A DNA stretch of 64,000 nucleotides from a virus (IMGVR_UViG_3300042197_000820:62001-126000); one strand, 5' to 3'; numbered from the stretch's first letter, positions 1-64,000 are shown. The notes: generated by a model from the sequence alone, not told the origin. Numbers and translations are program-made.

Positions 1-631
1 AACCGGAACCAGCAGAACCTGAAGGGCCAACTTGCACCAGTTCTCCATTTCCTCTGACATCTTGTAGTTCTCCTATTAGAGTGCCTGTTATGTAATATTG
101 AAGGCTTATAGTTTTCTTTCTAAGTTTCGAGCCATAGAAAATGTTTGGAACATTAATCAAGTTCAAAGCCATAGATGACTTATCGCCTAGACTTGAGCTA
201 AAACTATAGAAAGGTGATTTTACCCTATAATAGTTTAAAGTATTTTTAAGAGCAGTTACTTTTGGACGGCTAGTATTAACAGCAAAAAACTCTCTACTAA
301 GTGAGGAGGTTAGAGGATAAGTACCCGTGATAACTTGGCCTAATCCATATGCGGTGGCAAACTGCGTATCACTAGTCTCTCTAAAAGCTACAGCTTCACC
401 GGTTTTTACGGTAAATGGGTATATTAAACCAGTAGTTGTATTTCTGTCTATATTTTCTTCAAACAAAGAAAGGGTTCCAATAGGTGCAGCCACGCTTCCC
501 GTGAATGAACCTGATTGCAACCCTTTGTTGTTGTAATAAACTTTAGTGTTGTGAACGAAAAACTCTTGCTTTACTTGAGCTTCGATCTGATTTGTAAAAA
601 TGTCAGTTTCTTTGAACTTATAAAGATACAC
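1..631 (-). CDS. Virion structural protein, C-terminus cut by window edge
   Basis: Open minus-strand frame from a GTG at 629-631 to the window edge, about 210 residues with no stop. The start is supported by a GGGAGAGGG ribosome site just upstream and by its position directly after the stop of the preceding gene (648-650). No ATG lies near the start of the frame. The protein opens VYLYKFKETDIFTNQI and is rich in Thr, Ser, Tyr and Gly, with alternating beta-type patterns such as FFVHNTKVYYNNKG. That composition matches the neighbouring tail proteins. It is the last visible member of the structural operon. Function is inferred from composition and position only; I recognise no enzymatic motif. 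Confidence 0.8.
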   Translation of the reverse strand, partial: MYLYKFKETDIFTNQIEAQVKQEFFVHNTKVYYNNKGLQSGSFTGSVAAPIGTLSLFEENIDRNTTTGLIYPFTVKTGEAVAFRETSDTQFATAYGLGQVITGTYPLTSSLSREFFAVNTSRPKVTALKNTLNYYRVKSPFYSFSSSLGDKSSMALNLINVPNIFYGSKLRKKTISLQYYITGTLIGELQDVRGNGELVQVGPSGSAGSG

Positions 632-646
632 AACACCCTCTCCCGT

Positions 647-654
647 ATTAGTAG
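647..654 (-). promoter_or_regulatory. Weak copy of the CTANTTAT octamer (CTACTAAT)
   Basis: The coding strand reads CTACTAAT, one mismatch from CTACTTAT, 15 bases before the GTG start of the partial gene and just upstream of its GGGAGAGGG ribosome site. It overlaps the stop codon of the preceding gene. It is listed because the spacing equals that of the better copies elsewhere in the window. Confidence 0.35.
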
Positions 655-1751
655 TCTAGTCGGACTCTTAGGGTGAGTTCGTTGCTTGGATCCTTGCGAA
701 GTGGCTCAGAAAGCTTGGCAACTGCCAAGAGTTCACGATCAGCAGAGTACATACCGACCGAGGTGACGTATGCTACTGGCGGATCTGTCCTTCGTGTTTT
801 AACACGGATCTGGCTGGAGCTTAGGTAAGTTGGATTTGCACTATAGTTAAACTCATTATGATTTACCCGGCAGAAGTAGACAGTAGAGTTCAACTCTGTA
901 GTATTATTGAACGACATGTTGTAAATACGATTACGCAAGAATGCCGAACCAGAATCGATTGGCTGTGTTGTTGCGATTGTTGTAAAGTTAGCGCCAGAAC
1001 CAGACAGTGAACCAGCGGTCATGGAAGCTGACAAAATACCATTATTGGCTGTATTATAAAATAGTTCTAATGCATTAAGAACAACAATACCGGCTTGATA
1101 GTAAATCAAACCTACTGGTTGGGCTGAAGCACCGCCAGCCTGAATGCTGGTACCGTCAATCGGGGAGCCAGCAGAGTTAGTAGCATATAGAATACCATAT
1201 TCTCCAGCGGGAGAGTTAATACGGTAAGTTGTAGCAGCACCAGAATCGATTATTGATATTCTGTTAGTAAAATCTGAAGGGGCACTGAATGTACCAGTTA
1301 CCCCCAACTCCATAGAGAATGTGCCCTTCTTAATCTCATCTTTTGTTAAAAGACGCGAAAAACTTAAGAATAAGGCACCATTGATCTTGTCACCGGCTGT
1401 TAAGTTTCCGTCCTGATCAAACTGACGGACTGAACCTGTCTCATCGAAACCTACAAGAACTTGCGCCATCTGGTTGTAAATGGCTCCTTTCTTAGCTTGT
1501 TGATTTGTGACAGAAGAATAGGAACCCCAAGCAGGACTAGTTGCCAACGTGATATCGAAGATATGGTTAGCTGACGAAGAGAGATAAGGGTAATCATAGA
1601 CTGATGTGAACATCCCGTGTGAGTATGTCTTGATATTATTACCAGAATATGTACCAGATACGATAGAACCAGTAATCGGAATAGACTCATTCAAGAGTGT
1701 TCTTGTATTGGTTATATCATTAGATGAAAACGATTTATAAACGCTAGCCAT
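648..1751 (-). CDS. Virion structural protein, probable tail/baseplate component
   Basis: 367 residues, ATG start with an AAAGGAA ribosome site. Ser/Thr/Gly-rich, with no membrane segment. The C-terminal third is the most distinctive part: NEFNYSANPTYLSSS is followed by an aromatic-valine strand (AYVTSVGMYS), then ELLAVAKLSEPLRKD and a final RVRLDY. As I remember them, tail-associated proteins of marine T4-like phages end in a similar way (VGLY, LLAVAKLS, ending in LD plus an aromatic residue). I take it as a conserved phage structural protein; its exact place in the tail is not known. It sits 15 bases after the next gene of the structural operon. Confidence 0.72.
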   Translation of the reverse strand: MASVYKSFSSNDITNTRTLLNESIPITGSIVSGTYSGNNIKTYSHGMFTSVYDYPYLSSSANHIFDITLATSPAWGSYSSVTNQQAKKGAIYNQMAQVLVGFDETGSVRQFDQDGNLTAGDKINGALFLSFSRLLTKDEIKKGTFSMELGVTGTFSAPSDFTNRISIIDSGAATTYRINSPAGEYGILYATNSAGSPIDGTSIQAGGASAQPVGLIYYQAGIVVLNALELFYNTANNGILSASMTAGSLSGSGANFTTIATTQPIDSGSAFLRNRIYNMSFNNTTELNSTVYFCRVNHNEFNYSANPTYLSSSQIRVKTRRTDPPVAYVTSVGMYSADRELLAVAKLSEPLRKDPSNELTLRVRLDY

Positions 1752-1766
1752 TTTGTTATTCCTTTA

Positions 1767-2672
1767 TCAGATCTTTATATATCTAACTGGTATTTCAATC
1801 TTATATCCAGTGGTGATACCTTCTACCTCTATAAAGGTATCGATATACTTAACGCTAACAGTGTTAACAGTACCTGTTCCGCCCAACTCTGTAAATAGAG
1901 CGTTAGAGCTTCGTAGATTTTCACTAGCGGCGATTTTAAAGGCCAAAGTGGTGCCTCTTGAACCAGCAATAACTTCCGTATTTGGAGAGTCACTTGTGAC
2001 GGTGTTTTGTCTAACAAATGCATTATTGGCAGTTAATGAGACAAAATATGTTGCGATTCCGTCGTCGTCTATTGAGCTAGCTCTTGCTAACCCTTGTCCA
2101 CCTTGAGCCGTTGGAGCATAGATGCTTCCAAGATCGTTATGCATTCTAATAGCATATTGAGTTTCTTTCAATGCTGGTGGGAGTTCAATGGTAGGAGGTT
2201 GAGCCGAGTTGTCGATACCTTGGTCTAGTCTAACAAACTTAGTTCCCTGTGAAGGGTTAAATCCATTAAGAATACCGGTTTGGTTTTGCAAGGATGCGTT
2301 TGTAGAAGTAGTATTATCTACAGTAACAATAAAAACATTACTTGTATGTCGTTCGTTCTGAACATCCAACTCGTTCAACTTTAACACAGGTAGATAGAAA
2401 AGGTCAAAACGATTAATAGACATAAGCTTAGATTTTAGGAAAGATGAGTTGTTCGTAAATGATTCAAGGATTGGAGTTTGTTTAATAGCCAAATCATAAT
2501 AAGCCGAACCGCTTGGATGATTAGCATTATACAGACTATAATCTATTTCGTCATCTCCAAGAGCAAAAGCTGTGATCTGAAAACTACCATCACCTCTTGC
2601 TAGTCTCATACGCCCTACATCGGTCAATACGGCGTCTAATATAATATCGCCTGAGTTATCTAAGAATGCCAT
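1767..2672 (-). CDS. Virion structural protein with LTDxGR-type N-terminal module
   Basis: 301 residues, ATG start preceded by GGGGAG. The first 45 residues form a recognisable module: FLDNSGDIILDAVLTDVGR, then RLARGDGSFQITAFALGDDEIDYSLYN. The same plan (short aromatic start, LT-x-x-G, G-K/D-G, DDEI-x-Y) opens the 10302-11495 protein, so the two probably share a docking or assembly module. The rest is beta-rich with many Asn/Thr and ends EIPVRYIKI. No catalytic motif is visible. It lies in the tail operon between two large unknown proteins. I regard it as a conserved tail/baseplate accessory protein; host-binding or adaptor function is only a guess. Confidence 0.72.
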   Translation of the reverse strand: MAFLDNSGDIILDAVLTDVGRMRLARGDGSFQITAFALGDDEIDYSLYNANHPSGSAYYDLAIKQTPILESFTNNSSFLKSKLMSINRFDLFYLPVLKLNELDVQNERHTSNVFIVTVDNTTSTNASLQNQTGILNGFNPSQGTKFVRLDQGIDNSAQPPTIELPPALKETQYAIRMHNDLGSIYAPTAQGGQGLARASSIDDDGIATYFVSLTANNAFVRQNTVTSDSPNTEVIAGSRGTTLAFKIAASENLRSSNALFTELGGTGTVNTVSVKYIDTFIEVEGITTGYKIEIPVRYIKI

Positions 2673-2689
2673 TTTATCTCCCCTGCATT

Positions 2690-2697
2690 ATAAGTAG
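2690..2697 (-). promoter_or_regulatory. Candidate late-promoter octamer CTACTTAT
   Basis: Coding-strand CTACTTAT lies 17 bases upstream of the ATG at 2672, followed by AATGCAGGGGAG, which contains the ribosome site. It sits in a 58-base gap, one of the longest in the structural region. It is an exact match to the octamer seen in other gaps of this window. Promoter function is inferred. Confidence 0.5.
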
Positions 2698-2730
2698 TGT
2701 TATCAATAAATAAAATCTTCTCTGCTCAGA

Positions 2731-4809
2731 TCAAACCACTCTAGTTGTTGGGCAGTTGTCTTTTGGATCCTCGATTGTAGAAGTCGGTGTGACGTTAATA
2801 TCTAACATTTTTCCAGTGTCAATCGAAGTAAATCTTACCTTGAATCTCTTACCCCATACTGGGTTTTCAATCGATTTTGTAAGCTTTAAGTTTCTGACGG
2901 CATCTCTAGCAGATTTAATACCCAACTCATCTATCAGTTCAGTAGCTGCTGAGTTGATATCTGTCTGGGTTGTTTGCAATGACAACAAGAACATCCTACG
3001 CATTTCAACTTTATCAGTGATTAACTTAGGTATGTCAAAGTCTACAACTCTAATAAATGGGAATATAGCACCACCGTCATTTATCATCTGTACTTGGAAA
3101 ATCTTTGAAGGATTTGAGATGTTTTTATTTATATCGACTGTTCTAAATATATAGTAATAAACTTTATTTGGAACTAAAGTATGTTCTTCCGATATTCCAT
3201 TTGAGTAGGTCTCTCTATCAATATCTCTTATAATAGAAGTATTTCTATTCGTGCTATATTTACCTTGATAGTTTTTAAAGGTAAATCTAGTCCCATTAGC
3301 AAAGTCACTATATGTTTTAGGATGAAAATCTATTCTAAATCCTTCATAGTAAAGGACTGTAGGATCTCCTTCAAAATCAAAAAGTGCATCTGGTTGGAGT
3401 CCTCTAGAGCTAGCTAAAAGTTGAATATACGAAGTATCCGTGGAAGTTATTGGTATGAACTTGGTAGTATATCTTCCTGCCATAGTGTTGAGATTAATCA
3501 AAATTTTATTATCAACGTCCTTAAAAGGTATAAACTGTACGTCTGGAGCCACTGGTAGCTCTGCGTTCACTTTACCAGAAGCAAAGAAATATGGCACCTC
3601 GTAAATCATCGGTCTCGCTACAGTATTAGCTAAGAAAGATATTTTACAAGTTTCTTCCTCTTTAGGAGGGCACTCACATCCTATCTTGATTTTGTCCTGT
3701 ACTGGTCCCGGAAAAGAATTTATTGGATATTTTGAGGGATCGCAAGCAGCATTTTTAGAATCTAGTTCCATAACACTGCTGAAAAGTACCGTGTTGCTCT
3801 CATAATCTATCTGGAATGGGTTACTAGTAACAGTAACGGCTCCAATCCTTTCTAGCGTTCTAGCAATGGAGTTGGCCATTCTGCGATACATAGAAGACAT
3901 CCTAACGAATGGACCACTTTTATTGAGAATGCTAAGTAGCATAACAAAATCTGCTCCATTTATTGAAGCAACCTCTGGGAAAAGAGGATCTGTAGTAGAA
4001 GGTAAAGTGGCCCTAAACTGATCAAAGAAATCGGTGATTAAGGCTGAAGCTTGTTGGGAGTTAGGATCAATAGTTGTATTTCCTTGATTATATAGAATAT
4101 TCAAGGATTCAACAAATGCATTTTGCAGTTGTTGCAGATCTGCCAAGGTCAAAGCGTTGAGAGATAAATCTATCCCTTGAGATGCTAAGATGTTTTCTAT
4201 TCTTTCTCTGATTAACTGATCCTTTGGATCCGGTAATCCATAACGTATGCTTTTGTCCAATGTAATAGAACTGACCACCTTACATGGGTCATTTGCATCG
4301 TCTGAGCAGCTACACAGCAACCGAACTGTTATACAACCATCTTTCACATAGTTAATCAGTTTTGTGAGAAGGGAACTTATTGCTATCTCATCAAAACCAG
4401 CATTTTGCATAGTGCCATCTAGACAGCTATTAAACATCTCAGTAAGAGTAGAGTTAGCTCCATCTGGACCTTGTACCGTCAGAAGATTCTTGAGTTCTGT
4501 CGGTATATCTAAAAATGGTGTAAGATTAGCTGTTGTTAGCTCTGGGATCAGTGGATTATCCAATATTGGTCTTCCATCTGGACCTAGCGTAACAGAACCA
4601 CTATCACCAGAAGTTTTACCAACACATCCATAAGGATTTATCATAAGCATTAGTTTTAAATCTTGTGTATTTGGAGCGCACACAAAACTATAGTCTAAAG
4701 CTGCGGACTTCAGGGCAAAATCATATGCCAAATCGTATGTTAATCCAGATTGTAATCCAGATGCATAATAAGTTGCCATTTTTGTTATAAATTCAATACC
4801 TGAAGCCAT
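2731..4809 (-). CDS. Large virion structural protein, Cys-motif containing
   Basis: 692 residues, ATG start three bases after the upstream gene. No enzyme motif is seen. Three features stand out. Around residue 165 is a cysteine cluster (LLCSCSDDANDPCK). Near residue 375 is a second cluster (GCECPPKEEETCK). Toward the C-terminus, near residue 550, is a fibronectin-III-like strand pair (HTLVPNKVYYYIFRTVD). Such domains are common in tail proteins. It is adjacent to the 697-residue protein, which also has a CxxC and a similar aromatic strand (YYTYLVTAYV). Together with the 1130-residue protein these three probably form one sub-assembly, but I cannot assign a T4 equivalent. Confidence 0.7.
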   Translation of the reverse strand: MASGIEFITKMATYYASGLQSGLTYDLAYDFALKSAALDYSFVCAPNTQDLKLMLMINPYGCVGKTSGDSGSVTLGPDGRPILDNPLIPELTTANLTPFLDIPTELKNLLTVQGPDGANSTLTEMFNSCLDGTMQNAGFDEIAISSLLTKLINYVKDGCITVRLLCSCSDDANDPCKVVSSITLDKSIRYGLPDPKDQLIRERIENILASQGIDLSLNALTLADLQQLQNAFVESLNILYNQGNTTIDPNSQQASALITDFFDQFRATLPSTTDPLFPEVASINGADFVMLLSILNKSGPFVRMSSMYRRMANSIARTLERIGAVTVTSNPFQIDYESNTVLFSSVMELDSKNAACDPSKYPINSFPGPVQDKIKIGCECPPKEEETCKISFLANTVARPMIYEVPYFFASGKVNAELPVAPDVQFIPFKDVDNKILINLNTMAGRYTTKFIPITSTDTSYIQLLASSRGLQPDALFDFEGDPTVLYYEGFRIDFHPKTYSDFANGTRFTFKNYQGKYSTNRNTSIIRDIDRETYSNGISEEHTLVPNKVYYYIFRTVDINKNISNPSKIFQVQMINDGGAIFPFIRVVDFDIPKLITDKVEMRRMFLLSLQTTQTDINSAATELIDELGIKSARDAVRNLKLTKSIENPVWGKRFKVRFTSIDTGKMLDINVTPTSTIEDPKDNCPTTRVV

Positions 4810-4812
4810 TTA

Positions 4813-6906
4813 TCACCTTCTTCTAGTTCCGCCGTAAGTTCCACCACCTATTGGGGGTGGCGCAGGGGGATTGACATTTGGACCACCTAACGGAGTATTA
4901 CCAGCTTGGAAAGTAGGAACTGGTGAGCTTTGTTCTATCATTCCAGTTGGGGTAGTTGTTGGGGTAGCTGGGAGTGGATCAAAATCCATTGTTCTCTCAA
5001 CACATGGTAAGTTCATATTACCTACGTTCGTATAATAATACTCATTCTCTAATACTATTACATAAGCTGTAACCAAATAAGTATAATACTGATTATTTTT
5101 AATCTGAGAATCGACATAGTTTATAACTTGTTCTTTGTCATTATTAAAGAACCATATCTCTTGTATCGGTTCTGAAGATATGATACTTTGGATTGAACCG
5201 TAGAGTGTGAAGTCAGTTATTTCATTCATCGAAGCAAAAGCTGGGGCCGAGAAGGCCGCGTACTTGGAGATCTTATAAGCCATTACCTCTTTGTGGGGTT
5301 GGGCACCTTTCAACAACTCAGGGTAAGAGCGGGTATATTGTTTTACTACATTTGTAACTTTAGCATGTAAGGCCGTTGTAGCTAATGCATATGCAGCAAA
5401 TGGTGTATCAGTTCCAGAAGTAGCTTTTGCAACCCTTGTCTGTTCATTAATGATGCTAGAATCTAAAGGTAGATAATCTACCACAGAGGTAGCTGGTGCC
5501 ATACCTGTTGAAATATTTTTGATTCTTTCGCCTATTTTAAGAACCCACTCATAATATTCCCAAGATTGTAGAGTGGCGTCATCTTCTTGGACTAAAGCGG
5601 ATATATAAGAACTATTTCTTTTTCTTTTACCAAGCGTCTGTTTATAAACATTGAACTGAGATTCTTGTCTTATTGAAGGGGTCTCTTGCATATGTCTCAT
5701 AGCTACGCCTTCAAGTCCTACTTGTTGCATTGATTCCGCTAAAGGTCCAGTTGCTTTAAGCGGAAAGTTGATCTTAGCATAATATGGCACTAGCTGCTCA
5801 AACGGGTAAAACTTATTTATTAATGGTAGCGTTTCGGCTAAAACATACAGAACCTTACTATCATTTTTGTAGTTTCTAAATAACAAAACTAGTTTTTGTT
5901 CAAAGCATTCTAGTTCTTCTCTAAGCGAAACAATGACTGGATTTACTTTCTTATTTAGAATCGCCTCATAGTAGTTAAAAAGTTTTGTCTCTCCTCCAAT
6001 CGCGTTAAGACCAAGCTGTGGTGTATCACTAGCAATATACTGATCATATGTTTTGGCTTCATAGTTATGAACAAACTTAACATCGGCATTTAAAGTAAAA
6101 TCTTGTTCTGATCCGACAGCCGCTTCAGTTTCCAGTAAAGTAGCTATTTCACTATCAAAATAACTATCCCTATATGTTCTAACTTTGTAAGATAATCTCG
6201 CTGGTACCTGTACTTGTACTGCTCCTATACTCGTATCAATAGCAGTAGTTAGTCTGGTAACAGCATCCGTTAAGGCTTTGCCGTAGGACAAGTAACTTAA
6301 GTCAACTCCAATCTCTGCTAGTCTTTCAGTTGTAGGAAGACCGGCATCAGATATAAGAAGGACAGTTAGTGGAGTTACTGCGCCTACTCGTTGTACGGTT
6401 AGAACATTATTTTGATCTGCGGGGTTAAGGAATGTAAACCCAGATTCAATATCTTGTATTCTTAAAGGATCAAATCCAAATACTTTGTCTATTACAAGGT
6501 TTGGATCTGACATATCGGCACCGTAAAGGTAACGATACCAACAAGGTGTACAGTTTGGGTAAGGCCCAAAGTAAGCCTCATCCGCCTGTAGAGTAATCGG
6601 AGTGCTGTGTATAACAGAAGGTATATTCTTTAATGTGCTAAAGGTGTGAGTTTTACCGAATCTAATCTTAAAAGGGAAAGTTTTATTTTCTTGAAAATCA
6701 AGATTAGCTTTCTTTACGGTTAAAATCGATTCTTCTATAACTCGACCATTCGGTAGCCTAAGATACCAATAGTTTCCTATAGCTTGTCTAAACCTATCTA
6801 TTTCTGATCTGGCAATAAAGTTTACTCTACTATCAGGTGGAGGCATAGGCGGAAGCTGTCTAATATTATTCTTATTAACAAAAATGAACTTTTGAGTTAT
6901 TTTCAT
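4813..6906 (-). CDS. Large virion structural protein with Pro/Gly tail
   Basis: 697 residues, ATG start. The body is mixed alpha/beta with a CxxC motif near residue 113 (YPNCTPCWYRYLYG) and a fibronectin-III-like strand near residue 620 (YYTYLVTAYVIVL). The last 70 residues are low complexity: Pro/Thr-rich, then PPAPPPIGGG and a terminal RRR, suggesting a flexible basic tail. There is no signal peptide or membrane segment. It is tightly coupled to both neighbours (3- and 12-base gaps). Family not recognised; tail or baseplate-periphery role inferred from position and size. Confidence 0.68.
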   Translation of the reverse strand: MKITQKFIFVNKNNIRQLPPMPPPDSRVNFIARSEIDRFRQAIGNYWYLRLPNGRVIEESILTVKKANLDFQENKTFPFKIRFGKTHTFSTLKNIPSVIHSTPITLQADEAYFGPYPNCTPCWYRYLYGADMSDPNLVIDKVFGFDPLRIQDIESGFTFLNPADQNNVLTVQRVGAVTPLTVLLISDAGLPTTERLAEIGVDLSYLSYGKALTDAVTRLTTAIDTSIGAVQVQVPARLSYKVRTYRDSYFDSEIATLLETEAAVGSEQDFTLNADVKFVHNYEAKTYDQYIASDTPQLGLNAIGGETKLFNYYEAILNKKVNPVIVSLREELECFEQKLVLLFRNYKNDSKVLYVLAETLPLINKFYPFEQLVPYYAKINFPLKATGPLAESMQQVGLEGVAMRHMQETPSIRQESQFNVYKQTLGKRKRNSSYISALVQEDDATLQSWEYYEWVLKIGERIKNISTGMAPATSVVDYLPLDSSIINEQTRVAKATSGTDTPFAAYALATTALHAKVTNVVKQYTRSYPELLKGAQPHKEVMAYKISKYAAFSAPAFASMNEITDFTLYGSIQSIISSEPIQEIWFFNNDKEQVINYVDSQIKNNQYYTYLVTAYVIVLENEYYYTNVGNMNLPCVERTMDFDPLPATPTTTPTGMIEQSSPVPTFQAGNTPLGGPNVNPPAPPPIGGGTYGGTRRR

Positions 6907-6918
6907 GTTAGAACCGCT

Positions 6919-9900
6919 TTAATGAATAATCTTTGAGTAGGCAACTGGAGTCCCGCTCTTATAAGTAGTCTTTTGACTCATTATCGATTGCAACTTGTCA
7001 TCTATAGCTTTTTCAAGATTTGCCATAGCCTTTACACTCGTATCATTCATTGGTCTAACTAGATTGGGATTGCTTCTCAATGCCTGCAATAGAGTATCAG
7101 ATCTAACAACAAAATACTCATTGTATATTACGCTCTCAATATAACTTGGATTCAATCCTATACTTTCATTATAGAGGGGTAATATCCTACAAAACAATAT
7201 TTTATTTCTTTGTAATGCATCCGATGTCATATCATTCCATTGTAAAGATCCAAGATTGTCTGGTCTTATAGAAGCATATTGTAGTTTAACCACAATACCA
7301 AATAAATTTTGAAGCAGTATCACGTTTGACGGATTAGTTAGTTCTCCAAATGTTTGAACAAACTGATTGAACTTGGATGCTGGGAGGTTTCTAAGCTTGT
7401 ATGCTTGCAAGGGTGGTGGTAAGTCGGAAAGGCTAGCGGCATCTATATTTTGTCCAAGTGTTACCAGATCTGTTTGACCCAGCTTAGTGATACCATTTAC
7501 TACGATGTCCTCTGTGCTACTAAGAATATTATCTAGTTTACCAGAGTAATCAGTAGATTGCCTAACGCTATTTCCAAATGTATTGATATTATCCTCTTTG
7601 AAAGAACCGTGATCGCGCAGATATACGTCCGCAAGATCGTAAACATTATCTGATTCTATATCTGACGAACTGAAACTAAAATCATTTCCCGCGACTTGTA
7701 TCGAGGCAGGGATATTAGAAAGTGACTCAAGTATCGTAAACAAACTAGATTTCTTAGTTGGCTTTCCCTGTGCTGCAACGTTTGTCTTTTTTACTTTTTC
7801 TTTTAATACAGCATCGAAACCGGGAATAGATGAGAAATCGATTATTTCATCTACACCTATGATCCTGTTAGGTGTAAGATAAAAGCTAGTTTTTTCTTTA
7901 ATCAGAGATTCTGTTGGCCCAAATCCAGTATCAGCGTTCCAAAACTTCCTAATCTCTTGAGCAGACCGCTCCGAGAGGTCTTTACCTGATAGGAGAGTGT
8001 TATCTTTCGTTCCATTAGCTGTAGTATTAATGAAATCCACTCCTACATCGGATTTCCTATATAAAATCTGCGACTTTAGAGATGTAGTAGCCAGAGAGTT
8101 TCTTCTTCTTAACTTAGAAAGTCCCCCCGAAGATTTAGAAACTTCTACCAGAGTATTCGTTGGATTTCCCGAAGATAAAAGTAAATCTTTTAGTGTATTT
8201 ATTAAAGTATGTAAAACTTTAAAAAACATGTTATTTTTGTCGGTTGATGAGCGAGGATTACCTAGATTAATCATATAATCTAAATATCTTGCTGAGTTGA
8301 ACCCATCATTTGGCAGAGCTTTTAAAATCTTGTTACTTAAGGCTAATACATTTTTGAACTTATCCTTAATAGTTGTAAGGATTTTTTGTGAATCAAACTT
8401 CCCATCTTTTATAGCTTTGCGATTAATCGACAGGTTTTCATAAAGCGATTCTAGTTGTACTACTGCATTTTCTAGCTCGTATGTATGAGATTTCAAGAAT
8501 ATTACAGACGGATCTTCAAATACAAAGTCTACTCTGTATGCATATTCGCCTGATGTATAAGATCTATCTAGAATCTGTAACATTCTTACATCGCGAGATA
8601 TACTCGGGAACTCCCTGAACTTAGACAGAAATGTAGTGTTACCGTTCTTGTCAACAGTAGTATCGTCTGGTAATGGGTTTTCTTTATAGTATGTGTTTTG
8701 TCTTAAGAATGAAACTCGGTTCCTAGGACGATTACTCCTAGTCTCATTAATCTTTATATCCTTACTAGAATCTAGAAGGTCTAGTTTGTAAAACTCAGCA
8801 GATGATATTGGTTGGTTTGCATATATATCACCAAGTTGTAGGTTCTTGATGAACGAGTTGTCGGATATTAGTTTTGTGTGGTTGTACAACAAAAACATTG
8901 AAATAGAATCTTGGGAGGTATTGGTAGCATAAAACTTGTAAGAAGCATCGGTATTATCAACGGTTGAGTTGTATTTGGCAATGCTATCATATATATTATT
9001 TGAACAAAAACCTATTATTTGATTGTAAATATTAGAATTTTGAACGTTTCCGATAGGAACTACTACTCTTTGAACTGGTACTGGAGATAGTGCTGTGCCC
9101 GGTTTGAAAGTGGCAAATCCTGTCGGTGTACTTTGTATTGGCAAAGATGTAACTTGCTGTCCTCTGGTACTTTGGCCCAAAGAAACATATGTTGTTCCTT
9201 TTGTTCTAACTTTACCATTGTGGACCACTATCAGTTCCTTTATGGGACCAGTGTATACACCACTTGGTAGACTAAAATTTGGTATCTGATAATGCTGGTT
9301 AAATGTTAACTCATCGAATCTAATAAAGTTAAATAATGTAAGATGTTTAATATTTTTTGGTATTTTGAAACTGAACTTTTTCTGGAACTGATAAGCTCTA
9401 GCTATTTTTGGCATGACGGGCAAGACGCCGCCGACAACAGGTTCTGCTCTTGACATCACTATTGGATTCACAAAGAGTGAGCCATTGACAAGAGACTCGA
9501 CTTTATCAGTAGTCATATCCATGAAGCTCGTTTCTTGTAAGTAAGCTCCCGGTTGTCCTGCTTCAAATTTAGCCTGTAATACGGGTATAGAAGAGTAAAC
9601 TTGATCGATCATGCCTCCTTCCACCATCTTGGTTATTAATGGATCCGTGCTTACCAACAAACATAGAGTATAGAACTGCTGTGGACTATTTGTTGGTGAA
9701 TGGCAACATGTATCACACTCGGGATCAAAGAAGACTTTACCCTTCGGTGGAGGAGGAGAAGTTTGTAAAGAACCGGGATACGGACTAGGTGGCAAAGGAG
9801 ATGTAGCTGGATTTCCTGTTATTGCTGGGATAGGACCAGGATTTATTGGTGCTGTAGCAATACCTGCTGTACCAGTAGATTGATCTTCTGGTAATAGGCA

Positions 9901-10311
9901 GCTTACTGTAGTAGGGCTTGAAGGAGTGGTATCAGCAGTTGGAGTTGAACCAGTGTTTACATCAAAAGTCCCAAAAGGATTTTCTAGAGTATTGCCGTTA
10001 GAGGGTGGAATAAGTGTCGGACTTCTAACTATGTCTTTAGTAGTAGAATCTGATTCTTCTTCATTAACTCCTTCGTGATCATTTGTATTGCCACTATTAT
10101 CATTGTTACCAGAGCCTTTTACTAGATCTTCATAAGAAGTCAAGCCGTAGCTAGAAACTTCACCAGATTCGTAAGTGGAATCGGTCAAGACTAGTTCAAC
10201 TTCTAATCTTTCATCCTCCAGTTTAACCTCGCCAATATCCGACAGATCAGATACGCTGTTAGTAGCTAAACTTTTACCAGTTCCCGAGTCAAATGCAAAA
10301 CTTACCGGCAT
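6919..10311 (-). CDS. Very large virion structural protein with disordered N-terminus
   Basis: 1130 residues. The ATG overlaps the end of the preceding gene by 10 bases and is preceded by AGGAGG at five bases, which fixes the start. Residues about 60-195 are low complexity (Asn/Ser/Thr, then Pro-rich) and probably disordered, ending in a cysteine knot-like patch (PECDTCCH). The remainder is folded-looking, with many Asn/Tyr/Ser and a helical part near residues 620-690. No catalytic motif is evident. It is one of a run of four large proteins between the LamG-like protein and the short structural genes. It may be a fibre-connecting or baseplate-periphery protein, but no homology is recognised. 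Confidence 0.68.
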   Translation of the reverse strand: MPVSFAFDSGTGKSLATNSVSDLSDIGEVKLEDERLEVELVLTDSTYESGEVSSYGLTSYEDLVKGSGNNDNSGNTNDHEGVNEEESDSTTKDIVRSPTLIPPSNGNTLENPFGTFDVNTGSTPTADTTPSSPTTVSCLLPEDQSTGTAGIATAPINPGPIPAITGNPATSPLPPSPYPGSLQTSPPPPKGKVFFDPECDTCCHSPTNSPQQFYTLCLLVSTDPLITKMVEGGMIDQVYSSIPVLQAKFEAGQPGAYLQETSFMDMTTDKVESLVNGSLFVNPIVMSRAEPVVGGVLPVMPKIARAYQFQKKFSFKIPKNIKHLTLFNFIRFDELTFNQHYQIPNFSLPSGVYTGPIKELIVVHNGKVRTKGTTYVSLGQSTRGQQVTSLPIQSTPTGFATFKPGTALSPVPVQRVVVPIGNVQNSNIYNQIIGFCSNNIYDSIAKYNSTVDNTDASYKFYATNTSQDSISMFLLYNHTKLISDNSFIKNLQLGDIYANQPISSAEFYKLDLLDSSKDIKINETRSNRPRNRVSFLRQNTYYKENPLPDDTTVDKNGNTTFLSKFREFPSISRDVRMLQILDRSYTSGEYAYRVDFVFEDPSVIFLKSHTYELENAVVQLESLYENLSINRKAIKDGKFDSQKILTTIKDKFKNVLALSNKILKALPNDGFNSARYLDYMINLGNPRSSTDKNNMFFKVLHTLINTLKDLLLSSGNPTNTLVEVSKSSGGLSKLRRRNSLATTSLKSQILYRKSDVGVDFINTTANGTKDNTLLSGKDLSERSAQEIRKFWNADTGFGPTESLIKEKTSFYLTPNRIIGVDEIIDFSSIPGFDAVLKEKVKKTNVAAQGKPTKKSSLFTILESLSNIPASIQVAGNDFSFSSSDIESDNVYDLADVYLRDHGSFKEDNINTFGNSVRQSTDYSGKLDNILSSTEDIVVNGITKLGQTDLVTLGQNIDAASLSDLPPPLQAYKLRNLPASKFNQFVQTFGELTNPSNVILLQNLFGIVVKLQYASIRPDNLGSLQWNDMTSDALQRNKILFCRILPLYNESIGLNPSYIESVIYNEYFVVRSDTLLQALRSNPNLVRPMNDTSVKAMANLEKAIDDKLQSIMSQKTTYKSGTPVAYSKIIH

Positions 10312-11495
10312 CCTGTACCTCCTGCGTTATCTTGACATCCCGGTGTTGTACTGGTAACTCCGGGAGCAACTTCTGCTACTACCATTTCGTTAGGATTGTA
10401 GCTTAGATTACGATCTGGACATTCGATATCATAGTCTAATCTGATATTATTGCCCTTTGCTATTGCACCGTTAGCTAAAGTGCAGACTAGTTCGTCTGGT
10501 ATCTGTCTATCCAACTGAACGTTGAAATAGTTCTCGACTAAATCAGACTGCTGCGTATTATATAAATCGGTGTTCTCATTTCCATAAATCAGGTTAGATT
10601 GCAAAATATTTATTCTTTCTGTGGACAAGGAAGGTTTTAAGAATCCATTCTCGTCAACATCATCGATAGGACTTATCATCTGTAGCTTTTTCAGCGTATA
10701 ACTACCACTATCTTGAACATATTCAAATATTTCTACATTAAAGTTTTTGTTTTTGTACTCGACACCCTCTTGAAACAAATCTAATGCTATAAAGTTAGAT
10801 TCTAATACTATCCTGCTACCGTCTTCAAAAACTGGCGTTTCTCTCATCGAGTTATACAATGAAGTAATATTAGTGTTTGTTTGTGTTTCTCCTAGTTTAG
10901 AAACAAAGTCGGACCCAGATGGTACTATTGAAATAACATTTTTAAGCTCTACTTCGATTTGTGGTATCTTGAGATATCCATACTCTGTTGCATAACTGTT
11001 GGCCGAAGACGAGATGTTTGATCTAAGCATGGTTAGATCAAAAGACGGATATCTGTCAGTTGTATTTCTAACAGTACCTATTTTACTTCTTACTAAATGT
11101 TGCAGTTCTCTGGTTTTTTGAGAGTATCTGGCATTTTTTGCCATTAGAAGTTGTATTTTATTTTCTATTTTGGTGTCAACTTCTGTCATCGAGTCTAAAG
11201 GATCTAAATATACATTTGCATTATATTCGGTAGCTGCATCGTATTCTGACAGGTATGTTTTAGCTTCTTCAAGACGAACGTGTGGTTTGAGATAGATTGT
11301 GTTGTCAACGATTCTACCCACTATATCTTTCTGTTCTTCTGTAGTAAGACCACCGTATGAACCATCATATAGTATTTCATCATCTGAAAACGAGTAGTAC
11401 ACTGGTTTAAGCTTTCCAATAGAGTATAAATATTTACCCCATTCGGTAAGTTCAATATCTATTACTTCTTGTTTATCGTCAAAAAACTGAGCCAT
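10302..11495 (-). CDS. Virion structural protein with LTEWGK N-terminal module
   Basis: 397 residues, ATG start. The N-terminus reads FFDDKQEVIDIELTEWGKYL, then GKLKPVYYSFSDDEILYD. This has the same plan as residues 1-45 of the 1767-2672 protein (LT-x-x-G, glycine-lysine, aromatic strand, DDEI-x-Y). The middle is helical and charged (residues about 80-150). The C-terminus has four cysteines (CTLAN, CPDRN, CQDNAGGTGCR). The gene ends inside the next one with a 10-base overlap, suggesting translational coupling. Family function unknown; a conserved phage virion protein by context. Confidence 0.7.
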   Translation of the reverse strand: MAQFFDDKQEVIDIELTEWGKYLYSIGKLKPVYYSFSDDEILYDGSYGGLTTEEQKDIVGRIVDNTIYLKPHVRLEEAKTYLSEYDAATEYNANVYLDPLDSMTEVDTKIENKIQLLMAKNARYSQKTRELQHLVRSKIGTVRNTTDRYPSFDLTMLRSNISSSANSYATEYGYLKIPQIEVELKNVISIVPSGSDFVSKLGETQTNTNITSLYNSMRETPVFEDGSRIVLESNFIALDLFQEGVEYKNKNFNVEIFEYVQDSGSYTLKKLQMISPIDDVDENGFLKPSLSTERINILQSNLIYGNENTDLYNTQQSDLVENYFNVQLDRQIPDELVCTLANGAIAKGNNIRLDYDIECPDRNLSYNPNEMVVAEVAPGVTSTTPGCQDNAGGTGCR

Positions 11496-11507
11496 CTTGC
11501 ACCTATA

Positions 11508-11515
11508 CTAAGTAG
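11508..11515 (-). promoter_or_regulatory. Candidate late-promoter octamer variant CTACTTAG
   Basis: Coding-strand CTACTTAG lies 12 bases upstream of the ATG at 11495, in the 32-base gap after the 2999-residue gene. It has one mismatch to CTACTTAT. It is followed by TATAGGTG, a poor ribosome site. Confidence 0.4.
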
Positions 11516-11527
11516 GGTCCAGACATA

Positions 11528-14500
11528 TTATCTGGTCCTAGTCTTTGGGGTCAAAGTTATGTTTGGCTGTGTTGTTTGACCGATTGTTTGATTAGTTGTT
11601 GTTTGGAACTGTTGAGGTACTTGAGCGGACGTAGGAGTTAGCAACGTAGTATTTTGTACCGATGGGGCGGTAGGTGCTACGGCAACTGTTGTAGTAGAGC
11701 TAATATTTGGGTTAACTCCGATACCTGTAATACCGATTCCCTGTCCGACTAATCCGCCTATGGGAATAGATGGTTTTGCGATTACTTCGAAATCCATTTT
11801 ACCAAACTCAATCAGTGAGAAGTTATCATAAGGCCAGTTGTAAGAATATCTTTCTTGAACAGCATTGGAACGATTTCCAACCTGCGTCCTAAAAGAAGTA
11901 AATCTTGGATCTGGATTAGATCTCTTACCGAGTTGTTTGTCTTCGAAGTTAGTTTTGGCGCGTTGTTTGACTTTGAAGACTAGCCATTTTAAGTTAGCAT
12001 TAGCGTTACCCTCAGTGGCTCTAAATGCATCAAGTATCTCGTATCCACTCAAGTCGTGTGATATTGTTGATTCAGAAAACTCTACTTTATTTCCTATCTC
12101 TGGAGCAATATTCTGCCACATTTTTACAAGATCATTTTGTGAGAATGTGTGAGAGAACTCAAAGACATACATAGAAATAGGGGCATAGTTCAAATCGTTT
12201 TCCTCATAGTTATAAAAATCAAAAGTAGGAGGGAAAACATATTTTCTCATTTTTCTATACAGATCTATCAAAGACTTACCGGGTTCCACAGGTATAGAGG
12301 GCTTGTAACTAGGATTATCTGCCATTTTTCTAGCTTCTACTGCTACTGGCCTATTGAGTTCAAAGAACTTTCTCTTGCCTTGACTTTCAACAAATGGTAC
12401 CGCAACGACGGCTTCATAAACAGTTTTGGACTTCCCAATATCACCAACCCTCGTAGACTTCTTACGGAACTTTACGATATCCAATAGAGAAGCCATTTGA
12501 GAACTTGCTCCGTAAATATTCTTAATAGCAGTTGGCATACTTTCTTTTAGACGATTATTAATCCAAACGTTTTCGATTGGTGAAACTTCTAAGAAAATAC
12601 CCTTATCTGGTGAGTCGGGTACAACTCCAAACTGATGCCACATACCAACAGCAACAGACTCAGATGCAACTGTTGGAAGCGTCAAAGATTGAGTGCCAAT
12701 AGAGGAAGTAAAGTTTAGAACAGGTGTTTCAAATTTTGGTTGGATTACCCAAATGTGATCATTGGACGATTTATCTTCTTTAATAGTTGTCGGGTTGCCA
12801 TTGGCATCAAAATCAACAGATTTAACTGGTACTTTGGAGAAGAGATTTATAGATGAAGTTAGTTGCATCGCAAAACGATTTGCATATTCTCCATATGGAT
12901 GATTGTCGTATAGATTACCCCTTACCCAATCAGAACCAGAATCAACCCTCCAACAAACGACCCTACTATCGCCAAAAATGTCGTCAAGGGTATGGGTTGT
13001 TTGAGAGGCAGTAAAGATAATGTCTGCCCATGCTTCACCGTCGTAGTAAGGAGGGGTGAAGGCTAAATCATACGCGAACAAACTATCTGGTCTTGCTGAT
13101 GATGTATAAGAGCCAGTATCTACATATTTTCTAGCTGCCATTGGAGGACCAAAAGCAGAAGGTCTAGAATACATGGTTAAGCTTTCTCTCAGGTCCGTTT
13201 GAGTAAACGAGTTCTGTGGTGTAGGATAGTTGTTACTAAAGATGCGTGGTACATTGGTGCTTCTGCGTAGTCTAACTCTCATAGAGTAATATGTTCCCGG
13301 TGTAAAGCCGGTAAACTTAGATTGTGGATCAGATACGAGACTAGCCATTTCACCTTTATCTAAGTAAAAGTCTACTACTTCAGCTAGGAAGTTATTAGCC
13401 ATTAGTTCGTACAAATCATCACCATTACCATCCCAACTGGCGCTTAGAACGAGAGAGGCACTTGGATGGGGTTCCATATCAACGAATCTAACATCCTTTA
13501 GATATGATTTTGGATCATATATAGCTTCAAATGGGATTCTTAAATCAAATCCATTCATTCCACCAGAGCCGGTACCAAGTAAATAATATTCTGTATAACT
13601 TCCAGTAGAAGCAACAGTCTCACTTGGAGTTCCTGGGGCACCTGTTAGATCTGCATTCTGTATTTGTACTTTATCGAATGAAGCCGTATAAATAGGATAG
13701 TCTACTGCGATACCAGATTTGATAGTATTATACAGAATACCGGGAGCAAACAAAGGAGTGTAAAGCGGACGGAGTTTAATGTTATCTGCTCCACTAGTTA
13801 AACTGCCTGTGTCCGAACCTCTAGACTGTATAAATGAACCATACGATTTTGAAAACTGGAATGCTAAATCAACTGTTCTCTCCGAAGGATAGAAACCATC
13901 GTATGGAATAAACTTCTTTAAACCTTTAAACTTAAGTTTTATTGACTCTGGTTCTACGATTCCTTTGAGTTCATTTAAAGTTTCTTCTAGATTTTCGAAA
14001 AGATCCGATGTAGCATAAACCTTATAAAAATCTGTGTCTAGGCTACTAGAAGCAACTGTTGCACTAGATGTTATAGCACAGACTCCGAATATATCAAACA
14101 TCCCAAGATTTTCTGACAAGAAGTTGCCTTGTTTCTTGTTAACATAATAATCAATAAAGTTTGATATTCTAAACTCTGGTAGTATTGAGTAAGACTGATT
14201 GTGTGGTCTCAGATCTTCTGCGAATCCGCCGTATGTATCATAGAAAGGATCAGTCGGTTGTTCTACAAACTCTCCATTATTATTAAAATACCCAGACTTG
14301 TTATTAGCTTCCCACTTAGTTACACCTCCAAAAATAGTTGCGTTTCCAAGAGGGTAAGCGTCTGGGAAAGATCCGAGGTTGCCAAGAGAACCGGTTGTTG
14401 TATTTGTAACGGAAAGTGTTGGTGTAAAAGAAAAAGCCGATCCTAAGAAATGTTTTCTTGAGTACAGTGGAGCTAATCGCAGAGATGCTTTAGAATCGGT

Positions 14501-17500
14501 GGTCCCTGTATGAACTAAATAATAGTTATTCTGCAATATACCTTCTCGGTAGTCTGCACCTTGTGCGTTTGTAATACCAAACGTCAAGCTGCTAACGGTT
14601 TCAAAGTTTGTTGATGCATCCAACGCCCAAGAGCTTTGGCTTATTGCAGTCAAAGAACCATTTGTAACCATAGCCTTTTTGGTTGCAAACCCCTTGATAT
14701 TTCTATCGGTTCTAGAAGAACGCCAGAAGTTATTATCAAAGTTTATTCTCTTTCTGATTATATCTAGGCTTTGGTATGCTGACGATGGGTATACCATGTC
14801 CGCAAATAAAACGTTTCTAAGATCTATATTCTTGTTAGATTCAAGGAAGGATCTTATCTGTTTAACTTTATCAGAGTTTTCGTTCCTAATATTCAAAATA
14901 CTATTAAGTTGTTCATTTGTAAAATGTGATACTTCATTGTTGACAGAAAGATTTATAATCAGATTTGTATTATCTGAGCCTGCTGTGAAAAGCATTGAAA
15001 ATGGTTTATTGTCCAGTTCTACACATGGCTCTATAAACGTGTAAGTTTTTGGGAGCTTCTTTATTATCTGCGTTCCAAGGGTGTCCGAGATAACTGTTGT
15101 CAGAAGTTCTACGTCATCAACAGTATGCGAAATGGTATTAGTAGATTTTAGTTTTTTGATGTACTTCTTATCACCGTGACGTACTTGATACCAACTAGAC
15201 TTTGCAAACTTACCGCCTCTTGTTGCTATAATAGAGTTCAATATATAGGCATTGTTAGTATTGATTGATGTTGGAACAAGTGAAGGATTGATATAGTTGT
15301 TAACACTAGCAGTCGTATCTAAGCCTAAAGTCATCGTATCTAGGTCGAATGGATCAACTATATTGGTTGTCATTCCATTAAAGCCAGTTCTTAGTTGCGA
15401 GTTAGCGACTACGGAATATCCAGTTGTAACTCCATCTATAAATCCAAATACATTTTTTCCGGTTGAAGTTGTGGCATAACTTACAATCGAAGAAGCGGTA
15501 ACAAATGTTATTGCAGAGTTTACCCCAAGAGAAGATGAGTATTTGCCATCTACTGCCACAAAACCTGATGGCACTTCACCCGCTGTTGTTACCGGGAAAC
15601 TATTATATGTAATAGCTGCATCAGTAATCCATGAGTAATGCAAATCGTTTCTCGGGATCTGATGTTGAACAAAATAGTTATCCGAGATAGAAGAACTAAA
15701 ATACGAACTATCGGTTTGTTCCAAAACTCCAAGCTTGTTTCTGTAAACACCGTGGAATGATGCTGTACCGCTGTAATCAGCAACCACCGGTATTGAACCA
15801 CTAGTTAGTCCATTTATTTCAGAACGAGTTGTCAAGAATGTCCTAAGTGGCAGTCTAACAGAAAGATTCCTGAACGGTAGAGCATTATAGACGCTATATT
15901 CACCGTGAGCGGCATCTAGACCGGGACCACCTAGATTATCTCCCATTGTAGCTGGATCGCCGGGGGCCGAGAAACGTTGCACAATCACGTTTTTATTCGT
16001 TGTGCGTGCTAACTTTGTATAATCAGAAGTGCCGCTAACAGCCCATGAGCCAACTGTAGAAGCGTTGAAAGGAGTATCGTTGAAAGATAGATCGTTTTCA
16101 CTTCTACCAGTTGTCGAAACAATATCTAGAGCAAGATTGTAGTTACCAGCGACTGTAGAAGTAGAACCAGTAGAGTGCGCTATGTTTGCAAGGTTTACTG
16201 GTCTCTTTGCCATACCATCTCTGGACACAGTAGTTCTTGGTTTTGTAATATCACGATTTGTTATTGTGATAATACCAGAAGTTAGATTCATATCATAAGC
16301 TTCTGGTCTAGTATTGGAGTCGTATTGGTTTAGCTCAACGTGTCTATGTGCATGACCACCAACATACCTTTCGGTGAATGGACCTTGCATTGGAACCTCA
16401 AAGTCCATGTCATATACATCTGAGTGGTGTCCAACAATATCAAAACGCTTTCCCGTACCAAATCCTGCTATTAGTTGGGCTTGATAACCTGTATTTGGTA
16501 CCCCAGAAGAAGCACTCATGAAAGTGAATGGAAGTACCGAATATGCTCCAATCTGAGTTGTGCCGAACGTAGCGCGGAACTTCATTCTCACTTTCTTAAG
16601 TTCAATCGGAGTTTTTACAGGTTCTAGCAGTTTGATTGTGCTGATGTCTTTGCAATCTTCTTGTTCCTCAAAGTTGTCGAGAACTAAGGTTGCGCCGCTG
16701 AGACTAGCAACAATGGCCTTCCAGACTTTAGTAACAAATCCCTTTGGAGCATTTAGACCAACAAATAAGACTTGTTCCACTACTTGTGAGAACTTTGAAT
16801 CCAAAGACATATCAAAGTTATAAAGTTGTGTAAATCTGCGTACTGAGTAATCAGAACCATAGTATGCTGTTCCGTCTGGTTTGGCTAGAAGAGGACCAGA
16901 ACCAGATGTATGGGTAGTTACAGTTCTTCTTATATTTTCTCTCTGTGCGTCTATTACAGAGTTCCCAGAAGTTATGACAGTTCCGTTACGTTCTGCTCTA
17001 CGATTCCACCAATAACAGTTCTCGTTCTCCACATTAGCGATTGGATGGTAACCACGATTCCAAGGATACAACATTTCGGCAATACCGAATACACGACCTT
17101 CGTAGTTACGATTTTTATATTTCAGAAGCGGATAGTTGTACTTGTAGTGGTTTCTTTCTAGTATATGACTTTCGATAACATTAGTAACTCTATCACCGGC
17201 ATCAGCAGTGATTGGAACTAGCTGTCGTAGCATCTCCGACAAAGATTGGTCAATCCAGCGGTAATAACTAAAATATCTATCTACATCGATTATATTACCA
17301 ATCTTCCTAAAATACAGCTCTCTCAGGTTATTCAGTTCTTTGTGTTCTTCTCTGTATCTTTGAGCAGGTTGATGGTATAGATTATTCAGTTCTTTTAAAG
17401 AAGAAAACATATTTAGCATGTCTTTCGAGACATTTCTAAATGGACTTTTCTCAAACGAAAAATAGTAGTTTACAGGAAGAATCTCTTTTGTAAATGTTTC

Positions 17501-20500
17501 GTCATCTGTTGCAGGAGTTTGTATTAGATCATAACTGTTTATCTCATCTGGTAGCGATTGTTCAGCAAAGTTTATATATTCTTTGCTTATAACTGTACTA
17601 TCTGATGCTGGGAAGTTACTTGCTTTTCCGCTGTATATAACATTAGTTATATCCGAAATCTGACCAAAAAGTGATTTAGAGTAAGAACCTGATGAGATAT
17701 CGAATACTGAAAACTCTCCAGATGTATCCGAGCCAGTAACAGAAGCAAAATCCCAATGTAAAGCTAGAGTTTCTATCTGCGGAACATATGTACCTGACAC
17801 CACTGACTGATTCAAAAATGCATTTCTTGCAGCATTTGGCATACCATAAGAAATAGGGTTTTGTGCGTGAAAGTCAATCGTATCGCTGTCTAAAGGATAC
17901 AACCAATGTCTTAACGAACCGATTCTGACATCTGTTTTTACGTCTGCTGAGCCTGTTATATTGTTCCTGTGTGCGCCCGCGTAAAATCTCTTTGGAGTAG
18001 AAGATAGTGTTTTACCTTGATCATAAGTTAAAGATTGAGTTAAATAGAATGAATCTATAACTATATCTAGTTCTTTATTAACTCCATAAAACTCAAGTGT
18101 GTATGTACCACTTACACTACCAGTTATCCCTTCGGCATGTAGGAACTTGTCTGGTCTTAAAGTGATAGCAAAATTCCATTTTTTATTGTCATAAACGGAA
18201 TAAAAAATGCTGCTTGTTAAATATACGTTTGTTGTTCCACCGATTGTACCAGTCAATATAAAAGAAGCATCAACCGATTCTGTGTTTGTTCTTGAACTAT
18301 AAACTTTCAGATTCGTTTCATTTGCAGGAAAAGTGAAATCTGTCGGTGCTGCTGTATTAGCTTGGTGAAAACCAACTATAGAAGATGTGGTATGCAGAGT
18401 AAAGAAATATCCCGCATCTGCAAACTTTGGTTTCTTTGGAAATATAGCTTCTGTTTCAGTTGTAAAACCAACTTCTCTTAAGTTAAAAGTAGTTAGATTT
18501 CCCGAAACATAGGAGTTGTTTCCCGGAGTATGATGAATACTAGCATCAAAGTAGGCTGGATTGTGGAAGTTAACAAACTTCTTTCCTATCGATGGGAAAT
18601 CATATCGATTATCGTACTTATATCTTGTATTGTTTGGATATATTGAAATATTAACAAGATCGTCATCTACACCAAAGTTTCTTATTAAGTTTCTAAAAGA
18701 CTTCTGTGTACCCTTTGACTTGTAGATGTAGACCAAGTTGTTGTATACATTCTGATATACTTGATTTTTAATGTCTGTTAGTTCTTCTTCAAATACTTTC
18801 TGAGAGTCTGTGTTCAGAATCTTCTCGTATAGCTTAGCATTTTCGAAAATATTTGGACTGACAAATCCCTGATTTGCCAGAAGTTCCGAGGAGAATGGTA
18901 TCGGTTTCCCGTAACTTGCGCTAATGTATTCCTTATTTTTGAGCTTATTTAGCGAATCTATGGATAGATACATTTCATCTAGTTGATAAGCCATTATCTG
19001 TGTTAGATTGAAAAGATTACCATTGTAAGTACCCTCAGAATCTGTAGCACGATCCTCGTCTATAATCCAAGAGGGCATAGAACCGTATAGAGATGAAATA
19101 TTTTGGCTATCATGCTCGCTTCCAGAAGCCAATAGCTCTTCTCTAAGAGAAACAACGCTTGGATGTGTTTCTCTAATGACTGGATCTAGGTACTCATAGT
19201 TTGTTGCATTTGACAGAACCATAGCAGAGCCGGTAGATCTTGCAGATGTACCGGGGTATCCGTACCAGATACCATTGCTAATACGTCCAGAGTAGTCCAA
19301 CACTGTTGAATCGATGGAAGTGTCTCCGACTATACCCTCGTTAAACTTATAATAGACACCTAGTTCGGTATTAGAGATATCAGTGTTTGTACCACCGCCA
19401 ACTTGTGTTCTATAGTAGAAACTTATCTCCTTTTCATCGCGGACTGATTTCCAGTACCTGAACTCGTCTAAAGACGCGGATAGTTTTCCGTATCCTGTCA
19501 TATTGATACCGTGATAAGTACTACCAGATGGACTTGTCTTTAAGGCACCAATAGATGCTACCATCGCACCATCTACAGTATTCATTGCTTTACCAGCAAA
19601 TGTACTCAAATATTCACGGCTACCATTTACATATGCCTTAACTGCCAAATCACTTCCGGTATTCTGGAATGTAAAAGCATAGTGTCTCCAAGTATTGTCA
19701 CTAAGACTTGAAGTTGTAAAGTTTGTTATAGAGATGGTCTGGTTGATACTGACTGACCCAGAGGACATCTCAAAATAGAAAGTCGATAATCCATCGGCAG
19801 AACCAGTAAGACCTAACAGAAGTCTTCCATATCCAGAACTAGAAGATACCTCGCTATTCCATAAATCGAATATTACCTCTTTTTCATTTGAAGTGGTAGA
19901 ATATCCGCTCTTCTTTAACCAGAACTCTACAGTTGCACCGTATGAAGGATTGATAAGGAGGTTGTTAGTCCTTGTACCCGTTCTTCCATCAGGTAGTCTA
20001 GAAGCTGTTGCGTAAACATCCGTCTGATATTTGTTGGCATCATCAAATGTTTCTGCCAAGGGATTCCCTATCATACCTTGAGAAGCGGTGTGCGGTCCTC
20101 CAAATAAATAAATATATTCTTTGGAGGTTGGGTTACCGTAGCCTCCTACTTTTCCACCACTAAAGTTGTAGTTGTTGGTAGATAGAGTAATAAAACCGTT
20201 ATATCTTGGATATCTTTTATCTAGTAAATAAAGTTCTAGATAAGTACATTTTTCTAGGTATTCATTAAGTTCTTTCTTGGAGCCGTCGTATGGGAACTCA
20301 TTTAAAATATTAGTTATTGATGAAGAGTAATAGTTTTCAGCAGATCCAAACTTCACAAAGTTTTTTGGATCTGAGAAATCACTAAGCGGAACAAATCTCT
20401 GGGTAGCTCGATATTTTGCGGCGATATTATCATACGACTCAGCATACAGATATATATCGCTGCTATTGGTATCGGTTACAGGTACTGTGTTCTTTTTTTG

Positions 20501-20527
20501 GAGTTCGAATAAATCTTTGATGCTCAT
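11528..20527 (-). CDS. Giant virion protein with LamG-like lectin domain, probable tail fibre or tail-associated adhesin
   Basis: 2999 residues, the largest protein here. Residues about 190-385 look like a laminin-G/concanavalin-like domain: GATVEFWLKK, then WRHYAFTFQN with AVKAYVNGSR, then GKLSASLDEFRYWKSVRDEKEI, the usual order of LamG strands. Such domains bind glycans or proteins. The remainder is mostly beta-rich Ser/Thr/Asn sequence with helical segments near residues 565-625 and 1055-1100. The last 70 residues are a Thr/Gln/Pro/Val low-complexity tail ending in TPKTRTR. It sits three bases after the DNRLRE-like gene and downstream of gp6. Receptor-binding or baseplate-periphery function is inferred. 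The ribosome site is weak (AGAGTAG), so expression may depend on coupling. Confidence 0.75.
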   Translation of the reverse strand: MSIKDLFELQKKNTVPVTDTNSSDIYLYAESYDNIAAKYRATQRFVPLSDFSDPKNFVKFGSAENYYSSSITNILNEFPYDGSKKELNEYLEKCTYLELYLLDKRYPRYNGFITLSTNNYNFSGGKVGGYGNPTSKEYIYLFGGPHTASQGMIGNPLAETFDDANKYQTDVYATASRLPDGRTGTRTNNLLINPSYGATVEFWLKKSGYSTTSNEKEVIFDLWNSEVSSSSGYGRLLLGLTGSADGLSTFYFEMSSGSVSINQTISITNFTTSSLSDNTWRHYAFTFQNTGSDLAVKAYVNGSREYLSTFAGKAMNTVDGAMVASIGALKTSPSGSTYHGINMTGYGKLSASLDEFRYWKSVRDEKEISFYYRTQVGGGTNTDISNTELGVYYKFNEGIVGDTSIDSTVLDYSGRISNGIWYGYPGTSARSTGSAMVLSNATNYEYLDPVIRETHPSVVSLREELLASGSEHDSQNISSLYGSMPSWIIDEDRATDSEGTYNGNLFNLTQIMAYQLDEMYLSIDSLNKLKNKEYISASYGKPIPFSSELLANQGFVSPNIFENAKLYEKILNTDSQKVFEEELTDIKNQVYQNVYNNLVYIYKSKGTQKSFRNLIRNFGVDDDLVNISIYPNNTRYKYDNRYDFPSIGKKFVNFHNPAYFDASIHHTPGNNSYVSGNLTTFNLREVGFTTETEAIFPKKPKFADAGYFFTLHTTSSIVGFHQANTAAPTDFTFPANETNLKVYSSRTNTESVDASFILTGTIGGTTNVYLTSSIFYSVYDNKKWNFAITLRPDKFLHAEGITGSVSGTYTLEFYGVNKELDIVIDSFYLTQSLTYDQGKTLSSTPKRFYAGAHRNNITGSADVKTDVRIGSLRHWLYPLDSDTIDFHAQNPISYGMPNAARNAFLNQSVVSGTYVPQIETLALHWDFASVTGSDTSGEFSVFDISSGSYSKSLFGQISDITNVIYSGKASNFPASDSTVISKEYINFAEQSLPDEINSYDLIQTPATDDETFTKEILPVNYYFSFEKSPFRNVSKDMLNMFSSLKELNNLYHQPAQRYREEHKELNNLRELYFRKIGNIIDVDRYFSYYRWIDQSLSEMLRQLVPITADAGDRVTNVIESHILERNHYKYNYPLLKYKNRNYEGRVFGIAEMLYPWNRGYHPIANVENENCYWWNRRAERNGTVITSGNSVIDAQRENIRRTVTTHTSGSGPLLAKPDGTAYYGSDYSVRRFTQLYNFDMSLDSKFSQVVEQVLFVGLNAPKGFVTKVWKAIVASLSGATLVLDNFEEQEDCKDISTIKLLEPVKTPIELKKVRMKFRATFGTTQIGAYSVLPFTFMSASSGVPNTGYQAQLIAGFGTGKRFDIVGHHSDVYDMDFEVPMQGPFTERYVGGHAHRHVELNQYDSNTRPEAYDMNLTSGIITITNRDITKPRTTVSRDGMAKRPVNLANIAHSTGSTSTVAGNYNLALDIVSTTGRSENDLSFNDTPFNASTVGSWAVSGTSDYTKLARTTNKNVIVQRFSAPGDPATMGDNLGGPGLDAAHGEYSVYNALPFRNLSVRLPLRTFLTTRSEINGLTSGSIPVVADYSGTASFHGVYRNKLGVLEQTDSSYFSSSISDNYFVQHQIPRNDLHYSWITDAAITYNSFPVTTAGEVPSGFVAVDGKYSSSLGVNSAITFVTASSIVSYATTSTGKNVFGFIDGVTTGYSVVANSQLRTGFNGMTTNIVDPFDLDTMTLGLDTTASVNNYINPSLVPTSINTNNAYILNSIIATRGGKFAKSSWYQVRHGDKKYIKKLKSTNTISHTVDDVELLTTVISDTLGTQIIKKLPKTYTFIEPCVELDNKPFSMLFTAGSDNTNLIINLSVNNEVSHFTNEQLNSILNIRNENSDKVKQIRSFLESNKNIDLRNVLFADMVYPSSAYQSLDIIRKRINFDNNFWRSSRTDRNIKGFATKKAMVTNGSLTAISQSSWALDASTNFETVSSLTFGITNAQGADYREGILQNNYYLVHTGTTDSKASLRLAPLYSRKHFLGSAFSFTPTLSVTNTTTGSLGNLGSFPDAYPLGNATIFGGVTKWEANNKSGYFNNNGEFVEQPTDPFYDTYGGFAEDLRPHNQSYSILPEFRISNFIDYYVNKKQGNFLSENLGMFDIFGVCAITSSATVASSSLDTDFYKVYATSDLFENLEETLNELKGIVEPESIKLKFKGLKKFIPYDGFYPSERTVDLAFQFSKSYGSFIQSRGSDTGSLTSGADNIKLRPLYTPLFAPGILYNTIKSGIAVDYPIYTASFDKVQIQNADLTGAPGTPSETVASTGSYTEYYLLGTGSGGMNGFDLRIPFEAIYDPKSYLKDVRFVDMEPHPSASLVLSASWDGNGDDLYELMANNFLAEVVDFYLDKGEMASLVSDPQSKFTGFTPGTYYSMRVRLRRSTNVPRIFSNNYPTPQNSFTQTDLRESLTMYSRPSAFGPPMAARKYVDTGSYTSSARPDSLFAYDLAFTPPYYDGEAWADIIFTASQTTHTLDDIFGDSRVVCWRVDSGSDWVRGNLYDNHPYGEYANRFAMQLTSSINLFSKVPVKSVDFDANGNPTTIKEDKSSNDHIWVIQPKFETPVLNFTSSIGTQSLTLPTVASESVAVGMWHQFGVVPDSPDKGIFLEVSPIENVWINNRLKESMPTAIKNIYGASSQMASLLDIVKFRKKSTRVGDIGKSKTVYEAVVAVPFVESQGKRKFFELNRPVAVEARKMADNPSYKPSIPVEPGKSLIDLYRKMRKYVFPPTFDFYNYEENDLNYAPISMYVFEFSHTFSQNDLVKMWQNIAPEIGNKVEFSESTISHDLSGYEILDAFRATEGNANANLKWLVFKVKQRAKTNFEDKQLGKRSNPDPRFTSFRTQVGNRSNAVQERYSYNWPYDNFSLIEFGKMDFEVIAKPSIPIGGLVGQGIGITGIGVNPNISSTTTVAVAPTAPSVQNTTLLTPTSAQVPQQFQTTTNQTIGQTTQPNITLTPKTRTR

Positions 20528-20529
20528 TA

Positions 20530-21990
20530 CTACTCTACTCTAAACTTGAAAGTCTCGGGTTGTTCAACATAAGATCCGATAGATCCGTTGTAATAAGAGA
20601 ACTTTATAGCATAACTATAACCGGCTTCAAAAAGATTCGTATCTAAATCAAAATAGTTTCCTTCTGAGTCGTAGGAAAGTGCCGTATGTTGTGTGCTGCC
20701 TGTTCCGTAAGCTATTACGTCCAGATCGTCTATAACGCGATAAACCTTATATGAACCGCTTTCTACAATGGAGGCAACAGGTGTTGCTGTCGCAACCGTA
20801 TAGACTGTAGGAGTCCAGTTTCTAGGTCTTGCGTAAACTCTAAATCTTTCTGTTTGCCCCCTTGTATAAGTAGGTTTGAGATTTGTTATTTGAGTAGTAA
20901 ACTGTTCTGCATTGGCCGAAGATTCTCCAGCCAGAACTTGTGGTTCTATTGAACCTGTGAAGTATTGGGTAGTTAGATTTCCGTTGTGCCATACGTCGAA
21001 AATCGTTTCTAATGGGGTTGTGGCAGCGGTTAGTGCAAAGCTAGCCGAGTAGATACCCGTAGACACCCAGCCGCCTGTAACAACCGTTGGAGAGCCTGCT
21101 GTAACGCTTATTCCATCAGCCACAAGGGTCAATGCCGAGGCGGTCGGAACGGTCGAACCAGAGAAAACCGATACATAGACGTTACCCGTTCCAACGGCTG
21201 GAATATTCCTGAGAATACCACGATGGTAGTTATAAAAGTAGATTGTATTTAGATTTTCGGCTGCGGTAGACAAAGAACTACTGTAGAAGAAGTTAGCTCT
21301 TTTATCTTTTTTAGCACTATTGAAGCGTGCTTCGATTACTGGTCTTCTGAAGAAGAACTCTGACGATCTTGCAAAAAACCTTTTAGTGTAAAGAGAAGTA
21401 GTCGGCGCGCTCTCGGCAGAACCAGAGATCTTTATAAGTAATCCATCATTTGGTTTCGTACCAGCTAACCATTGTTCCACTATATCACTAACATTTACTA
21501 GTAGATCTTCGGTCCCATCAGTTCCGAAAGATTGAGTGAATACTGGAGTAGAGTAATAATCTCCCCCTTCGGATACCCACCCAGCCGTCGCACTGGCACT
21601 AATCCAGTTAGAAACATCTGAGTCTGAGTAGTCATCTAAATCTAATCCTCGGCCTTCTGTCCAAGAACCGCTAACTGCTCTTATTTCTAGATCATAGTTT
21701 CTTGGTACCGAGTAAGCGTGGGCTGCATTAGTCATTTTAAGATAAAAAGAAACGTTTCCAGAAGCAGCTAATAAACCAGATGATCTATCTGTTGTCATCT
21801 GATTAGTATCGAACTGTATTAGCATTCTGCTTTTTTCTATAGAAGAACTAGAAGCCTGTCCATAAATAACAAAAGTCTCCAAGACATCTGCGAGTCCTGT
21901 ATTAGAACCAGTTGCCCTCGTTATCAAATCGCCCTTAAAAGCGTTTGATATTGTATTATCTTTTGTAGCATTGTAACGTTTTATGGCCAT
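20530..21990 (-). CDS. Structural protein with DNRLRE-like domain
   Basis: 486 residues. Residues about 40-225 show the plan of DNRLRE/CBM-like domains: a repeated small-residue start, LIQFDTNQM, a SGSWTEGRGLDLDDYS strand, then DIVEQWLAGTKPNDGLLIKI. That last W-x-x-G-x-x-x-N-x-G-L-L-I-K piece is diagnostic in my view. The family is normally extracellular and beta-sandwich in fold. The C-terminal half has further beta repeats (TGIYSASFALTA; YSYAIKFSYYNGS), probably Ig-like. The ATG overlaps the stop of gp6 by one base. It is likely a fibre or baseplate protein exposed on the virion, working with the adjacent LamG protein. Confidence 0.65.
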   Translation of the reverse strand: MAIKRYNATKDNTISNAFKGDLITRATGSNTGLADVLETFVIYGQASSSSIEKSRMLIQFDTNQMTTDRSSGLLAASGNVSFYLKMTNAAHAYSVPRNYDLEIRAVSGSWTEGRGLDLDDYSDSDVSNWISASATAGWVSEGGDYYSTPVFTQSFGTDGTEDLLVNVSDIVEQWLAGTKPNDGLLIKISGSAESAPTTSLYTKRFFARSSEFFFRRPVIEARFNSAKKDKRANFFYSSSLSTAAENLNTIYFYNYHRGILRNIPAVGTGNVYVSVFSGSTVPTASALTLVADGISVTAGSPTVVTGGWVSTGIYSASFALTAATTPLETIFDVWHNGNLTTQYFTGSIEPQVLAGESSANAEQFTTQITNLKPTYTRGQTERFRVYARPRNWTPTVYTVATATPVASIVESGSYKVYRVIDDLDVIAYGTGSTQHTALSYDSEGNYFDLDTNLFEAGYSYAIKFSYYNGSIGSYVEQPETFKFRVE

Positions 21991-23801
21991 TATTCAACAA
22001 CTCCTACTAAATCTAGATCAGAATATTTTAGTTCCATACATACATTCTTCGGAACTATCAAATAAGTTCCGTCTGGAGATAAAGCTGAGTTAAAATCAAA
22101 ACTATTTGATGAGTAATAGCCGTCAACTCTTGGTACTATTTTGACTTTTTTAGAATCTATAACTCCCCTTACTTGCTTGTTTAAAACAGAATAAACTTCA
22201 GAGATAGAAATCATCTGTCCAAAATAGCCGGGTCTTGCAAAATGTTGTGCTAGTTTTGTTTTGGCATCAGCTAAAACTTGTTGTTTATCATAGATTTTGT
22301 CTACTAAAATAGTAAACTCTACACCATAGTTTACGACGATACCATCAAGTATATCAATGGTGTCGTGCATCATCTTATATCTATTCAGCCAGTTTTTAAG
22401 ATTTTCTTTTAAAATACCCGTTGCTAACTCTAGTTTCCCATTGATATCGCTGGCAAGGACAAAGAGGTTGATATTTCTTTTAAACGAGTTTGAATCTTTA
22501 TATGCAGCGGCGCGAGCAATAGAACCAAACTTAGCTGGCATTGCATACGAAACAGATTCTAAATCTTGTTGAGTTACCGCCCTATGTTGTGTGGCAAAAT
22601 AAGAACTAGATCTTGCTCTTATTTCGTCGGTGGTCATGAGTGTGCTTTGTCCAACAATCGGCTCTTCATTTACGAGTTCTACGCTACTCCTGATCGTTCT
22701 TACCACATCGGATGCTAGTGAAGGTTCATCTGTGAACTCTAGTATTGCATCGACTACTCTCGTTAAACGACCCACTGGTACGTTGACAGTATCACTTTCA
22801 TTGTATCTATAGGTTATTGTTAGAGTAGTGTCAGAAGGAGATACACCGAGTTTATCGGAAAGCATCAGTTTATTTGGATCAAATCCTTGTTCTGTTTCGT
22901 AATCACGGCCATATCTATTCAGTAAAACACTATTGGGTTCGGCATAACTTGGATTATTTAGTGTGTCTTCGGAACCAAAACCAAACTGTAAGTATGGAAC
23001 TCCCTCTCTAGTCATCTCAAATGTGAATCTTCTTGGGACTGAGAAAGGTCTTAAGATTGATGGAACTACTGTTTTATCGATCCCTTTATTCTCTATCTCT
23101 CTATATACTACATTTTGTGTCAGATAATCTACTTCGTAATATTCATGGCCCTCATTATCAAGAACCTGTATTATTTCATTAATGTTACGTCCGCTTAACG
23201 ATACTCGTTTAAACTTCTCAAAAGATCCAACTTGAACTATTTCTGTTCCCAATCTGCCAGAGATAACTTTACCAGATTTTCTCAAAGCATAATAGGTTGG
23301 TATACCAGTAACTGTATTTATTCTGGCTGGTACTATATCTGTGTCTGGTGTATCAAATCTAACATCGTCTAACAAAGTAAATGTTGCGTTAGTGGCACTA
23401 CTAAATACGGAGTTTTTCTTTAGTATTGGAAAATAAGATCTGTCTGGGCCACTCAAGGGAGAAGTTGAGTTAGCAGGTATCAAAACATAAAAAACTGCCA
23501 ATCCAGATGAACTTGATGGTCCCTTAAACTTGAAACCGTTCTGTTCAGCTAGTTTCTTGACATTATTATATTCTACAGCAGTTGACAAAAAAGATTCATT
23601 AGCTTGATAGTCTAGGTAAAATGATAAAATATCTCCAACATAGGATACACTGTCTAGCATCAAAGCACCAAAGCTAGCATCGCTAAAGTCTTTGAACGAA
23701 TCTGGGTAGTATCTCCTTGCGAACTCAACCAAATCAGTTTTGATTGTTTGGAAATCTCTGGAACTGTATTTGATTAATGGTCTTTTAGGATTACTACTCA
23801 T
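21990..23801 (-). CDS. 6: Baseplate wedge protein, gp6-like (J family)
   Basis: 603 residues, ATG start. The N-terminal region is characteristic of T4 gp6-type wedge proteins: YSSRDFQTIKTDLVEFARRY, DFSDASFGALMLDSVSYVGD, then LSFYLDYQANESFLSTA, followed by KKLAEQNGFK. In T4, gp6 forms the ring that holds the wedges together and triggers the baseplate change. The length is near that of T4 gp6 (about 660). The gene directly follows gp25, as expected for neighbouring partners in the inner baseplate. I am confident of the family. Confidence 0.9.
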   Translation of the reverse strand: MSSNPKRPLIKYSSRDFQTIKTDLVEFARRYYPDSFKDFSDASFGALMLDSVSYVGDILSFYLDYQANESFLSTAVEYNNVKKLAEQNGFKFKGPSSSSGLAVFYVLIPANSTSPLSGPDRSYFPILKKNSVFSSATNATFTLLDDVRFDTPDTDIVPARINTVTGIPTYYALRKSGKVISGRLGTEIVQVGSFEKFKRVSLSGRNINEIIQVLDNEGHEYYEVDYLTQNVVYREIENKGIDKTVVPSILRPFSVPRRFTFEMTREGVPYLQFGFGSEDTLNNPSYAEPNSVLLNRYGRDYETEQGFDPNKLMLSDKLGVSPSDTTLTITYRYNESDTVNVPVGRLTRVVDAILEFTDEPSLASDVVRTIRSSVELVNEEPIVGQSTLMTTDEIRARSSSYFATQHRAVTQQDLESVSYAMPAKFGSIARAAAYKDSNSFKRNINLFVLASDINGKLELATGILKENLKNWLNRYKMMHDTIDILDGIVVNYGVEFTILVDKIYDKQQVLADAKTKLAQHFARPGYFGQMISISEVYSVLNKQVRGVIDSKKVKIVPRVDGYYSSNSFDFNSALSPDGTYLIVPKNVCMELKYSDLDLVGVVE

Positions 23802-23815
23802 TTAACACCGCCTTA

Positions 23816-23823
23816 TTAAATAG
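23816..23823 (-). promoter_or_regulatory. Candidate late-promoter octamer variant CTATTTAA
   Basis: Coding-strand CTATTTAA lies 14 bases upstream of the gp6 ATG at 23801, followed by TAAGGCGGTG. It has one mismatch to CTATTTAT and the same spacing as the other copies. It is in the 36-base gap between gp25 and gp6. Confidence 0.42.
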
Positions 23824-23837
23824 ATGATTTTAGATTT

Positions 23838-24209
23838 TTATACTGTTATCTCTATTGATTGATTTGTAGAAGAACCAATATTGTAAATCATTTTTACTCG
23901 TATGGCATTATTATTAACTAAGTCGTCAGACACAGTTAACGAGACAATAGATACCGCAGGTATGTATGTATTCATCTGCGACAGAATCCTCTCTCTAATA
24001 GTACTTTTTACTGATGCTGAGAGTGGTTCGTGCAAGTAGTTTCTCAAACCTACACCGAATCTTGCATCCATCATTCTCTCACCGGGACTAGTCAAAAATA
24101 ACATTTTTATATTCTGCTTTACAACAGTATTGATGTTTTTATTTAACGCAAATGCTCCGTCTAGATCTGAAAGAGTTAGTGGTAACTTTGGAGAATAGCC
24201 TTCTGCCAT
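23838..24209 (-). CDS. 25: Baseplate wedge subunit gp25
   Basis: 123 residues, close to T4 gp25 (132). The W/gp25 core is clear: LNKNINTVVKQNIKMLFLTS, then SPGERMMDARFGVGL at residues 41-55, holding the glycine-arginine motif and the FGxGL turn of this family. The protein continues LRNYLHEPL and a C-terminal strand pair. It is structurally related to lysozyme-like sheath initiators of contractile tails and sits at the base of the sheath. Start is an ATG after an AGAGGA ribosome site. Next to gp6, as expected. Confidence 0.93.
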   Translation of the reverse strand: MAEGYSPKLPLTLSDLDGAFALNKNINTVVKQNIKMLFLTSPGERMMDARFGVGLRNYLHEPLSASVKSTIRERILSQMNTYIPAVSIVSLTVSDDLVNNNAIRVKMIYNIGSSTNQSIEITV

Positions 24210-24224
24210 TATAAATCCTCTAGA

Positions 24225-24232
24225 ATAAGTAG
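24225..24232 (-). promoter_or_regulatory. Candidate late-promoter octamer CTACTTAT
   Basis: Coding-strand CTACTTAT lies 15 bases upstream of the gp25 ATG, followed by TCTAGAGGATTTATA. If it acted like a T4 late promoter, the message would begin at about the ribosome site. Exact match to the octamer. Confidence 0.5.
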
Positions 24233-24238
24233 TTATGA

Positions 24239-27200
24239 TTAGCCGTTGTTGGCTGAACCGTTCCCATTAGTTGGATCTGGTACTAGCCTCTTAGAGTTAC
24301 CTGTGCCTATAATATCAATCAAGTCTCCAAGTCCCTCCCTATCCTGTGGTCTTATACGATTTGCGGCCAAAATATCATTCTGTATATCGGATATCATAAC
24401 CAAAGTTTCCTTTGTAATATTACGAATACCAAATGTTTTTGTTTGCTCGATCAACTCTGTTGTTATCATTTCTTCATTTTCATCTCCTTCGCCTCGGTAG
24501 TTGAGGTCAAAAGAGTTATAAGAAGAATAGAACACTTTTCTCAAAGTTGTATAGAAAGGAAGTAATATGTCTTTTTCTTTCCTAGGGAAAACTTTGTTAT
24601 TTACACGACCAATACCGCCCCAATCAATAGCAGAACCAATAGAGGGAGTGAAAGCTTTTGTTGCATATATCGCACTCAAAGAAGCAAAATACCGTAATGG
24701 TATAGCATAATCAAACATCTTCTTATAATCTTCGGAACAAATCATTTCATTGAATAGCCTAACATCTAGTTGTCTTGTAAGCGGGGAATGATCGATCCAA
24801 GATTTCTTATCTGACCCCTTGCTAAGCTCTCTGCCCAAGCTATCTGGGCTTATAATATTAGAGGTTACAGCACTAGTAAGAGAAGTATCATTATTAAGAT
24901 TACTAATATAGGAATCGTATATGTTCTTAAGATCTGCAAATGTCCAATCTACTTCTATTTCGTTCTTAAAAATCGGAATGCCATATCCGGTTTCTTTACT
25001 AAAAGCCTTAAGATATCTTACTTTATCAGCAATAGGAATACCATCACTCAAAGATTGTAAATAGGTAACGTCTTCTGACGAAGGACTAGCTGTATAAACC
25101 TCTCTTACAACTGCATCTTGCATATACCTGTGGAACCCTTCTTCAAACGTAATATCAGAATCTGGCTGCATTAGCAACATTCTAACACCATATCTAAAAG
25201 TTCCAAACTTGAAGAATAGTTTAGCCGACATACTCATTGCATTTGATGTGGAAGATGAGATCTGTTCCAATGAATCAAAGAAACCGCTACTGCCTAACCA
25301 ATATATAAATGTACTTAAGCTGCTTGGACCACTGAACACTCCTTCTGTTAGCGGAGTAGCAGCAATACCATATCTACTTCCTAAGAAGTTGTATAACGCT
25401 ATATCTATTAGTTGTTTAACCTGTGAAAATAGTGGGCTAGTTTGACTAGGCATCTCAGTTAAAGGCTCAAGATTTATGTAGTGTTCTAAGGTTATTGGTA
25501 GAGGAGTTTGGCTGAAAACAAGAGGCATGTTGGTCGCACTCTCACCACCGATTATGTAGTTGTCAGTTCCTAGTTTCTGGAACTCTGCACCGTCAGTGGC
25601 CATAACCTTGTATTTCTTTAGTTTACTTTCAGGAGCCATATTACCCGTACTACTCTCAACGTTTAAAGAAACTCCTTGATTGTCCTCTATTCTTTTAATA
25701 ACGTTTTCTAGATTCTGAGAATATTGAAAAACAATCATGTCTTCGAATAACTTTCGGTCTATTGCCTTAGTGTCCTCTGGGGATAAAATGAAATCATTAC
25801 TAAGTCTATTTCTCTTTTCTAACTCAATACCATTTATAATCTTTGGAGTTAAAAACTCTGGATTGAACTTTAGGTAGTCTACATCAGTAAGTTCCGACTG
25901 GTTCTTCAGGTATTCTCTTACTGTTGTACGAATCTGTAAATCTGATGGGTCATTGAAGTTGAAGTTTGGAGTGTAAACCGGTTCTTTCGGATCGCTATTC
26001 AATCTGCAAGTATCATCTGGATGTGGTTGCTTATTATACAGTCTGTTGAAGAAGAAACCATTTAGATTCCTATCGTTATTAGCTTCCTCAGTACCATAAA
26101 GATAAGAATAGTTTAAATCACTGGTAAGCAGATTGCCTACCGAATATAAGAATGCTGGGTGGTGGGAGTACACATTTCGTAAATGTGATGTCTTATCGGA
26201 GGCTGCTAGATCTTCGCCATTTTGAACAAACGGACCACCATTGACAGGAGTTGCTATAATATTTGATTCTTTTACTAAAGTAGGATTCAAAATGCTCAGT
26301 TGTTGAGATATTCTTTCTAACTCAGTTTTAAATCTTCTTCTAAGCAAGAGATCAAACAATGATTCACAGTCCTGCATTATGAGATTCCAATACTGCTTTT
26401 GTAAAGAAATCTGTGTTTCTCTTCTTTGTTTAGCAGTATTAAGAGTGTTGTTCATTCCTCTGAAACTTCCTTGCGTGTTAACAAGACCAGTTGTTATAGT
26501 TCCTAGAGGATATCCCGGTGTTTCAAACTTACCTATTTCTTCAAATGCATTAAAATATGCCTTCTCGGCATCTGTCAAACCACTATCAGGTAATCCAGAT
26601 TTCCAAATATTTGCTTTCCTAAGTATTTGGCTAAGTATTTGTTGTTCGGATTGTGAGAGTTCTAAATCTTTTGCGTCTTTTCTTCTAAGCATGATAGTGA
26701 CATAAATCTCCATTATCATGTAGAAAAATCTCTTATTTTTACTAAGTTCTGTGGCTTGTCTAGGTCCAGCTTCAACGGCATAATCCTTGAATCTTTGCAC
26801 CAGAAAGTCATAATATACATTATCAAATATATTATCATTTACTACAACACTGTTCATAAACGAAAATGCTTTATAATAATGCTCAAAACAAAATACTCTT
26901 ATCATCATATCGATAAGACCGGACATGCTAACCATAGATGATTTTTTTACGATTAAATCAAATGGAACTTGATTACTGTAGTCTTTTGATTGCCTAGTTT
27001 CTTCTTTTATCTTCGTGTAAAGTCTAGCAGCTTCATTGGCGATACCAGCGAAATCAGGCACCGGATTTTTAGGTGGATTGGAAGTCTCGTTAGATTCTCT
27101 AGTATAGAGATTATATAATCCATTCCAATCATCAGTTAGTTTCTTATATACATAAAAACTAGGACTGTCTTCGGTACCACCAAATCTTGTAGGATCTACA

Positions 27201-30200
27201 GGATCTAACATTCCTGTGATTGTATTAGTGTGCAAGAGATTTAGTGTGTTGATTCTTTCGTCATCAAAACCAATATTAAAAGTTTTTCCGTTAAGTGCCG
27301 GGAGTTTCATTATCCCGTCCAAGAATGTGTTGGAAGTGTGACGATACAAATCCTTTACGAGATATTCAACATATTTAGTCGCTTGTGGAATAGTAGAAGG
27401 ATCAATATTTAAGTTATTCCGAATACCTTTAAGAACTATGTCTGCGAAGACGGCTGCTTGAGGAGATGTGTCGGTACCTTCTAGATTGTAAAGAGATTGT
27501 ACTTCTATTGAAGAGACTGTGTTCTCATTTATGGGAATGTAATAGTCATTTGGTTCTTTAACAACCTCTTGATATTCGATAGTCTTATCAGAAGACATAA
27601 AGTTTGCTGCTCTAGAGATTGTATTAGATACTTCATTTTGCTGAAGTTGGTATTCATTGGCGTTTAGCTGAGTGCTGTTAAAAGTTTTAACGGTAGAGGG
27701 ATACAGATCAATGATTTTGGTTCTTATACTTAAGTTTGTAGCTTCTCCTTCATTGATAGGAAAGATGAAAAAGTTATAGCTCTTTGTCCTGTAGTTAGGA
27801 CTACCAGAAATAGTATTTGAGCTTTCTTTGCTGCTTATTCTTCTAGAATATTCAGGTAATGTAGGAGGTGCTTTCTTGTCTCTCGTTATTAAAGCTACGC
27901 TCTGTTCTAACCCCTTAACATCATTGTATGAGTTACTTATAACACCGGGACCACTAAAACCTGCCGGATTTAATATATTTTCCTTATTTCGCAAAACCCA
28001 TTCTGGAACGTAAATAGGTTTCTTGAACTGGTACGATTTGGTGGATAGGTTGGTTTGTCGAGTGCCCGGTATAGTTAAGTCCTCTATATAACTTTCTTTT
28101 AAGTCGTATATACCAGTATAACTTAGACCTCTTATGCCTGATCCTACATCTCCTATTATTTCAAACAGTTCTGGGTATCCTACAGGGAAGGTTGATGCGT
28201 TTTGATCTATAAAACTATTAAACTGGTCAGTATTGAGTGATTTTATTTTTTGTATTCTCTGTTTAACGGTTTCCGTCAGCAAGGCTGAGTCTGTTGAAAA
28301 AAGACCAGTTTTCTTGCGTGTAATCGAATCAAGATTACAAAACTCTTCTAAGTTTGTCCTCATCCAACTTGATAGTTGTTTAGCCTTATAGGAGACTTTA
28401 GGATAGTCTTTTGATAGTTCGGTCACTGGAGCAGACTGGTTATTTGCGCTAGCTTCAATCGAGGCTGCAAGTTGTGAGACTGCGGCTTCTGACGCCAGAC
28501 TGTTGTTTATGATTTCTTCCACTTTCTGATATGATGGATAAGCTAGACCATTCTTACCGCTTAGAAGGCGGCTAATAAATCCTCTGTCTCCAATCATATT
28601 TGAATCTAAAGTTTCCACAACCGGTTCAAATGCCTCGGTATATATACGGACTAGCTCTTGATTTATGAAATCAGTTACTATTTCTATAGAGTTATTTGGA
28701 CCGCAGTTCGGCTCTCCAGTTTGTATGAGAGGTATCATACTATCTATCGGATTATCATCGTTTAAAAGATCTAAAAACTTTTGAGCTTGAAGATTAGTTA
28801 TCTCACAAACCTTATTTATTTGTATCTCTATGTCAGATTGATCCAATCCTCTTTCAGATAGTAACGAAACACGAAGATTATTATATAAACTGTAATACTC
28901 TGGAGTTGCACAGAAAATACCGTTTACAGGTAGATCTACCTCTGTTAATATCATATCGCAACCGGGATCAGCAAATGTTGATATAGAACCAAAAAATCTT
29001 ACAATATCATCCATCTCTTTGCTGAATCCAGCATCGGGGTACCTTACGTCAATGATATTTCTTATTATCTCTAGAGTTGGTAAAGTGGGATTACCCGACA
29101 ATAGCTCACAATATTCTCTTTCTGTCAATACGCTAGTCGTAAGTGAAATGAACTCGTTTAAGGTAGCGATATCGATACCGTTATATAGACCCACAGAGTT
29201 GGCAATATTAGCTAATAGTTCGGCAATAGAATCTATATTTATTCCTCTAGGGAGAGAACGATATCTTTGTCTAATATCATCAGCTATTTTTCTAGCTGCA
29301 TCTAAAGGATCGACAGTTCTGTTTTGATCTTCTGGACCGAGTTCTTCGTTGGGTACTATTTTAGCTGCTAGCTGGGCGCAAGAAATATCTGGTATTAAGC
29401 TTTGTAGATATGCTAAAACCATCTTGAACAAGATAGTCGTTGCAATATAGAAGGTAGAAGACAAAGTGGCTAATAAAGCTGTTTCCACTAGCTCTAGTCG
29501 ATTTGGAACTTGTATCTTCGGTAGATTCTTTTTACCTAGTTTTGCTGGTTTGAATCCACGGAAAAAGTTATCGATTGCTTTACCCAAGTCTCTATATTTA
29601 TGGAACATCTCCGGTTCTGGGAGTTTGCAGTTTTCTAACCCGTCGAATAAGGACTGCAAATCATCTTGGGCACCAGTAACTAAGTTAGTTAAATCTTCTG
29701 ACAGGCTAGAAAGTGATATATCACCTAACAAATCCCCGTTTGCATCGCGAGATACTAGCTTTAGATCTAAGCCAAGCTTTCCATTTTGCATAAAGCTAAT
29801 CGATGCACTACTCACCTTTTTAAAAGTTTCAGGATCTGTAGTATCTATCGAGTCAGGATTAGTAATAACTAAAATCTCATCCCAACTAACAACTGACGCT
29901 AACGACTCTGGTAGGTCTGGTTGGGATTTAATATGATCTAAGAAAGCTTGTTGTATTTTAGAATCAAACTGGCTTGATGTAAGTATCGAGCTTAAAAATC
30001 TAGAGACTAATGTAAAGGTATTTGATGCTTCTTGGAAGTTCTTGTCTTTGATTGATTCAAATAGCTTTTCCATAAGAACATCTGGGCTTAAGTTTTTAAG
30101 ATATTCTTCGACATTAAACTGTGTAAGTTGTTCGATTGGGATAGACCTCGCGATTGATGCTAAACCTATGTATCCTAACAACTTTAAGCCATTCAAACCG

Positions 30201-30658
30201 AAAGCTTCCAGTAGTCTTTCACGGGCTTCGCGACCAGAATCCGTCTTAGAAAAGAAACCATTATCAGTATCTTTTGACAACACAACGTTTTCAGTTAAGG
30301 AATCTACTAAATCATTAAGTACTTCCGCTAGTGGGTCATTAGCACTTAGATTTGCGTCATCTACTAGTAAAGCTTTTAAAGACTTTTTAGTTGGATTTCT
30401 TAGGAGTTCGTCTTCTTTTATTTTATCCGAGTACGATTTAAAAGGATTCTTATTGTACTCATTTGCGAATGGTTCCAAGCCTTGTTCTCTAAGATCTTGT
30501 AGGACATCATTCAGCACTTGAGTCGCAAAATCTTTCAAGAATCTTGTTCTTGGAGCTTGCAGCGGATTGTTTGAGCTACTAACCGGATCGTATTGTATCG
30601 GTGGGTATCTTAGTGTTGCAGCAAACTCTTTAAAGTTAGTACCTTTCTTATTAGACAT
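24239..30658 (-). CDS. Giant virion protein, 2139 residues, probable baseplate/hub-associated
   Basis: 2139 residues, ATG start, ribosome site AAGGAA. Unlike the LamG-bearing protein it is largely helical and charged (for example residues 45-110 and 1350-1480), with scattered Cys and many Asn/Asp. No signal peptide or clear transmembrane helix; one hydrophobic stretch near residue 400 (LLATLSSTFYIATTILFKMV) might be membrane-interacting. No catalytic triad or known repeat is recognised. It lies between the hub/spike genes and gp25, where phages with long tails usually encode tape measure, hub or wedge proteins. Size and helicity would allow a tape-measure role, but long uninterrupted coiled coils are not evident, so I leave function open. 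Confidence 0.7.
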   Translation of the reverse strand: MSNKKGTNFKEFAATLRYPPIQYDPVSSSNNPLQAPRTRFLKDFATQVLNDVLQDLREQGLEPFANEYNKNPFKSYSDKIKEDELLRNPTKKSLKALLVDDANLSANDPLAEVLNDLVDSLTENVVLSKDTDNGFFSKTDSGREARERLLEAFGLNGLKLLGYIGLASIARSIPIEQLTQFNVEEYLKNLSPDVLMEKLFESIKDKNFQEASNTFTLVSRFLSSILTSSQFDSKIQQAFLDHIKSQPDLPESLASVVSWDEILVITNPDSIDTTDPETFKKVSSASISFMQNGKLGLDLKLVSRDANGDLLGDISLSSLSEDLTNLVTGAQDDLQSLFDGLENCKLPEPEMFHKYRDLGKAIDNFFRGFKPAKLGKKNLPKIQVPNRLELVETALLATLSSTFYIATTILFKMVLAYLQSLIPDISCAQLAAKIVPNEELGPEDQNRTVDPLDAARKIADDIRQRYRSLPRGINIDSIAELLANIANSVGLYNGIDIATLNEFISLTTSVLTEREYCELLSGNPTLPTLEIIRNIIDVRYPDAGFSKEMDDIVRFFGSISTFADPGCDMILTEVDLPVNGIFCATPEYYSLYNNLRVSLLSERGLDQSDIEIQINKVCEITNLQAQKFLDLLNDDNPIDSMIPLIQTGEPNCGPNNSIEIVTDFINQELVRIYTEAFEPVVETLDSNMIGDRGFISRLLSGKNGLAYPSYQKVEEIINNSLASEAAVSQLAASIEASANNQSAPVTELSKDYPKVSYKAKQLSSWMRTNLEEFCNLDSITRKKTGLFSTDSALLTETVKQRIQKIKSLNTDQFNSFIDQNASTFPVGYPELFEIIGDVGSGIRGLSYTGIYDLKESYIEDLTIPGTRQTNLSTKSYQFKKPIYVPEWVLRNKENILNPAGFSGPGVISNSYNDVKGLEQSVALITRDKKAPPTLPEYSRRISSKESSNTISGSPNYRTKSYNFFIFPINEGEATNLSIRTKIIDLYPSTVKTFNSTQLNANEYQLQQNEVSNTISRAANFMSSDKTIEYQEVVKEPNDYYIPINENTVSSIEVQSLYNLEGTDTSPQAAVFADIVLKGIRNNLNIDPSTIPQATKYVEYLVKDLYRHTSNTFLDGIMKLPALNGKTFNIGFDDERINTLNLLHTNTITGMLDPVDPTRFGGTEDSPSFYVYKKLTDDWNGLYNLYTRESNETSNPPKNPVPDFAGIANEAARLYTKIKEETRQSKDYSNQVPFDLIVKKSSMVSMSGLIDMMIRVFCFEHYYKAFSFMNSVVVNDNIFDNVYYDFLVQRFKDYAVEAGPRQATELSKNKRFFYMIMEIYVTIMLRRKDAKDLELSQSEQQILSQILRKANIWKSGLPDSGLTDAEKAYFNAFEEIGKFETPGYPLGTITTGLVNTQGSFRGMNNTLNTAKQRRETQISLQKQYWNLIMQDCESLFDLLLRRRFKTELERISQQLSILNPTLVKESNIIATPVNGGPFVQNGEDLAASDKTSHLRNVYSHHPAFLYSVGNLLTSDLNYSYLYGTEEANNDRNLNGFFFNRLYNKQPHPDDTCRLNSDPKEPVYTPNFNFNDPSDLQIRTTVREYLKNQSELTDVDYLKFNPEFLTPKIINGIELEKRNRLSNDFILSPEDTKAIDRKLFEDMIVFQYSQNLENVIKRIEDNQGVSLNVESSTGNMAPESKLKKYKVMATDGAEFQKLGTDNYIIGGESATNMPLVFSQTPLPITLEHYINLEPLTEMPSQTSPLFSQVKQLIDIALYNFLGSRYGIAATPLTEGVFSGPSSLSTFIYWLGSSGFFDSLEQISSSTSNAMSMSAKLFFKFGTFRYGVRMLLMQPDSDITFEEGFHRYMQDAVVREVYTASPSSEDVTYLQSLSDGIPIADKVRYLKAFSKETGYGIPIFKNEIEVDWTFADLKNIYDSYISNLNNDTSLTSAVTSNIISPDSLGRELSKGSDKKSWIDHSPLTRQLDVRLFNEMICSEDYKKMFDYAIPLRYFASLSAIYATKAFTPSIGSAIDWGGIGRVNNKVFPRKEKDILLPFYTTLRKVFYSSYNSFDLNYRGEGDENEEMITTELIEQTKTFGIRNITKETLVMISDIQNDILAANRIRPQDREGLGDLIDIIGTGNSKRLVPDPTNGNGSANNG

Positions 30659-30673
30659 ATTTGTTCCTTATCT

Positions 30674-30681
30674 ATAACTAT
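30674..30681 (-). promoter_or_regulatory. Weak copy of the late-promoter octamer (ATAGTTAT)
   Basis: Coding-strand ATAGTTAT lies 15 bases upstream of the 2139-residue gene's ATG and is followed by AGATAAGGAAC, the ribosome site. It differs from CTANTTAT at the first base only. Listed for its matching position in a 45-base gap. Confidence 0.35.
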
Positions 30682-30703
30682 AACCTTAGTACGTTATTTT
30701 ATC

Positions 30704-33061
30704 TCAAATCTCTTCTGGCCTTAGATATTGTATAATAGTGTCTAAGTTCATTAGATAGTTTAGTATAGTTGGATTTTTGAATGGTTCTTCTAGCTCTAGG
30801 GCTGTTAAATCACCAACACCTAAGCCAGACTTCCAAACTAGATTAGTTGGTGGTCTTGATGTAGTTGCTAGTTGTATTCTTAACAACTTTATATTATTAC
30901 CGGGGATTATCTTTGTTCCTAATACCGAGTTATTTGTGGTTGGTGGAGAAGGAGATGATTTTGGTTGTGGGTTTTTTACCTGTTTAGCGCCGCGTATAAT
31001 AGAGCTTCCTTCAATAGTTTCGGGAAGTTTTGTAGGATCAGCGGGTGTAAAACTATAAACAAGAGTAATCTTATCCTCAATCCCATATTGTCCTTCTTTT
31101 TTGAGAGATAAATCCTCCAGTACCTCGATAGAGTTTTTACTCATCAACTTTGTGAAAACAGGTCTGACTAGTTTAAATATCTTTAAATCCTGCTTTATTT
31201 TATCGGTTTTTAACTGTTCAAATATATTATCTGAAAGAATAGAAGGATTTAAATTTTGGTATGACTCGCCAAATGTTATTTTCCACAAAGCATGATCAAA
31301 CGTGTATCTTTTTAGAATATTTTCGAATATTTGCAGGTATCTAAAAAACTCTTCTATCGTGAATATTTGAATCTTAACATAGTTACCTTCTTGGATTATA
31401 CCGGTATCTGTAAATCTTGGTGCGGTAGCGATCTGCGATATTGTATTTACTTCGTTCTCATCTAAGGAATAAAGTATTTTGGAAGGTCTGAATCTGCGAG
31501 GTTCTATATAAATGTCTTCTGTCGTTACAAATACATTTTGATCGATTCCAACTTCAGAAGGATCCTCTGGTAGTTGCAGAGAAAACTTTTCATTCAGAAT
31601 GCGATATGCATCTAGCTTGTAACTATCAGCATTTGTTGCAAGTTGTTTTAGATTTTCTTCTATCACATCATAAGAAATATAATATTTCCTTTTATTCGAA
31701 TCGTGATATGGCTCTCTTCTATCCTTCTTGCGCCAATCATCTAAAAATGTCTTAAACCCATTATTATCGCGATTTGTACAAGGATTTGGTATTATTGGAT
31801 CTTGCACAGGATTGCACAGAACTAGCTTTTCTTTTTGAGTAGCTTCAAATAACGTTGTGTATTGTTCTTCGATAGATTTAAGCCTTTCGTACTCTTCTAT
31901 TTGAGCTTGTAAGATGGCTTGTCTTTCAGCTATGAGGGCAAGAACATCTTCCGATAATCTAAGACCATTTAAAGATTCTTTTAGTAAAGTAATACTGTTA
32001 GTAATAGCAAGAATAAGAATAGCGATCCTTCTTAACGCCTCTGGGTTTATCCTACCGGCGAAGGGGTTCGTGTAATAATCACTGCTTGTTACTCGCGCTA
32101 GGGCTGTTGAAAAATAACCCAATGCTCTATCAAGTTCTGATATGCTATTTAAAGCCCCGAGTTCATCTACTAAAACTGTACTTGCTTGGAAAGGGTTTAA
32201 AACCTCAAGTTGTTCGAAGGAAAGATTTCCTAAATCGTAAGCATATGCTAAAGGATAATCTTCTTTGTACTTCTTGATACATTCTGGATACTGTAAGCAC
32301 ATATTAAAAAACGTATATTGTTCGCTATAGTCTGGTGTCAAATATCCGCTTGGTACGTTGCCTCCTTCGCGAGAAGGTATATTATCTATCGCTCTAGCCC
32401 TAGCATCTGGTCCATATGATTCAACTGCTTGAGCGAAAGAAAGCTCCGCACTTGTTTGTTGACCACTAACTATAAAAGTTTTGACAGGGCCGCCGCCCCG
32501 GCATGTCAGACTAGAATACTTTTCACCTGTCAAATCCACTTCTTGTAGTTCGGCTCCAGACGAAACACGCACAGCACTTCTAAGAAAGATAAAAGCCAGA
32601 TTTAGATTATTTTGGATTATCCTGTCAGTTAAACCGTCTGGACTTCCTCTAAAAACCCATCCTTCGTGGTCTAAGCTATAATCGTAAAATCTATCGTCAT
32701 ATTGATCTATACGTTCACCAGTATTTGTAATCCAATATGGGTCTAGTGAACTGTTGTGTGCAATAATGCTGTCGATCAAAGGGGTACCAGCTTCGGCTAT
32801 ATCAAACATGAGTCCATAAACGGATCTAACTAAGCTCTGAAGTGTCTCGTAGTTTTCAGTTGTTTGAGTTTCAACAGCCCTCGGAAGGATAAAAGACCTG
32901 TATATACCAGTTATTTGTTCATCTTTATCTAAAATAAGTTTATAGTTAGCACATTCAACGAAAGGCAATCCATAAAGTCCATAGCATTCACCTCCGAGAT
33001 TACCGGGTATAGAACCACCATAGTTCGTTTCAGGAGTGTAAGGATTATATTCATTTGCCAT
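30704..33061 (-). CDS. Virion structural protein, 785 residues
   Basis: 785 residues, ATG start directly after the preceding gene. The N-terminus has two cysteines in a Gly-rich stretch (GGECYGLYGLPFVECANYK). A predicted coiled coil lies at about residues 375-425 (Glu/Gln/Leu rich, ending near two further cysteines). The C-terminal part carries a Pro/Ser-rich linker and a short final domain. No catalytic motif was found. It lies between the spike-like protein and the 2139-residue protein in the baseplate module, so a hub or wedge component is likely. The family is not recognised. Confidence 0.68.
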   Translation of the reverse strand: MANEYNPYTPETNYGGSIPGNLGGECYGLYGLPFVECANYKLILDKDEQITGIYRSFILPRAVETQTTENYETLQSLVRSVYGLMFDIAEAGTPLIDSIIAHNSSLDPYWITNTGERIDQYDDRFYDYSLDHEGWVFRGSPDGLTDRIIQNNLNLAFIFLRSAVRVSSGAELQEVDLTGEKYSSLTCRGGGPVKTFIVSGQQTSAELSFAQAVESYGPDARARAIDNIPSREGGNVPSGYLTPDYSEQYTFFNMCLQYPECIKKYKEDYPLAYAYDLGNLSFEQLEVLNPFQASTVLVDELGALNSISELDRALGYFSTALARVTSSDYYTNPFAGRINPEALRRIAILILAITNSITLLKESLNGLRLSEDVLALIAERQAILQAQIEEYERLKSIEEQYTTLFEATQKEKLVLCNPVQDPIIPNPCTNRDNNGFKTFLDDWRKKDRREPYHDSNKRKYYISYDVIEENLKQLATNADSYKLDAYRILNEKFSLQLPEDPSEVGIDQNVFVTTEDIYIEPRRFRPSKILYSLDENEVNTISQIATAPRFTDTGIIQEGNYVKIQIFTIEEFFRYLQIFENILKRYTFDHALWKITFGESYQNLNPSILSDNIFEQLKTDKIKQDLKIFKLVRPVFTKLMSKNSIEVLEDLSLKKEGQYGIEDKITLVYSFTPADPTKLPETIEGSSIIRGAKQVKNPQPKSSPSPPTTNNSVLGTKIIPGNNIKLLRIQLATTSRPPTNLVWKSGLGVGDLTALELEEPFKNPTILNYLMNLDTIIQYLRPEEI

Positions 33062-33062
33062 T

Positions 33063-34097
33063 TTAGTTAACCTTATTCTTGCTACTCATAATAGAAACTG
33101 GTGCCATACCATCTAGATATTTCTTTTTGAACTTAGCCATGTTTTCTTTAAATGTAATCATCTGAGTACTGATTTCCTGTGCTGTTCTGCTTGCTTTTAT
33201 AGATCTTGCTTGTTTTATTGCAACATCAGCCTCTATAGATACCAAAGCACCATCAATAGTCTTAGAACCGGGATGTATATGGCTGCTTAAGGACTTATCG
33301 AAATCTTGTTGGATTATCACCATGCTATCTAACAATGAGGAGACATCAGTAACAATGTCAGCTAACTCTGTAATACAAGAAGCCAGATTCTTTCCTAAAA
33401 CCATAGGCTGTAGTGTGCTGTCATCATTCCCAGCAATAATATCTATACCATAGCTAGAAAGTGTTTTACCAATACCACCAACTTGTTCTCTGACAAATGG
33501 ACCTGTTACAAGTTTTATATTTTCTCTAGCGATTATTCTAACGCTATCAGCTTTTACACCAATACCAGATTTTGCTACTGAACTTAAAGAACCTCTTGCG
33601 AGTTCATAGTTATTGTCTATATCTGTAAGTTGTGAAATATAAATGCCAGCAGCATCAGTTTTAAGATTATTATCAGAAATAACTTCTGCTTTTCCCTTCA
33701 AATCTGGTGGCATAGCTTTTCCAGCGATTATATAAATCGAACCAGCATTTGTAGCTCCTAAGTTGCCATATCCGCTACTTTTACTTGCTGGTCTATCTCG
33801 GCCTATAATAATAAATGCATTATTATCATTTTTAAGTACTTTTTCATAATCCGCTGTATTATGCTCAGGAACATGTTCTTTGATTGCATCGCCATTCAAA
33901 CCACCACGAAAAGTTCTATTCTTATGTAAAGGATCGTTCTGTACTAATCTAGCATATTCTGGAAAGTAGTTTGGTTCATGCATCTTTCTAGATGATGCAA
34001 GCAAACGTATCCTTCCTTTTGTGGAAGGTACATCATCAAAGACAGATCCAGCCGACATACCGCTTTTAAATACATTTTCGGATTCTGATTTAGACAT
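33063..34097 (-). CDS. Baseplate spike-like structural protein
   Basis: 344 residues, ATG start after CGGAG. Residues about 115-230 contain the repetitive strand pattern typical of spike and VgrG-like beta-structures (GSIYIIAGKA, GIYISQLTDI, GVKADSVRIIARENIKLVTG). Near residue 275 is SHIHPGS; an HxH in this setting recalls the metal-binding motif at the tips of contractile-tail spikes, though it is followed here by a helical tail instead of ending the chain. It sits directly downstream of the two hub-like enzymes. A spike or central hub role is inferred from pattern and place. Confidence 0.6.
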   Translation of the reverse strand: MSKSESENVFKSGMSAGSVFDDVPSTKGRIRLLASSRKMHEPNYFPEYARLVQNDPLHKNRTFRGGLNGDAIKEHVPEHNTADYEKVLKNDNNAFIIIGRDRPASKSSGYGNLGATNAGSIYIIAGKAMPPDLKGKAEVISDNNLKTDAAGIYISQLTDIDNNYELARGSLSSVAKSGIGVKADSVRIIARENIKLVTGPFVREQVGGIGKTLSSYGIDIIAGNDDSTLQPMVLGKNLASCITELADIVTDVSSLLDSMVIIQQDFDKSLSSHIHPGSKTIDGALVSIEADVAIKQARSIKASRTAQEISTQMITFKENMAKFKKKYLDGMAPVSIMSSKNKVN

Positions 34098-34111
34098 TTA
34101 TAACTCCGATA

Positions 34112-34119
34112 ATAAATAG
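34112..34119 (-). promoter_or_regulatory. Candidate late-promoter octamer CTATTTAT
   Basis: Coding-strand CTATTTAT lies 14 bases upstream of the ATG at 34097, followed by TATCGGAGTTATAA. It is in an AT-rich 41-base gap that also contains TATAAT farther upstream, an alternative -10-like element. Confidence 0.5.
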
Positions 34120-34138
34120 AGATTAATATTATATATTA

Positions 34139-35425
34139 TTATAGTTGAGTGTATTCATTACCACTTACACTATTCTTGAGAATATTAGCACATGTGGAAA
34201 TCAACCCATTTGTTCCGGGCCAATCCCAAGAACCTGCACTAGCTGCGTGTGAACCAGCAACTGAGAATGATTTAAATGCCGTGTTATTCATGTTAGTCAT
34301 GCGAATATTTTCGGGCATCAAGATACCCTGATTTATAACTCTGAACGGTGGGGAGAAGCCTCTGAACGGGCTACTTGATCCAACATAGAAGTTATCAATA
34401 TCGTCACCCGTTTTGCTTATATTATTCCCGTGGTTAGGGGATTTCATAATCCAAAAATATTGTGCTTGTGGAAATAATCTTTTTAGTTCTTCGTGAATAC
34501 CACCAATCGATTTTTTAACACTAGCTGGGTTGAATCCGTCATTTCCACCTATGTTTATTATTATACCATTGTTGGCTATTCCAGCATAGTTTTCCACAAG
34601 TGCGTTTTTCAAACCCAATAGTTGACATCCCGCACCGCCGCCGCCATTTAATAAATCAGCCGCTCTTGTACCAGCACATTGCAGATTAGTACCAGCAATA
34701 GAAGTAGATGTGCCTGCTTTTCCGCAAGCTTTTGTACCTATTGGCTTAGACATGGAAGCACCTATAAATAAACCGGGACCAGTCTGGGCACCACCGGGAT
34801 CAGCAGGGACTCCAGTATCACTAAATGAATCACCCGCTCCGCCACCGCCGGTACCACCGCCGCCAGTAACAGTGATTTTAATGTAAGAATTTACGTCTTT
34901 CTTGATAAATACTTCTTTTATAATCCCACTTGACATTGTGATTTTATCTTGGAACTCTACGAGTAGCACATCTCCTACTTGTATATTACCTACCATCTTT
35001 CCTTTTAAATCATCCAGAGGCGCATAAAACTTACCGGTGTGATTTCTTATCCTAGTTACATCTTTAGTGGGTAAAATAATATTTCCTGTACTTAGATCTA
35101 CAACACTATCAGGATCAGGTATCGCTCCATCCATATCCTGCATCCTACCTATAACACAAACAAAAGTTCTCGTACCATATGAATCTAGCAGTTGTTTGTG
35201 TCCAAGATTAATATCGGATGGCATTTTAATGTCGTTATCGACAGCTATAACTTCTACTAATCTTTCTTTAGGATTTACTTTGGTCGTTGCAAATATATTA
35301 GACCGTGTAGTATCTTTCATGGCAGAGAGTGGATCTGCTGCTATTGTACCTAGATCATGAACCCTATTCTTTGGTTTTCTATCCGGTGGTACAAAAAAAT
35401 CAACAGGATATTTATTTCCGCTCAT
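34139..35425 (-). CDS. Hub-like baseplate protein with C-terminal SGNH hydrolase-like domain
   Basis: 428 residues, ATG start. Residues about 30-180 are an OB-fold-like hub domain that is plainly paralogous to the next gene upstream: both share DPL-x-A-x-K, ERL-x-EV-x-AVD, KxPSD, YGTRT, DGA-x-PDPD, GKFYAPL-x-D, NIQVGD and QDK. A Gly-rich linker (187-197) follows. Residues 218-428 resemble an SGNH esterase: block I GLFIGASMS with candidate nucleophile Ser224, and block III NIGGNDGF at 291-298. The usual C-terminal DxxH is not obvious (the region reads SWDWPGTNG), so activity is uncertain. Likely deacetylates or de-esterifies a host surface glycan during infection. Neighbours are the transglycosylase-bearing paralogue and the spike-like gene. 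Confidence 0.72.
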   Translation of the reverse strand: MSGNKYPVDFFVPPDRKPKNRVHDLGTIAADPLSAMKDTTRSNIFATTKVNPKERLVEVIAVDNDIKMPSDINLGHKQLLDSYGTRTFVCVIGRMQDMDGAIPDPDSVVDLSTGNIILPTKDVTRIRNHTGKFYAPLDDLKGKMVGNIQVGDVLLVEFQDKITMSSGIIKEVFIKKDVNSYIKITVTGGGGTGGGGAGDSFSDTGVPADPGGAQTGPGLFIGASMSKPIGTKACGKAGTSTSIAGTNLQCAGTRAADLLNGGGGAGCQLLGLKNALVENYAGIANNGIIINIGGNDGFNPASVKKSIGGIHEELKRLFPQAQYFWIMKSPNHGNNISKTGDDIDNFYVGSSSPFRGFSPPFRVINQGILMPENIRMTNMNNTAFKSFSVAGSHAASAGSWDWPGTNGLISTCANILKNSVSGNEYTQL

Positions 35426-35428
35426 TTT

Positions 35429-36880
35429 CTAACCCTTAAGATAGGCTAAATCTGAATCTGTCGCAGCCGCACAAGCTATCATTCTAGCAATAACGAACGC
35501 TCCTGTTCCATACGAACCGCCACAGGTTTTTCTGTCTATAGCGGCCCAAGCATTGGCAAGATCATTATTATTTTTAAAGTTCAGGAATCTCTGTTCTTTA
35601 CCGCCTTCGCCACCATTATAATACGACATTGCTACAGCAGCAGCAGCAGATTCTGATAGCCCTTTACCTTTTGCTCGGTTCCAAGCTGACAAAAATACTT
35701 TTTTTATGACTTTAGAAGTCCATAGTGGATCGTTTGGATTCCAAGTACCTATCTCCTCAAACATGGCATAAATATCGTGTGCAGTGGCATCGATTTGAAC
35801 TGGGCCGAACCCATAGTTACAATATTTACTGGTACATGTAGCTGACCATCCTTTCTCTGGGATGGTGTGCCAGTTGTCGTAAGTTTTACCTTTTATTTTT
35901 GAGCTTCGTGGCTTTCTAGCTGATACCAACCCAGATCCATTTAAATGATAGCCAGTGTTTCCTCCTTCTTTGATATACTTTGCACCGCCTTCGTGTATCG
36001 AGATAGCAGCAATAATCGCTGGTGGGACTTCTGGGGTAAGTCGAATAACTTCTTTCATCCATTTCATAACCTCGGGATTTGTAAATACATTTTTATGTGA
36101 ACTAAGATCGCTACAAGGTGGGTCAAATCTACCTTCACATTGGGACGCACCAATATTATTACTATAACAAAATGGATCTTCACCGAAAATAGCAGCAGCG
36201 TTCAATGGACCAAACTGAGTTGCTAAGTCTCCACTAAGTGCTGGTCCATTAGGACACCCAACTATAGGCTGGCCCGTTATGGTCAAGCCGGATTCATCAC
36301 CGCCGCCGTCGCCGCCGCCGATTTGTTGCCAAGTTGAAAGGTCTTTTTTGAGATAAACATCTTTTATAACACCATTATTTCTTAAAAGTTTATCTTGATA
36401 TTCAACTACAAGCCAATCACCAACTTGTATATTTAAGGCACCTTTTCCCTGTATATCCTCCAGTGGAGCATAAAACTTTCCAACATTTGCTCGTAATCTG
36501 GTTGTTTCTTTAAAAGGTATGGTTATGGTAGTACCATCTGGAGATTCATAAGTTTGGTCTGGATCTGGTACTGCCCCGTCCTGATCTATCAGTCTGCATA
36601 TAGCAGAAATCCAAGTTCTTGTTCCATATTGGTTAGCTACAGATGTATTACCAAAATAGTTAAGATCGCTTGGAAGTTTAACAGCTATATCCACAGCTAA
36701 AACTTCTGCTAATCTTTCTCCCTCTTGAAATCCCTCAGTTTCAAAAAAAGAAGCTCTATACGACTCTTTTATTGCTCGTAAGGGATCTTGAGATAAAGAG
36801 TCAATATCCTGGGTTCTTAACTTATCTCTAGAACCGGGAGAAACTAAAGCATCTATTGGTGCCTTAAAAGATTCAGCCAT
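35429..36880 (-). CDS. Hub-like baseplate lysozyme, lytic transglycosylase-type (gp5 analogue)
   Basis: 483 residues from the ATG at 36880, which has a GGAGGG ribosome site; an upstream in-frame ATG at 36898 lies within the preceding gene and is less likely. Residues about 30-180 form the same OB-like hub domain as the paralogue just downstream. After a Gly/Asp linker (about 189-197) comes an SLT-type lysozyme domain: IIAAISIHEGGAKY with candidate catalytic Glu297, then YGFGPVQIDATA at about 356-367, matching the Glu and G-x-x-Q-I motifs of lytic transglycosylases. AVAMSYYNGG near the end fits the family's Y-N motif. The role is cutting peptidoglycan under the baseplate, as T4 gp5 does with an unrelated lysozyme domain. 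Confidence 0.82.
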   Translation of the reverse strand: MAESFKAPIDALVSPGSRDKLRTQDIDSLSQDPLRAIKESYRASFFETEGFQEGERLAEVLAVDIAVKLPSDLNYFGNTSVANQYGTRTWISAICRLIDQDGAVPDPDQTYESPDGTTITIPFKETTRLRANVGKFYAPLEDIQGKGALNIQVGDWLVVEYQDKLLRNNGVIKDVYLKKDLSTWQQIGGGDGGGDESGLTITGQPIVGCPNGPALSGDLATQFGPLNAAAIFGEDPFCYSNNIGASQCEGRFDPPCSDLSSHKNVFTNPEVMKWMKEVIRLTPEVPPAIIAAISIHEGGAKYIKEGGNTGYHLNGSGLVSARKPRSSKIKGKTYDNWHTIPEKGWSATCTSKYCNYGFGPVQIDATAHDIYAMFEEIGTWNPNDPLWTSKVIKKVFLSAWNRAKGKGLSESAAAAVAMSYYNGGEGGKEQRFLNFKNNNDLANAWAAIDRKTCGGSYGTGAFVIARMIACAAATDSDLAYLKG

Positions 36881-36881
36881 A

Positions 36882-37175
36882 TTAATTCCCTCCGTCATTC
36901 TGGAGTAGATCGAAAATCTTATCTTTATCCAGTTCGGTGATATCAGCAGCGGCGGTTTCTCGCTTCTGGAGTATCATGGCAATCTTTACAAGTTGTTCAT
37001 TCGAACGTTGCAGCGTTTCTACATATTTTGCTGCAACGGAACCGGCAAACTTGTGATTTTCTTCGTCTTTGGCTAAAAGACGCATAACATCGTCAAGAAG
37101 CTCCCTTGTAACTTCTCTATCATCTTCGATGTTCTTAATGGCACTAGCTATGTGTTTATCTACTTCATTACTCAT
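36882..37175 (-). CDS. Small helical phage protein downstream of the sigma factor
   Basis: 97 residues from the ATG at 37175, which overlaps the sigma stop as ATGA; a TTG 15 bases upstream is the longer alternative. The protein is helical and highly charged: MSNEVDKHIASAIKNIEDD, then a Lys/Glu-rich middle and KDKIFDLLQNDGGN at the end. No known motif. It joins the regulatory genes to the hub genes, one base before the hub lysozyme. Function unknown. Confidence 0.7.
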   Translation of the reverse strand: MSNEVDKHIASAIKNIEDDREVTRELLDDVMRLLAKDEENHKFAGSVAAKYVETLQRSNEQLVKIAMILQKRETAAADITELDKDKIFDLLQNDGGN

Positions 37176-37855
37176 AGATCTTGGTCCCAATCCTTTCGAA
37201 ACTCTTGATAGTTTACTTTGAGCCTTTTGAGAGAAGAGACAACCTGCTTTGTATTTAGGCCGGTAATCTCTCTTAGGTATAAGTAAATAGCTTTCTTATT
37301 AAAAATCTCGATTTCATGGGCTGATTCAAATAACACTTGTATAGCTTTGATTACTTTCTCATCGTTTGGCTTATCAGATTCTTCCATCCAATCAATCATG
37401 TTGGCACGAAGATTATCGATAAGTTCGTTATGTTCTCTAACGTTCTCGTATGGATTATCTTCTGATAAGAACCGTAGCTCTAAATCCTTTGGCATCTCTT
37501 GAATGTCAAGTTCCGTCTGATTCTTCTTGGATTTTCTCTTGACCTTATGTATGAACCAGTTCTTGGTTATAACTGAAAAATAAGAGAAAGCTTTTGAGCC
37601 TTGACTTACATCGTACTTATCAAGTATTGTGATAAGCCAAATCTTGCATTCATCACGAAGGTAATCGATGTTTGGTAATGTGGTAAACTTATAAGTAAAG
37701 ACAATCTTATCTACCATCTCATCGAAAGCAGGACCAATCAACTTTACATAAAGATCGGTTCTAACCCTTTTGTCGTTTGTCGCGACGTACTCAAGAATCG
37801 CGTTTTCGTGTTCCTGCGTAAAATACTTCTTGGTTGGCTTTGTACTGCGGCTCAT
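37172..37855 (-). CDS. 55: Late-transcription sigma factor, gp55-like
   Basis: About 227 residues from the ATG at 37855 (MSRSTKPTKKYFT), chosen because related phage sigma factors begin at this motif; the frame is open farther up to 37912, with alternative ATGs at 37873 and 37870 that have a better ribosome site. Sigma-70-like region 2 is visible: DEMVDKIVFTYKFTTLP, DECKIWLITILDKYD, KAFSYFSVITKNWFIHKVKRK, the last being the conserved FSYFS...NWF block of gp55 homologues. The C-terminal half contains an HTH-like segment. In T4, gp55 directs RNA polymerase to late promoters. The gene overlaps its upstream neighbour by about 65 bases. Confidence 0.9.
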   Translation of the reverse strand: MSRSTKPTKKYFTQEHENAILEYVATNDKRVRTDLYVKLIGPAFDEMVDKIVFTYKFTTLPNIDYLRDECKIWLITILDKYDVSQGSKAFSYFSVITKNWFIHKVKRKSKKNQTELDIQEMPKDLELRFLSEDNPYENVREHNELIDNLRANMIDWMEESDKPNDEKVIKAIQVLFESAHEIEIFNKKAIYLYLREITGLNTKQVVSSLKRLKVNYQEFRKDWDQDL

Positions 37856-38192
37856 TCTCTGCTTCTTCATCATCTTCCTCTTGTTCGTCAGGAAGATCTT
37901 GCAATGGCTCATTGGTCAAGTCCATGATTTCAGAGAACTGCTCGATCTTCGATGTGAAATACATACCATGTTCTAACAAACCGCCAAGTGTTTCGTCACC
38001 ATAGAAGCTCTCTAGTTCGTAGAGACTCTTTAAGTGTGAAGTAAAACTTACTGCTTCGTTATTAAGTTCAGTAATGTTCTTTGATACAAAGTTGATGTTC
38101 TTAAGCAAAAATCGTATGTAGGCTACAAGCCCTACGATAAATGCAAGAGATAGTAAGAAAGCTATTGTCCAGCTATTGATCTCAACTATCAT
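37791..38192 (-). CDS. Membrane-anchored small protein upstream of the sigma factor
   Basis: 133 residues, ATG start. Residues 8-30 (WTIAFLLSLAFIVGLVAYIRF) are a single transmembrane helix; a helical segment with coiled-coil character follows, and the C-terminus is strongly acidic (DEQEEDDEEAENE). Its last 65 bases encode the start of the sigma factor in another frame, which may keep their translation linked. I recall similar membrane-anchored proteins next to the late sigma gene in marine T4-like phages, but no function is known to me. Confidence 0.75.
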   Translation of the reverse strand: MIVEINSWTIAFLLSLAFIVGLVAYIRFLLKNINFVSKNITELNNEAVSFTSHLKSLYELESFYGDETLGGLLEHGMYFTSKIEQFSEIMDLTNEPLQDLPDEQEEDDEEAENEPQYKANQEVFYAGTRKRDS

Positions 38193-38439
38193 CTTCGTAC
38201 TCCTTGGCCAAAGACCTCTTTTCTTCTATAAGGTCTTTCTTGGTTTGTTCTATGTATTCTATAACAAGCTGACCCGGCTTTGACAAGGAAGATTTAGAAC
38301 TTTTGCAAAATAAATCTGATAGTTGTCTTTCTAGCTTACCGCTCTGGCCACAATCACAATAGTCAACTGACTCTGATATACCGTGTACCAGAGTCAGCGA
38401 CTTATCGCATTTTTGGCAGAGATAATCATACCTCGGCAT
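38182..38439 (-). CDS. FmdB-like zinc-ribbon small protein
   Basis: 85 residues, ATG start. The N-terminus MPRYDYLCQKCDKSLTLVHG followed by YCDCGQSG gives the CxxC...CxC zinc ribbon of FmdB-type putative regulators. The C-terminal half is helical and charged. It sits in a run of three mini-genes ahead of the sigma factor. A role in transcription or RNA binding is a guess from the zinc ribbon. Confidence 0.75.
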   Translation of the reverse strand: MPRYDYLCQKCDKSLTLVHGISESVDYCDCGQSGKLERQLSDLFCKSSKSSLSKPGQLVIEYIEQTKKDLIEEKRSLAKEYEDDS

Positions 38440-38441
38440 GA

Positions 38442-38648
38442 TCAGTCTTCCTCTTCAGATTTCTCATAGTTGTAGGATTTAGGCTTTGGCATGTTTCTGT
38501 AACCAATATCATAATCTTCTTCGGGTATTCTCTTAATGTCCTTTGTCTTCTTATCGCACGGACATATTCTAGGTGGTTTTTCCCAGAGATTATACATTAC
38601 TTGATATGTTTTAAAACATTCAAAGCATTGAAAGTACCCAGTTCTCAA
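38442..38648 (-). CDS. Second zinc-ribbon small protein, TTG start
   Basis: 68 residues. The start is a TTG at 38648, preceded by AGAGGA; no ATG exists nearby in frame. FQCFECFKTYQVMYN and RICPCDKK give CxxC plus CxC, a zinc ribbon similar in layout to the next gene, so the pair may be diverged duplicates. The C-terminus is acidic (YEKSEEED). Function unknown. Confidence 0.68.
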   Translation of the reverse strand: MRTGYFQCFECFKTYQVMYNLWEKPPRICPCDKKTKDIKRIPEEDYDIGYRNMPKPKSYNYEKSEEED

Positions 38649-38649
38649 C

Positions 38650-38847
38650 TCAATCCTCTAGTTCTTCGCCAAAAGAATCGTCTTCAAGTTTGACGATTGG
38701 TGGATTCATAACCATCAAACCTTGGTCTGATAGCCTAAACTTAAAACCCTTTAAAACAGGGACTATATCCGATTGCTCCATTAAAGACTTTTGTAGTGCC
38801 ATCATTAAAGCACCGATTGCTTGATCAGCTAGATTCATTTCATTCAT
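38650..38847 (-). CDS. Small conserved-looking phage protein
   Basis: 65 residues, ATG overlapping the GMD stop as ATGA, ribosome site AAAGGAG. It starts with a helix (LADQAIGALMMALQKSLMEQ), then a strand region (LKGFKFRLSDQGLMVMNPPI) and an acidic end (GEELED). No known motif. It is the first gene downstream of the sugar island. Function unknown. Confidence 0.68.
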   Translation of the reverse strand: MNEMNLADQAIGALMMALQKSLMEQSDIVPVLKGFKFRLSDQGLMVMNPPIVKLEDDSFGEELED

Positions 38848-39815
38848 TTTATTACTCCTTTGTATTCTTCATCATACATCATCTTAGCTAGTTCGACAAA
38901 CTTGACTTTTGGCTCCCAACCTAAATGGTTTTTAGCCTTTGTATAATCACCCAACAAAAATGGTACTTCATGTGGGCGATAAAGCCTAGGATCTATCTCA
39001 ACATGTTTATCTATATTAAGTTCAGCATGTTCAAAAACTTCATGTAAAAACTCACGAACTGTATGGGTTTCACCAGTAGCTATTACATAATCGTCTGGAT
39101 TATCTTGCTGTAACATTAGCCACATTGCTTCGACGTAATCGCCAGCAAATCCCCAATCGCGTTTAGCGTCTAGGTTTCCTAGGAAAAGTTTGTCTTGTAG
39201 TCCAGCCTTGATTCTTGCTGCTGCGAGCGTGATCTTTCTGGTTACAAATGTTTCGCCGCGTCTGGGAGATTCGTGATTAAAAAGAATACCAGATGTACAA
39301 AACATGCCGTAGGACTTACGATAGTTCCTCATTAGGTTATGCGCGAATACTTTTGCATTAGCATAAGGAGAGGCGGGCATCAAGATACTATCTTCATTAA
39401 ATGGATAGTTTGGGTTATCACCGTACATTTCTGAGGATGATGCTTGATAAAGCTTTACTTCTTTTACATCCCTGAAGTTTCTTATGGCTTCGACAATACC
39501 TAGAGTGCCGTTTACTATAGTGTTGATTGTAGAAGCTGGTACGTCGAAAGATACTCTAACGTGCGATTGTGCAGCTAAGTTATAGACTTCATCTGGTTTA
39601 TACTTTTGAAGAAGCCTATAAAATGACATGGGATCATCCAACTCAAAGTATTCTAACTTGAAGTTTTTATTTTCGAATACAGAATCGATTCTTTCAGTTG
39701 CTATCAAGGAAGTTCTTCTTTTTAGACCAACGACCTTATATCCCTTGGCTAATAACAACTCCGTCAAATAAGAGCCGTCTTGTCCAGTGACACCAGTTAT
39801 AAATGCTGTTTTCAT
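38844..39815 (-). CDS. gmd: GDP-mannose 4,6-dehydratase
   Basis: 323 residues. Converts GDP-mannose to GDP-4-keto-6-deoxymannose, the first step to GDP-fucose. It shows the NADP-binding TGVTGQDG at residues 7-14, the GMD-specific ASSSEMYG at about 125-132, the catalytic Tyr-Lys pair in YANAK (151-155) and SPRRGETFVTRK farther on. Slightly shorter than the usual 340-370. It overlaps the GDP-fucose synthase gene by four bases, so the two steps are coupled. GDP-mannose must come from the host, since no mannose activation gene is in the window. Confidence 0.95.
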   Translation of the reverse strand: MKTAFITGVTGQDGSYLTELLLAKGYKVVGLKRRTSLIATERIDSVFENKNFKLEYFELDDPMSFYRLLQKYKPDEVYNLAAQSHVRVSFDVPASTINTIVNGTLGIVEAIRNFRDVKEVKLYQASSSEMYGDNPNYPFNEDSILMPASPYANAKVFAHNLMRNYRKSYGMFCTSGILFNHESPRRGETFVTRKITLAAARIKAGLQDKLFLGNLDAKRDWGFAGDYVEAMWLMLQQDNPDDYVIATGETHTVREFLHEVFEHAELNIDKHVEIDPRLYRPHEVPFLLGDYTKAKNHLGWEPKVKFVELAKMMYDEEYKGVIK

Positions 39816-40717
39816 ATAACACCTCTTATATTCGGATACATACTTTTAACCCACTCACAGGTTTCTTGCAAGCCTTTTTTAAAAGAAGTATAATATTCTG
39901 GTTTCCATCCGAGATCTATGAGCTTTTGATTTGAACTTGGTTTTCTAAACTGACCGGACGGCTTATCTGTCCTCCAGATTATCCTTCCATCATATTCAAA
40001 TGTCTCACATACCATTTCAACGACTTCTTTTATGGAATGTTCTTCTGTGTTCCCAATATTAATCGGATGTTCACCGTCATAGTTATCTAATAAAAACAAT
40101 AAGATCCTTGCTATGTCGTCAGAATAAGTGAACTCTCGCAAAGGTGTTCCATCTCCCCAGCATTCAATAGAAGAATGGTTATTTAACTTAGCCTCCCACA
40201 CTTTCCTGATTAGCGATGGAATAACATGTCCATTATTCAAATCAAAGTTATCATTTTTTCCATACAGGTTATTTGGGATTGCTGTTATAAAGTTACAGCC
40301 ATATTGCTGTCTATATGCCCTAGACATTACATCAACCATTCTTTTAGCATATGCATAGCCAAAGTTAGAAGGATGTGGAGGTCCGAGGTGTAGTTGATCT
40401 TCAGTTAGTGGATAGGTGACATAAGCAGCGTCTGGGTAGACGCAGGTGGACAGTAACGAAACTACTTTCTTTGCTTTTCCGAAACAAGCAGAATCTAATA
40501 GTTTATTATTTATTATTGAGTTTTCAACGTAAAAGTCAGCCACATTATCTGTATTAGACTTCACGCCACCAACTCTTGCCGCCAAATGAATGATATACTT
40601 ATCCTTTATTTCAAAGTCTAAATCATGAAATCTTTTTTTATCTAGATATTCTGCTTCAGGTATAATCCTCCTAAATGAAGACCCTACCATACCAGTACCA
40701 CCAGTGATCAAAAACAT
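39812..40717 (-). CDS. fcl: GDP-L-fucose synthase (epimerase/reductase)
   Basis: 301 residues. Carries out the 3,5-epimerisation and 4-reduction that turn the GMD product into GDP-L-fucose. Motifs: GGTGMVGSS at 6-14, LARVGGV-like AARVGG at 46-51, LSTCVYPD at 89-96, and YAYAKR (121-126) holding the Tyr-Lys pair; PHPSNFGYAYAK is typical of this enzyme. Directly coupled to gmd. Together they give this phage its own GDP-fucose supply, matching the fucosyltransferase-like gene two genes upstream. Confidence 0.94.
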   Translation of the reverse strand: MFLITGGTGMVGSSFRRIIPEAEYLDKKRFHDLDFEIKDKYIIHLAARVGGVKSNTDNVADFYVENSIINNKLLDSACFGKAKKVVSLLSTCVYPDAAYVTYPLTEDQLHLGPPHPSNFGYAYAKRMVDVMSRAYRQQYGCNFITAIPNNLYGKNDNFDLNNGHVIPSLIRKVWEAKLNNHSSIECWGDGTPLREFTYSDDIARILLFLLDNYDGEHPINIGNTEEHSIKEVVEMVCETFEYDGRIIWRTDKPSGQFRKPSSNQKLIDLGWKPEYYTSFKKGLQETCEWVKSMYPNIRGVI

Positions 40718-40718
40718 T

Positions 40719-41342
40719 TTACTTTCTCTTTAGGTATAAGGCATCGCCCCAAGGATGGTTTGACCACATCTTAGTTTCAACTCTTTCAAAACCATATTGT
40801 CTCAAAAAACTATCAATCTCTGAAACCAAAGCGCAGTTTTGATAGACATACTCCGTATTTATTTCGGTATATATCGCCTTTACATCCGAAAGATAGTCAG
40901 TGGAACCCTTTAGAGCCAACAGTTCCGCTCCTTGTATATCTAGATTAATAAAATCAATCTTTTTATTTCCTAGATCACTCATTATTTTGTTTATCGTTTT
41001 AGTCTTTATAGTCTTCTTATCACAATAATGTACGTCTTGAAATAACGAGGAGTGTATTCCAAGATTTAAAATAGAAGATGATTGACCATTATTTGCAATA
41101 TTAAACTGTGTTTCTATGTCATCGATGTCACTTACTAGTGCATTTACGATGACATTCTTTTCATCACTAACATTATCTCGTAGAAATCGAGCTAGTTCCT
41201 CATTTGCTTCAACCCATATTACAGATTCTACACCGTTAGAAAAGTAAGCATCCTTTTCCTCTGCACGGTGCGCTCCAACATGAAGAATGTTCTTGAATCT
41301 AACTTGATATCTTTCTTGTATTTCATCAAACGGTATAAGCAT
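40719..41342 (-). CDS. FkbM-family methyltransferase
   Basis: About 207 residues from the ATG at 41342, which has AAGGAG seven bases upstream; a longer in-frame start at 41363 is less likely. The SAM-binding core reads ILHVGAHRAEEKDAYF and WVEANEE, then FINLDIQGAELLALKGS, the FkbM signature, and YTEINTEYVY. These enzymes O-methylate sugars or other small substrates and are common in polysaccharide clusters. Within the island it probably methylates a transferred sugar. Confidence 0.87.
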   Translation of the reverse strand: MLIPFDEIQERYQVRFKNILHVGAHRAEEKDAYFSNGVESVIWVEANEELARFLRDNVSDEKNVIVNALVSDIDDIETQFNIANNGQSSSILNLGIHSSLFQDVHYCDKKTIKTKTINKIMSDLGNKKIDFINLDIQGAELLALKGSTDYLSDVKAIYTEINTEYVYQNCALVSEIDSFLRQYGFERVETKMWSNHPWGDALYLKRK

Positions 41343-41356
41343 ATTTAACTCCTTTT

Positions 41357-42121
41357 TTACCAAGATAAAAGCATTTTTCTTTGCAGTTCACTATTCTTCC
41401 ATTCTCCTATCTTTATATAACCATCTTGTAAATCTATTTTTTTTAGTTGTATATCGGTATCGGTTAACATGGTGGGATTTAGATGCTCGTTCAAATACAA
41501 ATCAGTATGAATAAATGATTTTATGTTCTTCGAACATAAAGCAACTGCAACTGCAAAAGTACCAACTCCTGATGAGGCAATATGTTTAGCCGACATAAGA
41601 GTAGCAAGGTCTTCGTGTAAGCTTCCTCCCTGGATCCTCACTTTGGGGTGGCGGGCTAGTTCCTTAATAATGGGATTATCCCCTCTGTCAGAGACTATTA
41701 TAGCCTCTTCAAACTGTTGTAAAATGGATTCGTAGTAGGATAGAGGGTTTTGTACATATGTGTTGGGGGGCCTTGAGCTAAAGATATCCCCTGCCCGTAT
41801 ATGTAGAACAACTGTATCCTCTCCCATAGGTTCATGGTTTGGCAGATTTAATGAATCACTTATGTACTCTAAGCATATGTTTCTTCTTTGGGCGTTTAAA
41901 TCATCAATATTGCAATCAAAATCTTTTTCATCTGTATTATAAAAGAAAAACCTATTACTGCTTACAATACCTTCGCCAAAGAATACTGGACTCGTCTTGA
42001 TTATGGAATGATGCAGGGGATAATAGTTAGCACGTTTTAAACTACAATAATAAAGAGCATTGGAAACTTGTTGTATATTATTCCCAAATCTACCATACCA
42101 TTGACTTACAGTTGGCGTCAA
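41357..42121 (-). CDS. Fucosyltransferase-like glycosyltransferase (GT11-type)
   Basis: 254 residues with a TTG start at 42121 overlapping the preceding stop (TTGA); no nearby ATG. GRFGNNIQQ at 10-18 corresponds to the G-x-x-GN-x-x-Q start of GT11, and VVLHIRAGDIF at 104-114 to the HxRxxD GDP-fucose-binding motif. The C-terminal part SAKHIASSGVGTFAVAVAL also fits (ISNSTFSWWAA-like position). With gmd and fcl downstream, transfer of fucose is likely, though the match is diverged. Confidence 0.75.
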   Translation of the reverse strand: MTPTVSQWYGRFGNNIQQVSNALYYCSLKRANYYPLHHSIIKTSPVFFGEGIVSSNRFFFYNTDEKDFDCNIDDLNAQRRNICLEYISDSLNLPNHEPMGEDTVVLHIRAGDIFSSRPPNTYVQNPLSYYESILQQFEEAIIVSDRGDNPIIKELARHPKVRIQGGSLHEDLATLMSAKHIASSGVGTFAVAVALCSKNIKSFIHTDLYLNEHLNPTMLTDTDIQLKKIDLQDGYIKIGEWKNSELQRKMLLSW

Positions 42122-42714
42122 GTCATCTTCCTAAGATCTGAATCTTTCAGGCGTTCCTTCTCTGCTCTAATCGTAGGGCATCGATTACCAGTCTTATATA
42201 CTAAATCGTAAAAAATCATCATACAAGCCACTTCAACGGTATGGAAGTATTTTGCATGTATTGAAAGCTCTGGGACTCCAACTGGTAATATATTTGATTT
42301 TTCACCAGAGATTAAGTATGTTTCGAATCCTCGTTGGTTGGACCACTCTAATGCATTGATAACATTAGCTGAGTTTCCTGAACAGCTAAGTCCGATGACT
42401 AATACTTCTTCTTCTCTATCAACTTTAGTTACCGTTTCAAGCCATCTTACAAAAAGATTGTTGTAACCATGATCATTTGCATTTGAAGTTATAAATCCTA
42501 CACTATCAAAAGAATATACTACCTTATCTGGTACAAGCCTAGTCATATCAGTAGCCGCGTGAGAAGCGACAAAATGTAGACCGCCATTACCGATGAAATA
42601 AATCTTTTTTGCCTTATTTACTTTTCCAACGAGAGAATAATATTCGTCTGTTTGTACCAAATGCCTAAACTTGTTATCGATATCTTCAAAATCTACTTGG
42701 TCTTGTTGCACCAT
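42118..42714 (-). CDS. SIS-domain phosphosugar isomerase, GmhA-like
   Basis: 198 residues. The SIS fold is shown by KIYFIGNGGLHFVASHAATD (glycine-rich loop at 42-45) and VIGLSCSGNSANVINAL (phosphosugar-binding Ser/Gly at 110-115). The closest functional family is sedoheptulose-7-phosphate isomerase, the first step of heptose activation. A second heptose-type enzyme, an HldE-like nucleotidyltransferase, is at 57492-57914. No kinase or phosphatase of that pathway is seen except a possible HAD enzyme at 44508-44912. Confidence 0.82.
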   Translation of the reverse strand: MVQQDQVDFEDIDNKFRHLVQTDEYYSLVGKVNKAKKIYFIGNGGLHFVASHAATDMTRLVPDKVVYSFDSVGFITSNANDHGYNNLFVRWLETVTKVDREEEVLVIGLSCSGNSANVINALEWSNQRGFETYLISGEKSNILPVGVPELSIHAKYFHTVEVACMMIFYDLVYKTGNRCPTIRAEKERLKDSDLRKMT

Positions 42715-42717
42715 CGT

Positions 42718-43887
42718 CTAAATCTCCATAAATATTGTATTTATTTTATCCATAAATAAATCTGCATCTGCTTTAGATAACTTCAAGTTAGGTCTCAAGC
42801 GAATAGTTTTAGCAGAAGTTTTATTAGTTAGTATACCATGATTAAGCATTTTTGTAAAGAAAATATTTCTAGTTTTTTCATCCTCAAAATGCATAGACAT
42901 TAGGAATCCGATATTTTGAAACTTGAAAGCTCCATTTGTAGAAATATTATTTTTGACATATTCAGACATTGTTGACACATTATCCATGATATTGTATGTA
43001 TCGTAGGCTTTCATAATGTATGTACACCTTACCATATCTAACAAATCTCCTGCCCAAGTTGGCTCCAACATATAGCTATTTACGAATATTTCTGAGTATT
43101 TTTCAGTTGCCATAATACCAGAAGTCTGTGTTTTTTTACCAAACACCACTATGTCGGGTATTATCTGTAATGTCTCAAAATACCACAACTTACCAGTAAC
43201 TGCAAACCCTGTCTGGATCTCATCTAATATGAAAGGAATATCGTGGGTCTTGCATATTATATTGATTTTTCTTATGTATTCTGGATCCAGCAAGATATCT
43301 CCTGCCGAGCATTGTATTGGCTCCACCAAGATAGCAGTTATGTCATGATTATCAATAGCTGTCTTGATTGCCTGTGAACCATCCTCCATGTTTACTGTAA
43401 TAACATGGCTAGCCGGGAATGGCAGAACTCTATTAGAGAAGTGACTATCTCTAGAAGTGCAAAATCCACCATACCCGTTTATACCGTGAAAACTATTAGA
43501 AATACAAAGTATCTTGGGATTTTTATGTTTTTTATATAGAATGGCTGTCTTTATTGCCGCTTCAATAGCGAGGGATCCTGTACAACAATAGTGGAAATAT
43601 TTATAGTTCTTGTTTGTTCCAAACGAAGAGAATTTTTGATCAAATTCAATAGATTGTTCTGTTTGAAATTCACAATTACTAACTTTCCACTTTGATATGT
43701 CTCGCATTTGTTGTTCAAACGATTCATCGAATACTGAATCATTATATCCGAGTGGTAGAGAAGAATACATACTAAAAAGATCCAGCATATATCTATTAGT
43801 ATTTTTGTCAAATAAGTAGCTGCCTTTAGATCTCTGGAAGTCTACATTCACGTTCAACGAGCTATTATTGGTAATATTCTTAATCAT
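42718..43887 (-). CDS. Class III PLP-dependent aminotransferase
   Basis: 389 residues. Class III (ornithine/lysine type) motifs are present: TGSLAIEAAIKTA near 103-115, SFHGINGYGG at 132-141, VEPIQCSAGD at 188-196, FILDEIQTGF at 219-228 with the PLP-ring Asp, and VVFGKKTQTSG at 247-257 with the Schiff-base lysine. The FGKKTQ form recalls lysine 6-aminotransferases. Sugar aminotransferases are usually of a different class (DegT), so the substrate here may be an amino acid or a keto intermediate used to decorate a sugar. Overlaps the methyltransferase gene by eight bases. Confidence 0.85.
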   Translation of the reverse strand: MIKNITNNSSLNVNVDFQRSKGSYLFDKNTNRYMLDLFSMYSSLPLGYNDSVFDESFEQQMRDISKWKVSNCEFQTEQSIEFDQKFSSFGTNKNYKYFHYCCTGSLAIEAAIKTAILYKKHKNPKILCISNSFHGINGYGGFCTSRDSHFSNRVLPFPASHVITVNMEDGSQAIKTAIDNHDITAILVEPIQCSAGDILLDPEYIRKINIICKTHDIPFILDEIQTGFAVTGKLWYFETLQIIPDIVVFGKKTQTSGIMATEKYSEIFVNSYMLEPTWAGDLLDMVRCTYIMKAYDTYNIMDNVSTMSEYVKNNISTNGAFKFQNIGFLMSMHFEDEKTRNIFFTKMLNHGILTNKTSAKTIRLRPNLKLSKADADLFMDKINTIFMEI

Positions 43888-44524
43888 AGTTAACCTTAAC
43901 TAAAACACCATGTATCAAGGTTTCGTAATCGAGTGATATTTTAAGCTTATTTTCATGAAACATACTGATGATTTTTTCCTCATCCAAATCTGTAAAGTTA
44001 TTCTCTACAGACTTCCTCTGCTTATTGCATGGCAGATGTATTAATGCTCTACCATCTTTCTTTAAAATTCTAGAAAAAGTGTGTATCAGTTTCTGTAGAA
44101 CGTCCACTTCTGTCCTTACCAGTGTATCAATAGAAAATATAAAATCTACTGTTTGATCTTGAATGTTTGGTAGCTCAAATCCATTAGTTAAATGAAAAGA
44201 TATTTTATCATTCTTTAGTTTATTCTTAATATACTCTCCACTCTCTTCAAATATATCAGAACATATGACGTTTTTTGCAGATAGAAAATATTTTGTCCAT
44301 TTACCCGCATAGCTTCCATAATCAAGTATAACAGTATTCTCGTTAATATATCGTAGAACTAAATCATCTTTTATCTTTCTATAGTTTCCAAGATAGTTGT
44401 TGCAACTAGTTTTTGCTTCTACATCTTCTGGGTTCCCCCAGACATAACCTTCGTGGTCTAGGTTTTGTGAGATTCTATTAGCCCACTTGGTCTTTTGTTC
44501 TTCTACACTATGTCCTGTTGACAT
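43880..44524 (-). CDS. SAM-dependent methyltransferase
   Basis: 214 residues, ATG start. Class I fold: VILDYGSYAGKWTKYF is motif I (D-x-G-x-x-x-G), VICSDIFEE is the acidic loop after strand 2, and VDFIFSIDTLVRTE plus LKKDGRALIHLP follow the type-11 pattern. Substrate unknown; by place in the island a sugar or sugar-linked amine. Overlaps its upstream neighbour by 17 bases. Confidence 0.82.
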   Translation of the reverse strand: MSTGHSVEEQKTKWANRISQNLDHEGYVWGNPEDVEAKTSCNNYLGNYRKIKDDLVLRYINENTVILDYGSYAGKWTKYFLSAKNVICSDIFEESGEYIKNKLKNDKISFHLTNGFELPNIQDQTVDFIFSIDTLVRTEVDVLQKLIHTFSRILKKDGRALIHLPCNKQRKSVENNFTDLDEEKIISMFHENKLKISLDYETLIHGVLVKVNYD

Positions 44525-44912
44525 TCTGTACTTCCTCTAACGCACTATTCCAGTTAGTAAACTTGATTGCTTTGTCATCGATGTAACAAACAGCTCTTGG
44601 CTTCTCTGCTGTTACATCAGAGACAAACTTTTTCATATCATACTTTTCTAACCATTCCCAGACTAGTTCAGTACCAGTTTTACCGTTAATAAGCATCCTA
44701 TCTTTTCTAGCCTTCGCAGTATAGACTATAATCTCAAACTCTTTGCTAATAGATTCTAGGGCCTCATATGCTCCGTCGATAGGTGTATCATAGATAGTAC
44801 CATCGTAAAACCCTTTAGAGTTTTTATGAATCACACCATCAAAATCAATGGCTATCTGATAGGTTTCATCTGGGTAAGAGTGTTCTCTTATATTTTCTGG
44901 AGTATTATTCAA
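44508..44912 (-). CDS. HAD-like phosphatase domain protein, TTG start
   Basis: 134 residues from a TTG at 44912 overlapping the preceding stop as TTGA, with AGGA just before it; the conserved motif begins too early for a later ATG. HAD motif I is YQIAIDFDGVIH (Asp23, Asp25), motif II IVYTAKAR, and VTAEKPRAVCYIDDKAIKF holds the motif III Lys and motif IV Asp pair. Likely a phosphohydrolase, possibly dephosphorylating a sugar phosphate for the neighbouring CMP-sugar synthetase or the heptose path. Confidence 0.82.
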   Translation of the reverse strand: MNNTPENIREHSYPDETYQIAIDFDGVIHKNSKGFYDGTIYDTPIDGAYEALESISKEFEIIVYTAKARKDRMLINGKTGTELVWEWLEKYDMKKFVSDVTAEKPRAVCYIDDKAIKFTNWNSALEEVQNVNRT

Positions 44913-46048
44913 TTCCTATGGTCTCCGTCTGGATATACATGAGGAACATCTTCTCTGCTAACGGCCAGCCTAACTGCCGGTTTATCACCTATAGCTGTTA
45001 TCTTATGCACCTTGCCCTTCGGTATGAATACAATATCACCCTTTTTGATATTATGGGTGGCATTCTCCACTTCCCATTCCCACTCGCCATCGAGGATATA
45101 CCACCATTCATTCCAATCTGGATGGAAATGTCTGCGGTTGCCTTCTCCCGGCATTTGTTGAATAACAGTTGCACTATTGTTTTCAGTATTTACGACTCTC
45201 TTACTCCAAGAGTTAGAAACACCAAACTTGCTACGAATATCAGATATATTTACTTTAAGATGATTAGCATCATGTAAATCGTTTACAGAAACTCCATCTT
45301 TTACTAAGATATTGGGTACATCGGCTTCTGAGTGGTATTCGCCATAGAATTGTGGTTTATAGTTTCTGATACCTTCTAGGTTTCTAGCAACAAGATCGGC
45401 AATGATAAAATCTTCTTCGTGATGTATGTCAAGAGTTTCGATCCCGTCCACTTCGTAAAAACCTACATTTCCAATAAAAGTTCTTGGTTTTAAATCTTCA
45501 CTTATATTAGTGAGTGCGCTAGTTCTCCACCCTGTTATGCCCCAACATACCTCTTGAACTGGCTTAAGTTTCTGAGACTGTGTGAATAGGTGATCAAAAT
45601 CGAAGTTTACAGGACTATTATCTTTTAGGATCATTTCCTGTTCCGTCTTAATAGATACAAGAGTGTCAAAGTTTGATTGGCACATCTCTGTGACAAACCC
45701 TTTGATTGTTTCAGGTTTTGTGAACGGAGATGTGGAATGTAACATAAAAATGTAATCTGACTCTACAGAAGAACAGAAATCATTAATAAAATGTTCATGC
45801 GTGATTGTGGGGTCACTTAAAGATTCCTCTCTCTTATAAAACTTAACTCCTAACTCTTCTGCAATAGAGCGAAATACATCTGACGATGAATTGATATATA
45901 TTTCGTCAAATATGCCGCTCTGTTTAGCAGATTCTATTACATATGCCGGTAGTATTTTGTTGTTCAAAAGTCTTATATTCTTGTTCTTGCATCTTTGACT
46001 TCCTAGTCGTAGAGGTATAACAGCAACTATTTTATTTCCATTTAACAT
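44909..46048 (-). CDS. CMP-sugar synthetase (NeuA-like) fused to a cupin domain
   Basis: 379 residues. Residues 1-225 are a cytidylyltransferase of the CMP-acylneuraminate type: VAVIPLRLGSQRCKNKNIR (P-loop-like start, residues 8-26), a YIFMLHSTSPF strand, and IETLDIHHEEDFIIAD near 208-223, the usual D-x-x-E-D site. Residues about 275-370 are a cupin: EGNRRHFHPDWNEWWYILDG and GDIVFIPKGKVHKITAIG, with metal-binding His/Glu. The activated sugar is likely a nonulosonic or related acid. A cupin fused here may act as an isomerase or epimerase or in sensing. No NeuB condensing enzyme is present in the window. Confidence 0.83.
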   Translation of the reverse strand: MLNGNKIVAVIPLRLGSQRCKNKNIRLLNNKILPAYVIESAKQSGIFDEIYINSSSDVFRSIAEELGVKFYKREESLSDPTITHEHFINDFCSSVESDYIFMLHSTSPFTKPETIKGFVTEMCQSNFDTLVSIKTEQEMILKDNSPVNFDFDHLFTQSQKLKPVQEVCWGITGWRTSALTNISEDLKPRTFIGNVGFYEVDGIETLDIHHEEDFIIADLVARNLEGIRNYKPQFYGEYHSEADVPNILVKDGVSVNDLHDANHLKVNISDIRSKFGVSNSWSKRVVNTENNSATVIQQMPGEGNRRHFHPDWNEWWYILDGEWEWEVENATHNIKKGDIVFIPKGKVHKITAIGDKPAVRLAVSREDVPHVYPDGDHRN

Positions 46049-46649
46049 AATTTATCAAGCTCCCGATTTTTTCTATTTCTACTTTAACTATATCTCCATC
46101 TTTCAGATGGATTTTTCTACAACCTGCCGACGCTCCCGTGATGATTATATCATCTTCCTCAAGAGTAATATATTTACTAGCATAGCTTATGCATTTGTAA
46201 ATATCATAGTATAAATCCGACGTATTACAATCCTGTACTATGTTTCCGTTAACATAACTCGTAACTCTAAGATTAGTTACATCTGTATCAGGAGATATTA
46301 ACGTGTCCCCTAGTGGTAGAAAGGTATCACAGCATTTTCCATAAGCTAAATCTTCAGACCTTTTAAGTATATTTGTACGATTGACATCGTTGCATATAGA
46401 GTAGCCTTTTATATGCTTATGAGCTTCTTCATAAGTTACGTTATTAGTTCTTTTAGATATAACAACTGCTAGCTCCGACTCGGCCCATATATATTTGGTA
46501 TCGGATGGAACAATAATATCTGTTTCATTTCCAGTAATACAGTTATTACTTTTGATAAATAATACAGGAGTTCTTTTTCTTTTATTGAACATACAACGAT
46601 GATTTCCACCAAATCCTAGGATGATATTTGGTTTTTTAATCGTAGTCAT
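46032..46649 (-). CDS. Fumarylacetoacetate hydrolase-family protein
   Basis: 205 residues. FAH-fold motifs: IWAESELAVVISKR (metal-binding E-x-E), GYSICNDVNRTNI, KCCDTFLPLGDTL and IITGASAGC with DGDIVKVEIEKIGSLINYV at the end. The family includes hydrolases, decarboxylases and isomerases acting on keto acids. Its presence inside a glycan island is unusual; it may process a keto-acid precursor or by-product of the acidic sugar. Overlaps its neighbours by 4 and 17 bases. Confidence 0.82.
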   Translation of the reverse strand: MTTIKKPNIILGFGGNHRCMFNKRKRTPVLFIKSNNCITGNETDIIVPSDTKYIWAESELAVVISKRTNNVTYEEAHKHIKGYSICNDVNRTNILKRSEDLAYGKCCDTFLPLGDTLISPDTDVTNLRVTSYVNGNIVQDCNTSDLYYDIYKCISYASKYITLEEDDIIITGASAGCRKIHLKDGDIVKVEIEKIGSLINYVKWK

Positions 46650-47389
46650 TGTATTAAATCCAGACTATTTTCATAACTTTCGAATCTGGGATCAGACAAA
46701 AAGATTCCTAACTGTCGATCAACTGATATACGCTTATCTTGATTAAAAAGATTGTACTTAAAATGTCTAAACTGCTTGTCAGGATCGTGCTTGCTATTAT
46801 GCCTAAACATCTGTATTATATCTTGTTTAGAAAATGTTTCGTATCCTGTCTGATACAAAGATCTATAAAAATCAATACCTGTTATGTATAACTCTGCTAA
46901 ATCTGAACTTAGCAAGTCGCAGATCGCAACCATTCCAGAGTTCAAATGACACCCAATATTATGTTTTGTGCTGTAATATGGTTCATTTGGTATAAGTCTG
47001 ACGTTAACATTACTGTTATTAAGTGTATCATGTACGTTATGTGCTACCGATGCATTATAAAAGTCTTCTGACTCTGGGTAAGTTGTTGAAACAAACTTGA
47101 TCTTGTTTTGTTCCCAAAGTCGGTAATCAACCTCTAGCTTACCAGTTCTCGGATGACTTGCGTTGATATATCCGGTAGAAAAACAAGCATATAGTATATC
47201 TGTTCTATTACCGATATATTCCTCTTGTCCCTCAAGATGTGACACTGCACGATTCAGCCTGACAACTACATCGTAACTATCAATGCAATCGCCATTCTTC
47301 TCTTTGAGGACCGTATCCGAGGGACCAACCAGAACAACTCGCTTACCAGCTAAATATTTCTTGTAGTCTTCTTCATGAACTATCGGCAT
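46646..47389 (-). CDS. Sialyltransferase-like glycosyltransferase (GT29-type)
   Basis: 247 residues. Residues 17-47 match the large sialyl motif in style: RVVLVGPSDTVLKEK, then DCIDSYDVVVRLNRA. Residues 149-175 (LNSGMVAICDLLSSDLAELYITGIDFY) match the small motif. These motifs bind the CMP-sugar donor. The enzyme lies two genes from the CMP-sugar synthetase, which supports transfer of a CMP-activated acid sugar to a glycan. Confidence 0.82.
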   Translation of the reverse strand: MPIVHEEDYKKYLAGKRVVLVGPSDTVLKEKNGDCIDSYDVVVRLNRAVSHLEGQEEYIGNRTDILYACFSTGYINASHPRTGKLEVDYRLWEQNKIKFVSTTYPESEDFYNASVAHNVHDTLNNSNVNVRLIPNEPYYSTKHNIGCHLNSGMVAICDLLSSDLAELYITGIDFYRSLYQTGYETFSKQDIIQMFRHNSKHDPDKQFRHFKYNLFNQDKRISVDRQLGIFLSDPRFESYENSLDLIQ

Positions 47390-48174
47390 ATTACATCACT
47401 CCAATAAGACATCTTAAGTTTACTCATATTATATCTTATATTAATCATCTTGTCGTACTCTGTCAATAAAAAATCTTCTGTTACTTGTTCCCAAGAATCG
47501 ATCAACAATATGGGTAAATCAGAAAACTCATTCATATGTATGCTTTTCAGTACTATAGGGATTGACCTTAAATATAAAGATTCCCAAGTCCTATGGCAGT
47601 CTACACCATTTCCTCTGGGAGATATAACAAACTTATGGCGTGAGATGTCGTTATAATATTCCTTCCAATCAAGATTACTTTTGAACGTGACCCAGCTTTT
47701 ATCTCTAAATAAGTCGATCACTAGATTTCTCTCGGATCGATATGTTGTTGGGTTGATGTTCAAATATACAAGCTTATCGTGTTCTTGTTTCTGTGCAGAC
47801 AGTTCAATAATATATTCTTTTTTGGAAAATCCATTTTGTGGTAAAGTAGAATATCTTCCAAACTGGCTCTGAGCGTTGAAAACCGGTTCAAAGTTTTCTA
47901 GTCCAATAGGCAAAGAAATGAGATTATCATTATTAAAATCTTTATTTTGACAAAACCAAGTCCTTGCCCTAGGACCAAAATCATATACTTCTTTAGTTAT
48001 ATGATAATCACTATTATGAGTTATAAAAGTGTCTACTATTTTTCCTTTGTATTCAGGAATATAATCAGTCTTACAAAATACTATATTGTCTGTGTTCGAT
48101 TCATTAATGAATCTATTACCACATATGTAGTCGTCTTCATCGACCTCATAGTTTAACAAACTTTCTTCTAGCAT
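47380..48174 (-). CDS. Exostosin-like glycosyltransferase
   Basis: About 264 residues from the ATG at 48174, which overlaps the preceding gene by only seven bases; the frame is open to 48249 but that would overlap the neighbour by 82 bases. The distinctive region is HKFVISPRGNGVDCHRTWESLYLRSIPIV, which I give here only in part: ISPRGNGVDCHRTWE is the exostosin/GT47-type donor site. Earlier comes LISLPIGLENF. Probably adds a hexose or uronic acid to the glycan. The upper start stays possible. Confidence 0.75.
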   Translation of the reverse strand: MLEESLLNYEVDEDDYICGNRFINESNTDNIVFCKTDYIPEYKGKIVDTFITHNSDYHITKEVYDFGPRARTWFCQNKDFNNDNLISLPIGLENFEPVFNAQSQFGRYSTLPQNGFSKKEYIIELSAQKQEHDKLVYLNINPTTYRSERNLVIDLFRDKSWVTFKSNLDWKEYYNDISRHKFVISPRGNGVDCHRTWESLYLRSIPIVLKSIHMNEFSDLPILLIDSWEQVTEDFLLTEYDKMINIRYNMSKLKMSYWSDVICR

Positions 48175-48932
48175 TTGGAGGCTAAAATGTCCTCTACTAG
48201 TTTGTCTATCTGGTTCTTGTATTGTGAATATGGACGAATAGAGTGACAATCATAAAACTCGTTTCTGTCAAGCATAGATGTATCATAAACGAAGTTACTT
48301 CTGTCTAGTCTATGTCCGTATCTACCGCCATCTCTTTCAATAAATTTAATATTATTATAGCCAATATTGATTTTTTGAAGTATCTTGTTAGTTGCATACT
48401 GTTCGTCAGCAAACCAACTAGTTTTACCTGTTAGGTGACCACCGGGATCAGAACCCAGATTACTTGAATGTACTTGCCAAGCTGACATTTCCCAATCTAA
48501 TGGAAGATCTAATACATCCGTAAATACAGAACCTTTGGCTATATGATAACAGGAGGGGAACTTCTTATATTCCCCAATAGAGGGATCCAAGTGAACATAA
48601 CTGTTATCTTCAATAGAACTTACTCTATCTAAAAAGTATTCCCTAGAAATAGGAAACATATCAATGTCTGATATAGCCCAAGTCGTTTCTGGCTCAGTTG
48701 AGGGATGAAAATATCTAACCCATAAAGTCTGCAAGTATACTGGTACTCCTTCCACTGGTTTGTACTTGTACACTTCACCGTATTCTGTCGTTGGTTCATA
48801 TTCTGAGTCTGACACATACAGTAATACGGGGGTAATACCAAACTTTTCCTTCCATACTCTTGACACAAGTGGCCAGAAATCTAAATAAAATGGATTGTCG
48901 TCACTTGAAACTATAGCTTTATCTATTTTCAT
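48168..48932 (-). CDS. Putative GT-A glycosyltransferase
   Basis: 254 residues, ATG start, ATGA overlap with the dehydrogenase gene. A DxD-like site is seen in WAISDIDMFPIS (Asp89, Asp91), which in GT-A enzymes coordinates the metal and nucleotide sugar. The N-terminus AIVSSDDNPFYLDFWPLVSR resembles the opening strand-helix of nucleotide-diphospho-sugar transferases, and SWFADEQYATNKI matches the downstream acidic helix. Family not certain. Confidence 0.7.
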   Translation of the reverse strand: MKIDKAIVSSDDNPFYLDFWPLVSRVWKEKFGITPVLLYVSDSEYEPTTEYGEVYKYKPVEGVPVYLQTLWVRYFHPSTEPETTWAISDIDMFPISREYFLDRVSSIEDNSYVHLDPSIGEYKKFPSCYHIAKGSVFTDVLDLPLDWEMSAWQVHSSNLGSDPGGHLTGKTSWFADEQYATNKILQKINIGYNNIKFIERDGGRYGHRLDRSNFVYDTSMLDRNEFYDCHSIRPYSQYKNQIDKLVEDILASKC

Positions 48933-49786
48933 TTGATGTCCTCGTCTTTTATATGGCTCGTAGCAGAAGAGCTTCTACTCCAGTCCCAATCTTCTCTTAC
49001 CATCTTATTATATTCCCAGATATTTGTCAAGAATTTAGTATTTATTTGTTTTTGATTCAAAACATGTATTAAAGAGTTAATATCTTTAGGAAAACAGGTA
49101 CCTCCGAATCCTCTCTGTCCATCTGGTCCGGGTACCTTGGTATGAGAACGACCAATCCTTTCATCTGTGCATACGCCTTCAACTACATTCTCATATTCAC
49201 ATTCAAATGCTTGGCATGTATCATATACTAAGTTGAAATAAGAAACTTTCATTGCAAGAAACGTATTAGCAAAATATTTAATCATTTCAGATTCTTTACT
49301 TTTAACAACCTGTGTTTTAGAAAATGGTTGTATAGATTCAAAGAACTCTATTAGGTTACTGTCTATTTGCAAGATATCAGAACCAATAATATTTCTGGTT
49401 GACTTAGCGAAATCTTCTACGGCGTTAGCTGCTGTAAGAAACTCGGGATTATGTATTATCTTTAAGTCCTTCCTTTTCTCTTGCAGCCTGCTTGTAGTAC
49501 CGATTGGAACTGTTGATTTAATAGCTATAATACAATCTACACCAAGTGGAATATTTTCAAAAAAATACTCCAAAATACTCAGATCGCACTCAGCACCCTC
49601 GGCTGTCTTCATAGGTGTTGGAAGACATATGAAAACTAGATCACAATCCCAGATTTGTTCTAGGCTATGCGTGCTTTTCTCTGGTGTGGTGTCGTATACT
49701 AAAGTCTCATATTTTGTTGAAACCGACTGTCTTACAGCATTACCGACAAACCCATTTCCTACAATCCCAATCTTACTTATTGTCAT
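48929..49786 (-). CDS. UDP-glucose/GDP-mannose dehydrogenase family, short form
   Basis: 285 residues. NAD-binding IGIVGNGFVG at 6-15; substrate-domain motifs IIAIKSTVPIGTT (86-98), HNPEFLTAANAVEDF (112-126) and ANTFLAMKVSYFN (173-185, catalytic-type Lys180), then RGFGGTCFPKD at 225-235 with nucleophile Cys231. Normal enzymes have about 430 residues with a C-terminal nucleotide-binding domain; here the chain ends some 50 residues after the cysteine, so that domain is missing. It may form a minimal enzyme making a UDP-uronic acid. Overlaps the epimerase gene by 14 bases. Confidence 0.85.
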   Translation of the reverse strand: MTISKIGIVGNGFVGNAVRQSVSTKYETLVYDTTPEKSTHSLEQIWDCDLVFICLPTPMKTAEGAECDLSILEYFFENIPLGVDCIIAIKSTVPIGTTSRLQEKRKDLKIIHNPEFLTAANAVEDFAKSTRNIIGSDILQIDSNLIEFFESIQPFSKTQVVKSKESEMIKYFANTFLAMKVSYFNLVYDTCQAFECEYENVVEGVCTDERIGRSHTKVPGPDGQRGFGGTCFPKDINSLIHVLNQKQINTKFLTNIWEYNKMVREDWDWSRSSSATSHIKDEDIK

Positions 49787-50672
49787 TTATCCACTCCTCT
49801 AATCTAACGGTTGGCTCCCACCCAAGCAAAGTAGAAATTTTAGTAATATTGGCTTTAGTAATACGTGATTCTCCGATCCTGGCGGGTATGTGTTCGTGTC
49901 CACCTCCGATCATTTGTACTAACTCCAAAACACTGTGATTCATGCCAGTTCCCACATTCAAAACTTGTCCAAGGATATCAGGATTTTCAGATGTTGCCGC
50001 AAGTATATTAGCTCTCACTACATCTCTAACGTGTGTGAAGTCTCTTCTCTGTAAACCATCTCCAACAACAGTCATATTTTTACCTTCTCTTGCTTGTTTA
50101 ATAAACAAACCAATAACTGGTGCATATTGACCTCTTGTTGGATGCCGTTCACCATATACATTGAAATATCTGAATATTACCGTCTCCAGATTGAATAGAT
50201 TATAATACATCTTACAAAGATATTCACCCGAAACTTTTGATACTGAGTACGGGTTTAGGCAATCATCCGGCATGTCTTCTCGTAGAGGCGGCTCGTTTTT
50301 TAGTCCATAGGCAGAACTAGTAGATGAGTATACAACTCTTTTAACTCCTGTCTCTCTTGCAGCTTGGAGTACATTGCATGTACCAAGCACATTTGTCATA
50401 ACTGCTTTAGAAGGATCCAATATAGCTGGTTGGATTCTGGCTTCTGCGGCTAAATGGAAGACATATTCGACATTCTCCATAACTCTTTTAAGACTTTGAA
50501 AATCGCATATGTCTATCTTATGATTTTCCGCTCTATCGTTCCAATAGAAACTTTCGTGAGCATCGGAAGATTCATTGTCTACCACAACAACATGATACCC
50601 TTGCTGGATCAACTCGTCTACCAAGTTAGAGCCAATGAATCCGGCCCCACCGGTTACTAATACTTTCTTCAT
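49773..50672 (-). CDS. NAD-dependent NDP-sugar epimerase
   Basis: 299 residues, extended SDR. Motifs: VTGGAGFIGSNL at 6-17, VYSSTSSAYG at 114-123, and PYSVSK at 141-146 with the Tyr-Lys pair; then RYFNVYGERH, typical of UDP-glucose/GlcNAc 4-epimerases and related uronate epimerases. With the adjacent dehydrogenase it could interconvert UDP-hexoses or UDP-uronic acids. ATGA overlap with the preceding glycosyltransferase. Confidence 0.9.
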   Translation of the reverse strand: MKKVLVTGGAGFIGSNLVDELIQQGYHVVVVDNESSDAHESFYWNDRAENHKIDICDFQSLKRVMENVEYVFHLAAEARIQPAILDPSKAVMTNVLGTCNVLQAARETGVKRVVYSSTSSAYGLKNEPPLREDMPDDCLNPYSVSKVSGEYLCKMYYNLFNLETVIFRYFNVYGERHPTRGQYAPVIGLFIKQAREGKNMTVVGDGLQRRDFTHVRDVVRANILAATSENPDILGQVLNVGTGMNHSVLELVQMIGGGHEHIPARIGESRITKANITKISTLLGWEPTVRLEEWINDNK

Positions 50673-51472
50673 TTCGTTTGTTCCTGTAAAAATCTAAAAT
50701 ATCCAAATTTTGATTCTCTTGGCATCAAAACCCTTTCTGGTGTAGTGGTTTTAAGTTCTAAATGAGGGTCAAACACCTTAAATGTTTGCCAATCTCCATA
50801 TTTATTAGCTCTATCTAAATCAAATCTTTGGTGCTTATCATACTTGTGAATCATTATCGAAAATATCGATTGGTCACATCGATGCTGTATACATTTGCCA
50901 TCAATACCATCTGGTTTATCTACACCGACATTTGGTAGAAGTGCATCCGGTGTTTTGGAATAGTAGTACATTTCTTCTATCATATTACGATTAGACTGAT
51001 CGATCTGATATACCTGAAATCCGGCCCAATATTGTGGCATGATCTCCGATCCCTCTGAACCATCAATAGTACTAAAACACTTTTTAGTAGTCCAATATTG
51101 ATTACTTAGAATTTCTTGTGGATATGGCAAGAATAAGGAGCCTTCTTCTAAATCATTTTCAATATTATTAGCAGAAGAAACAAAGCAATTTGCTGAGTCT
51201 GAGTAGATGAACTTGTCACTTCTACTCACAACGTCATTCAGAGCATATGTCTTATAAAAAAATGCTCCCGGTTCATAAGCGTATTCGGTGATTTCAGGAA
51301 TCCTTATTAGATTAACATTTTTTAGTTGCCTAAAATAATCTAACTCTATTTCGCTTATCTGGCCAAAATGGTAAAGATAGATATTCTGATCGTATGAATG
51401 AAACTTATAACTTCTTAAAAGATTTAAAGCATTTTTAGCAAACTTGCCATTAAAAACAGTTACTAAATCCAT
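50669..51472 (-). CDS. Putative glycosyltransferase
   Basis: 267 residues, ATG start. The opening MDLVTVFNGKFAKNALNLL and the mid-region DVVSRSDKFIYSDSANCF suggest a GT-A-like strand with a DxxxC-type site instead of DxD, and HRCDQSIFSIMIHK near residue 215 matches the late motif of small phage and bacterial GTs with a GT8-like layout. It lies between two sure sugar genes. Donor and acceptor unknown. Confidence 0.62.
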   Translation of the reverse strand: MDLVTVFNGKFAKNALNLLRSYKFHSYDQNIYLYHFGQISEIELDYFRQLKNVNLIRIPEITEYAYEPGAFFYKTYALNDVVSRSDKFIYSDSANCFVSSANNIENDLEEGSLFLPYPQEILSNQYWTTKKCFSTIDGSEGSEIMPQYWAGFQVYQIDQSNRNMIEEMYYYSKTPDALLPNVGVDKPDGIDGKCIQHRCDQSIFSIMIHKYDKHQRFDLDRANKYGDWQTFKVFDPHLELKTTTPERVLMPRESKFGYFRFLQEQTK

Positions 51473-51474
51473 CT

Positions 51475-53469
51475 TTATTTACTCTTGTATTGAGTCATAT
51501 ATTGCTTAAATACTTTCTTTTCTTCTTGCCTTTTAACATCATTGTTTTCTTTACTAGTGCTTATACCCTTTGGATTATAATAATATACTCCCAATATCTC
51601 TGGGTGCTTGATAAACTGTTCTCCAGCGAAAGCACATTTCAACCAGAAATCCCAATCCCCAGCAGACCGATAAGTTGTATCAAAAAAACCATGTTTTTCG
51701 TGCAGAGATCTGCGCCACATTGGATTATTATGAGGCAGGTTTCCTCTAAGCATTGCTTCCTTCGAGAAAGTTTCGAAGTTATATCTTTGTGTCCCATCTG
51801 GTATTTCTTCAAACATGGTATTTGGTTTGTGAACTACATATGAGTCGTTATATACAACAGAATATTCCGGGTTAGCGGCTAGAAGCTTAGCTTGTTTTTC
51901 AATACCATTATTAATCCTACGGTCATCGCAGTTAATGTTTGTAATGAACTCGCCGGTTGACATCTGGATTGCTTTGTTCCAAGTATCGTAAATACCACCG
52001 TCTTCTTCAAGACGCTTGTATATAATATTATTTGGATATTTATCAATGTACTTCTGGATCACTTGCTCTTCGTAGTCATCTCCAGTTCTATTGGCATTCA
52101 AGATAATCCACTCGCACTTATCCTGAAATACTGTTTGTCTGGTAACATCTTCCATAAGTTGTTCAATGTGTTCTCCTGCATCAAATACAGAAGTTACTAG
52201 CGAAATCTTTGGAAGCTGTTCTGTTGTAATAATAACCGGAGGTTTGACACGGGAACCATATACACTTTCGATAACTGAATGTTCTATTTTAGTGGAGTTG
52301 AAAGCTTGTTCTATATTCTTAGCCACCACTCTCGATCTTTCTAGCCATTTCTTGTACTTAGTTCTTGCCTGACGTACCCTCTGTTTGTAAGACGCTTCTA
52401 TAGGAAAACACCAAGAAGAATCTTCTTGGACAACTCCATCCCAGACTGCTTCCTTTTGAACTCTTCCAAGTGTGAAGTCAACAGGTAAGAATCCTTTTGT
52501 TAGTTCTCCCTTTTCGTTTGGATACATTAGAAAATCTAACTCCCCTGACCAGCCGGGAGCAACGATTGGTTTACCGGTCTGAGCAAACTCAAACAAAGGT
52601 AGTCCAAATCCCTCGCCGTGGGTGGCTGTGACCATGCACTTGATAGCAGGATGGACGTAGAGACTCTTCATTTCTGCCTCGCTCATATCGCCGTGCAGAA
52701 GTTTTAGGGAGCATTTCCGTTTGGCTGGATCTTGTTTGATTGAGTGCAGAAGAGCGGTCAAACGATTTTGTGTGAACTCCCTATCCATAATGTTATTACG
52801 ACGATGACTTGTCTTTACAACAAGCACAACATCTTCTTCCCAGTTTTCTTCTAACCACCAGCGAATGGCGTTGTCCATATTCTTTCTTGGACCCCATTGA
52901 CCGACGAGGATGTAAGCAAAGTCGTCTTCCCAAAGTCCAAGTTTATCTGCAAAGTCTGGGATTGTTTCAATATCATCGCGAACAGGGTAAGGGATAACTT
53001 CGATTGGTGCTAACAACTTTAATGTTATTGGATTACCAAACTGATCCTGTCCTTGATAAGTCGTGTTTTCAAATCCTTGTTTTGCAAACTGTGATGGTAC
53101 TATGATCCTGTTCATTTCGTTACATTTCTGTAACCATTCCGGAGATACCTTCGTAGTTTCTATTCCAGCAGTTACACCAATATTTATTGAGGCCATTCTC
53201 TCAAACTCATTGGGAATACATATTTGAACCGAGATTTCAAAAGCTGTTTTTTGCTGCAATAATGGTTGTGTTAATGCTATTCTATTATCAACCCAAGACC
53301 TGAAATCACTAGGATCAGAAGTCCAGCCAGTGTGCCCCCAACCTGTTGGTATAATGTAGGTCTCAAAGAGGTCTTCTCTTTGTCTTAAAGCTCGCAAAAT
53401 CATTCTAGCATGTTCACCATACCCACTCTGCGATAGTACTGGACCTCTTACTATTACTCGTTTTTTCAT
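51475..53469 (-). CDS. Two-domain glycosyltransferase (GT4-like plus GT2-like)
   Basis: 664 residues from the ATG at 53469, overlapping the preceding stop as ATGA; a longer frame to 53517 exists but lies inside the neighbour. Residues about 1-400 are a GT-B fold: start RGPVLSQSGYGEHARMI, then YILVGQWGPRKNMDNAI, and TATHGEGFGLPLFEFAQTG with the E-x7-E donor motif. Residues about 420-664 are a GT-A (family 2) domain: ISLVTSVFDAGEHIEQLM, then GEFITNINCDDRR as the DxD equivalent and SAGDWDFWLK. One chain could add two successive sugars. Confidence 0.87.
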   Translation of the reverse strand: MKKRVIVRGPVLSQSGYGEHARMILRALRQREDLFETYIIPTGWGHTGWTSDPSDFRSWVDNRIALTQPLLQQKTAFEISVQICIPNEFERMASINIGVTAGIETTKVSPEWLQKCNEMNRIIVPSQFAKQGFENTTYQGQDQFGNPITLKLLAPIEVIPYPVRDDIETIPDFADKLGLWEDDFAYILVGQWGPRKNMDNAIRWWLEENWEEDVVLVVKTSHRRNNIMDREFTQNRLTALLHSIKQDPAKRKCSLKLLHGDMSEAEMKSLYVHPAIKCMVTATHGEGFGLPLFEFAQTGKPIVAPGWSGELDFLMYPNEKGELTKGFLPVDFTLGRVQKEAVWDGVVQEDSSWCFPIEASYKQRVRQARTKYKKWLERSRVVAKNIEQAFNSTKIEHSVIESVYGSRVKPPVIITTEQLPKISLVTSVFDAGEHIEQLMEDVTRQTVFQDKCEWIILNANRTGDDYEEQVIQKYIDKYPNNIIYKRLEEDGGIYDTWNKAIQMSTGEFITNINCDDRRINNGIEKQAKLLAANPEYSVVYNDSYVVHKPNTMFEEIPDGTQRYNFETFSKEAMLRGNLPHNNPMWRRSLHEKHGFFDTTYRSAGDWDFWLKCAFAGEQFIKHPEILGVYYYNPKGISTSKENNDVKRQEEKKVFKQYMTQYKSK

Positions 53470-54734
53470 ACTATTTCCCTCATTTCCCAAGCTTGGTAGT
53501 TTTGTCTTGTATCCCAAGAACCGTGTTTATTAATAACATGTTCAAAGATTTCAAGCCACTGTTTTTGGAAGTTTTCAAAGCTATAGTTTTTTAGTACATG
53601 CTTACGTCCGTCGAGACCTATTTCCTTACGACCTTCTCTAGTCATGGTATGTGACATGATTAGAGCATGTATGAAATCTTCTTTAGATATTCTATCTTCG
53701 TAAATATATGGAACATCCTGAGAGCCTATGATAGCTTTCGAAGCAGGCTCAATAGGATATCCAAAATAGTTTCCTTCCTCGTCCTTAACTTGTTCCTGTA
53801 GTCCTCCGGTCATATTTACAATGATTGGTGTTCCGCACGAAAGAGATTCTAATGTTGCTAGTCCAAACCCTTCCGCATCAGAAATATTTATCGTGAAATC
53901 CACGGCATTATACATAACGGCTAAATCATGAGGTTGTACCTTGTCTCTTGAAATCATAACAGTTCCATCGCCTAGTTGGAGTTCCCTCACAATCGTATCT
54001 AGATCTTGTCCGTTCGGATCTTTTGAGTCAGTGTGCAATATTAATCTAACGTTTTCTCTCCCGACTTTATCAGCGAACTCTTTAAACCACCAAATCAAAG
54101 ATCCAGACATCTTGCGGCGAGCATTTCTATTATTCCAGAAAAAAACTGTTTTATTTTTATGATCTTTTCCGAAATGATTTTCTCTAACAGAATCGATAAA
54201 GTCTTTATCCATAGGCTTAAAAACATCAGTATCGACTGCATGAGGAATATATTTAGTTTCTACTTCTGGGGCAACATTCCTAACGATCTCATCAGTTACT
54301 TTTGAGATAGTAGCGATAAAATCATTAGATTCATAAAAGTTTTTATTAAATCTTGGAAGAGGGAAGTTATCCCAAACATGATAGTAAATCATAGGAACAA
54401 GTGAACGAATCTCGTTTTCCATATCCCAGAGCCATACATAAAATCGTGGGTCTGTCATGAACCAAAGAACATCTGGCTTGTGGGTCCAGAGCAAAGAACG
54501 TACCATTTCCTGCGTGCCATAACCATCGACAGGAAAAATAGTCAAATCTTCTCCCCATTGTTCGGTCCTCTGGGGATTGTAATCGGCGTGCTTCACGGCA
54601 CCACCAAAACAAATGATTTGGTACTTACCGGTTTTTAAAAGTGTTTCGATGACATATCTTGTTTGAGTTCCTACACCCGATGGAGCATATGGGTGATCAG
54701 ATATTATAAATATCTTTTTCTTTCTTTCTATCAT
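53466..54734 (-). CDS. GT4-family glycosyltransferase
   Basis: 422 residues, ATG with AGGA five bases upstream. GT-B fold: IFIISDHPYAPSGVGTQTRY at the N-terminus, IPHAVDTDVFKP at 163-174, and DAEGFGLATLESLSCGTPI near 286-304 with the Glu-Glu donor motif (288 and 296). Transfers a sugar from an NDP donor with retention. It is the first gene of the sugar island and similar in N-terminal layout to the first half of the two-domain enzyme downstream, so the two may be paralogues. Confidence 0.9.
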   Translation of the reverse strand: MIERKKKIFIISDHPYAPSGVGTQTRYVIETLLKTGKYQIICFGGAVKHADYNPQRTEQWGEDLTIFPVDGYGTQEMVRSLLWTHKPDVLWFMTDPRFYVWLWDMENEIRSLVPMIYYHVWDNFPLPRFNKNFYESNDFIATISKVTDEIVRNVAPEVETKYIPHAVDTDVFKPMDKDFIDSVRENHFGKDHKNKTVFFWNNRNARRKMSGSLIWWFKEFADKVGRENVRLILHTDSKDPNGQDLDTIVRELQLGDGTVMISRDKVQPHDLAVMYNAVDFTINISDAEGFGLATLESLSCGTPIIVNMTGGLQEQVKDEEGNYFGYPIEPASKAIIGSQDVPYIYEDRISKEDFIHALIMSHTMTREGRKEIGLDGRKHVLKNYSFENFQKQWLEIFEHVINKHGSWDTRQNYQAWEMREIV

Positions 54735-54741
54735 TCATTCC

Positions 54742-55512
54742 TCATTTGCAGTTTTCAGTTTTATAGAATGGACAGAACTTACACGAAGTTCTATTCTTAT
54801 AAAACTTTTGTCTTTCTATGTTTATAATCGCATTTCGTAATGCTGTCAAGGCATTATTGATCTTTTTTTCTCCGCTTGTAACTCGGAAAATCTCAACGTT
54901 ATCCTTCTTAGCTGTTCTCTTCAGCAATCCGAAGTAAGTCTCAATATTCTTTGGATCAATATTATGTTTCTTGGCCCAGAAATGTTTGTAAAATGTCAAC
55001 TGATAGGAGATAATCTTATCTGACTTCTTTTGAGCATCCCAACCCCAAGAACAGGTCTTCCAATCAATAATGTGGTATTTTCCGTCTGGCGTCTTGATAA
55101 TAAAATCGATGAAGCCTTTGAACTTTATCTCGGAGCCTTCGATCTCCTCCATCAAGTCCTCTTCTGTCACGACGACTTCGAAACCGGGAAACTTCTTCTG
55201 TAATGCAGGCAGATAAGACGAAATGATTCCTTTTGCTTGAGGAATCATAGCATCATATTCTTGCTGGTTTACAGAGATACCTTCTGAGAGGAGCTTATTC
55301 TTTCCGTCTTCGAAGATCTCTAGAAAATGCTTTTCAGGATCAAAGCTTTCGGGTTGACCTACACTATTCTCACAAACACTATGAATAGCAGTCCCAAAAA
55401 TAGTATAGAGGGATCCAGTGAATCCCTCTAAGTTATCGATGTATTTTAGTTTGTGATGAAAGGCACATTCAGACCAAAGCTTAAACTCTGAGAAAGAGAT
55501 ATGCCCTTTCAC
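54742..55512 (-). CDS. PD-(D/E)XK nuclease with Cys4 (Fe-S type) signature, Cas4/AddB-like
   Basis: 256 residues, GTG start overlapping the preceding stop as GTGA, with GGAGGG upstream. Nuclease motifs: FGTAIHSVCE (His44), KGFIDFII (Asp136), HIIDWKT (Asp150 and Lys152), and QLTFYKHF (Gln171, Tyr175). One cysteine near the N-terminus (Cys16) and three at the C-terminus (Cys244, 247, 255) make the arrangement that binds a 4Fe-4S cluster in Cas4 and AddB. Probably a DNA exonuclease for replication or recombination. No cas1/cas2 or repeats nearby, so a CRISPR role is not supported. Confidence 0.87.
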   Translation of the reverse strand: MKGHISFSEFKLWSECAFHHKLKYIDNLEGFTGSLYTIFGTAIHSVCENSVGQPESFDPEKHFLEIFEDGKNKLLSEGISVNQQEYDAMIPQAKGIISSYLPALQKKFPGFEVVVTEEDLMEEIEGSEIKFKGFIDFIIKTPDGKYHIIDWKTCSWGWDAQKKSDKIISYQLTFYKHFWAKKHNIDPKNIETYFGLLKRTAKKDNVEIFRVTSGEKKINNALTALRNAIINIERQKFYKNRTSCKFCPFYKTENCK

Positions 55513-55802
55513 GTTCCCTCCGAAGGTTCTTCTACAGTTCCTTCGGAATCTTGTTCTGCCGACTGCACTTCACGCTCAACATCGTCTAGTGCTTGACGGT
55601 AGCCACGAATCCAGTTTTCCTCGGCAAGTGCCAAAACAAAATGTGGAAACTCTTCAGCCATAACTTCCACAATCATTTCTACCGTTACTTCTCGATTTTC
55701 TGGATTTAACTTATTACCAACGTACTCTACAATCATCTTTTGTAGTGGAGTTTCGGGTGCTACTGCCGACTTTAGCAATGGATTTTCTTCTTCGTTAGAC
55801 AT
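55509..55802 (-). CDS. Small acidic conserved-type phage protein
   Basis: 97 residues, ATG start. A helix-rich core (LQKMIVEYVGNKLNPENREV, then a MIVEVMAEEF helix and NWIRGYRQALDDVE) is followed by a strongly acidic end. I recall similar proteins next to phoH or exonuclease genes in marine T4-like phages. No enzymatic motif; function unknown. Directly coupled to the nuclease gene. Confidence 0.75.
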   Translation of the reverse strand: MSNEEENPLLKSAVAPETPLQKMIVEYVGNKLNPENREVTVEMIVEVMAEEFPHFVLALAEENWIRGYRQALDDVEREVQSAEQDSEGTVEEPSEGT

Positions 55803-55811
55803 TTTACTTCC

Positions 55812-57194
55812 TTATAGTACTTTAGCAGCTATCGTTGCAACATCGGAACGCTCGCCCTTGCGAAGTGTAACGTGTCCAGCGATTGAGAACTCTTTTAGTT
55901 TTTCTACTGCGTGGGTTAGACCAGATGATGTTTCATTTATGTAAATGTTATCGATCTGCTCAACGTCACCAGTTAGAACAATCTTGGTGTTCTCGCCTAC
56001 TCTAGTCAATATAGTCTTAATCTCATGGCTTGTCAAGTTCTGGGCTTCATCAATAATGATAAAAGCATTGGAGATCGAGCGACCACGGATGTAAGTCAAA
56101 GCTTCCATCTCAATAAGTCCATTTGCAATATATTGGTCAAGTGTCGTTTGGTCATCACCGGTCAAAAACTTTAGGTTGTCTTGGACAGGTGCTAACCAAG
56201 GAGCCATTTTCTCTTGCATTGTACCGGGAAGGAATCCAATATCTTTACCCATCGGCATGACAGGACGAGAAACTACAAGCTTTTTGTAAATGCCGTTATT
56301 TAACGTCACTGGCTTCCTAGAGGAAGCGAGTTCCGTGACGGACATTGATGTGATTACCTGTTGAAGTCCCGCCGCAATGGCTATCAGGGTCTTACCTGAG
56401 CCTGCTTTACCCACAAGTGAGACAACCTTGATTTCAGGATCCATTAGGAGGTCCAAAGCAAATAGTTGTTCTTTGTTTTTTGCCTTAATACCAGAGATTG
56501 GATTCTTAGGTTCGTTGACTCTCTTCAATGGATAATCACGGCCACGAAAACGTGCGATTGCTGTCTTCTTATCGTTTGCTGATGAGATAAGCATTAAGTA
56601 TTGGTTTGGATGAAGCAAATCTTGTTGTTCATCTTCCAAATACATCTTCTCTCCAGAGTAGAACTGATCGATAAACTGATCGTCTACAAGAACATCTGCT
56701 AAGCCAGAATACAAATCGCTTTGATTCTCGATAATCTTATCATTGGTATAATCCTCCGTTGTCAAACCAACAGAGTTACCAATAACTCGCATATTGATAT
56801 CGTTTGAAACAAGAATGACTTTCTTCTTTGGATCTTCGCGAGAGATCTGTACCGCTGTAGCGATGATCAAATGATCTGGGACTTCTCTGTCAAGCTCCAT
56901 AGGAAAACTTTCATTCCAAAAAGTATCATCCTTACCTAAGCTAATAACTTGGAGGATTCCCTTACCCTTACCCAAACGAACACCTTTATCTAGATCTCCT
57001 CTTTCGCGCATTCCATCGAGGGCGCGAATGATAGACCTAGCATTGATGCCAACGCTATCCTGTCTCTTCTTATGCTTGTCGATTTCTTCCAAAACCTTGA
57101 TAGGTAAAACGATGTCGTTATTACCGTACTTTTGAATGCTCTCGGAGTCTGTTAGACAAGCACTTGTATCGAGAACGTATGTTTTCTTAGCCAT
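55812..57194 (-). CDS. phoH: PIN domain-PhoH ATPase fusion (PhoH2 type)
   Basis: 460 residues, ATG start. Residues 1-150 are a PIN nuclease domain: YVLDTSACLTD (Asp9), VLEEIDKHK (Glu/Asp near 37-39), PDHLIIATA (Asp107) and LVSNDINMR (Asp132), the acidic residues of the family. Residues about 235-460 are the PhoH P-loop ATPase: Walker A VGKAGSGKTL at 261-270, Walker B AFIIIDEAQNLT at 377-388, and LTGDVEQID with the sensor. Known PIN-PhoH proteins unwind and cleave RNA. Very common in marine T4-like phages; the role in infection is not settled. Confidence 0.95.
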   Translation of the reverse strand: MAKKTYVLDTSACLTDSESIQKYGNNDIVLPIKVLEEIDKHKKRQDSVGINARSIIRALDGMRERGDLDKGVRLGKGKGILQVISLGKDDTFWNESFPMELDREVPDHLIIATAVQISREDPKKKVILVSNDINMRVIGNSVGLTTEDYTNDKIIENQSDLYSGLADVLVDDQFIDQFYSGEKMYLEDEQQDLLHPNQYLMLISSANDKKTAIARFRGRDYPLKRVNEPKNPISGIKAKNKEQLFALDLLMDPEIKVVSLVGKAGSGKTLIAIAAGLQQVITSMSVTELASSRKPVTLNNGIYKKLVVSRPVMPMGKDIGFLPGTMQEKMAPWLAPVQDNLKFLTGDDQTTLDQYIANGLIEMEALTYIRGRSISNAFIIIDEAQNLTSHEIKTILTRVGENTKIVLTGDVEQIDNIYINETSSGLTHAVEKLKEFSIAGHVTLRKGERSDVATIAAKVL

Positions 57195-57206
57195 TATATT
57201 GTACCT

Positions 57207-57491
57207 TTACCACTTTAGGATTTGAGCTGAATCTACCCAAACAACAGTTGTTTCTTTATTACGATTTATCAGATCGTCACAACCGTCGATGTAAGTAGTT
57301 TTAACCTTGATGGCTGTCAACTTTCTATTTGAAGGATCAAACCAAGGCAAGGTGTCAACTATTGTATCCTTTGTAATGATACAGGTACGATTTCTGATTG
57401 GGTACCAGTAGTTATACTGTCCTAACTCTGACAGGTGGCACGGAACACCACCCCTAACCATATTAGTTCTAGTAGGAAATCCGAAACTCAT
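57207..57491 (-). CDS. Hypothetical protein, 94 residues
   Basis: ATG start directly after the nucleotidyltransferase gene. Contains many Thr/Val/Ile strands (CIITKDTIVDTLPWFDPSNR; AIKVKTTYIDG) and ends VVWVDSAQILKW, consistent with a small beta-barrel. One interesting detail is NRTCIITKDTIV, but no known motif. Function unknown. Confidence 0.7.
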   Translation of the reverse strand: MSFGFPTRTNMVRGGVPCHLSELGQYNYWYPIRNRTCIITKDTIVDTLPWFDPSNRKLTAIKVKTTYIDGCDDLINRNKETTVVWVDSAQILKW

Positions 57492-57914
57492 TTATTTTCC
57501 TTTTGCGGCATTTGCATTGGCAACCATTTCTGAACTGCTTTGGATTTTACCGCCGCCGATTTCCCAAAGCATCGTAATACCTAGTTCATCACAAACCGCC
57601 ATTTCTGGCGTGTTCTTATTAGTCCTGTCACCACCGTTGGCAAAGTATGTTGGCCTCAATCGCCGGATTGCTTCGCAAACGGATCCGTCAGAATCATCGA
57701 CAGCTTCGACCCTATCGACTTCTGCGTATCCTTCGATTATTTCCTTACGCTCTGTCCAAGGCATAAAGATATAACCTTTCTTGCGAAGCAACCAAGCATC
57801 AGAGTTTGCTACAACAATAACCTTACCATATTTGGCAGCTTCTTTGATCATTCGAAGATGACCGATATGAAGTGGATCGAATCCACCAGAAACCATTATT
57901 GTTTTTTCACTCAT
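57492..57914 (-). CDS. HxGH nucleotidyltransferase (HldE/TagD/GCT-type)
   Basis: 140 residues, ATG overlapping the preceding gene by eight bases. Signature motifs: VSGGFDPLHIGHLR (residues 8-21) with HxGH, ERKEIIEG at about 55-62, FANGGDRTN, and IQSSSEMV, the last similar to the SSS/T-x-M end of RfaE-type enzymes. It should transfer a nucleotide to a sugar phosphate, perhaps ADP-heptose or CDP-glycerol. With the GmhA-like isomerase at 42118 it hints at a partial heptose pathway. Confidence 0.88.
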   Translation of the reverse strand: MSEKTIMVSGGFDPLHIGHLRMIKEAAKYGKVIVVANSDAWLLRKKGYIFMPWTERKEIIEGYAEVDRVEAVDDSDGSVCEAIRRLRPTYFANGGDRTNKNTPEMAVCDELGITMLWEIGGGKIQSSSEMVANANAAKGK

Positions 57915-58098
57915 TTATATTTTCCATTAGGCAGATAGCAAGTTCAACCGGTTCTTCGACAACCAGCTTCTCAACTATGCCTAATGACAGTATAACATAT
58001 GTCACGACGGTTGCAATAGTCGAACCAAAAATAGTTCCCAAAACAAATGAGAAATATTGTTTTACCATGAATCTAATATTTGAGACTATGCTGCTCAT
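57907..58098 (-). CDS. Small membrane protein
   Basis: 63 residues, ATG start. Residues about 15-40 (FSFVLGTIFGSTIATVVTYV and onward) form one transmembrane helix; the tail is acidic (VVEEPVELAICLMENINE). No strong ribosome site is visible, and the gene begins only about 25 bases after a terminator. Function unknown; it is coupled to the nucleotidyltransferase gene. Confidence 0.68.
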   Translation of the reverse strand: MSSIVSNIRFMVKQYFSFVLGTIFGSTIATVVTYVILSLGIVEKLVVEEPVELAICLMENINE

Positions 58099-58105
58099 AT
58101 CAGTA

Positions 58106-58113
58106 ATAACTAG
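58106..58113 (-). promoter_or_regulatory. Octamer CTAGTTAT directly after a terminator
   Basis: Coding-strand CTAGTTAT lies seven bases before the ATG of the small membrane protein and 15 bases after the terminator stem. Transcription would need a restart here, so a promoter is expected. If it acts like a T4 late element, the message would be nearly leaderless, matching the lack of a ribosome site. Confidence 0.42.
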
Positions 58114-58122
58114 CCGCCAAAA

Positions 58123-58154
58123 TAAAAAGAGGAGGCCGAAGCCTCCTCAAAAAA
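58123..58154 (-). terminator. Strong intrinsic terminator after hsp20
   Basis: Coding strand: TTTTTT, then GAGGAGGC-TTCG-GCCTCCTC, then TTTTTATTTT. A perfect eight-base-pair GC-rich stem with a TTCG tetraloop followed by a T run, starting just after the hsp20 stop codon. The A run on the other side makes it work in both directions. Confidence 0.93.
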
Positions 58155-58571
58155 TCAGTTCACGGTTATCTTTCGTGATCTAGATTCTGTTGGTTGTAGC
58201 GGGGGCGCTACGATTGTTAGAATCCCGTTTGAATAACTAGCTGCAATACTATTCGCGTCTAGATGAGATGGGATTCTCCAACGACGAGTGAATGAGTTCA
58301 CAAATGCATTGGAACCTTCTGGTTTATTATAAGAAATAGCAAGGATTCCTTTTTCGTAGGAAACGTCAATATCACTTCTTTCTGCGCCGGGTGTGCTTAG
58401 GGTAAGAGTAACTGACCCATCCTCGTTCTTGCGCTCAGTAGAATAAATCCTATCCATGTTATCCCTCAAACCAAAACTATCGCCTGTAAATAGGTTGTCA
58501 AGCAACCTATCGAGCGGTGCAGAGTCAAAAAAGTTCCCCACTCTAGTTGGGGTTGCGATTGCTGTATACAT
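58155..58571 (-). CDS. hsp20: Small heat-shock protein, Hsp20/alpha-crystallin family
   Basis: 138 residues. The alpha-crystallin domain covers about 45-125: DGSVTLTLSTPGAERSDIDV, YEKGILAISY, and SNGILTIVAPPL at 114-125, the family's G-x-L end motif; the C-terminus ITV (135-137) matches the I-x-I/V anchor. It is an ATP-independent chaperone that holds unfolding proteins. Related genes are widespread in marine T4-like phages. Its ribosome site is inside a long hairpin (58574-58629) and a strong terminator follows, so it seems to be a separately controlled unit. Confidence 0.93.
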   Translation of the reverse strand: MYTAIATPTRVGNFFDSAPLDRLLDNLFTGDSFGLRDNMDRIYSTERKNEDGSVTLTLSTPGAERSDIDVSYEKGILAISYNKPEGSNAFVNSFTRRWRIPSHLDANSIAASYSNGILTIVAPPLQPTESRSRKITVN

Positions 58572-58573
58572 AA

Positions 58574-58629
58574 AAACCTCCTGTTATCTACAGCTTAGAC
58601 ACGGCTACTGTAGCGTCAACAGGAGGTTT
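58574..58629 (-). promoter_or_regulatory. Hairpin sequestering the hsp20 ribosome site
   Basis: On the coding strand AAACCTCCTGTT (58618-58629) pairs perfectly with AACAGGAGGTTT (58574-58585), a 12-base-pair stem. Inside, CTACAG and CTGTAG (58608-58613 and 58588-58593) add six pairs, with a 4/2 internal loop and a 14-base loop. The AGGAGG ribosome site of hsp20 is fully paired; TTTTT then ATG follow, so the structure could also act as a terminator-like attenuator. Confidence 0.85.
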
Positions 58630-58631
58630 GA

Positions 58632-58985
58632 TTATTTCTCAAAAAATCTTTCTATTCCAAATCGATTCTTGAGTTCATAAAACTTTATTTCTGGAAGTCC
58701 CAGGAAGTTCATTGCCTCGCCCTGAGTTCTAGAAGCTGAATATGCAAACTTGAATACTGCTTCTCTGACTATATCTGTGATGGCATTCCAAATAGGGACT
58801 CCGTAGAGTCTGTTGTTTATTGGACGGGAAGATATCTCTAACTTTAGAGCTACCAAGTCTTCTAAAGGCAGATTAGAAAGCATGGCTTCAAACTCATCGT
58901 TTGATTTACCTTCTTTGCGAAGCTTAGAAGAGATAGAATAGTTTTTGTATTTTCCCTTATAAACTCGCTCTCTCTTCCAATGCAT
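58632..58985 (-). CDS. Small protein with HTH-like C-terminus
   Basis: 117 residues. The ATG overlaps the preceding stop (TGATG). The N-terminus is basic (HWKRERVYKGKYKNYSISSK). Residues about 68-112 (DIVREAVFKFAYSASRTQGE, then AMNFLGLPEIKFYELKNRFGI) look like a Fis-type helix-turn-helix in which one helix carries alternating branched residues and the next begins after LGL. Possible DNA-binding regulator; also possibly just a helical structural protein. Directly upstream of hsp20. Confidence 0.68.
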   Translation of the reverse strand: MHWKRERVYKGKYKNYSISSKLRKEGKSNDEFEAMLSNLPLEDLVALKLEISSRPINNRLYGVPIWNAITDIVREAVFKFAYSASRTQGEAMNFLGLPEIKFYELKNRFGIERFFEK

Positions 58986-59800
58986 CAGATTTTCACTTGA
59001 GGTGCTTGTGGGTTAGCATTTAGCTCTGATTCGAAACGATCAAAGTAGAGCATCAAGTTCTTAAGTAGATAAGTTTTGAACACAGAGCGTTCTGAGACAC
59101 CACCATCTTTGACAAGTTCTGGATATGCTTGCGATAGCTCAGGTACTTTGTCGGTGGAAACACGGCTGTCTGGATCAATCTTCTTAAACATATCAGCAAT
59201 CTGCTTCGATACAGAGTTCATTGTTTCCATTGCTTGCTGACGACCTGTAGTGTCTAATCCCTTATCATTCAGACCTAGGTTTTGTGAAAACTCTTCTTCT
59301 GGTGATAACTCAGGCTCTGCCTCTTCGGGTTCTTCTTCAGGTTCGATTTCGATGAAACCTTCAGGTGGTGGATCATCATCACCAAGATCGATATTGATCT
59401 CTTCTTCTAGTTCTCCTTCTGAACTTACTGTATCACTTTGCTCACCGGGACTAGCTGACTCGGTGTCCATGATATCCTCTACGGAAGCAAGAACATGAGC
59501 CTTGTAAGAATCTCTTTGCTTAATATCTGTCGTTAAAGACTTGTAAGCTGACTGAACAACTGGTACAATATTACGAAGCAAGTCACGAAGGAAGTTCATA
59601 GCTGTAATATCAAGCGGAGCATCGGGTGAAGCCGAGCCTGTCTTAGCCTCAAGTTGTAAAGATTTTGTCTTGATCACTTGACCAAGGATGTGAATCTCCT
59701 TATTATTAGATTGTAATCCTTCAGTGATCTTCTTCTTTAGAAATCCTCTGATAGCTTTTCTAAGCATTTGTTCTTCTAGTATTTCTTGTCTGCTGATCAT
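58985..59800 (-). CDS. Acidic unknown phage protein
   Basis: 271 residues, ATG start, ribosome site AAGGAAT. The N-terminal 110 residues are helical and basic (QMLRKAIRGFLKKKITEGLQ), then a Glu/Asp/Pro-rich acidic stretch at about 125-170, then a helical C-terminal domain (TGRQQAMETMNSVSKQIADM) ending QAPQVKI. Charge segregation like this occurs in scaffold or chaperone-type phage proteins, but I cannot assign one. Co-transcribed with the HTH-like gene. Confidence 0.7.
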   Translation of the reverse strand: MISRQEILEEQMLRKAIRGFLKKKITEGLQSNNKEIHILGQVIKTKSLQLEAKTGSASPDAPLDITAMNFLRDLLRNIVPVVQSAYKSLTTDIKQRDSYKAHVLASVEDIMDTESASPGEQSDTVSSEGELEEEINIDLGDDDPPPEGFIEIEPEEEPEEAEPELSPEEEFSQNLGLNDKGLDTTGRQQAMETMNSVSKQIADMFKKIDPDSRVSTDKVPELSQAYPELVKDGGVSERSVFKTYLLKNLMLYFDRFESELNANPQAPQVKI

Positions 59801-59825
59801 GTAGTGATTCCTTATTATTGACTAT

Positions 59826-59833
59826 ATAAATAG
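59826..59833 (-). promoter_or_regulatory. Candidate late-promoter octamer CTATTTAT
   Basis: Coding-strand CTATTTAT lies 25 bases before the ATG at 59800, in a 40-base gap, followed by ATAGTC and the AATAAGGAATC ribosome site. Exact match; spacing is longer than in the other copies. On the opposite strand it reads TATAAATAG, a perfect T4 late promoter core in reverse. Confidence 0.45.
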
Positions 59834-59840
59834 TTTTATA

Positions 59841-61895
59841 TTATTTCTTTTTTGGTAGTGATTTTTTAGGTTTTGATTTAGTAGTGGTTAATGGTTCTGA
59901 AAAACCACCAACTGATCCAACCATAGCTGACATTTCATCTAGTATTTCTATATCTTCTTCGACCTCTTTAGATTCTCTAGATACTTCAGCCAGAATGTCT
60001 TCGAACATTTGGTTCATAACTTCAGCTATTTCACTTGGCATCATTATGTTATAAACCATTCTTCTGTCATCTTCTTCTAAGAAATCAGGTAAGTAAGCAA
60101 CTAGTTGTTCTTCCTTATCTTCTCTACTCAGATTTGTATCTGCTATTATAGCTCTCAGTTGTTTAGCTGAGATCTCGCCTTGTGGACCAGTGATAGCAGG
60201 AATAACGACAGCCTCTAGTGATTCTAGAGTTGGATTCTTTTCCAAGAAAGGAGCAGCATTCAACTTAGCAAATCTATCAGCATCCTTTGAAGATACTGCA
60301 AAATACAGTTTTGCTCTTGGACTAAACTGTTCTTTTTCAGCATAAGTAAACGCCGCTGTTAAAGGACTTGGAAGCTCAGATCCAATCGCCATTGCTCTAT
60401 CAGCTAGACCAGCGGCAGCAATGTAAATATTGAATATCTCAGCAGCTTTCGCAGCATTCAGGTTCATTCTGACAGAAGCTGCGCTCTTCGGATCCGAAAC
60501 AAATACAAGTACTTTATCAAACTTCTTTGCTAGATATTCTACAACTGCCATGTGACCTTTATGTGGTGGTTTGAAAGATCCAGCGAATACACCAACAGTT
60601 TGAGTTGAACCATCGGTCTCTGGTATTATTTCGATTGATTCGTTCTCATCTAGTTTTTGTAGTGGTGGTACATTGCCGCGACCATACTTGAATAGACCAA
60701 GTAGCTGATTCATGGGGGCAAAGTTACCAGTGAACTTATAGCTGTGTCCATCATAAGCAAACACGAATCCTTCGGCAGCGGTACTGATATTCTCGACAGA
60801 CTTTAGTTTCTCCATCTGCTTCTTAAGGATTTCCATTGCTTCTTCGTTGTCTGATGACTCGATAGCATCTACGGCTTTTGATACTTCACCACGAAGTCTC
60901 TCAACTTCCTTCTTGTTATCAAGAACGAATGCTGATTCTAGTGTTTTTAGCATTTCTACCGAGAAGTCATGAACAACTTCTTCGATTGGTCTAATCAGGG
61001 CTGACATGATGATTGGAGCTTTCCCAATAAACTCCTTGACTGTTTGCGCTTCTTCTTTGCTAAGCCCATCAGTCACTTGTTTGATTGACACACCCTTGAC
61101 ATTTAGGATACGCTTGATCAAAGCAGCTTTTTTATCTTCTGGCAAAGCTGGCAATCTCTTATCGATTGTCAGACCAAGACGAACCACGATATAATCACCT
61201 ATAGTCTCATTGTCAGAAACGCCGTATTCGTTCATAACAGCCTCTAGGCGGTCGATAGCTGATTGGAGAACAGTCTTATCATCCAGAGCCTTTAGACGCC
61301 TTATAGCATCAAATGCGACTCCGTACTCTGACTTCTTTTCGTCTTGCACACGTTCCAAAGCTTTCTCTAGTTTGACAGCATTGTCGGTAACATCACGATC
61401 TGTTTTGTTTCCGGTTTCTCGGTCGAACTCTGCACCACCAAGGCGGTGGATTGACAAAGTTTTGATATCATAGTTGATAACATTTGCAGTACGAGGATCT
61501 TGGATTTCACAGTTATAATAGATGTTAGTGTCTGGACCAAAGATCTCGATTTGTTCTTCTTCTGAAAACATACTAACTGCTTCTTCGAAAGCAGATAGAG
61601 CTTCAGAGAATGTAAACTCCAAAGCTCCACGACCACCAAACTTCTGAGCTAGTTGAGAGGCATCAAGACCACCATCTTTGACATTTCCTTTGTTACGCGC
61701 ACCTTTGGCTTTGCCGGTTTTTACGTCATAAGAAATAAATAAGTTTTGACCATCAGTTTTCTCGGTTCCTTCCAACTCGCCATTTGCGGCCTTGGTAAAG
61801 ACATCTTTGATTTGAGAAAATGATAAGCCATAGTTATCATAAAGGTGGCTCATGTGTCCAGCGACACCGCCTTCTAATAAAAGCTCAGAAGTCAT
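59841..61895 (-). CDS. Ligase-like domain fused to HxGH nucleotidyltransferase
   Basis: 684 residues from the ATG at 61895 (GTGAGGA upstream serves as ribosome site; a GTG at 61907 is the longer option). Residues about 1-165 plus 370-390 resemble a covalent nucleotidyltransferase such as RNA/DNA ligase: motif I GTEKTDGQNLF (Lys46), YYNCEIQDPRT (about 126-136), and AEGFVFAYDG with YKFTG (374-390) as motif IV and V equivalents. A helical insertion lies between. Residues about 433-600 are a Rossmann nucleotidyltransferase: GVFAGSFKPPHKGHMAVV (HxGH) and GEISAKQLRAII (ISxxxxR end motif). I recall the N-terminal family (DUF6267-like) from marine phages; activity unknown. RNA repair or NAD metabolism are candidates. 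Confidence 0.78.
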   Translation of the reverse strand: MTSELLLEGGVAGHMSHLYDNYGLSFSQIKDVFTKAANGELEGTEKTDGQNLFISYDVKTGKAKGARNKGNVKDGGLDASQLAQKFGGRGALEFTFSEALSAFEEAVSMFSEEEQIEIFGPDTNIYYNCEIQDPRTANVINYDIKTLSIHRLGGAEFDRETGNKTDRDVTDNAVKLEKALERVQDEKKSEYGVAFDAIRRLKALDDKTVLQSAIDRLEAVMNEYGVSDNETIGDYIVVRLGLTIDKRLPALPEDKKAALIKRILNVKGVSIKQVTDGLSKEEAQTVKEFIGKAPIIMSALIRPIEEVVHDFSVEMLKTLESAFVLDNKKEVERLRGEVSKAVDAIESSDNEEAMEILKKQMEKLKSVENISTAAEGFVFAYDGHSYKFTGNFAPMNQLLGLFKYGRGNVPPLQKLDENESIEIIPETDGSTQTVGVFAGSFKPPHKGHMAVVEYLAKKFDKVLVFVSDPKSAASVRMNLNAAKAAEIFNIYIAAAGLADRAMAIGSELPSPLTAAFTYAEKEQFSPRAKLYFAVSSKDADRFAKLNAAPFLEKNPTLESLEAVVIPAITGPQGEISAKQLRAIIADTNLSREDKEEQLVAYLPDFLEEDDRRMVYNIMMPSEIAEVMNQMFEDILAEVSRESKEVEEDIEILDEMSAMVGSVGGFSEPLTTTKSKPKKSLPKKK

Positions 61896-61903
61896 GTGAA
61901 TCC

Positions 61904-62107
61904 TCACTTAGCTTTGACAGCTTTGGTTACTTTAGCTACTGGTTTAGCAGCAACTGGTTCTTCTACTTCGACAACAGGAACTGGTTCTTCTGCTACAACT
62001 GGTTGTTCTACAACAACTTCTGGAGCAGGAGCAGCAACTGGTGCTACCACTTCTTCGCTTCTGGCGGCTAATCCGGCCAAAAACATCCTTCTTTTCTTTC
62101 GTCCCAT
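61904..62107 (-). CDS. Ala/Val/Pro/Glu low-complexity small protein
   Basis: 67 residues, ATG with AAAGGAG seven bases upstream. The start is basic (GRKKRRMFLAGLAARSEE); then comes an imperfect repeat of Val-Val-Glu/Ala-Pro units (APAPEVVVEQPVVAEEPVPV) and a Lys/Ala end (AKPVAKVTKAVKAK). Probably disordered, with basic ends and an acidic centre. Similar Ala/Pro/Lys tails bind nucleic acid in other proteins, but function is unknown. Confidence 0.72.
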   Translation of the reverse strand: MGRKKRRMFLAGLAARSEEVVAPVAAPAPEVVVEQPVVAEEPVPVVEVEEPVAAKPVAKVTKAVKAK

Positions 62108-62122
62108 AATAAACTCCTTTAG

Positions 62123-62130
62123 ATAAATAG
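62123..62130 (-). promoter_or_regulatory. Candidate late-promoter octamer CTATTTAT
   Basis: Coding-strand CTATTTAT lies 15 bases before the ATG at 62107, followed directly by CTAAAGGAG, which holds the ribosome site. Exact match in a 26-base gap downstream of the structural gene at 62134. Confidence 0.5.
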
Positions 62131-62133
62131 TGG

Positions 62134-63735
62134 TCAGCCGGTCGAGGTTACCGAACCTGTTGTTGACCTTCCTCTCAAACTTAGAACACCGGGAGTTCCC
62201 AAGAAGAAAGGTACCTGCTCAGCGTTTCTGTCGTATTGGTTAGATTTTGAGTATGTATTAATATTGTAGTTAGCACTATAAGACACACTACCTAAACTCT
62301 GTGTGTAAGCATAAGCACCCGTTGGAATAGGGTCTGGTACATAGGAATCAATCCTATACATATAAAACTTACTAGGAATATCAATGTAAACTTTATTTCC
62401 ACTACCTGTTACATAATCCCTAGCGCAGATTGTTAAAGTATCGTTGTCCGAAGCACTAACAATAGTGTTCAAAGTATAGTTAATCGGATCAGTGACAGCA
62501 CCAACACCTGTCCTTCCTTGGTAAACTACCGTTCCATCAGTACAGTTGGTACATCCTCTTCTAATCTGGAACTGTACACCCGCATCAGAAGAAACGTTGG
62601 AGTTATATACTTTAATATCATAAGATAAATGGTACAGACCTCCACTTGGGATAGTAATCAAACCAGAACCCGAGTTAAATGTTAGTTCTACGACGGAATC
62701 AGGTTCATCAGTTCCATCCATGAAAGAATATGCTAGAAGATTTGAACTTGCAGTCGTTGAAATAAAACTTGAAGTAGAAGCATTAAAAGAAATAGCCATC
62801 ATGGCATTTCTAGGGACTTTGACAATACTGAAAGTCGTTCCCTGCTTTGCAGTAAATCCTGTTGCACCATTGGTATCAGTCGTTAGTTGTATACCAATGG
62901 GTGCTGGTACCATAACTCCATCAACAGTAGAAAGATTGACGAATGTTCTTTGATCAACGGCAGTTGCAGTATCTAGATATAGAGTTCTTTCCGCAATAGA
63001 AAAGCCACCACCGGGAAATGAACCAACATTAATGCTCTCAGTCATCCAGTTGTCGCCAGATGTTGCATCATCGATTATATTGGTGTGCAACATGTAATAG
63101 GAACCAGTATTCTGGAGTGTGAAGGTTCCGTTTACTAGATTCGGTTCAATAGTTATCGTGGAAGAACCAGTGATGTAATCAGTACCGCTGGAGCCTGAAA
63201 AATACGATACTACTGCTCCGGTCAAAGCTGTAGTAGTAGTTTGTCTAGTACTATAGGCATAATCAGATTCTATCTTTCTTATAATAAGATTAGAGCCGCT
63301 AAGAAAAGAGTTAGTACCAGCAGTAGTAGTGGATGTTATTTTTATTCCATCATTAGCAGACATACTGACTAATGTATGGAAAGTCCTTTCAGCGCCAAAA
63401 GCATAATCACCGTAATCGTATCTAGCAGCACCGGTATAAAATACTATATTATTCTTGTATATTTTAATAGTTCTGGTATAGTCTGTGGTTCCCGGTGTAA
63501 CTAGAGATTCACCACGACCCCAAATAGAGTTGAGAATAATCTGATAAATACCGCCTTGGGAAGCTGTAAAAGTACCACCACTAGTATCATAAGTTATCGA
63601 AGAACTTAAAACATTATATCCAAATCCATTTGTACTATAAGAGGAAGAAGCAAAAATATTTGTTTCCGAAGCTCCAAAGTTATTAGACTCAGACAGTGAG
63701 GTTATGCTTATGAATGGTGGTATAGAAATAGCCAT
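62134..63735 (-). CDS. Virion protein with three jelly-roll-like (C1q/TNF-type) repeats
   Basis: 533 residues, ATG start. Three modules of roughly 150 residues share one plan: an opening strand, a T/S-rich strand, G-x-Y, a long variable part and a closing strand. Module 1 (about 20-155) has ITYDTSGGTFTASQGGIYQI; module 2 (about 165-315) has LVNGTFTLQNTGSYYMLHTN; module 3 (about 320-475) has SGLITIPSGGLYHLSYDIKV. The xxFTAxxxGxYxL pattern is typical of C1q-like jelly rolls in phage fibre, collar and capsid-decoration proteins. A CxxC occurs in module 3 (GCTNCTDG). Probably an exposed virion protein. Confidence 0.72.
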   Translation of the reverse strand: MAISIPPFISITSLSESNNFGASETNIFASSSYSTNGFGYNVLSSSITYDTSGGTFTASQGGIYQIILNSIWGRGESLVTPGTTDYTRTIKIYKNNIVFYTGAARYDYGDYAFGAERTFHTLVSMSANDGIKITSTTTAGTNSFLSGSNLIIRKIESDYAYSTRQTTTTALTGAVVSYFSGSSGTDYITGSSTITIEPNLVNGTFTLQNTGSYYMLHTNIIDDATSGDNWMTESINVGSFPGGGFSIAERTLYLDTATAVDQRTFVNLSTVDGVMVPAPIGIQLTTDTNGATGFTAKQGTTFSIVKVPRNAMMAISFNASTSSFISTTASSNLLAYSFMDGTDEPDSVVELTFNSGSGLITIPSGGLYHLSYDIKVYNSNVSSDAGVQFQIRRGCTNCTDGTVVYQGRTGVGAVTDPINYTLNTIVSASDNDTLTICARDYVTGSGNKVYIDIPSKFYMYRIDSYVPDPIPTGAYAYTQSLGSVSYSANYNINTYSKSNQYDRNAEQVPFFLGTPGVLSLRGRSTTGSVTSTG

Positions 63736-63738
63736 TAT

Positions 63739-63978
63739 TTAAATGTGATCCTTGGAATCGTGTATTGTTTTTTTAAACAATTTTAAATACCTTTTCATTA
63801 GTACTATAAAATCGTCGCCAGCTTCCTTCATCATCTTTATGTACTTTTCTTTCTCTGGTAAATTATTTCTAGATGCAATAGCTTCTGGTTCACTAGCAAA
63901 ATTTAAGTAATTTAATATTTTTTTATAAGATCGATTAGAAGGTATCTTTGATAAAAAATCTGTTTTAAGTTTATTCAT
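63739..63978 (-). CDS. Small basic protein, unknown
   Basis: 79 residues from the ATG at 63978, which has GGAG six bases upstream; an in-frame ATG at 63990 would contain that site. Helical and Lys-rich (NKLKTDFLSKIPSNRSYKKI; FIVLMKRYLKLFKKTI). No known motif. It ends three bases before the jelly-roll gene. Function unknown. Confidence 0.65.
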   Translation of the reverse strand: MNKLKTDFLSKIPSNRSYKKILNYLNFASEPEAIASRNNLPEKEKYIKMMKEAGDDFIVLMKRYLKLFKKTIHDSKDHI

Positions 63979-64000
63979 ATCTATCTCCATATCTTGTGGA

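Follow-up and report, generated by a model that had tools for sequence, protein, structure and literature searches.

What use could a phage make of two adjacent baseplate hub genes that share one domain and differ in the enzyme behind it? The question is raised by a 64,000-nt stretch of viral DNA (hereafter the window; positions 62001-126000 of the 128,019-bp virus record IMGVR_UViG_3300042197_000820), in which an earlier note had described two neighboring ORFs, P0002 and P0001, as paralogous hub proteins ending in a lytic-transglycosylase-like and an SGNH-esterase-like domain, respectively. The two genes and their domains, with positions counted from the first letter of the window, are:

35429..36880, minus strand: P0002, hub paralog 1; ORF with OB-fold hub domain, linker, and SLT/GH23-like domain
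36320..36865, minus strand: predicted hub (gp5-type OB) domain of P0002, residues 12-193 in the numbering that starts with the ATG at 36898; from BLASTP, AlphaFold2 (AF2), and profile match
35432..36112, minus strand: putative SLT/GH23-like lytic-transglycosylase domain of P0002; from motifs and likeness to the NCTB lysin
34139..35425, minus strand: P0001, hub paralog 2; ORF of 428 aa with OB-fold hub domain, Gly-rich linker, and SGNH/GDSL domain
34874..35413, minus strand: predicted hub (gp5-type OB) domain of P0001, residues 5-184; from BLASTP, AF2, and profile match
34175..34780, minus strand: SGNH/GDSL domain of P0001; from Pfam, with Ser224 (GASMS), Asn295 (GGND), and His393 (GSHA)

Both ORFs were found where the earlier note had placed them, in tandem on the minus strand and separated by a gap of 3 nt. 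From its first ATG, the P0002 ORF extends over 35429-36898(-) and encodes 489 aa; we prefer the start at 36880 given in that note because GGAGG lies ~9 nt upstream of it and the preceding ORF is not overlapped. BLASTP aligned P0002 residues 12-193 with P0001 residues 5-184 at 82 of 182 identical positions (45%, E=4e-54), and all the short motifs that had been listed as shared are present and collinear in both proteins. The N-terminal domains are thus homologous; non-homology was the outcome named beforehand as speaking against the pair. Beyond this domain, BLASTP aligned nothing convincing between the two proteins, and their C-termini are unrelated. Direct tblastn searches with P0001, P0002, and their C-terminal domains returned nothing significant among 50,697 phage records, and pattern scans with either protein or with their two-row alignment recovered a single near-identical contig only.

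The shared N-terminal domain had no sequence match in Pfam, PHROG, or the PDB. Single-chain AF2 models, built from alignments of 44-46 sequences, gave a beta-rich domain for P0002 residues ~61-190, with pLDDT mostly 67-93, and an OB-like model for the hub domain of P0001 too. Foldseek placed OB-fold proteins (ribosomal S12/S23 family, aIF1A) in almost every top position for P0002, with no match reaching significance (E 0.02-0.3). A profile comparison of 76 hub domains with ten T4-type gp5 OB domains (hhalign) returned a probability of 87%, P=3.9e-6, and a score of 37.6, which was reached in 0 of 100 column permutations (maximum 17.6) and compares with 12.5 for the reversed profile. In two aligned regions, the T4 strand VRVRVVGLHP corresponds to an ARIPELH-type stretch in the hub family, and the T4 strand pair GTRVYGHFLDKWKTNGIVLGTY corresponds to a GDIV-V-F-D...GIYLG-type stretch. 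The PDB entry 9vzk, named Gp5, was the third match of the hub profile (E=1.8, two weak collinear matches). The predicted OB fold and the profile match to gp5 OB domains uphold the label of hub that the earlier note had given, and they support the shared domain being a gp5-type OB homolog. The structure prediction of both chains proposed in that note yielded OB-like N-terminal domains, and enzyme domains mostly at low confidence. The hub profile had no match in the spike proteins of Flavobacterium phage immuto, Microcystis phage Mel-JY01, and huge phage LR756508, and therefore a descent of the hub domain from their spike N-termini stays unsupported.

The C-terminus of P0001 matched Pfam Lipase_GDSL (PF00657) at 8.6e-8, with 33 bits against a gathering score of 23.6, which places the domain in the GDSL/SGNH family by sequence and agrees with the esterase-like end described before. 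Ser224, Asn295, and His393 lie at the positions of SGNH blocks I, III, and V and are kept in the corresponding protein of a related locus, L010, which is 38% identical over the whole chain. In both copies the GDS motif reads GAS or GGS and the catalytic Asp of DxxH is absent, the position being taken by Ala390 in P0001 and by Pro in the L010 copy. The AF2 model has part of an alpha/beta core at pLDDT 60-78 and much else below 50; the putative hydrolase 4h08 was among the Foldseek matches, all of which were nonsignificant. P0001 is described here as a predicted deacylase.

The C-terminal part of P0002 contains, in order, HEGG (302; AISIHEGG, with Glu303 as the candidate catalytic residue), GFGPVQID (363), and YYNGG (426). 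The order Glu, G-x-x-Q, and YN-G is typical of SLT/GH23 enzymes; the pattern was picked after the sequence had been seen. The domain had no match in Pfam, NCBIfam, PHROG, or the PDB, and SLT was absent in hmmscan and in a search of the whole record. Among the 50,697 phage records, its best tblastn match was the lysin of phage NCTB, itself a Pfam SLT protein (4.9e-12); the alignment covers motifs II and III at 32% identity, with E=2 in the database search and E=3e-7 pairwise. The score exceeded those of all 2000 shuffles, a lenient test because a second, apparently unrelated match did likewise. AF2 modeled the domain as all-helical with low confidence. The lytic-transglycosylase-like end reported for P0002 is therefore backed by motif order and by likeness to an SLT lysin, and not by a family-profile match; P0002 likely carries an SLT/GH23-like, wall-cutting domain. 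Neither Foldseek with the enzyme domains of both proteins nor a search of the enzyme cassettes against PDB sequences found anything significant. Profile comparisons of the SGNH domain of the window with those of the related loci L032, L159, and L037, and of its SLT-like domain with other lytic-transglycosylase domains found in the same gene slot (see below), were not significant, and the two cassettes of the window may for this reason be independent acquisitions.

The genes on either side define the slot in which the pair sits:

33063..34097, minus strand: P0003, spike-like protein on a separate gene, one slot boundary; a conserved neighbor in relatives
36882..37190, minus strand: small conserved protein (AAKYVETLQRSNEQLVK), the other slot boundary; from alignment and scan of relatives
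37172..37912, minus strand: gp55-like late sigma factor, syntenic with the slot; PHROG 234, E=0.0015

Iterated searches recovered P0003 homologs in 116-118 loci. Near the C-terminus of the P0003 family, HxH occurs in 63 of 91 members versus 2 of 91 shuffled sequences, which suggests a metal-bound tip like those of the P2 and phi92 spikes. P0001 and P0002 end with their enzymes, and a C-terminal beta-helix needle is absent from both chains. By position and homology, the two proteins correspond to the gp5* part of the T4 hub and P0003 to its needle part, on separate genes. This division, and the variation of the enzyme slot across a whole phage group described below, go beyond the earlier note. 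The sigma factor could be aligned with proteins of the Flavobacterium and Microcystis phages and of LR756508, and a wedge protein (21990-23801) shows ~30% identity to those of immuto, Mel-JY01, and LR756508. The tail region also holds two very large structural-looking ORFs, 11528-20527 (2999 aa) and 24239-30658 (2139 aa), the latter with no PHROG match. Adjoining the tail module at 38844-40717 are genes that by sequence resemble GDP-mannose 4,6-dehydratase and GDP-fucose synthase, followed by many more ORFs up to ~54.7 kb.

Relatives were found through scans with the sigma factor and the small conserved protein (80 loci each), which after removal of duplicates left 87 unique loci in which the slot, flanked by the small gene and a P0003-type spike gene, is occupied. 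Of 105 slot proteins, 87 (from 78 loci) were assigned a hub domain by an iterated profile, nearly always at the N-terminus; such a profile could drift, but independent support comes from where the domain lies, both within the slot and along the chain. Across 98 slot proteins, Pfam identified VanY (16), M23 (11), Amidase_2 (9), Phage_lysozyme2 (5), M15_4 (4), SLT (3), Lipase_GDSL (3), M15_3 (2), DUF2272 (2), GDSL_2 (2), and M15, GH25, Muramidase, and OmpA (1 each), where one protein may match more than one family. The hub gene is thus a socket for interchangeable cell-wall enzymes in this group of uncultured T4-like phages. Other arrangements occur in the same slot. The slot proteins of L015, L119, L122, L125, and L130 consist of the hub domain alone (196-220 aa, no enzyme), and the tail enzyme may be missing from these phages or be encoded elsewhere. 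A single 1185-aa slot protein (L133:5757-9314) combines VanY and Amidase_2, a pair that is split over tandem hubs in L023 and L158. The third slot gene of L123 (8358-10019) has an OmpA-like, peptidoglycan-binding domain and no enzyme, and its hub match is marginal.

More than one hub gene was present in seven loci: two in L009 (a copy of the window), L010, L023, L032, and L158, and three in L123 (counting its marginal match) and L159. Their cassettes are SLT-like and SGNH in L009, SleB-like (by eye) and SGNH in L010, Amidase_2 and VanY in both L023 and L158, SGNH and lysozyme-like in L032, SLT, VanY, and OmpA in L123, and SGNH, muramidase, and Amidase_2 in L159. Within a locus, BLASTP identity between paralogs is 26-69% and limited to the hub domain and the start of the linker, so that similarity ends near the domain-linker boundary. 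In a hub tree made by a quick method from a short alignment, and with several long branches, copy 1 of the window groups with copy 1 of L010 (SH-aLRT 81) and copy 2 with copy 2 (88); the duplication therefore predates the split of L009 and L010. The search for the same gene pair in other phages, which the earlier note had suggested, thus led to L010/L011, where the pair is orthologous to that of the window; copy 2 retained SGNH and copy 1 switched its enzyme. The same tree places the duplications of L032, L158, L159, and L023 apart from that of the window and L010, which makes at least five. The clearest natural swap is seen between L021, with one hub carrying SLT, and L023, with two hubs carrying amidase and VanY: nucleotide identity between the two is 77% as far as hub residue 172, and it resumes at 85% where the spike gene starts. 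A spike tree built from 36 loci calls for at least 22 changes of the enzyme set. Gene duplication followed by enzyme swap, proposed before for the window pair alone, is well supported by the confinement of paralog similarity to the N-terminal part, by the tree, and by L021/L023.

SGNH domains were found in six loci (the window, L010, L032, L159, L037, and L146) and never as the sole cassette. In five of them the SGNH domain adjoins another slot gene, and in L146 it lies within one chain with a putative second cassette; occurrence in multi-gene slots in five of six loci corresponds to a hypergeometric P=6e-4, or 3.5e-3 when the window and L010 are counted once. In the window, L010, L032, L159, and L146, the partner is, or resembles, an enzyme that cuts glycan strands, several of these being judged by eye (in L010 and L146 by eye only); in L037 it is an M23 peptidase, not a glycan cutter. 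The 988-aa chain of L146 (5813-8779) consists of a hub domain, SGNH (GDSL_2, 3.8e-5), and a C-terminal part with a lysozyme-like IESGG that had no Pfam enzyme match. In L037 (12701-13727), a stand-alone SGNH-like protein with FGDS, GGND, and DGLH follows directly after the M23 hub; it has no hub domain of its own and no Pfam match. A loose SGNH pattern match in L095 was rejected on inspection, and L092.3 matches the loosest SGNH pattern only.

Our preferred explanation, which as a whole we consider probable, is that P0001 and P0002 are gp5*-type tail-tip hub subunits of a far T4 relative, each built from an N-terminal OB-fold socket, a flexible linker, and an enzyme, with the needle on a separate gene. 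Tandem duplication of an ancestral socket gene would have come before the lineages of the window and L010 diverged, and the enzymes would have been exchanged where socket and linker meet, as happens across the whole phage group. Both proteins would reside in the virion tip and act on the same patch of wall. At infection, P0002 would cut the glycan strands of peptidoglycan by a lytic-transglycosylase reaction, and P0001 would remove acyl groups, most likely the MurNAc O-acetyls that block glycan-cutting enzymes. The T4 hub is made of three gp5 chains, whose lysozyme domains breach the peptidoglycan (PMC3004832). MurNAc O-acetylation blocks lysozymes and lytic transglycosylases, and the known Ape esterases, which reverse this modification, belong to the SGNH family (PMC6174289); for this reason we favor deacetylation and glycan cutting by one tip. 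That deacetylation unmasks the wall for the cutter is plausible, and O-acetylated peptidoglycan is a putative target of the esterase.

How the two subunits would be arranged in the tip can be read in two ways. Different paralogs might fill the three OB positions of a mixed hub trimer, bringing both enzymes into every virion; this is a finer version of the preferred explanation, not exclusive of it, and we regard it as possible but tentative. T4 gp5 forms trimers, which bear three lysozyme domains (PMC3004832), and paralogs never exceed three per locus (two in five loci, three in two), although seven cases are few. In L159, each of the three hubs carries a different enzyme (SGNH, muramidase, and amidase). 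With the spike encoded separately, the OB parts are not tied to trimerization of a needle, and VanY and Amidase_2 are found either in one chain (L133) or in two (L023, L158). Against mixing, the paralogs are only 26-69% identical, in the type VI secretion system (T6SS) of one species VgrG1 seems not to combine with VgrG2 (PMC4924876), and most loci manage with a single hub gene, so homotrimers presumably work. Each virion might instead carry a homotrimer of either hub, giving a mixed population or host-dependent use. The paralogs do retain the same socket next to one spike gene; however, their genes run in the same direction 3 nt apart, and the paired enzymes look complementary (amidase with VanY twice, SGNH with a second enzyme five times), which argues for joint use and makes such alternative tips unlikely.

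The role of the SGNH domain is the other point at which the preferred explanation can be challenged. SGNH enzymes deacylate many polymers, and SGNH domains are reported in phage tail fibers and capsule-specific receptor-binding proteins (PMC11058221, PMC13123978); with the catalytic Asp missing in P0001, its specificity is less certain, and it might deacylate capsule, LPS, or a membrane lipid on penetration and not peptidoglycan. We find this doubtful, as the domain sits on a hub and not on an adhesin, shares its socket with wall enzymes, and appears in the slot only alongside other enzymes or cassettes. A still more skeptical reading, in which P0001 has lost catalysis and serves as a structural filler or binding module, could point to the absent DxxH Asp, to GAS/GGS in place of GDS, and to the hub-only proteins (L015, L119, L122, L125) and the hub with an OmpA-like domain (L123) elsewhere. 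We judge it improbable: the window and L010 copies, 38% identical over the whole chain, share Ser, Asn, and His, the Pfam match lies above the cut-off, and the copies in L032, L146, and L037 have canonical GDS and GGND. The preferred explanation in its most specific form, with mixed-trimer tips of paralogous OB sockets in which a deacetylase and a lytic transglycosylase jointly attack O-acetylated peptidoglycan at entry, is a speculative proposal that we consider less likely than not.

T4 gp5 (gp5* plus gp5C), the tail-associated lysozyme of the baseplate hub, likewise has an N-terminal OB domain, homologous at the profile level, with an enzyme behind it, and likewise lies among baseplate genes with a spike adjoining. 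In T4, however, lysozyme and beta-helix are encoded by one gene as one chain that is cleaved after synthesis, whereas here the spike is a separate gene; and unlike in T4, the hub enzyme is exchangeable and the hub gene duplicated with different enzymes. T4-type gp5 carries a peptidoglycan-cleaving domain; P0002 has a candidate for one, SLT-like by motifs and by likeness to the NCTB lysin, and the SGNH domain of P0001 is not a cutter. The VgrG sets of the T6SS likewise comprise several gp5-like trimeric-tip paralogs per system that differ in their C-terminal domains, and VgrG heterotrimers with different effectors have been described as possible (PMC10433429). VgrG, however, is a secretion protein whose single chain unites a gp27 part with a gp5 part, whereas the phage socket is short and OB-only: in P0001 and P0002, ~190 N-terminal OB-type residues are followed by the enzyme, with no fused gp27-like domain. 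SGNH peptidoglycan O-acetylesterases such as Ape1 belong to the same family as the P0001 domain, and their activity would lift the block on glycan-cutting enzymes; Ape is, however, a bacterial housekeeping enzyme and P0001 lacks the DxxH Asp. Phages immuto, Mel-JY01, and LR756508 share the neighborhood of sigma factor, small gene, spike, gp25, and gp6, but unlike the window phage they have a single spike protein with its own N-terminus and no enzyme; in Mel-JY01 a separate protein is annotated as a putative chitinase. In the open-access literature, we found neither paired gp5 paralogs with different enzymes nor SGNH on such a baseplate hub. The hub type is known, and so in general is enzyme exchange in tail proteins; the combination seen here, a modular socket slot in which hub paralogs stand in tandem and the needle has a gene of its own, is a new form of these, as far as we could find.

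With these findings, the one tail lysozyme of the textbooks becomes a plug-in slot that holds about a dozen enzyme families in one phage group, sometimes two or three together. The relatives form a natural series of hub-socket domain junctions, and the slot allows a test of how particular wall chemistries select particular enzymes. A mixed-trimer phage tip, and a phage deacetylase acting against wall O-acetylation at entry, become testable as well. If true, mixed-trimer tips would be the phage counterpart of multi-VgrG tips.
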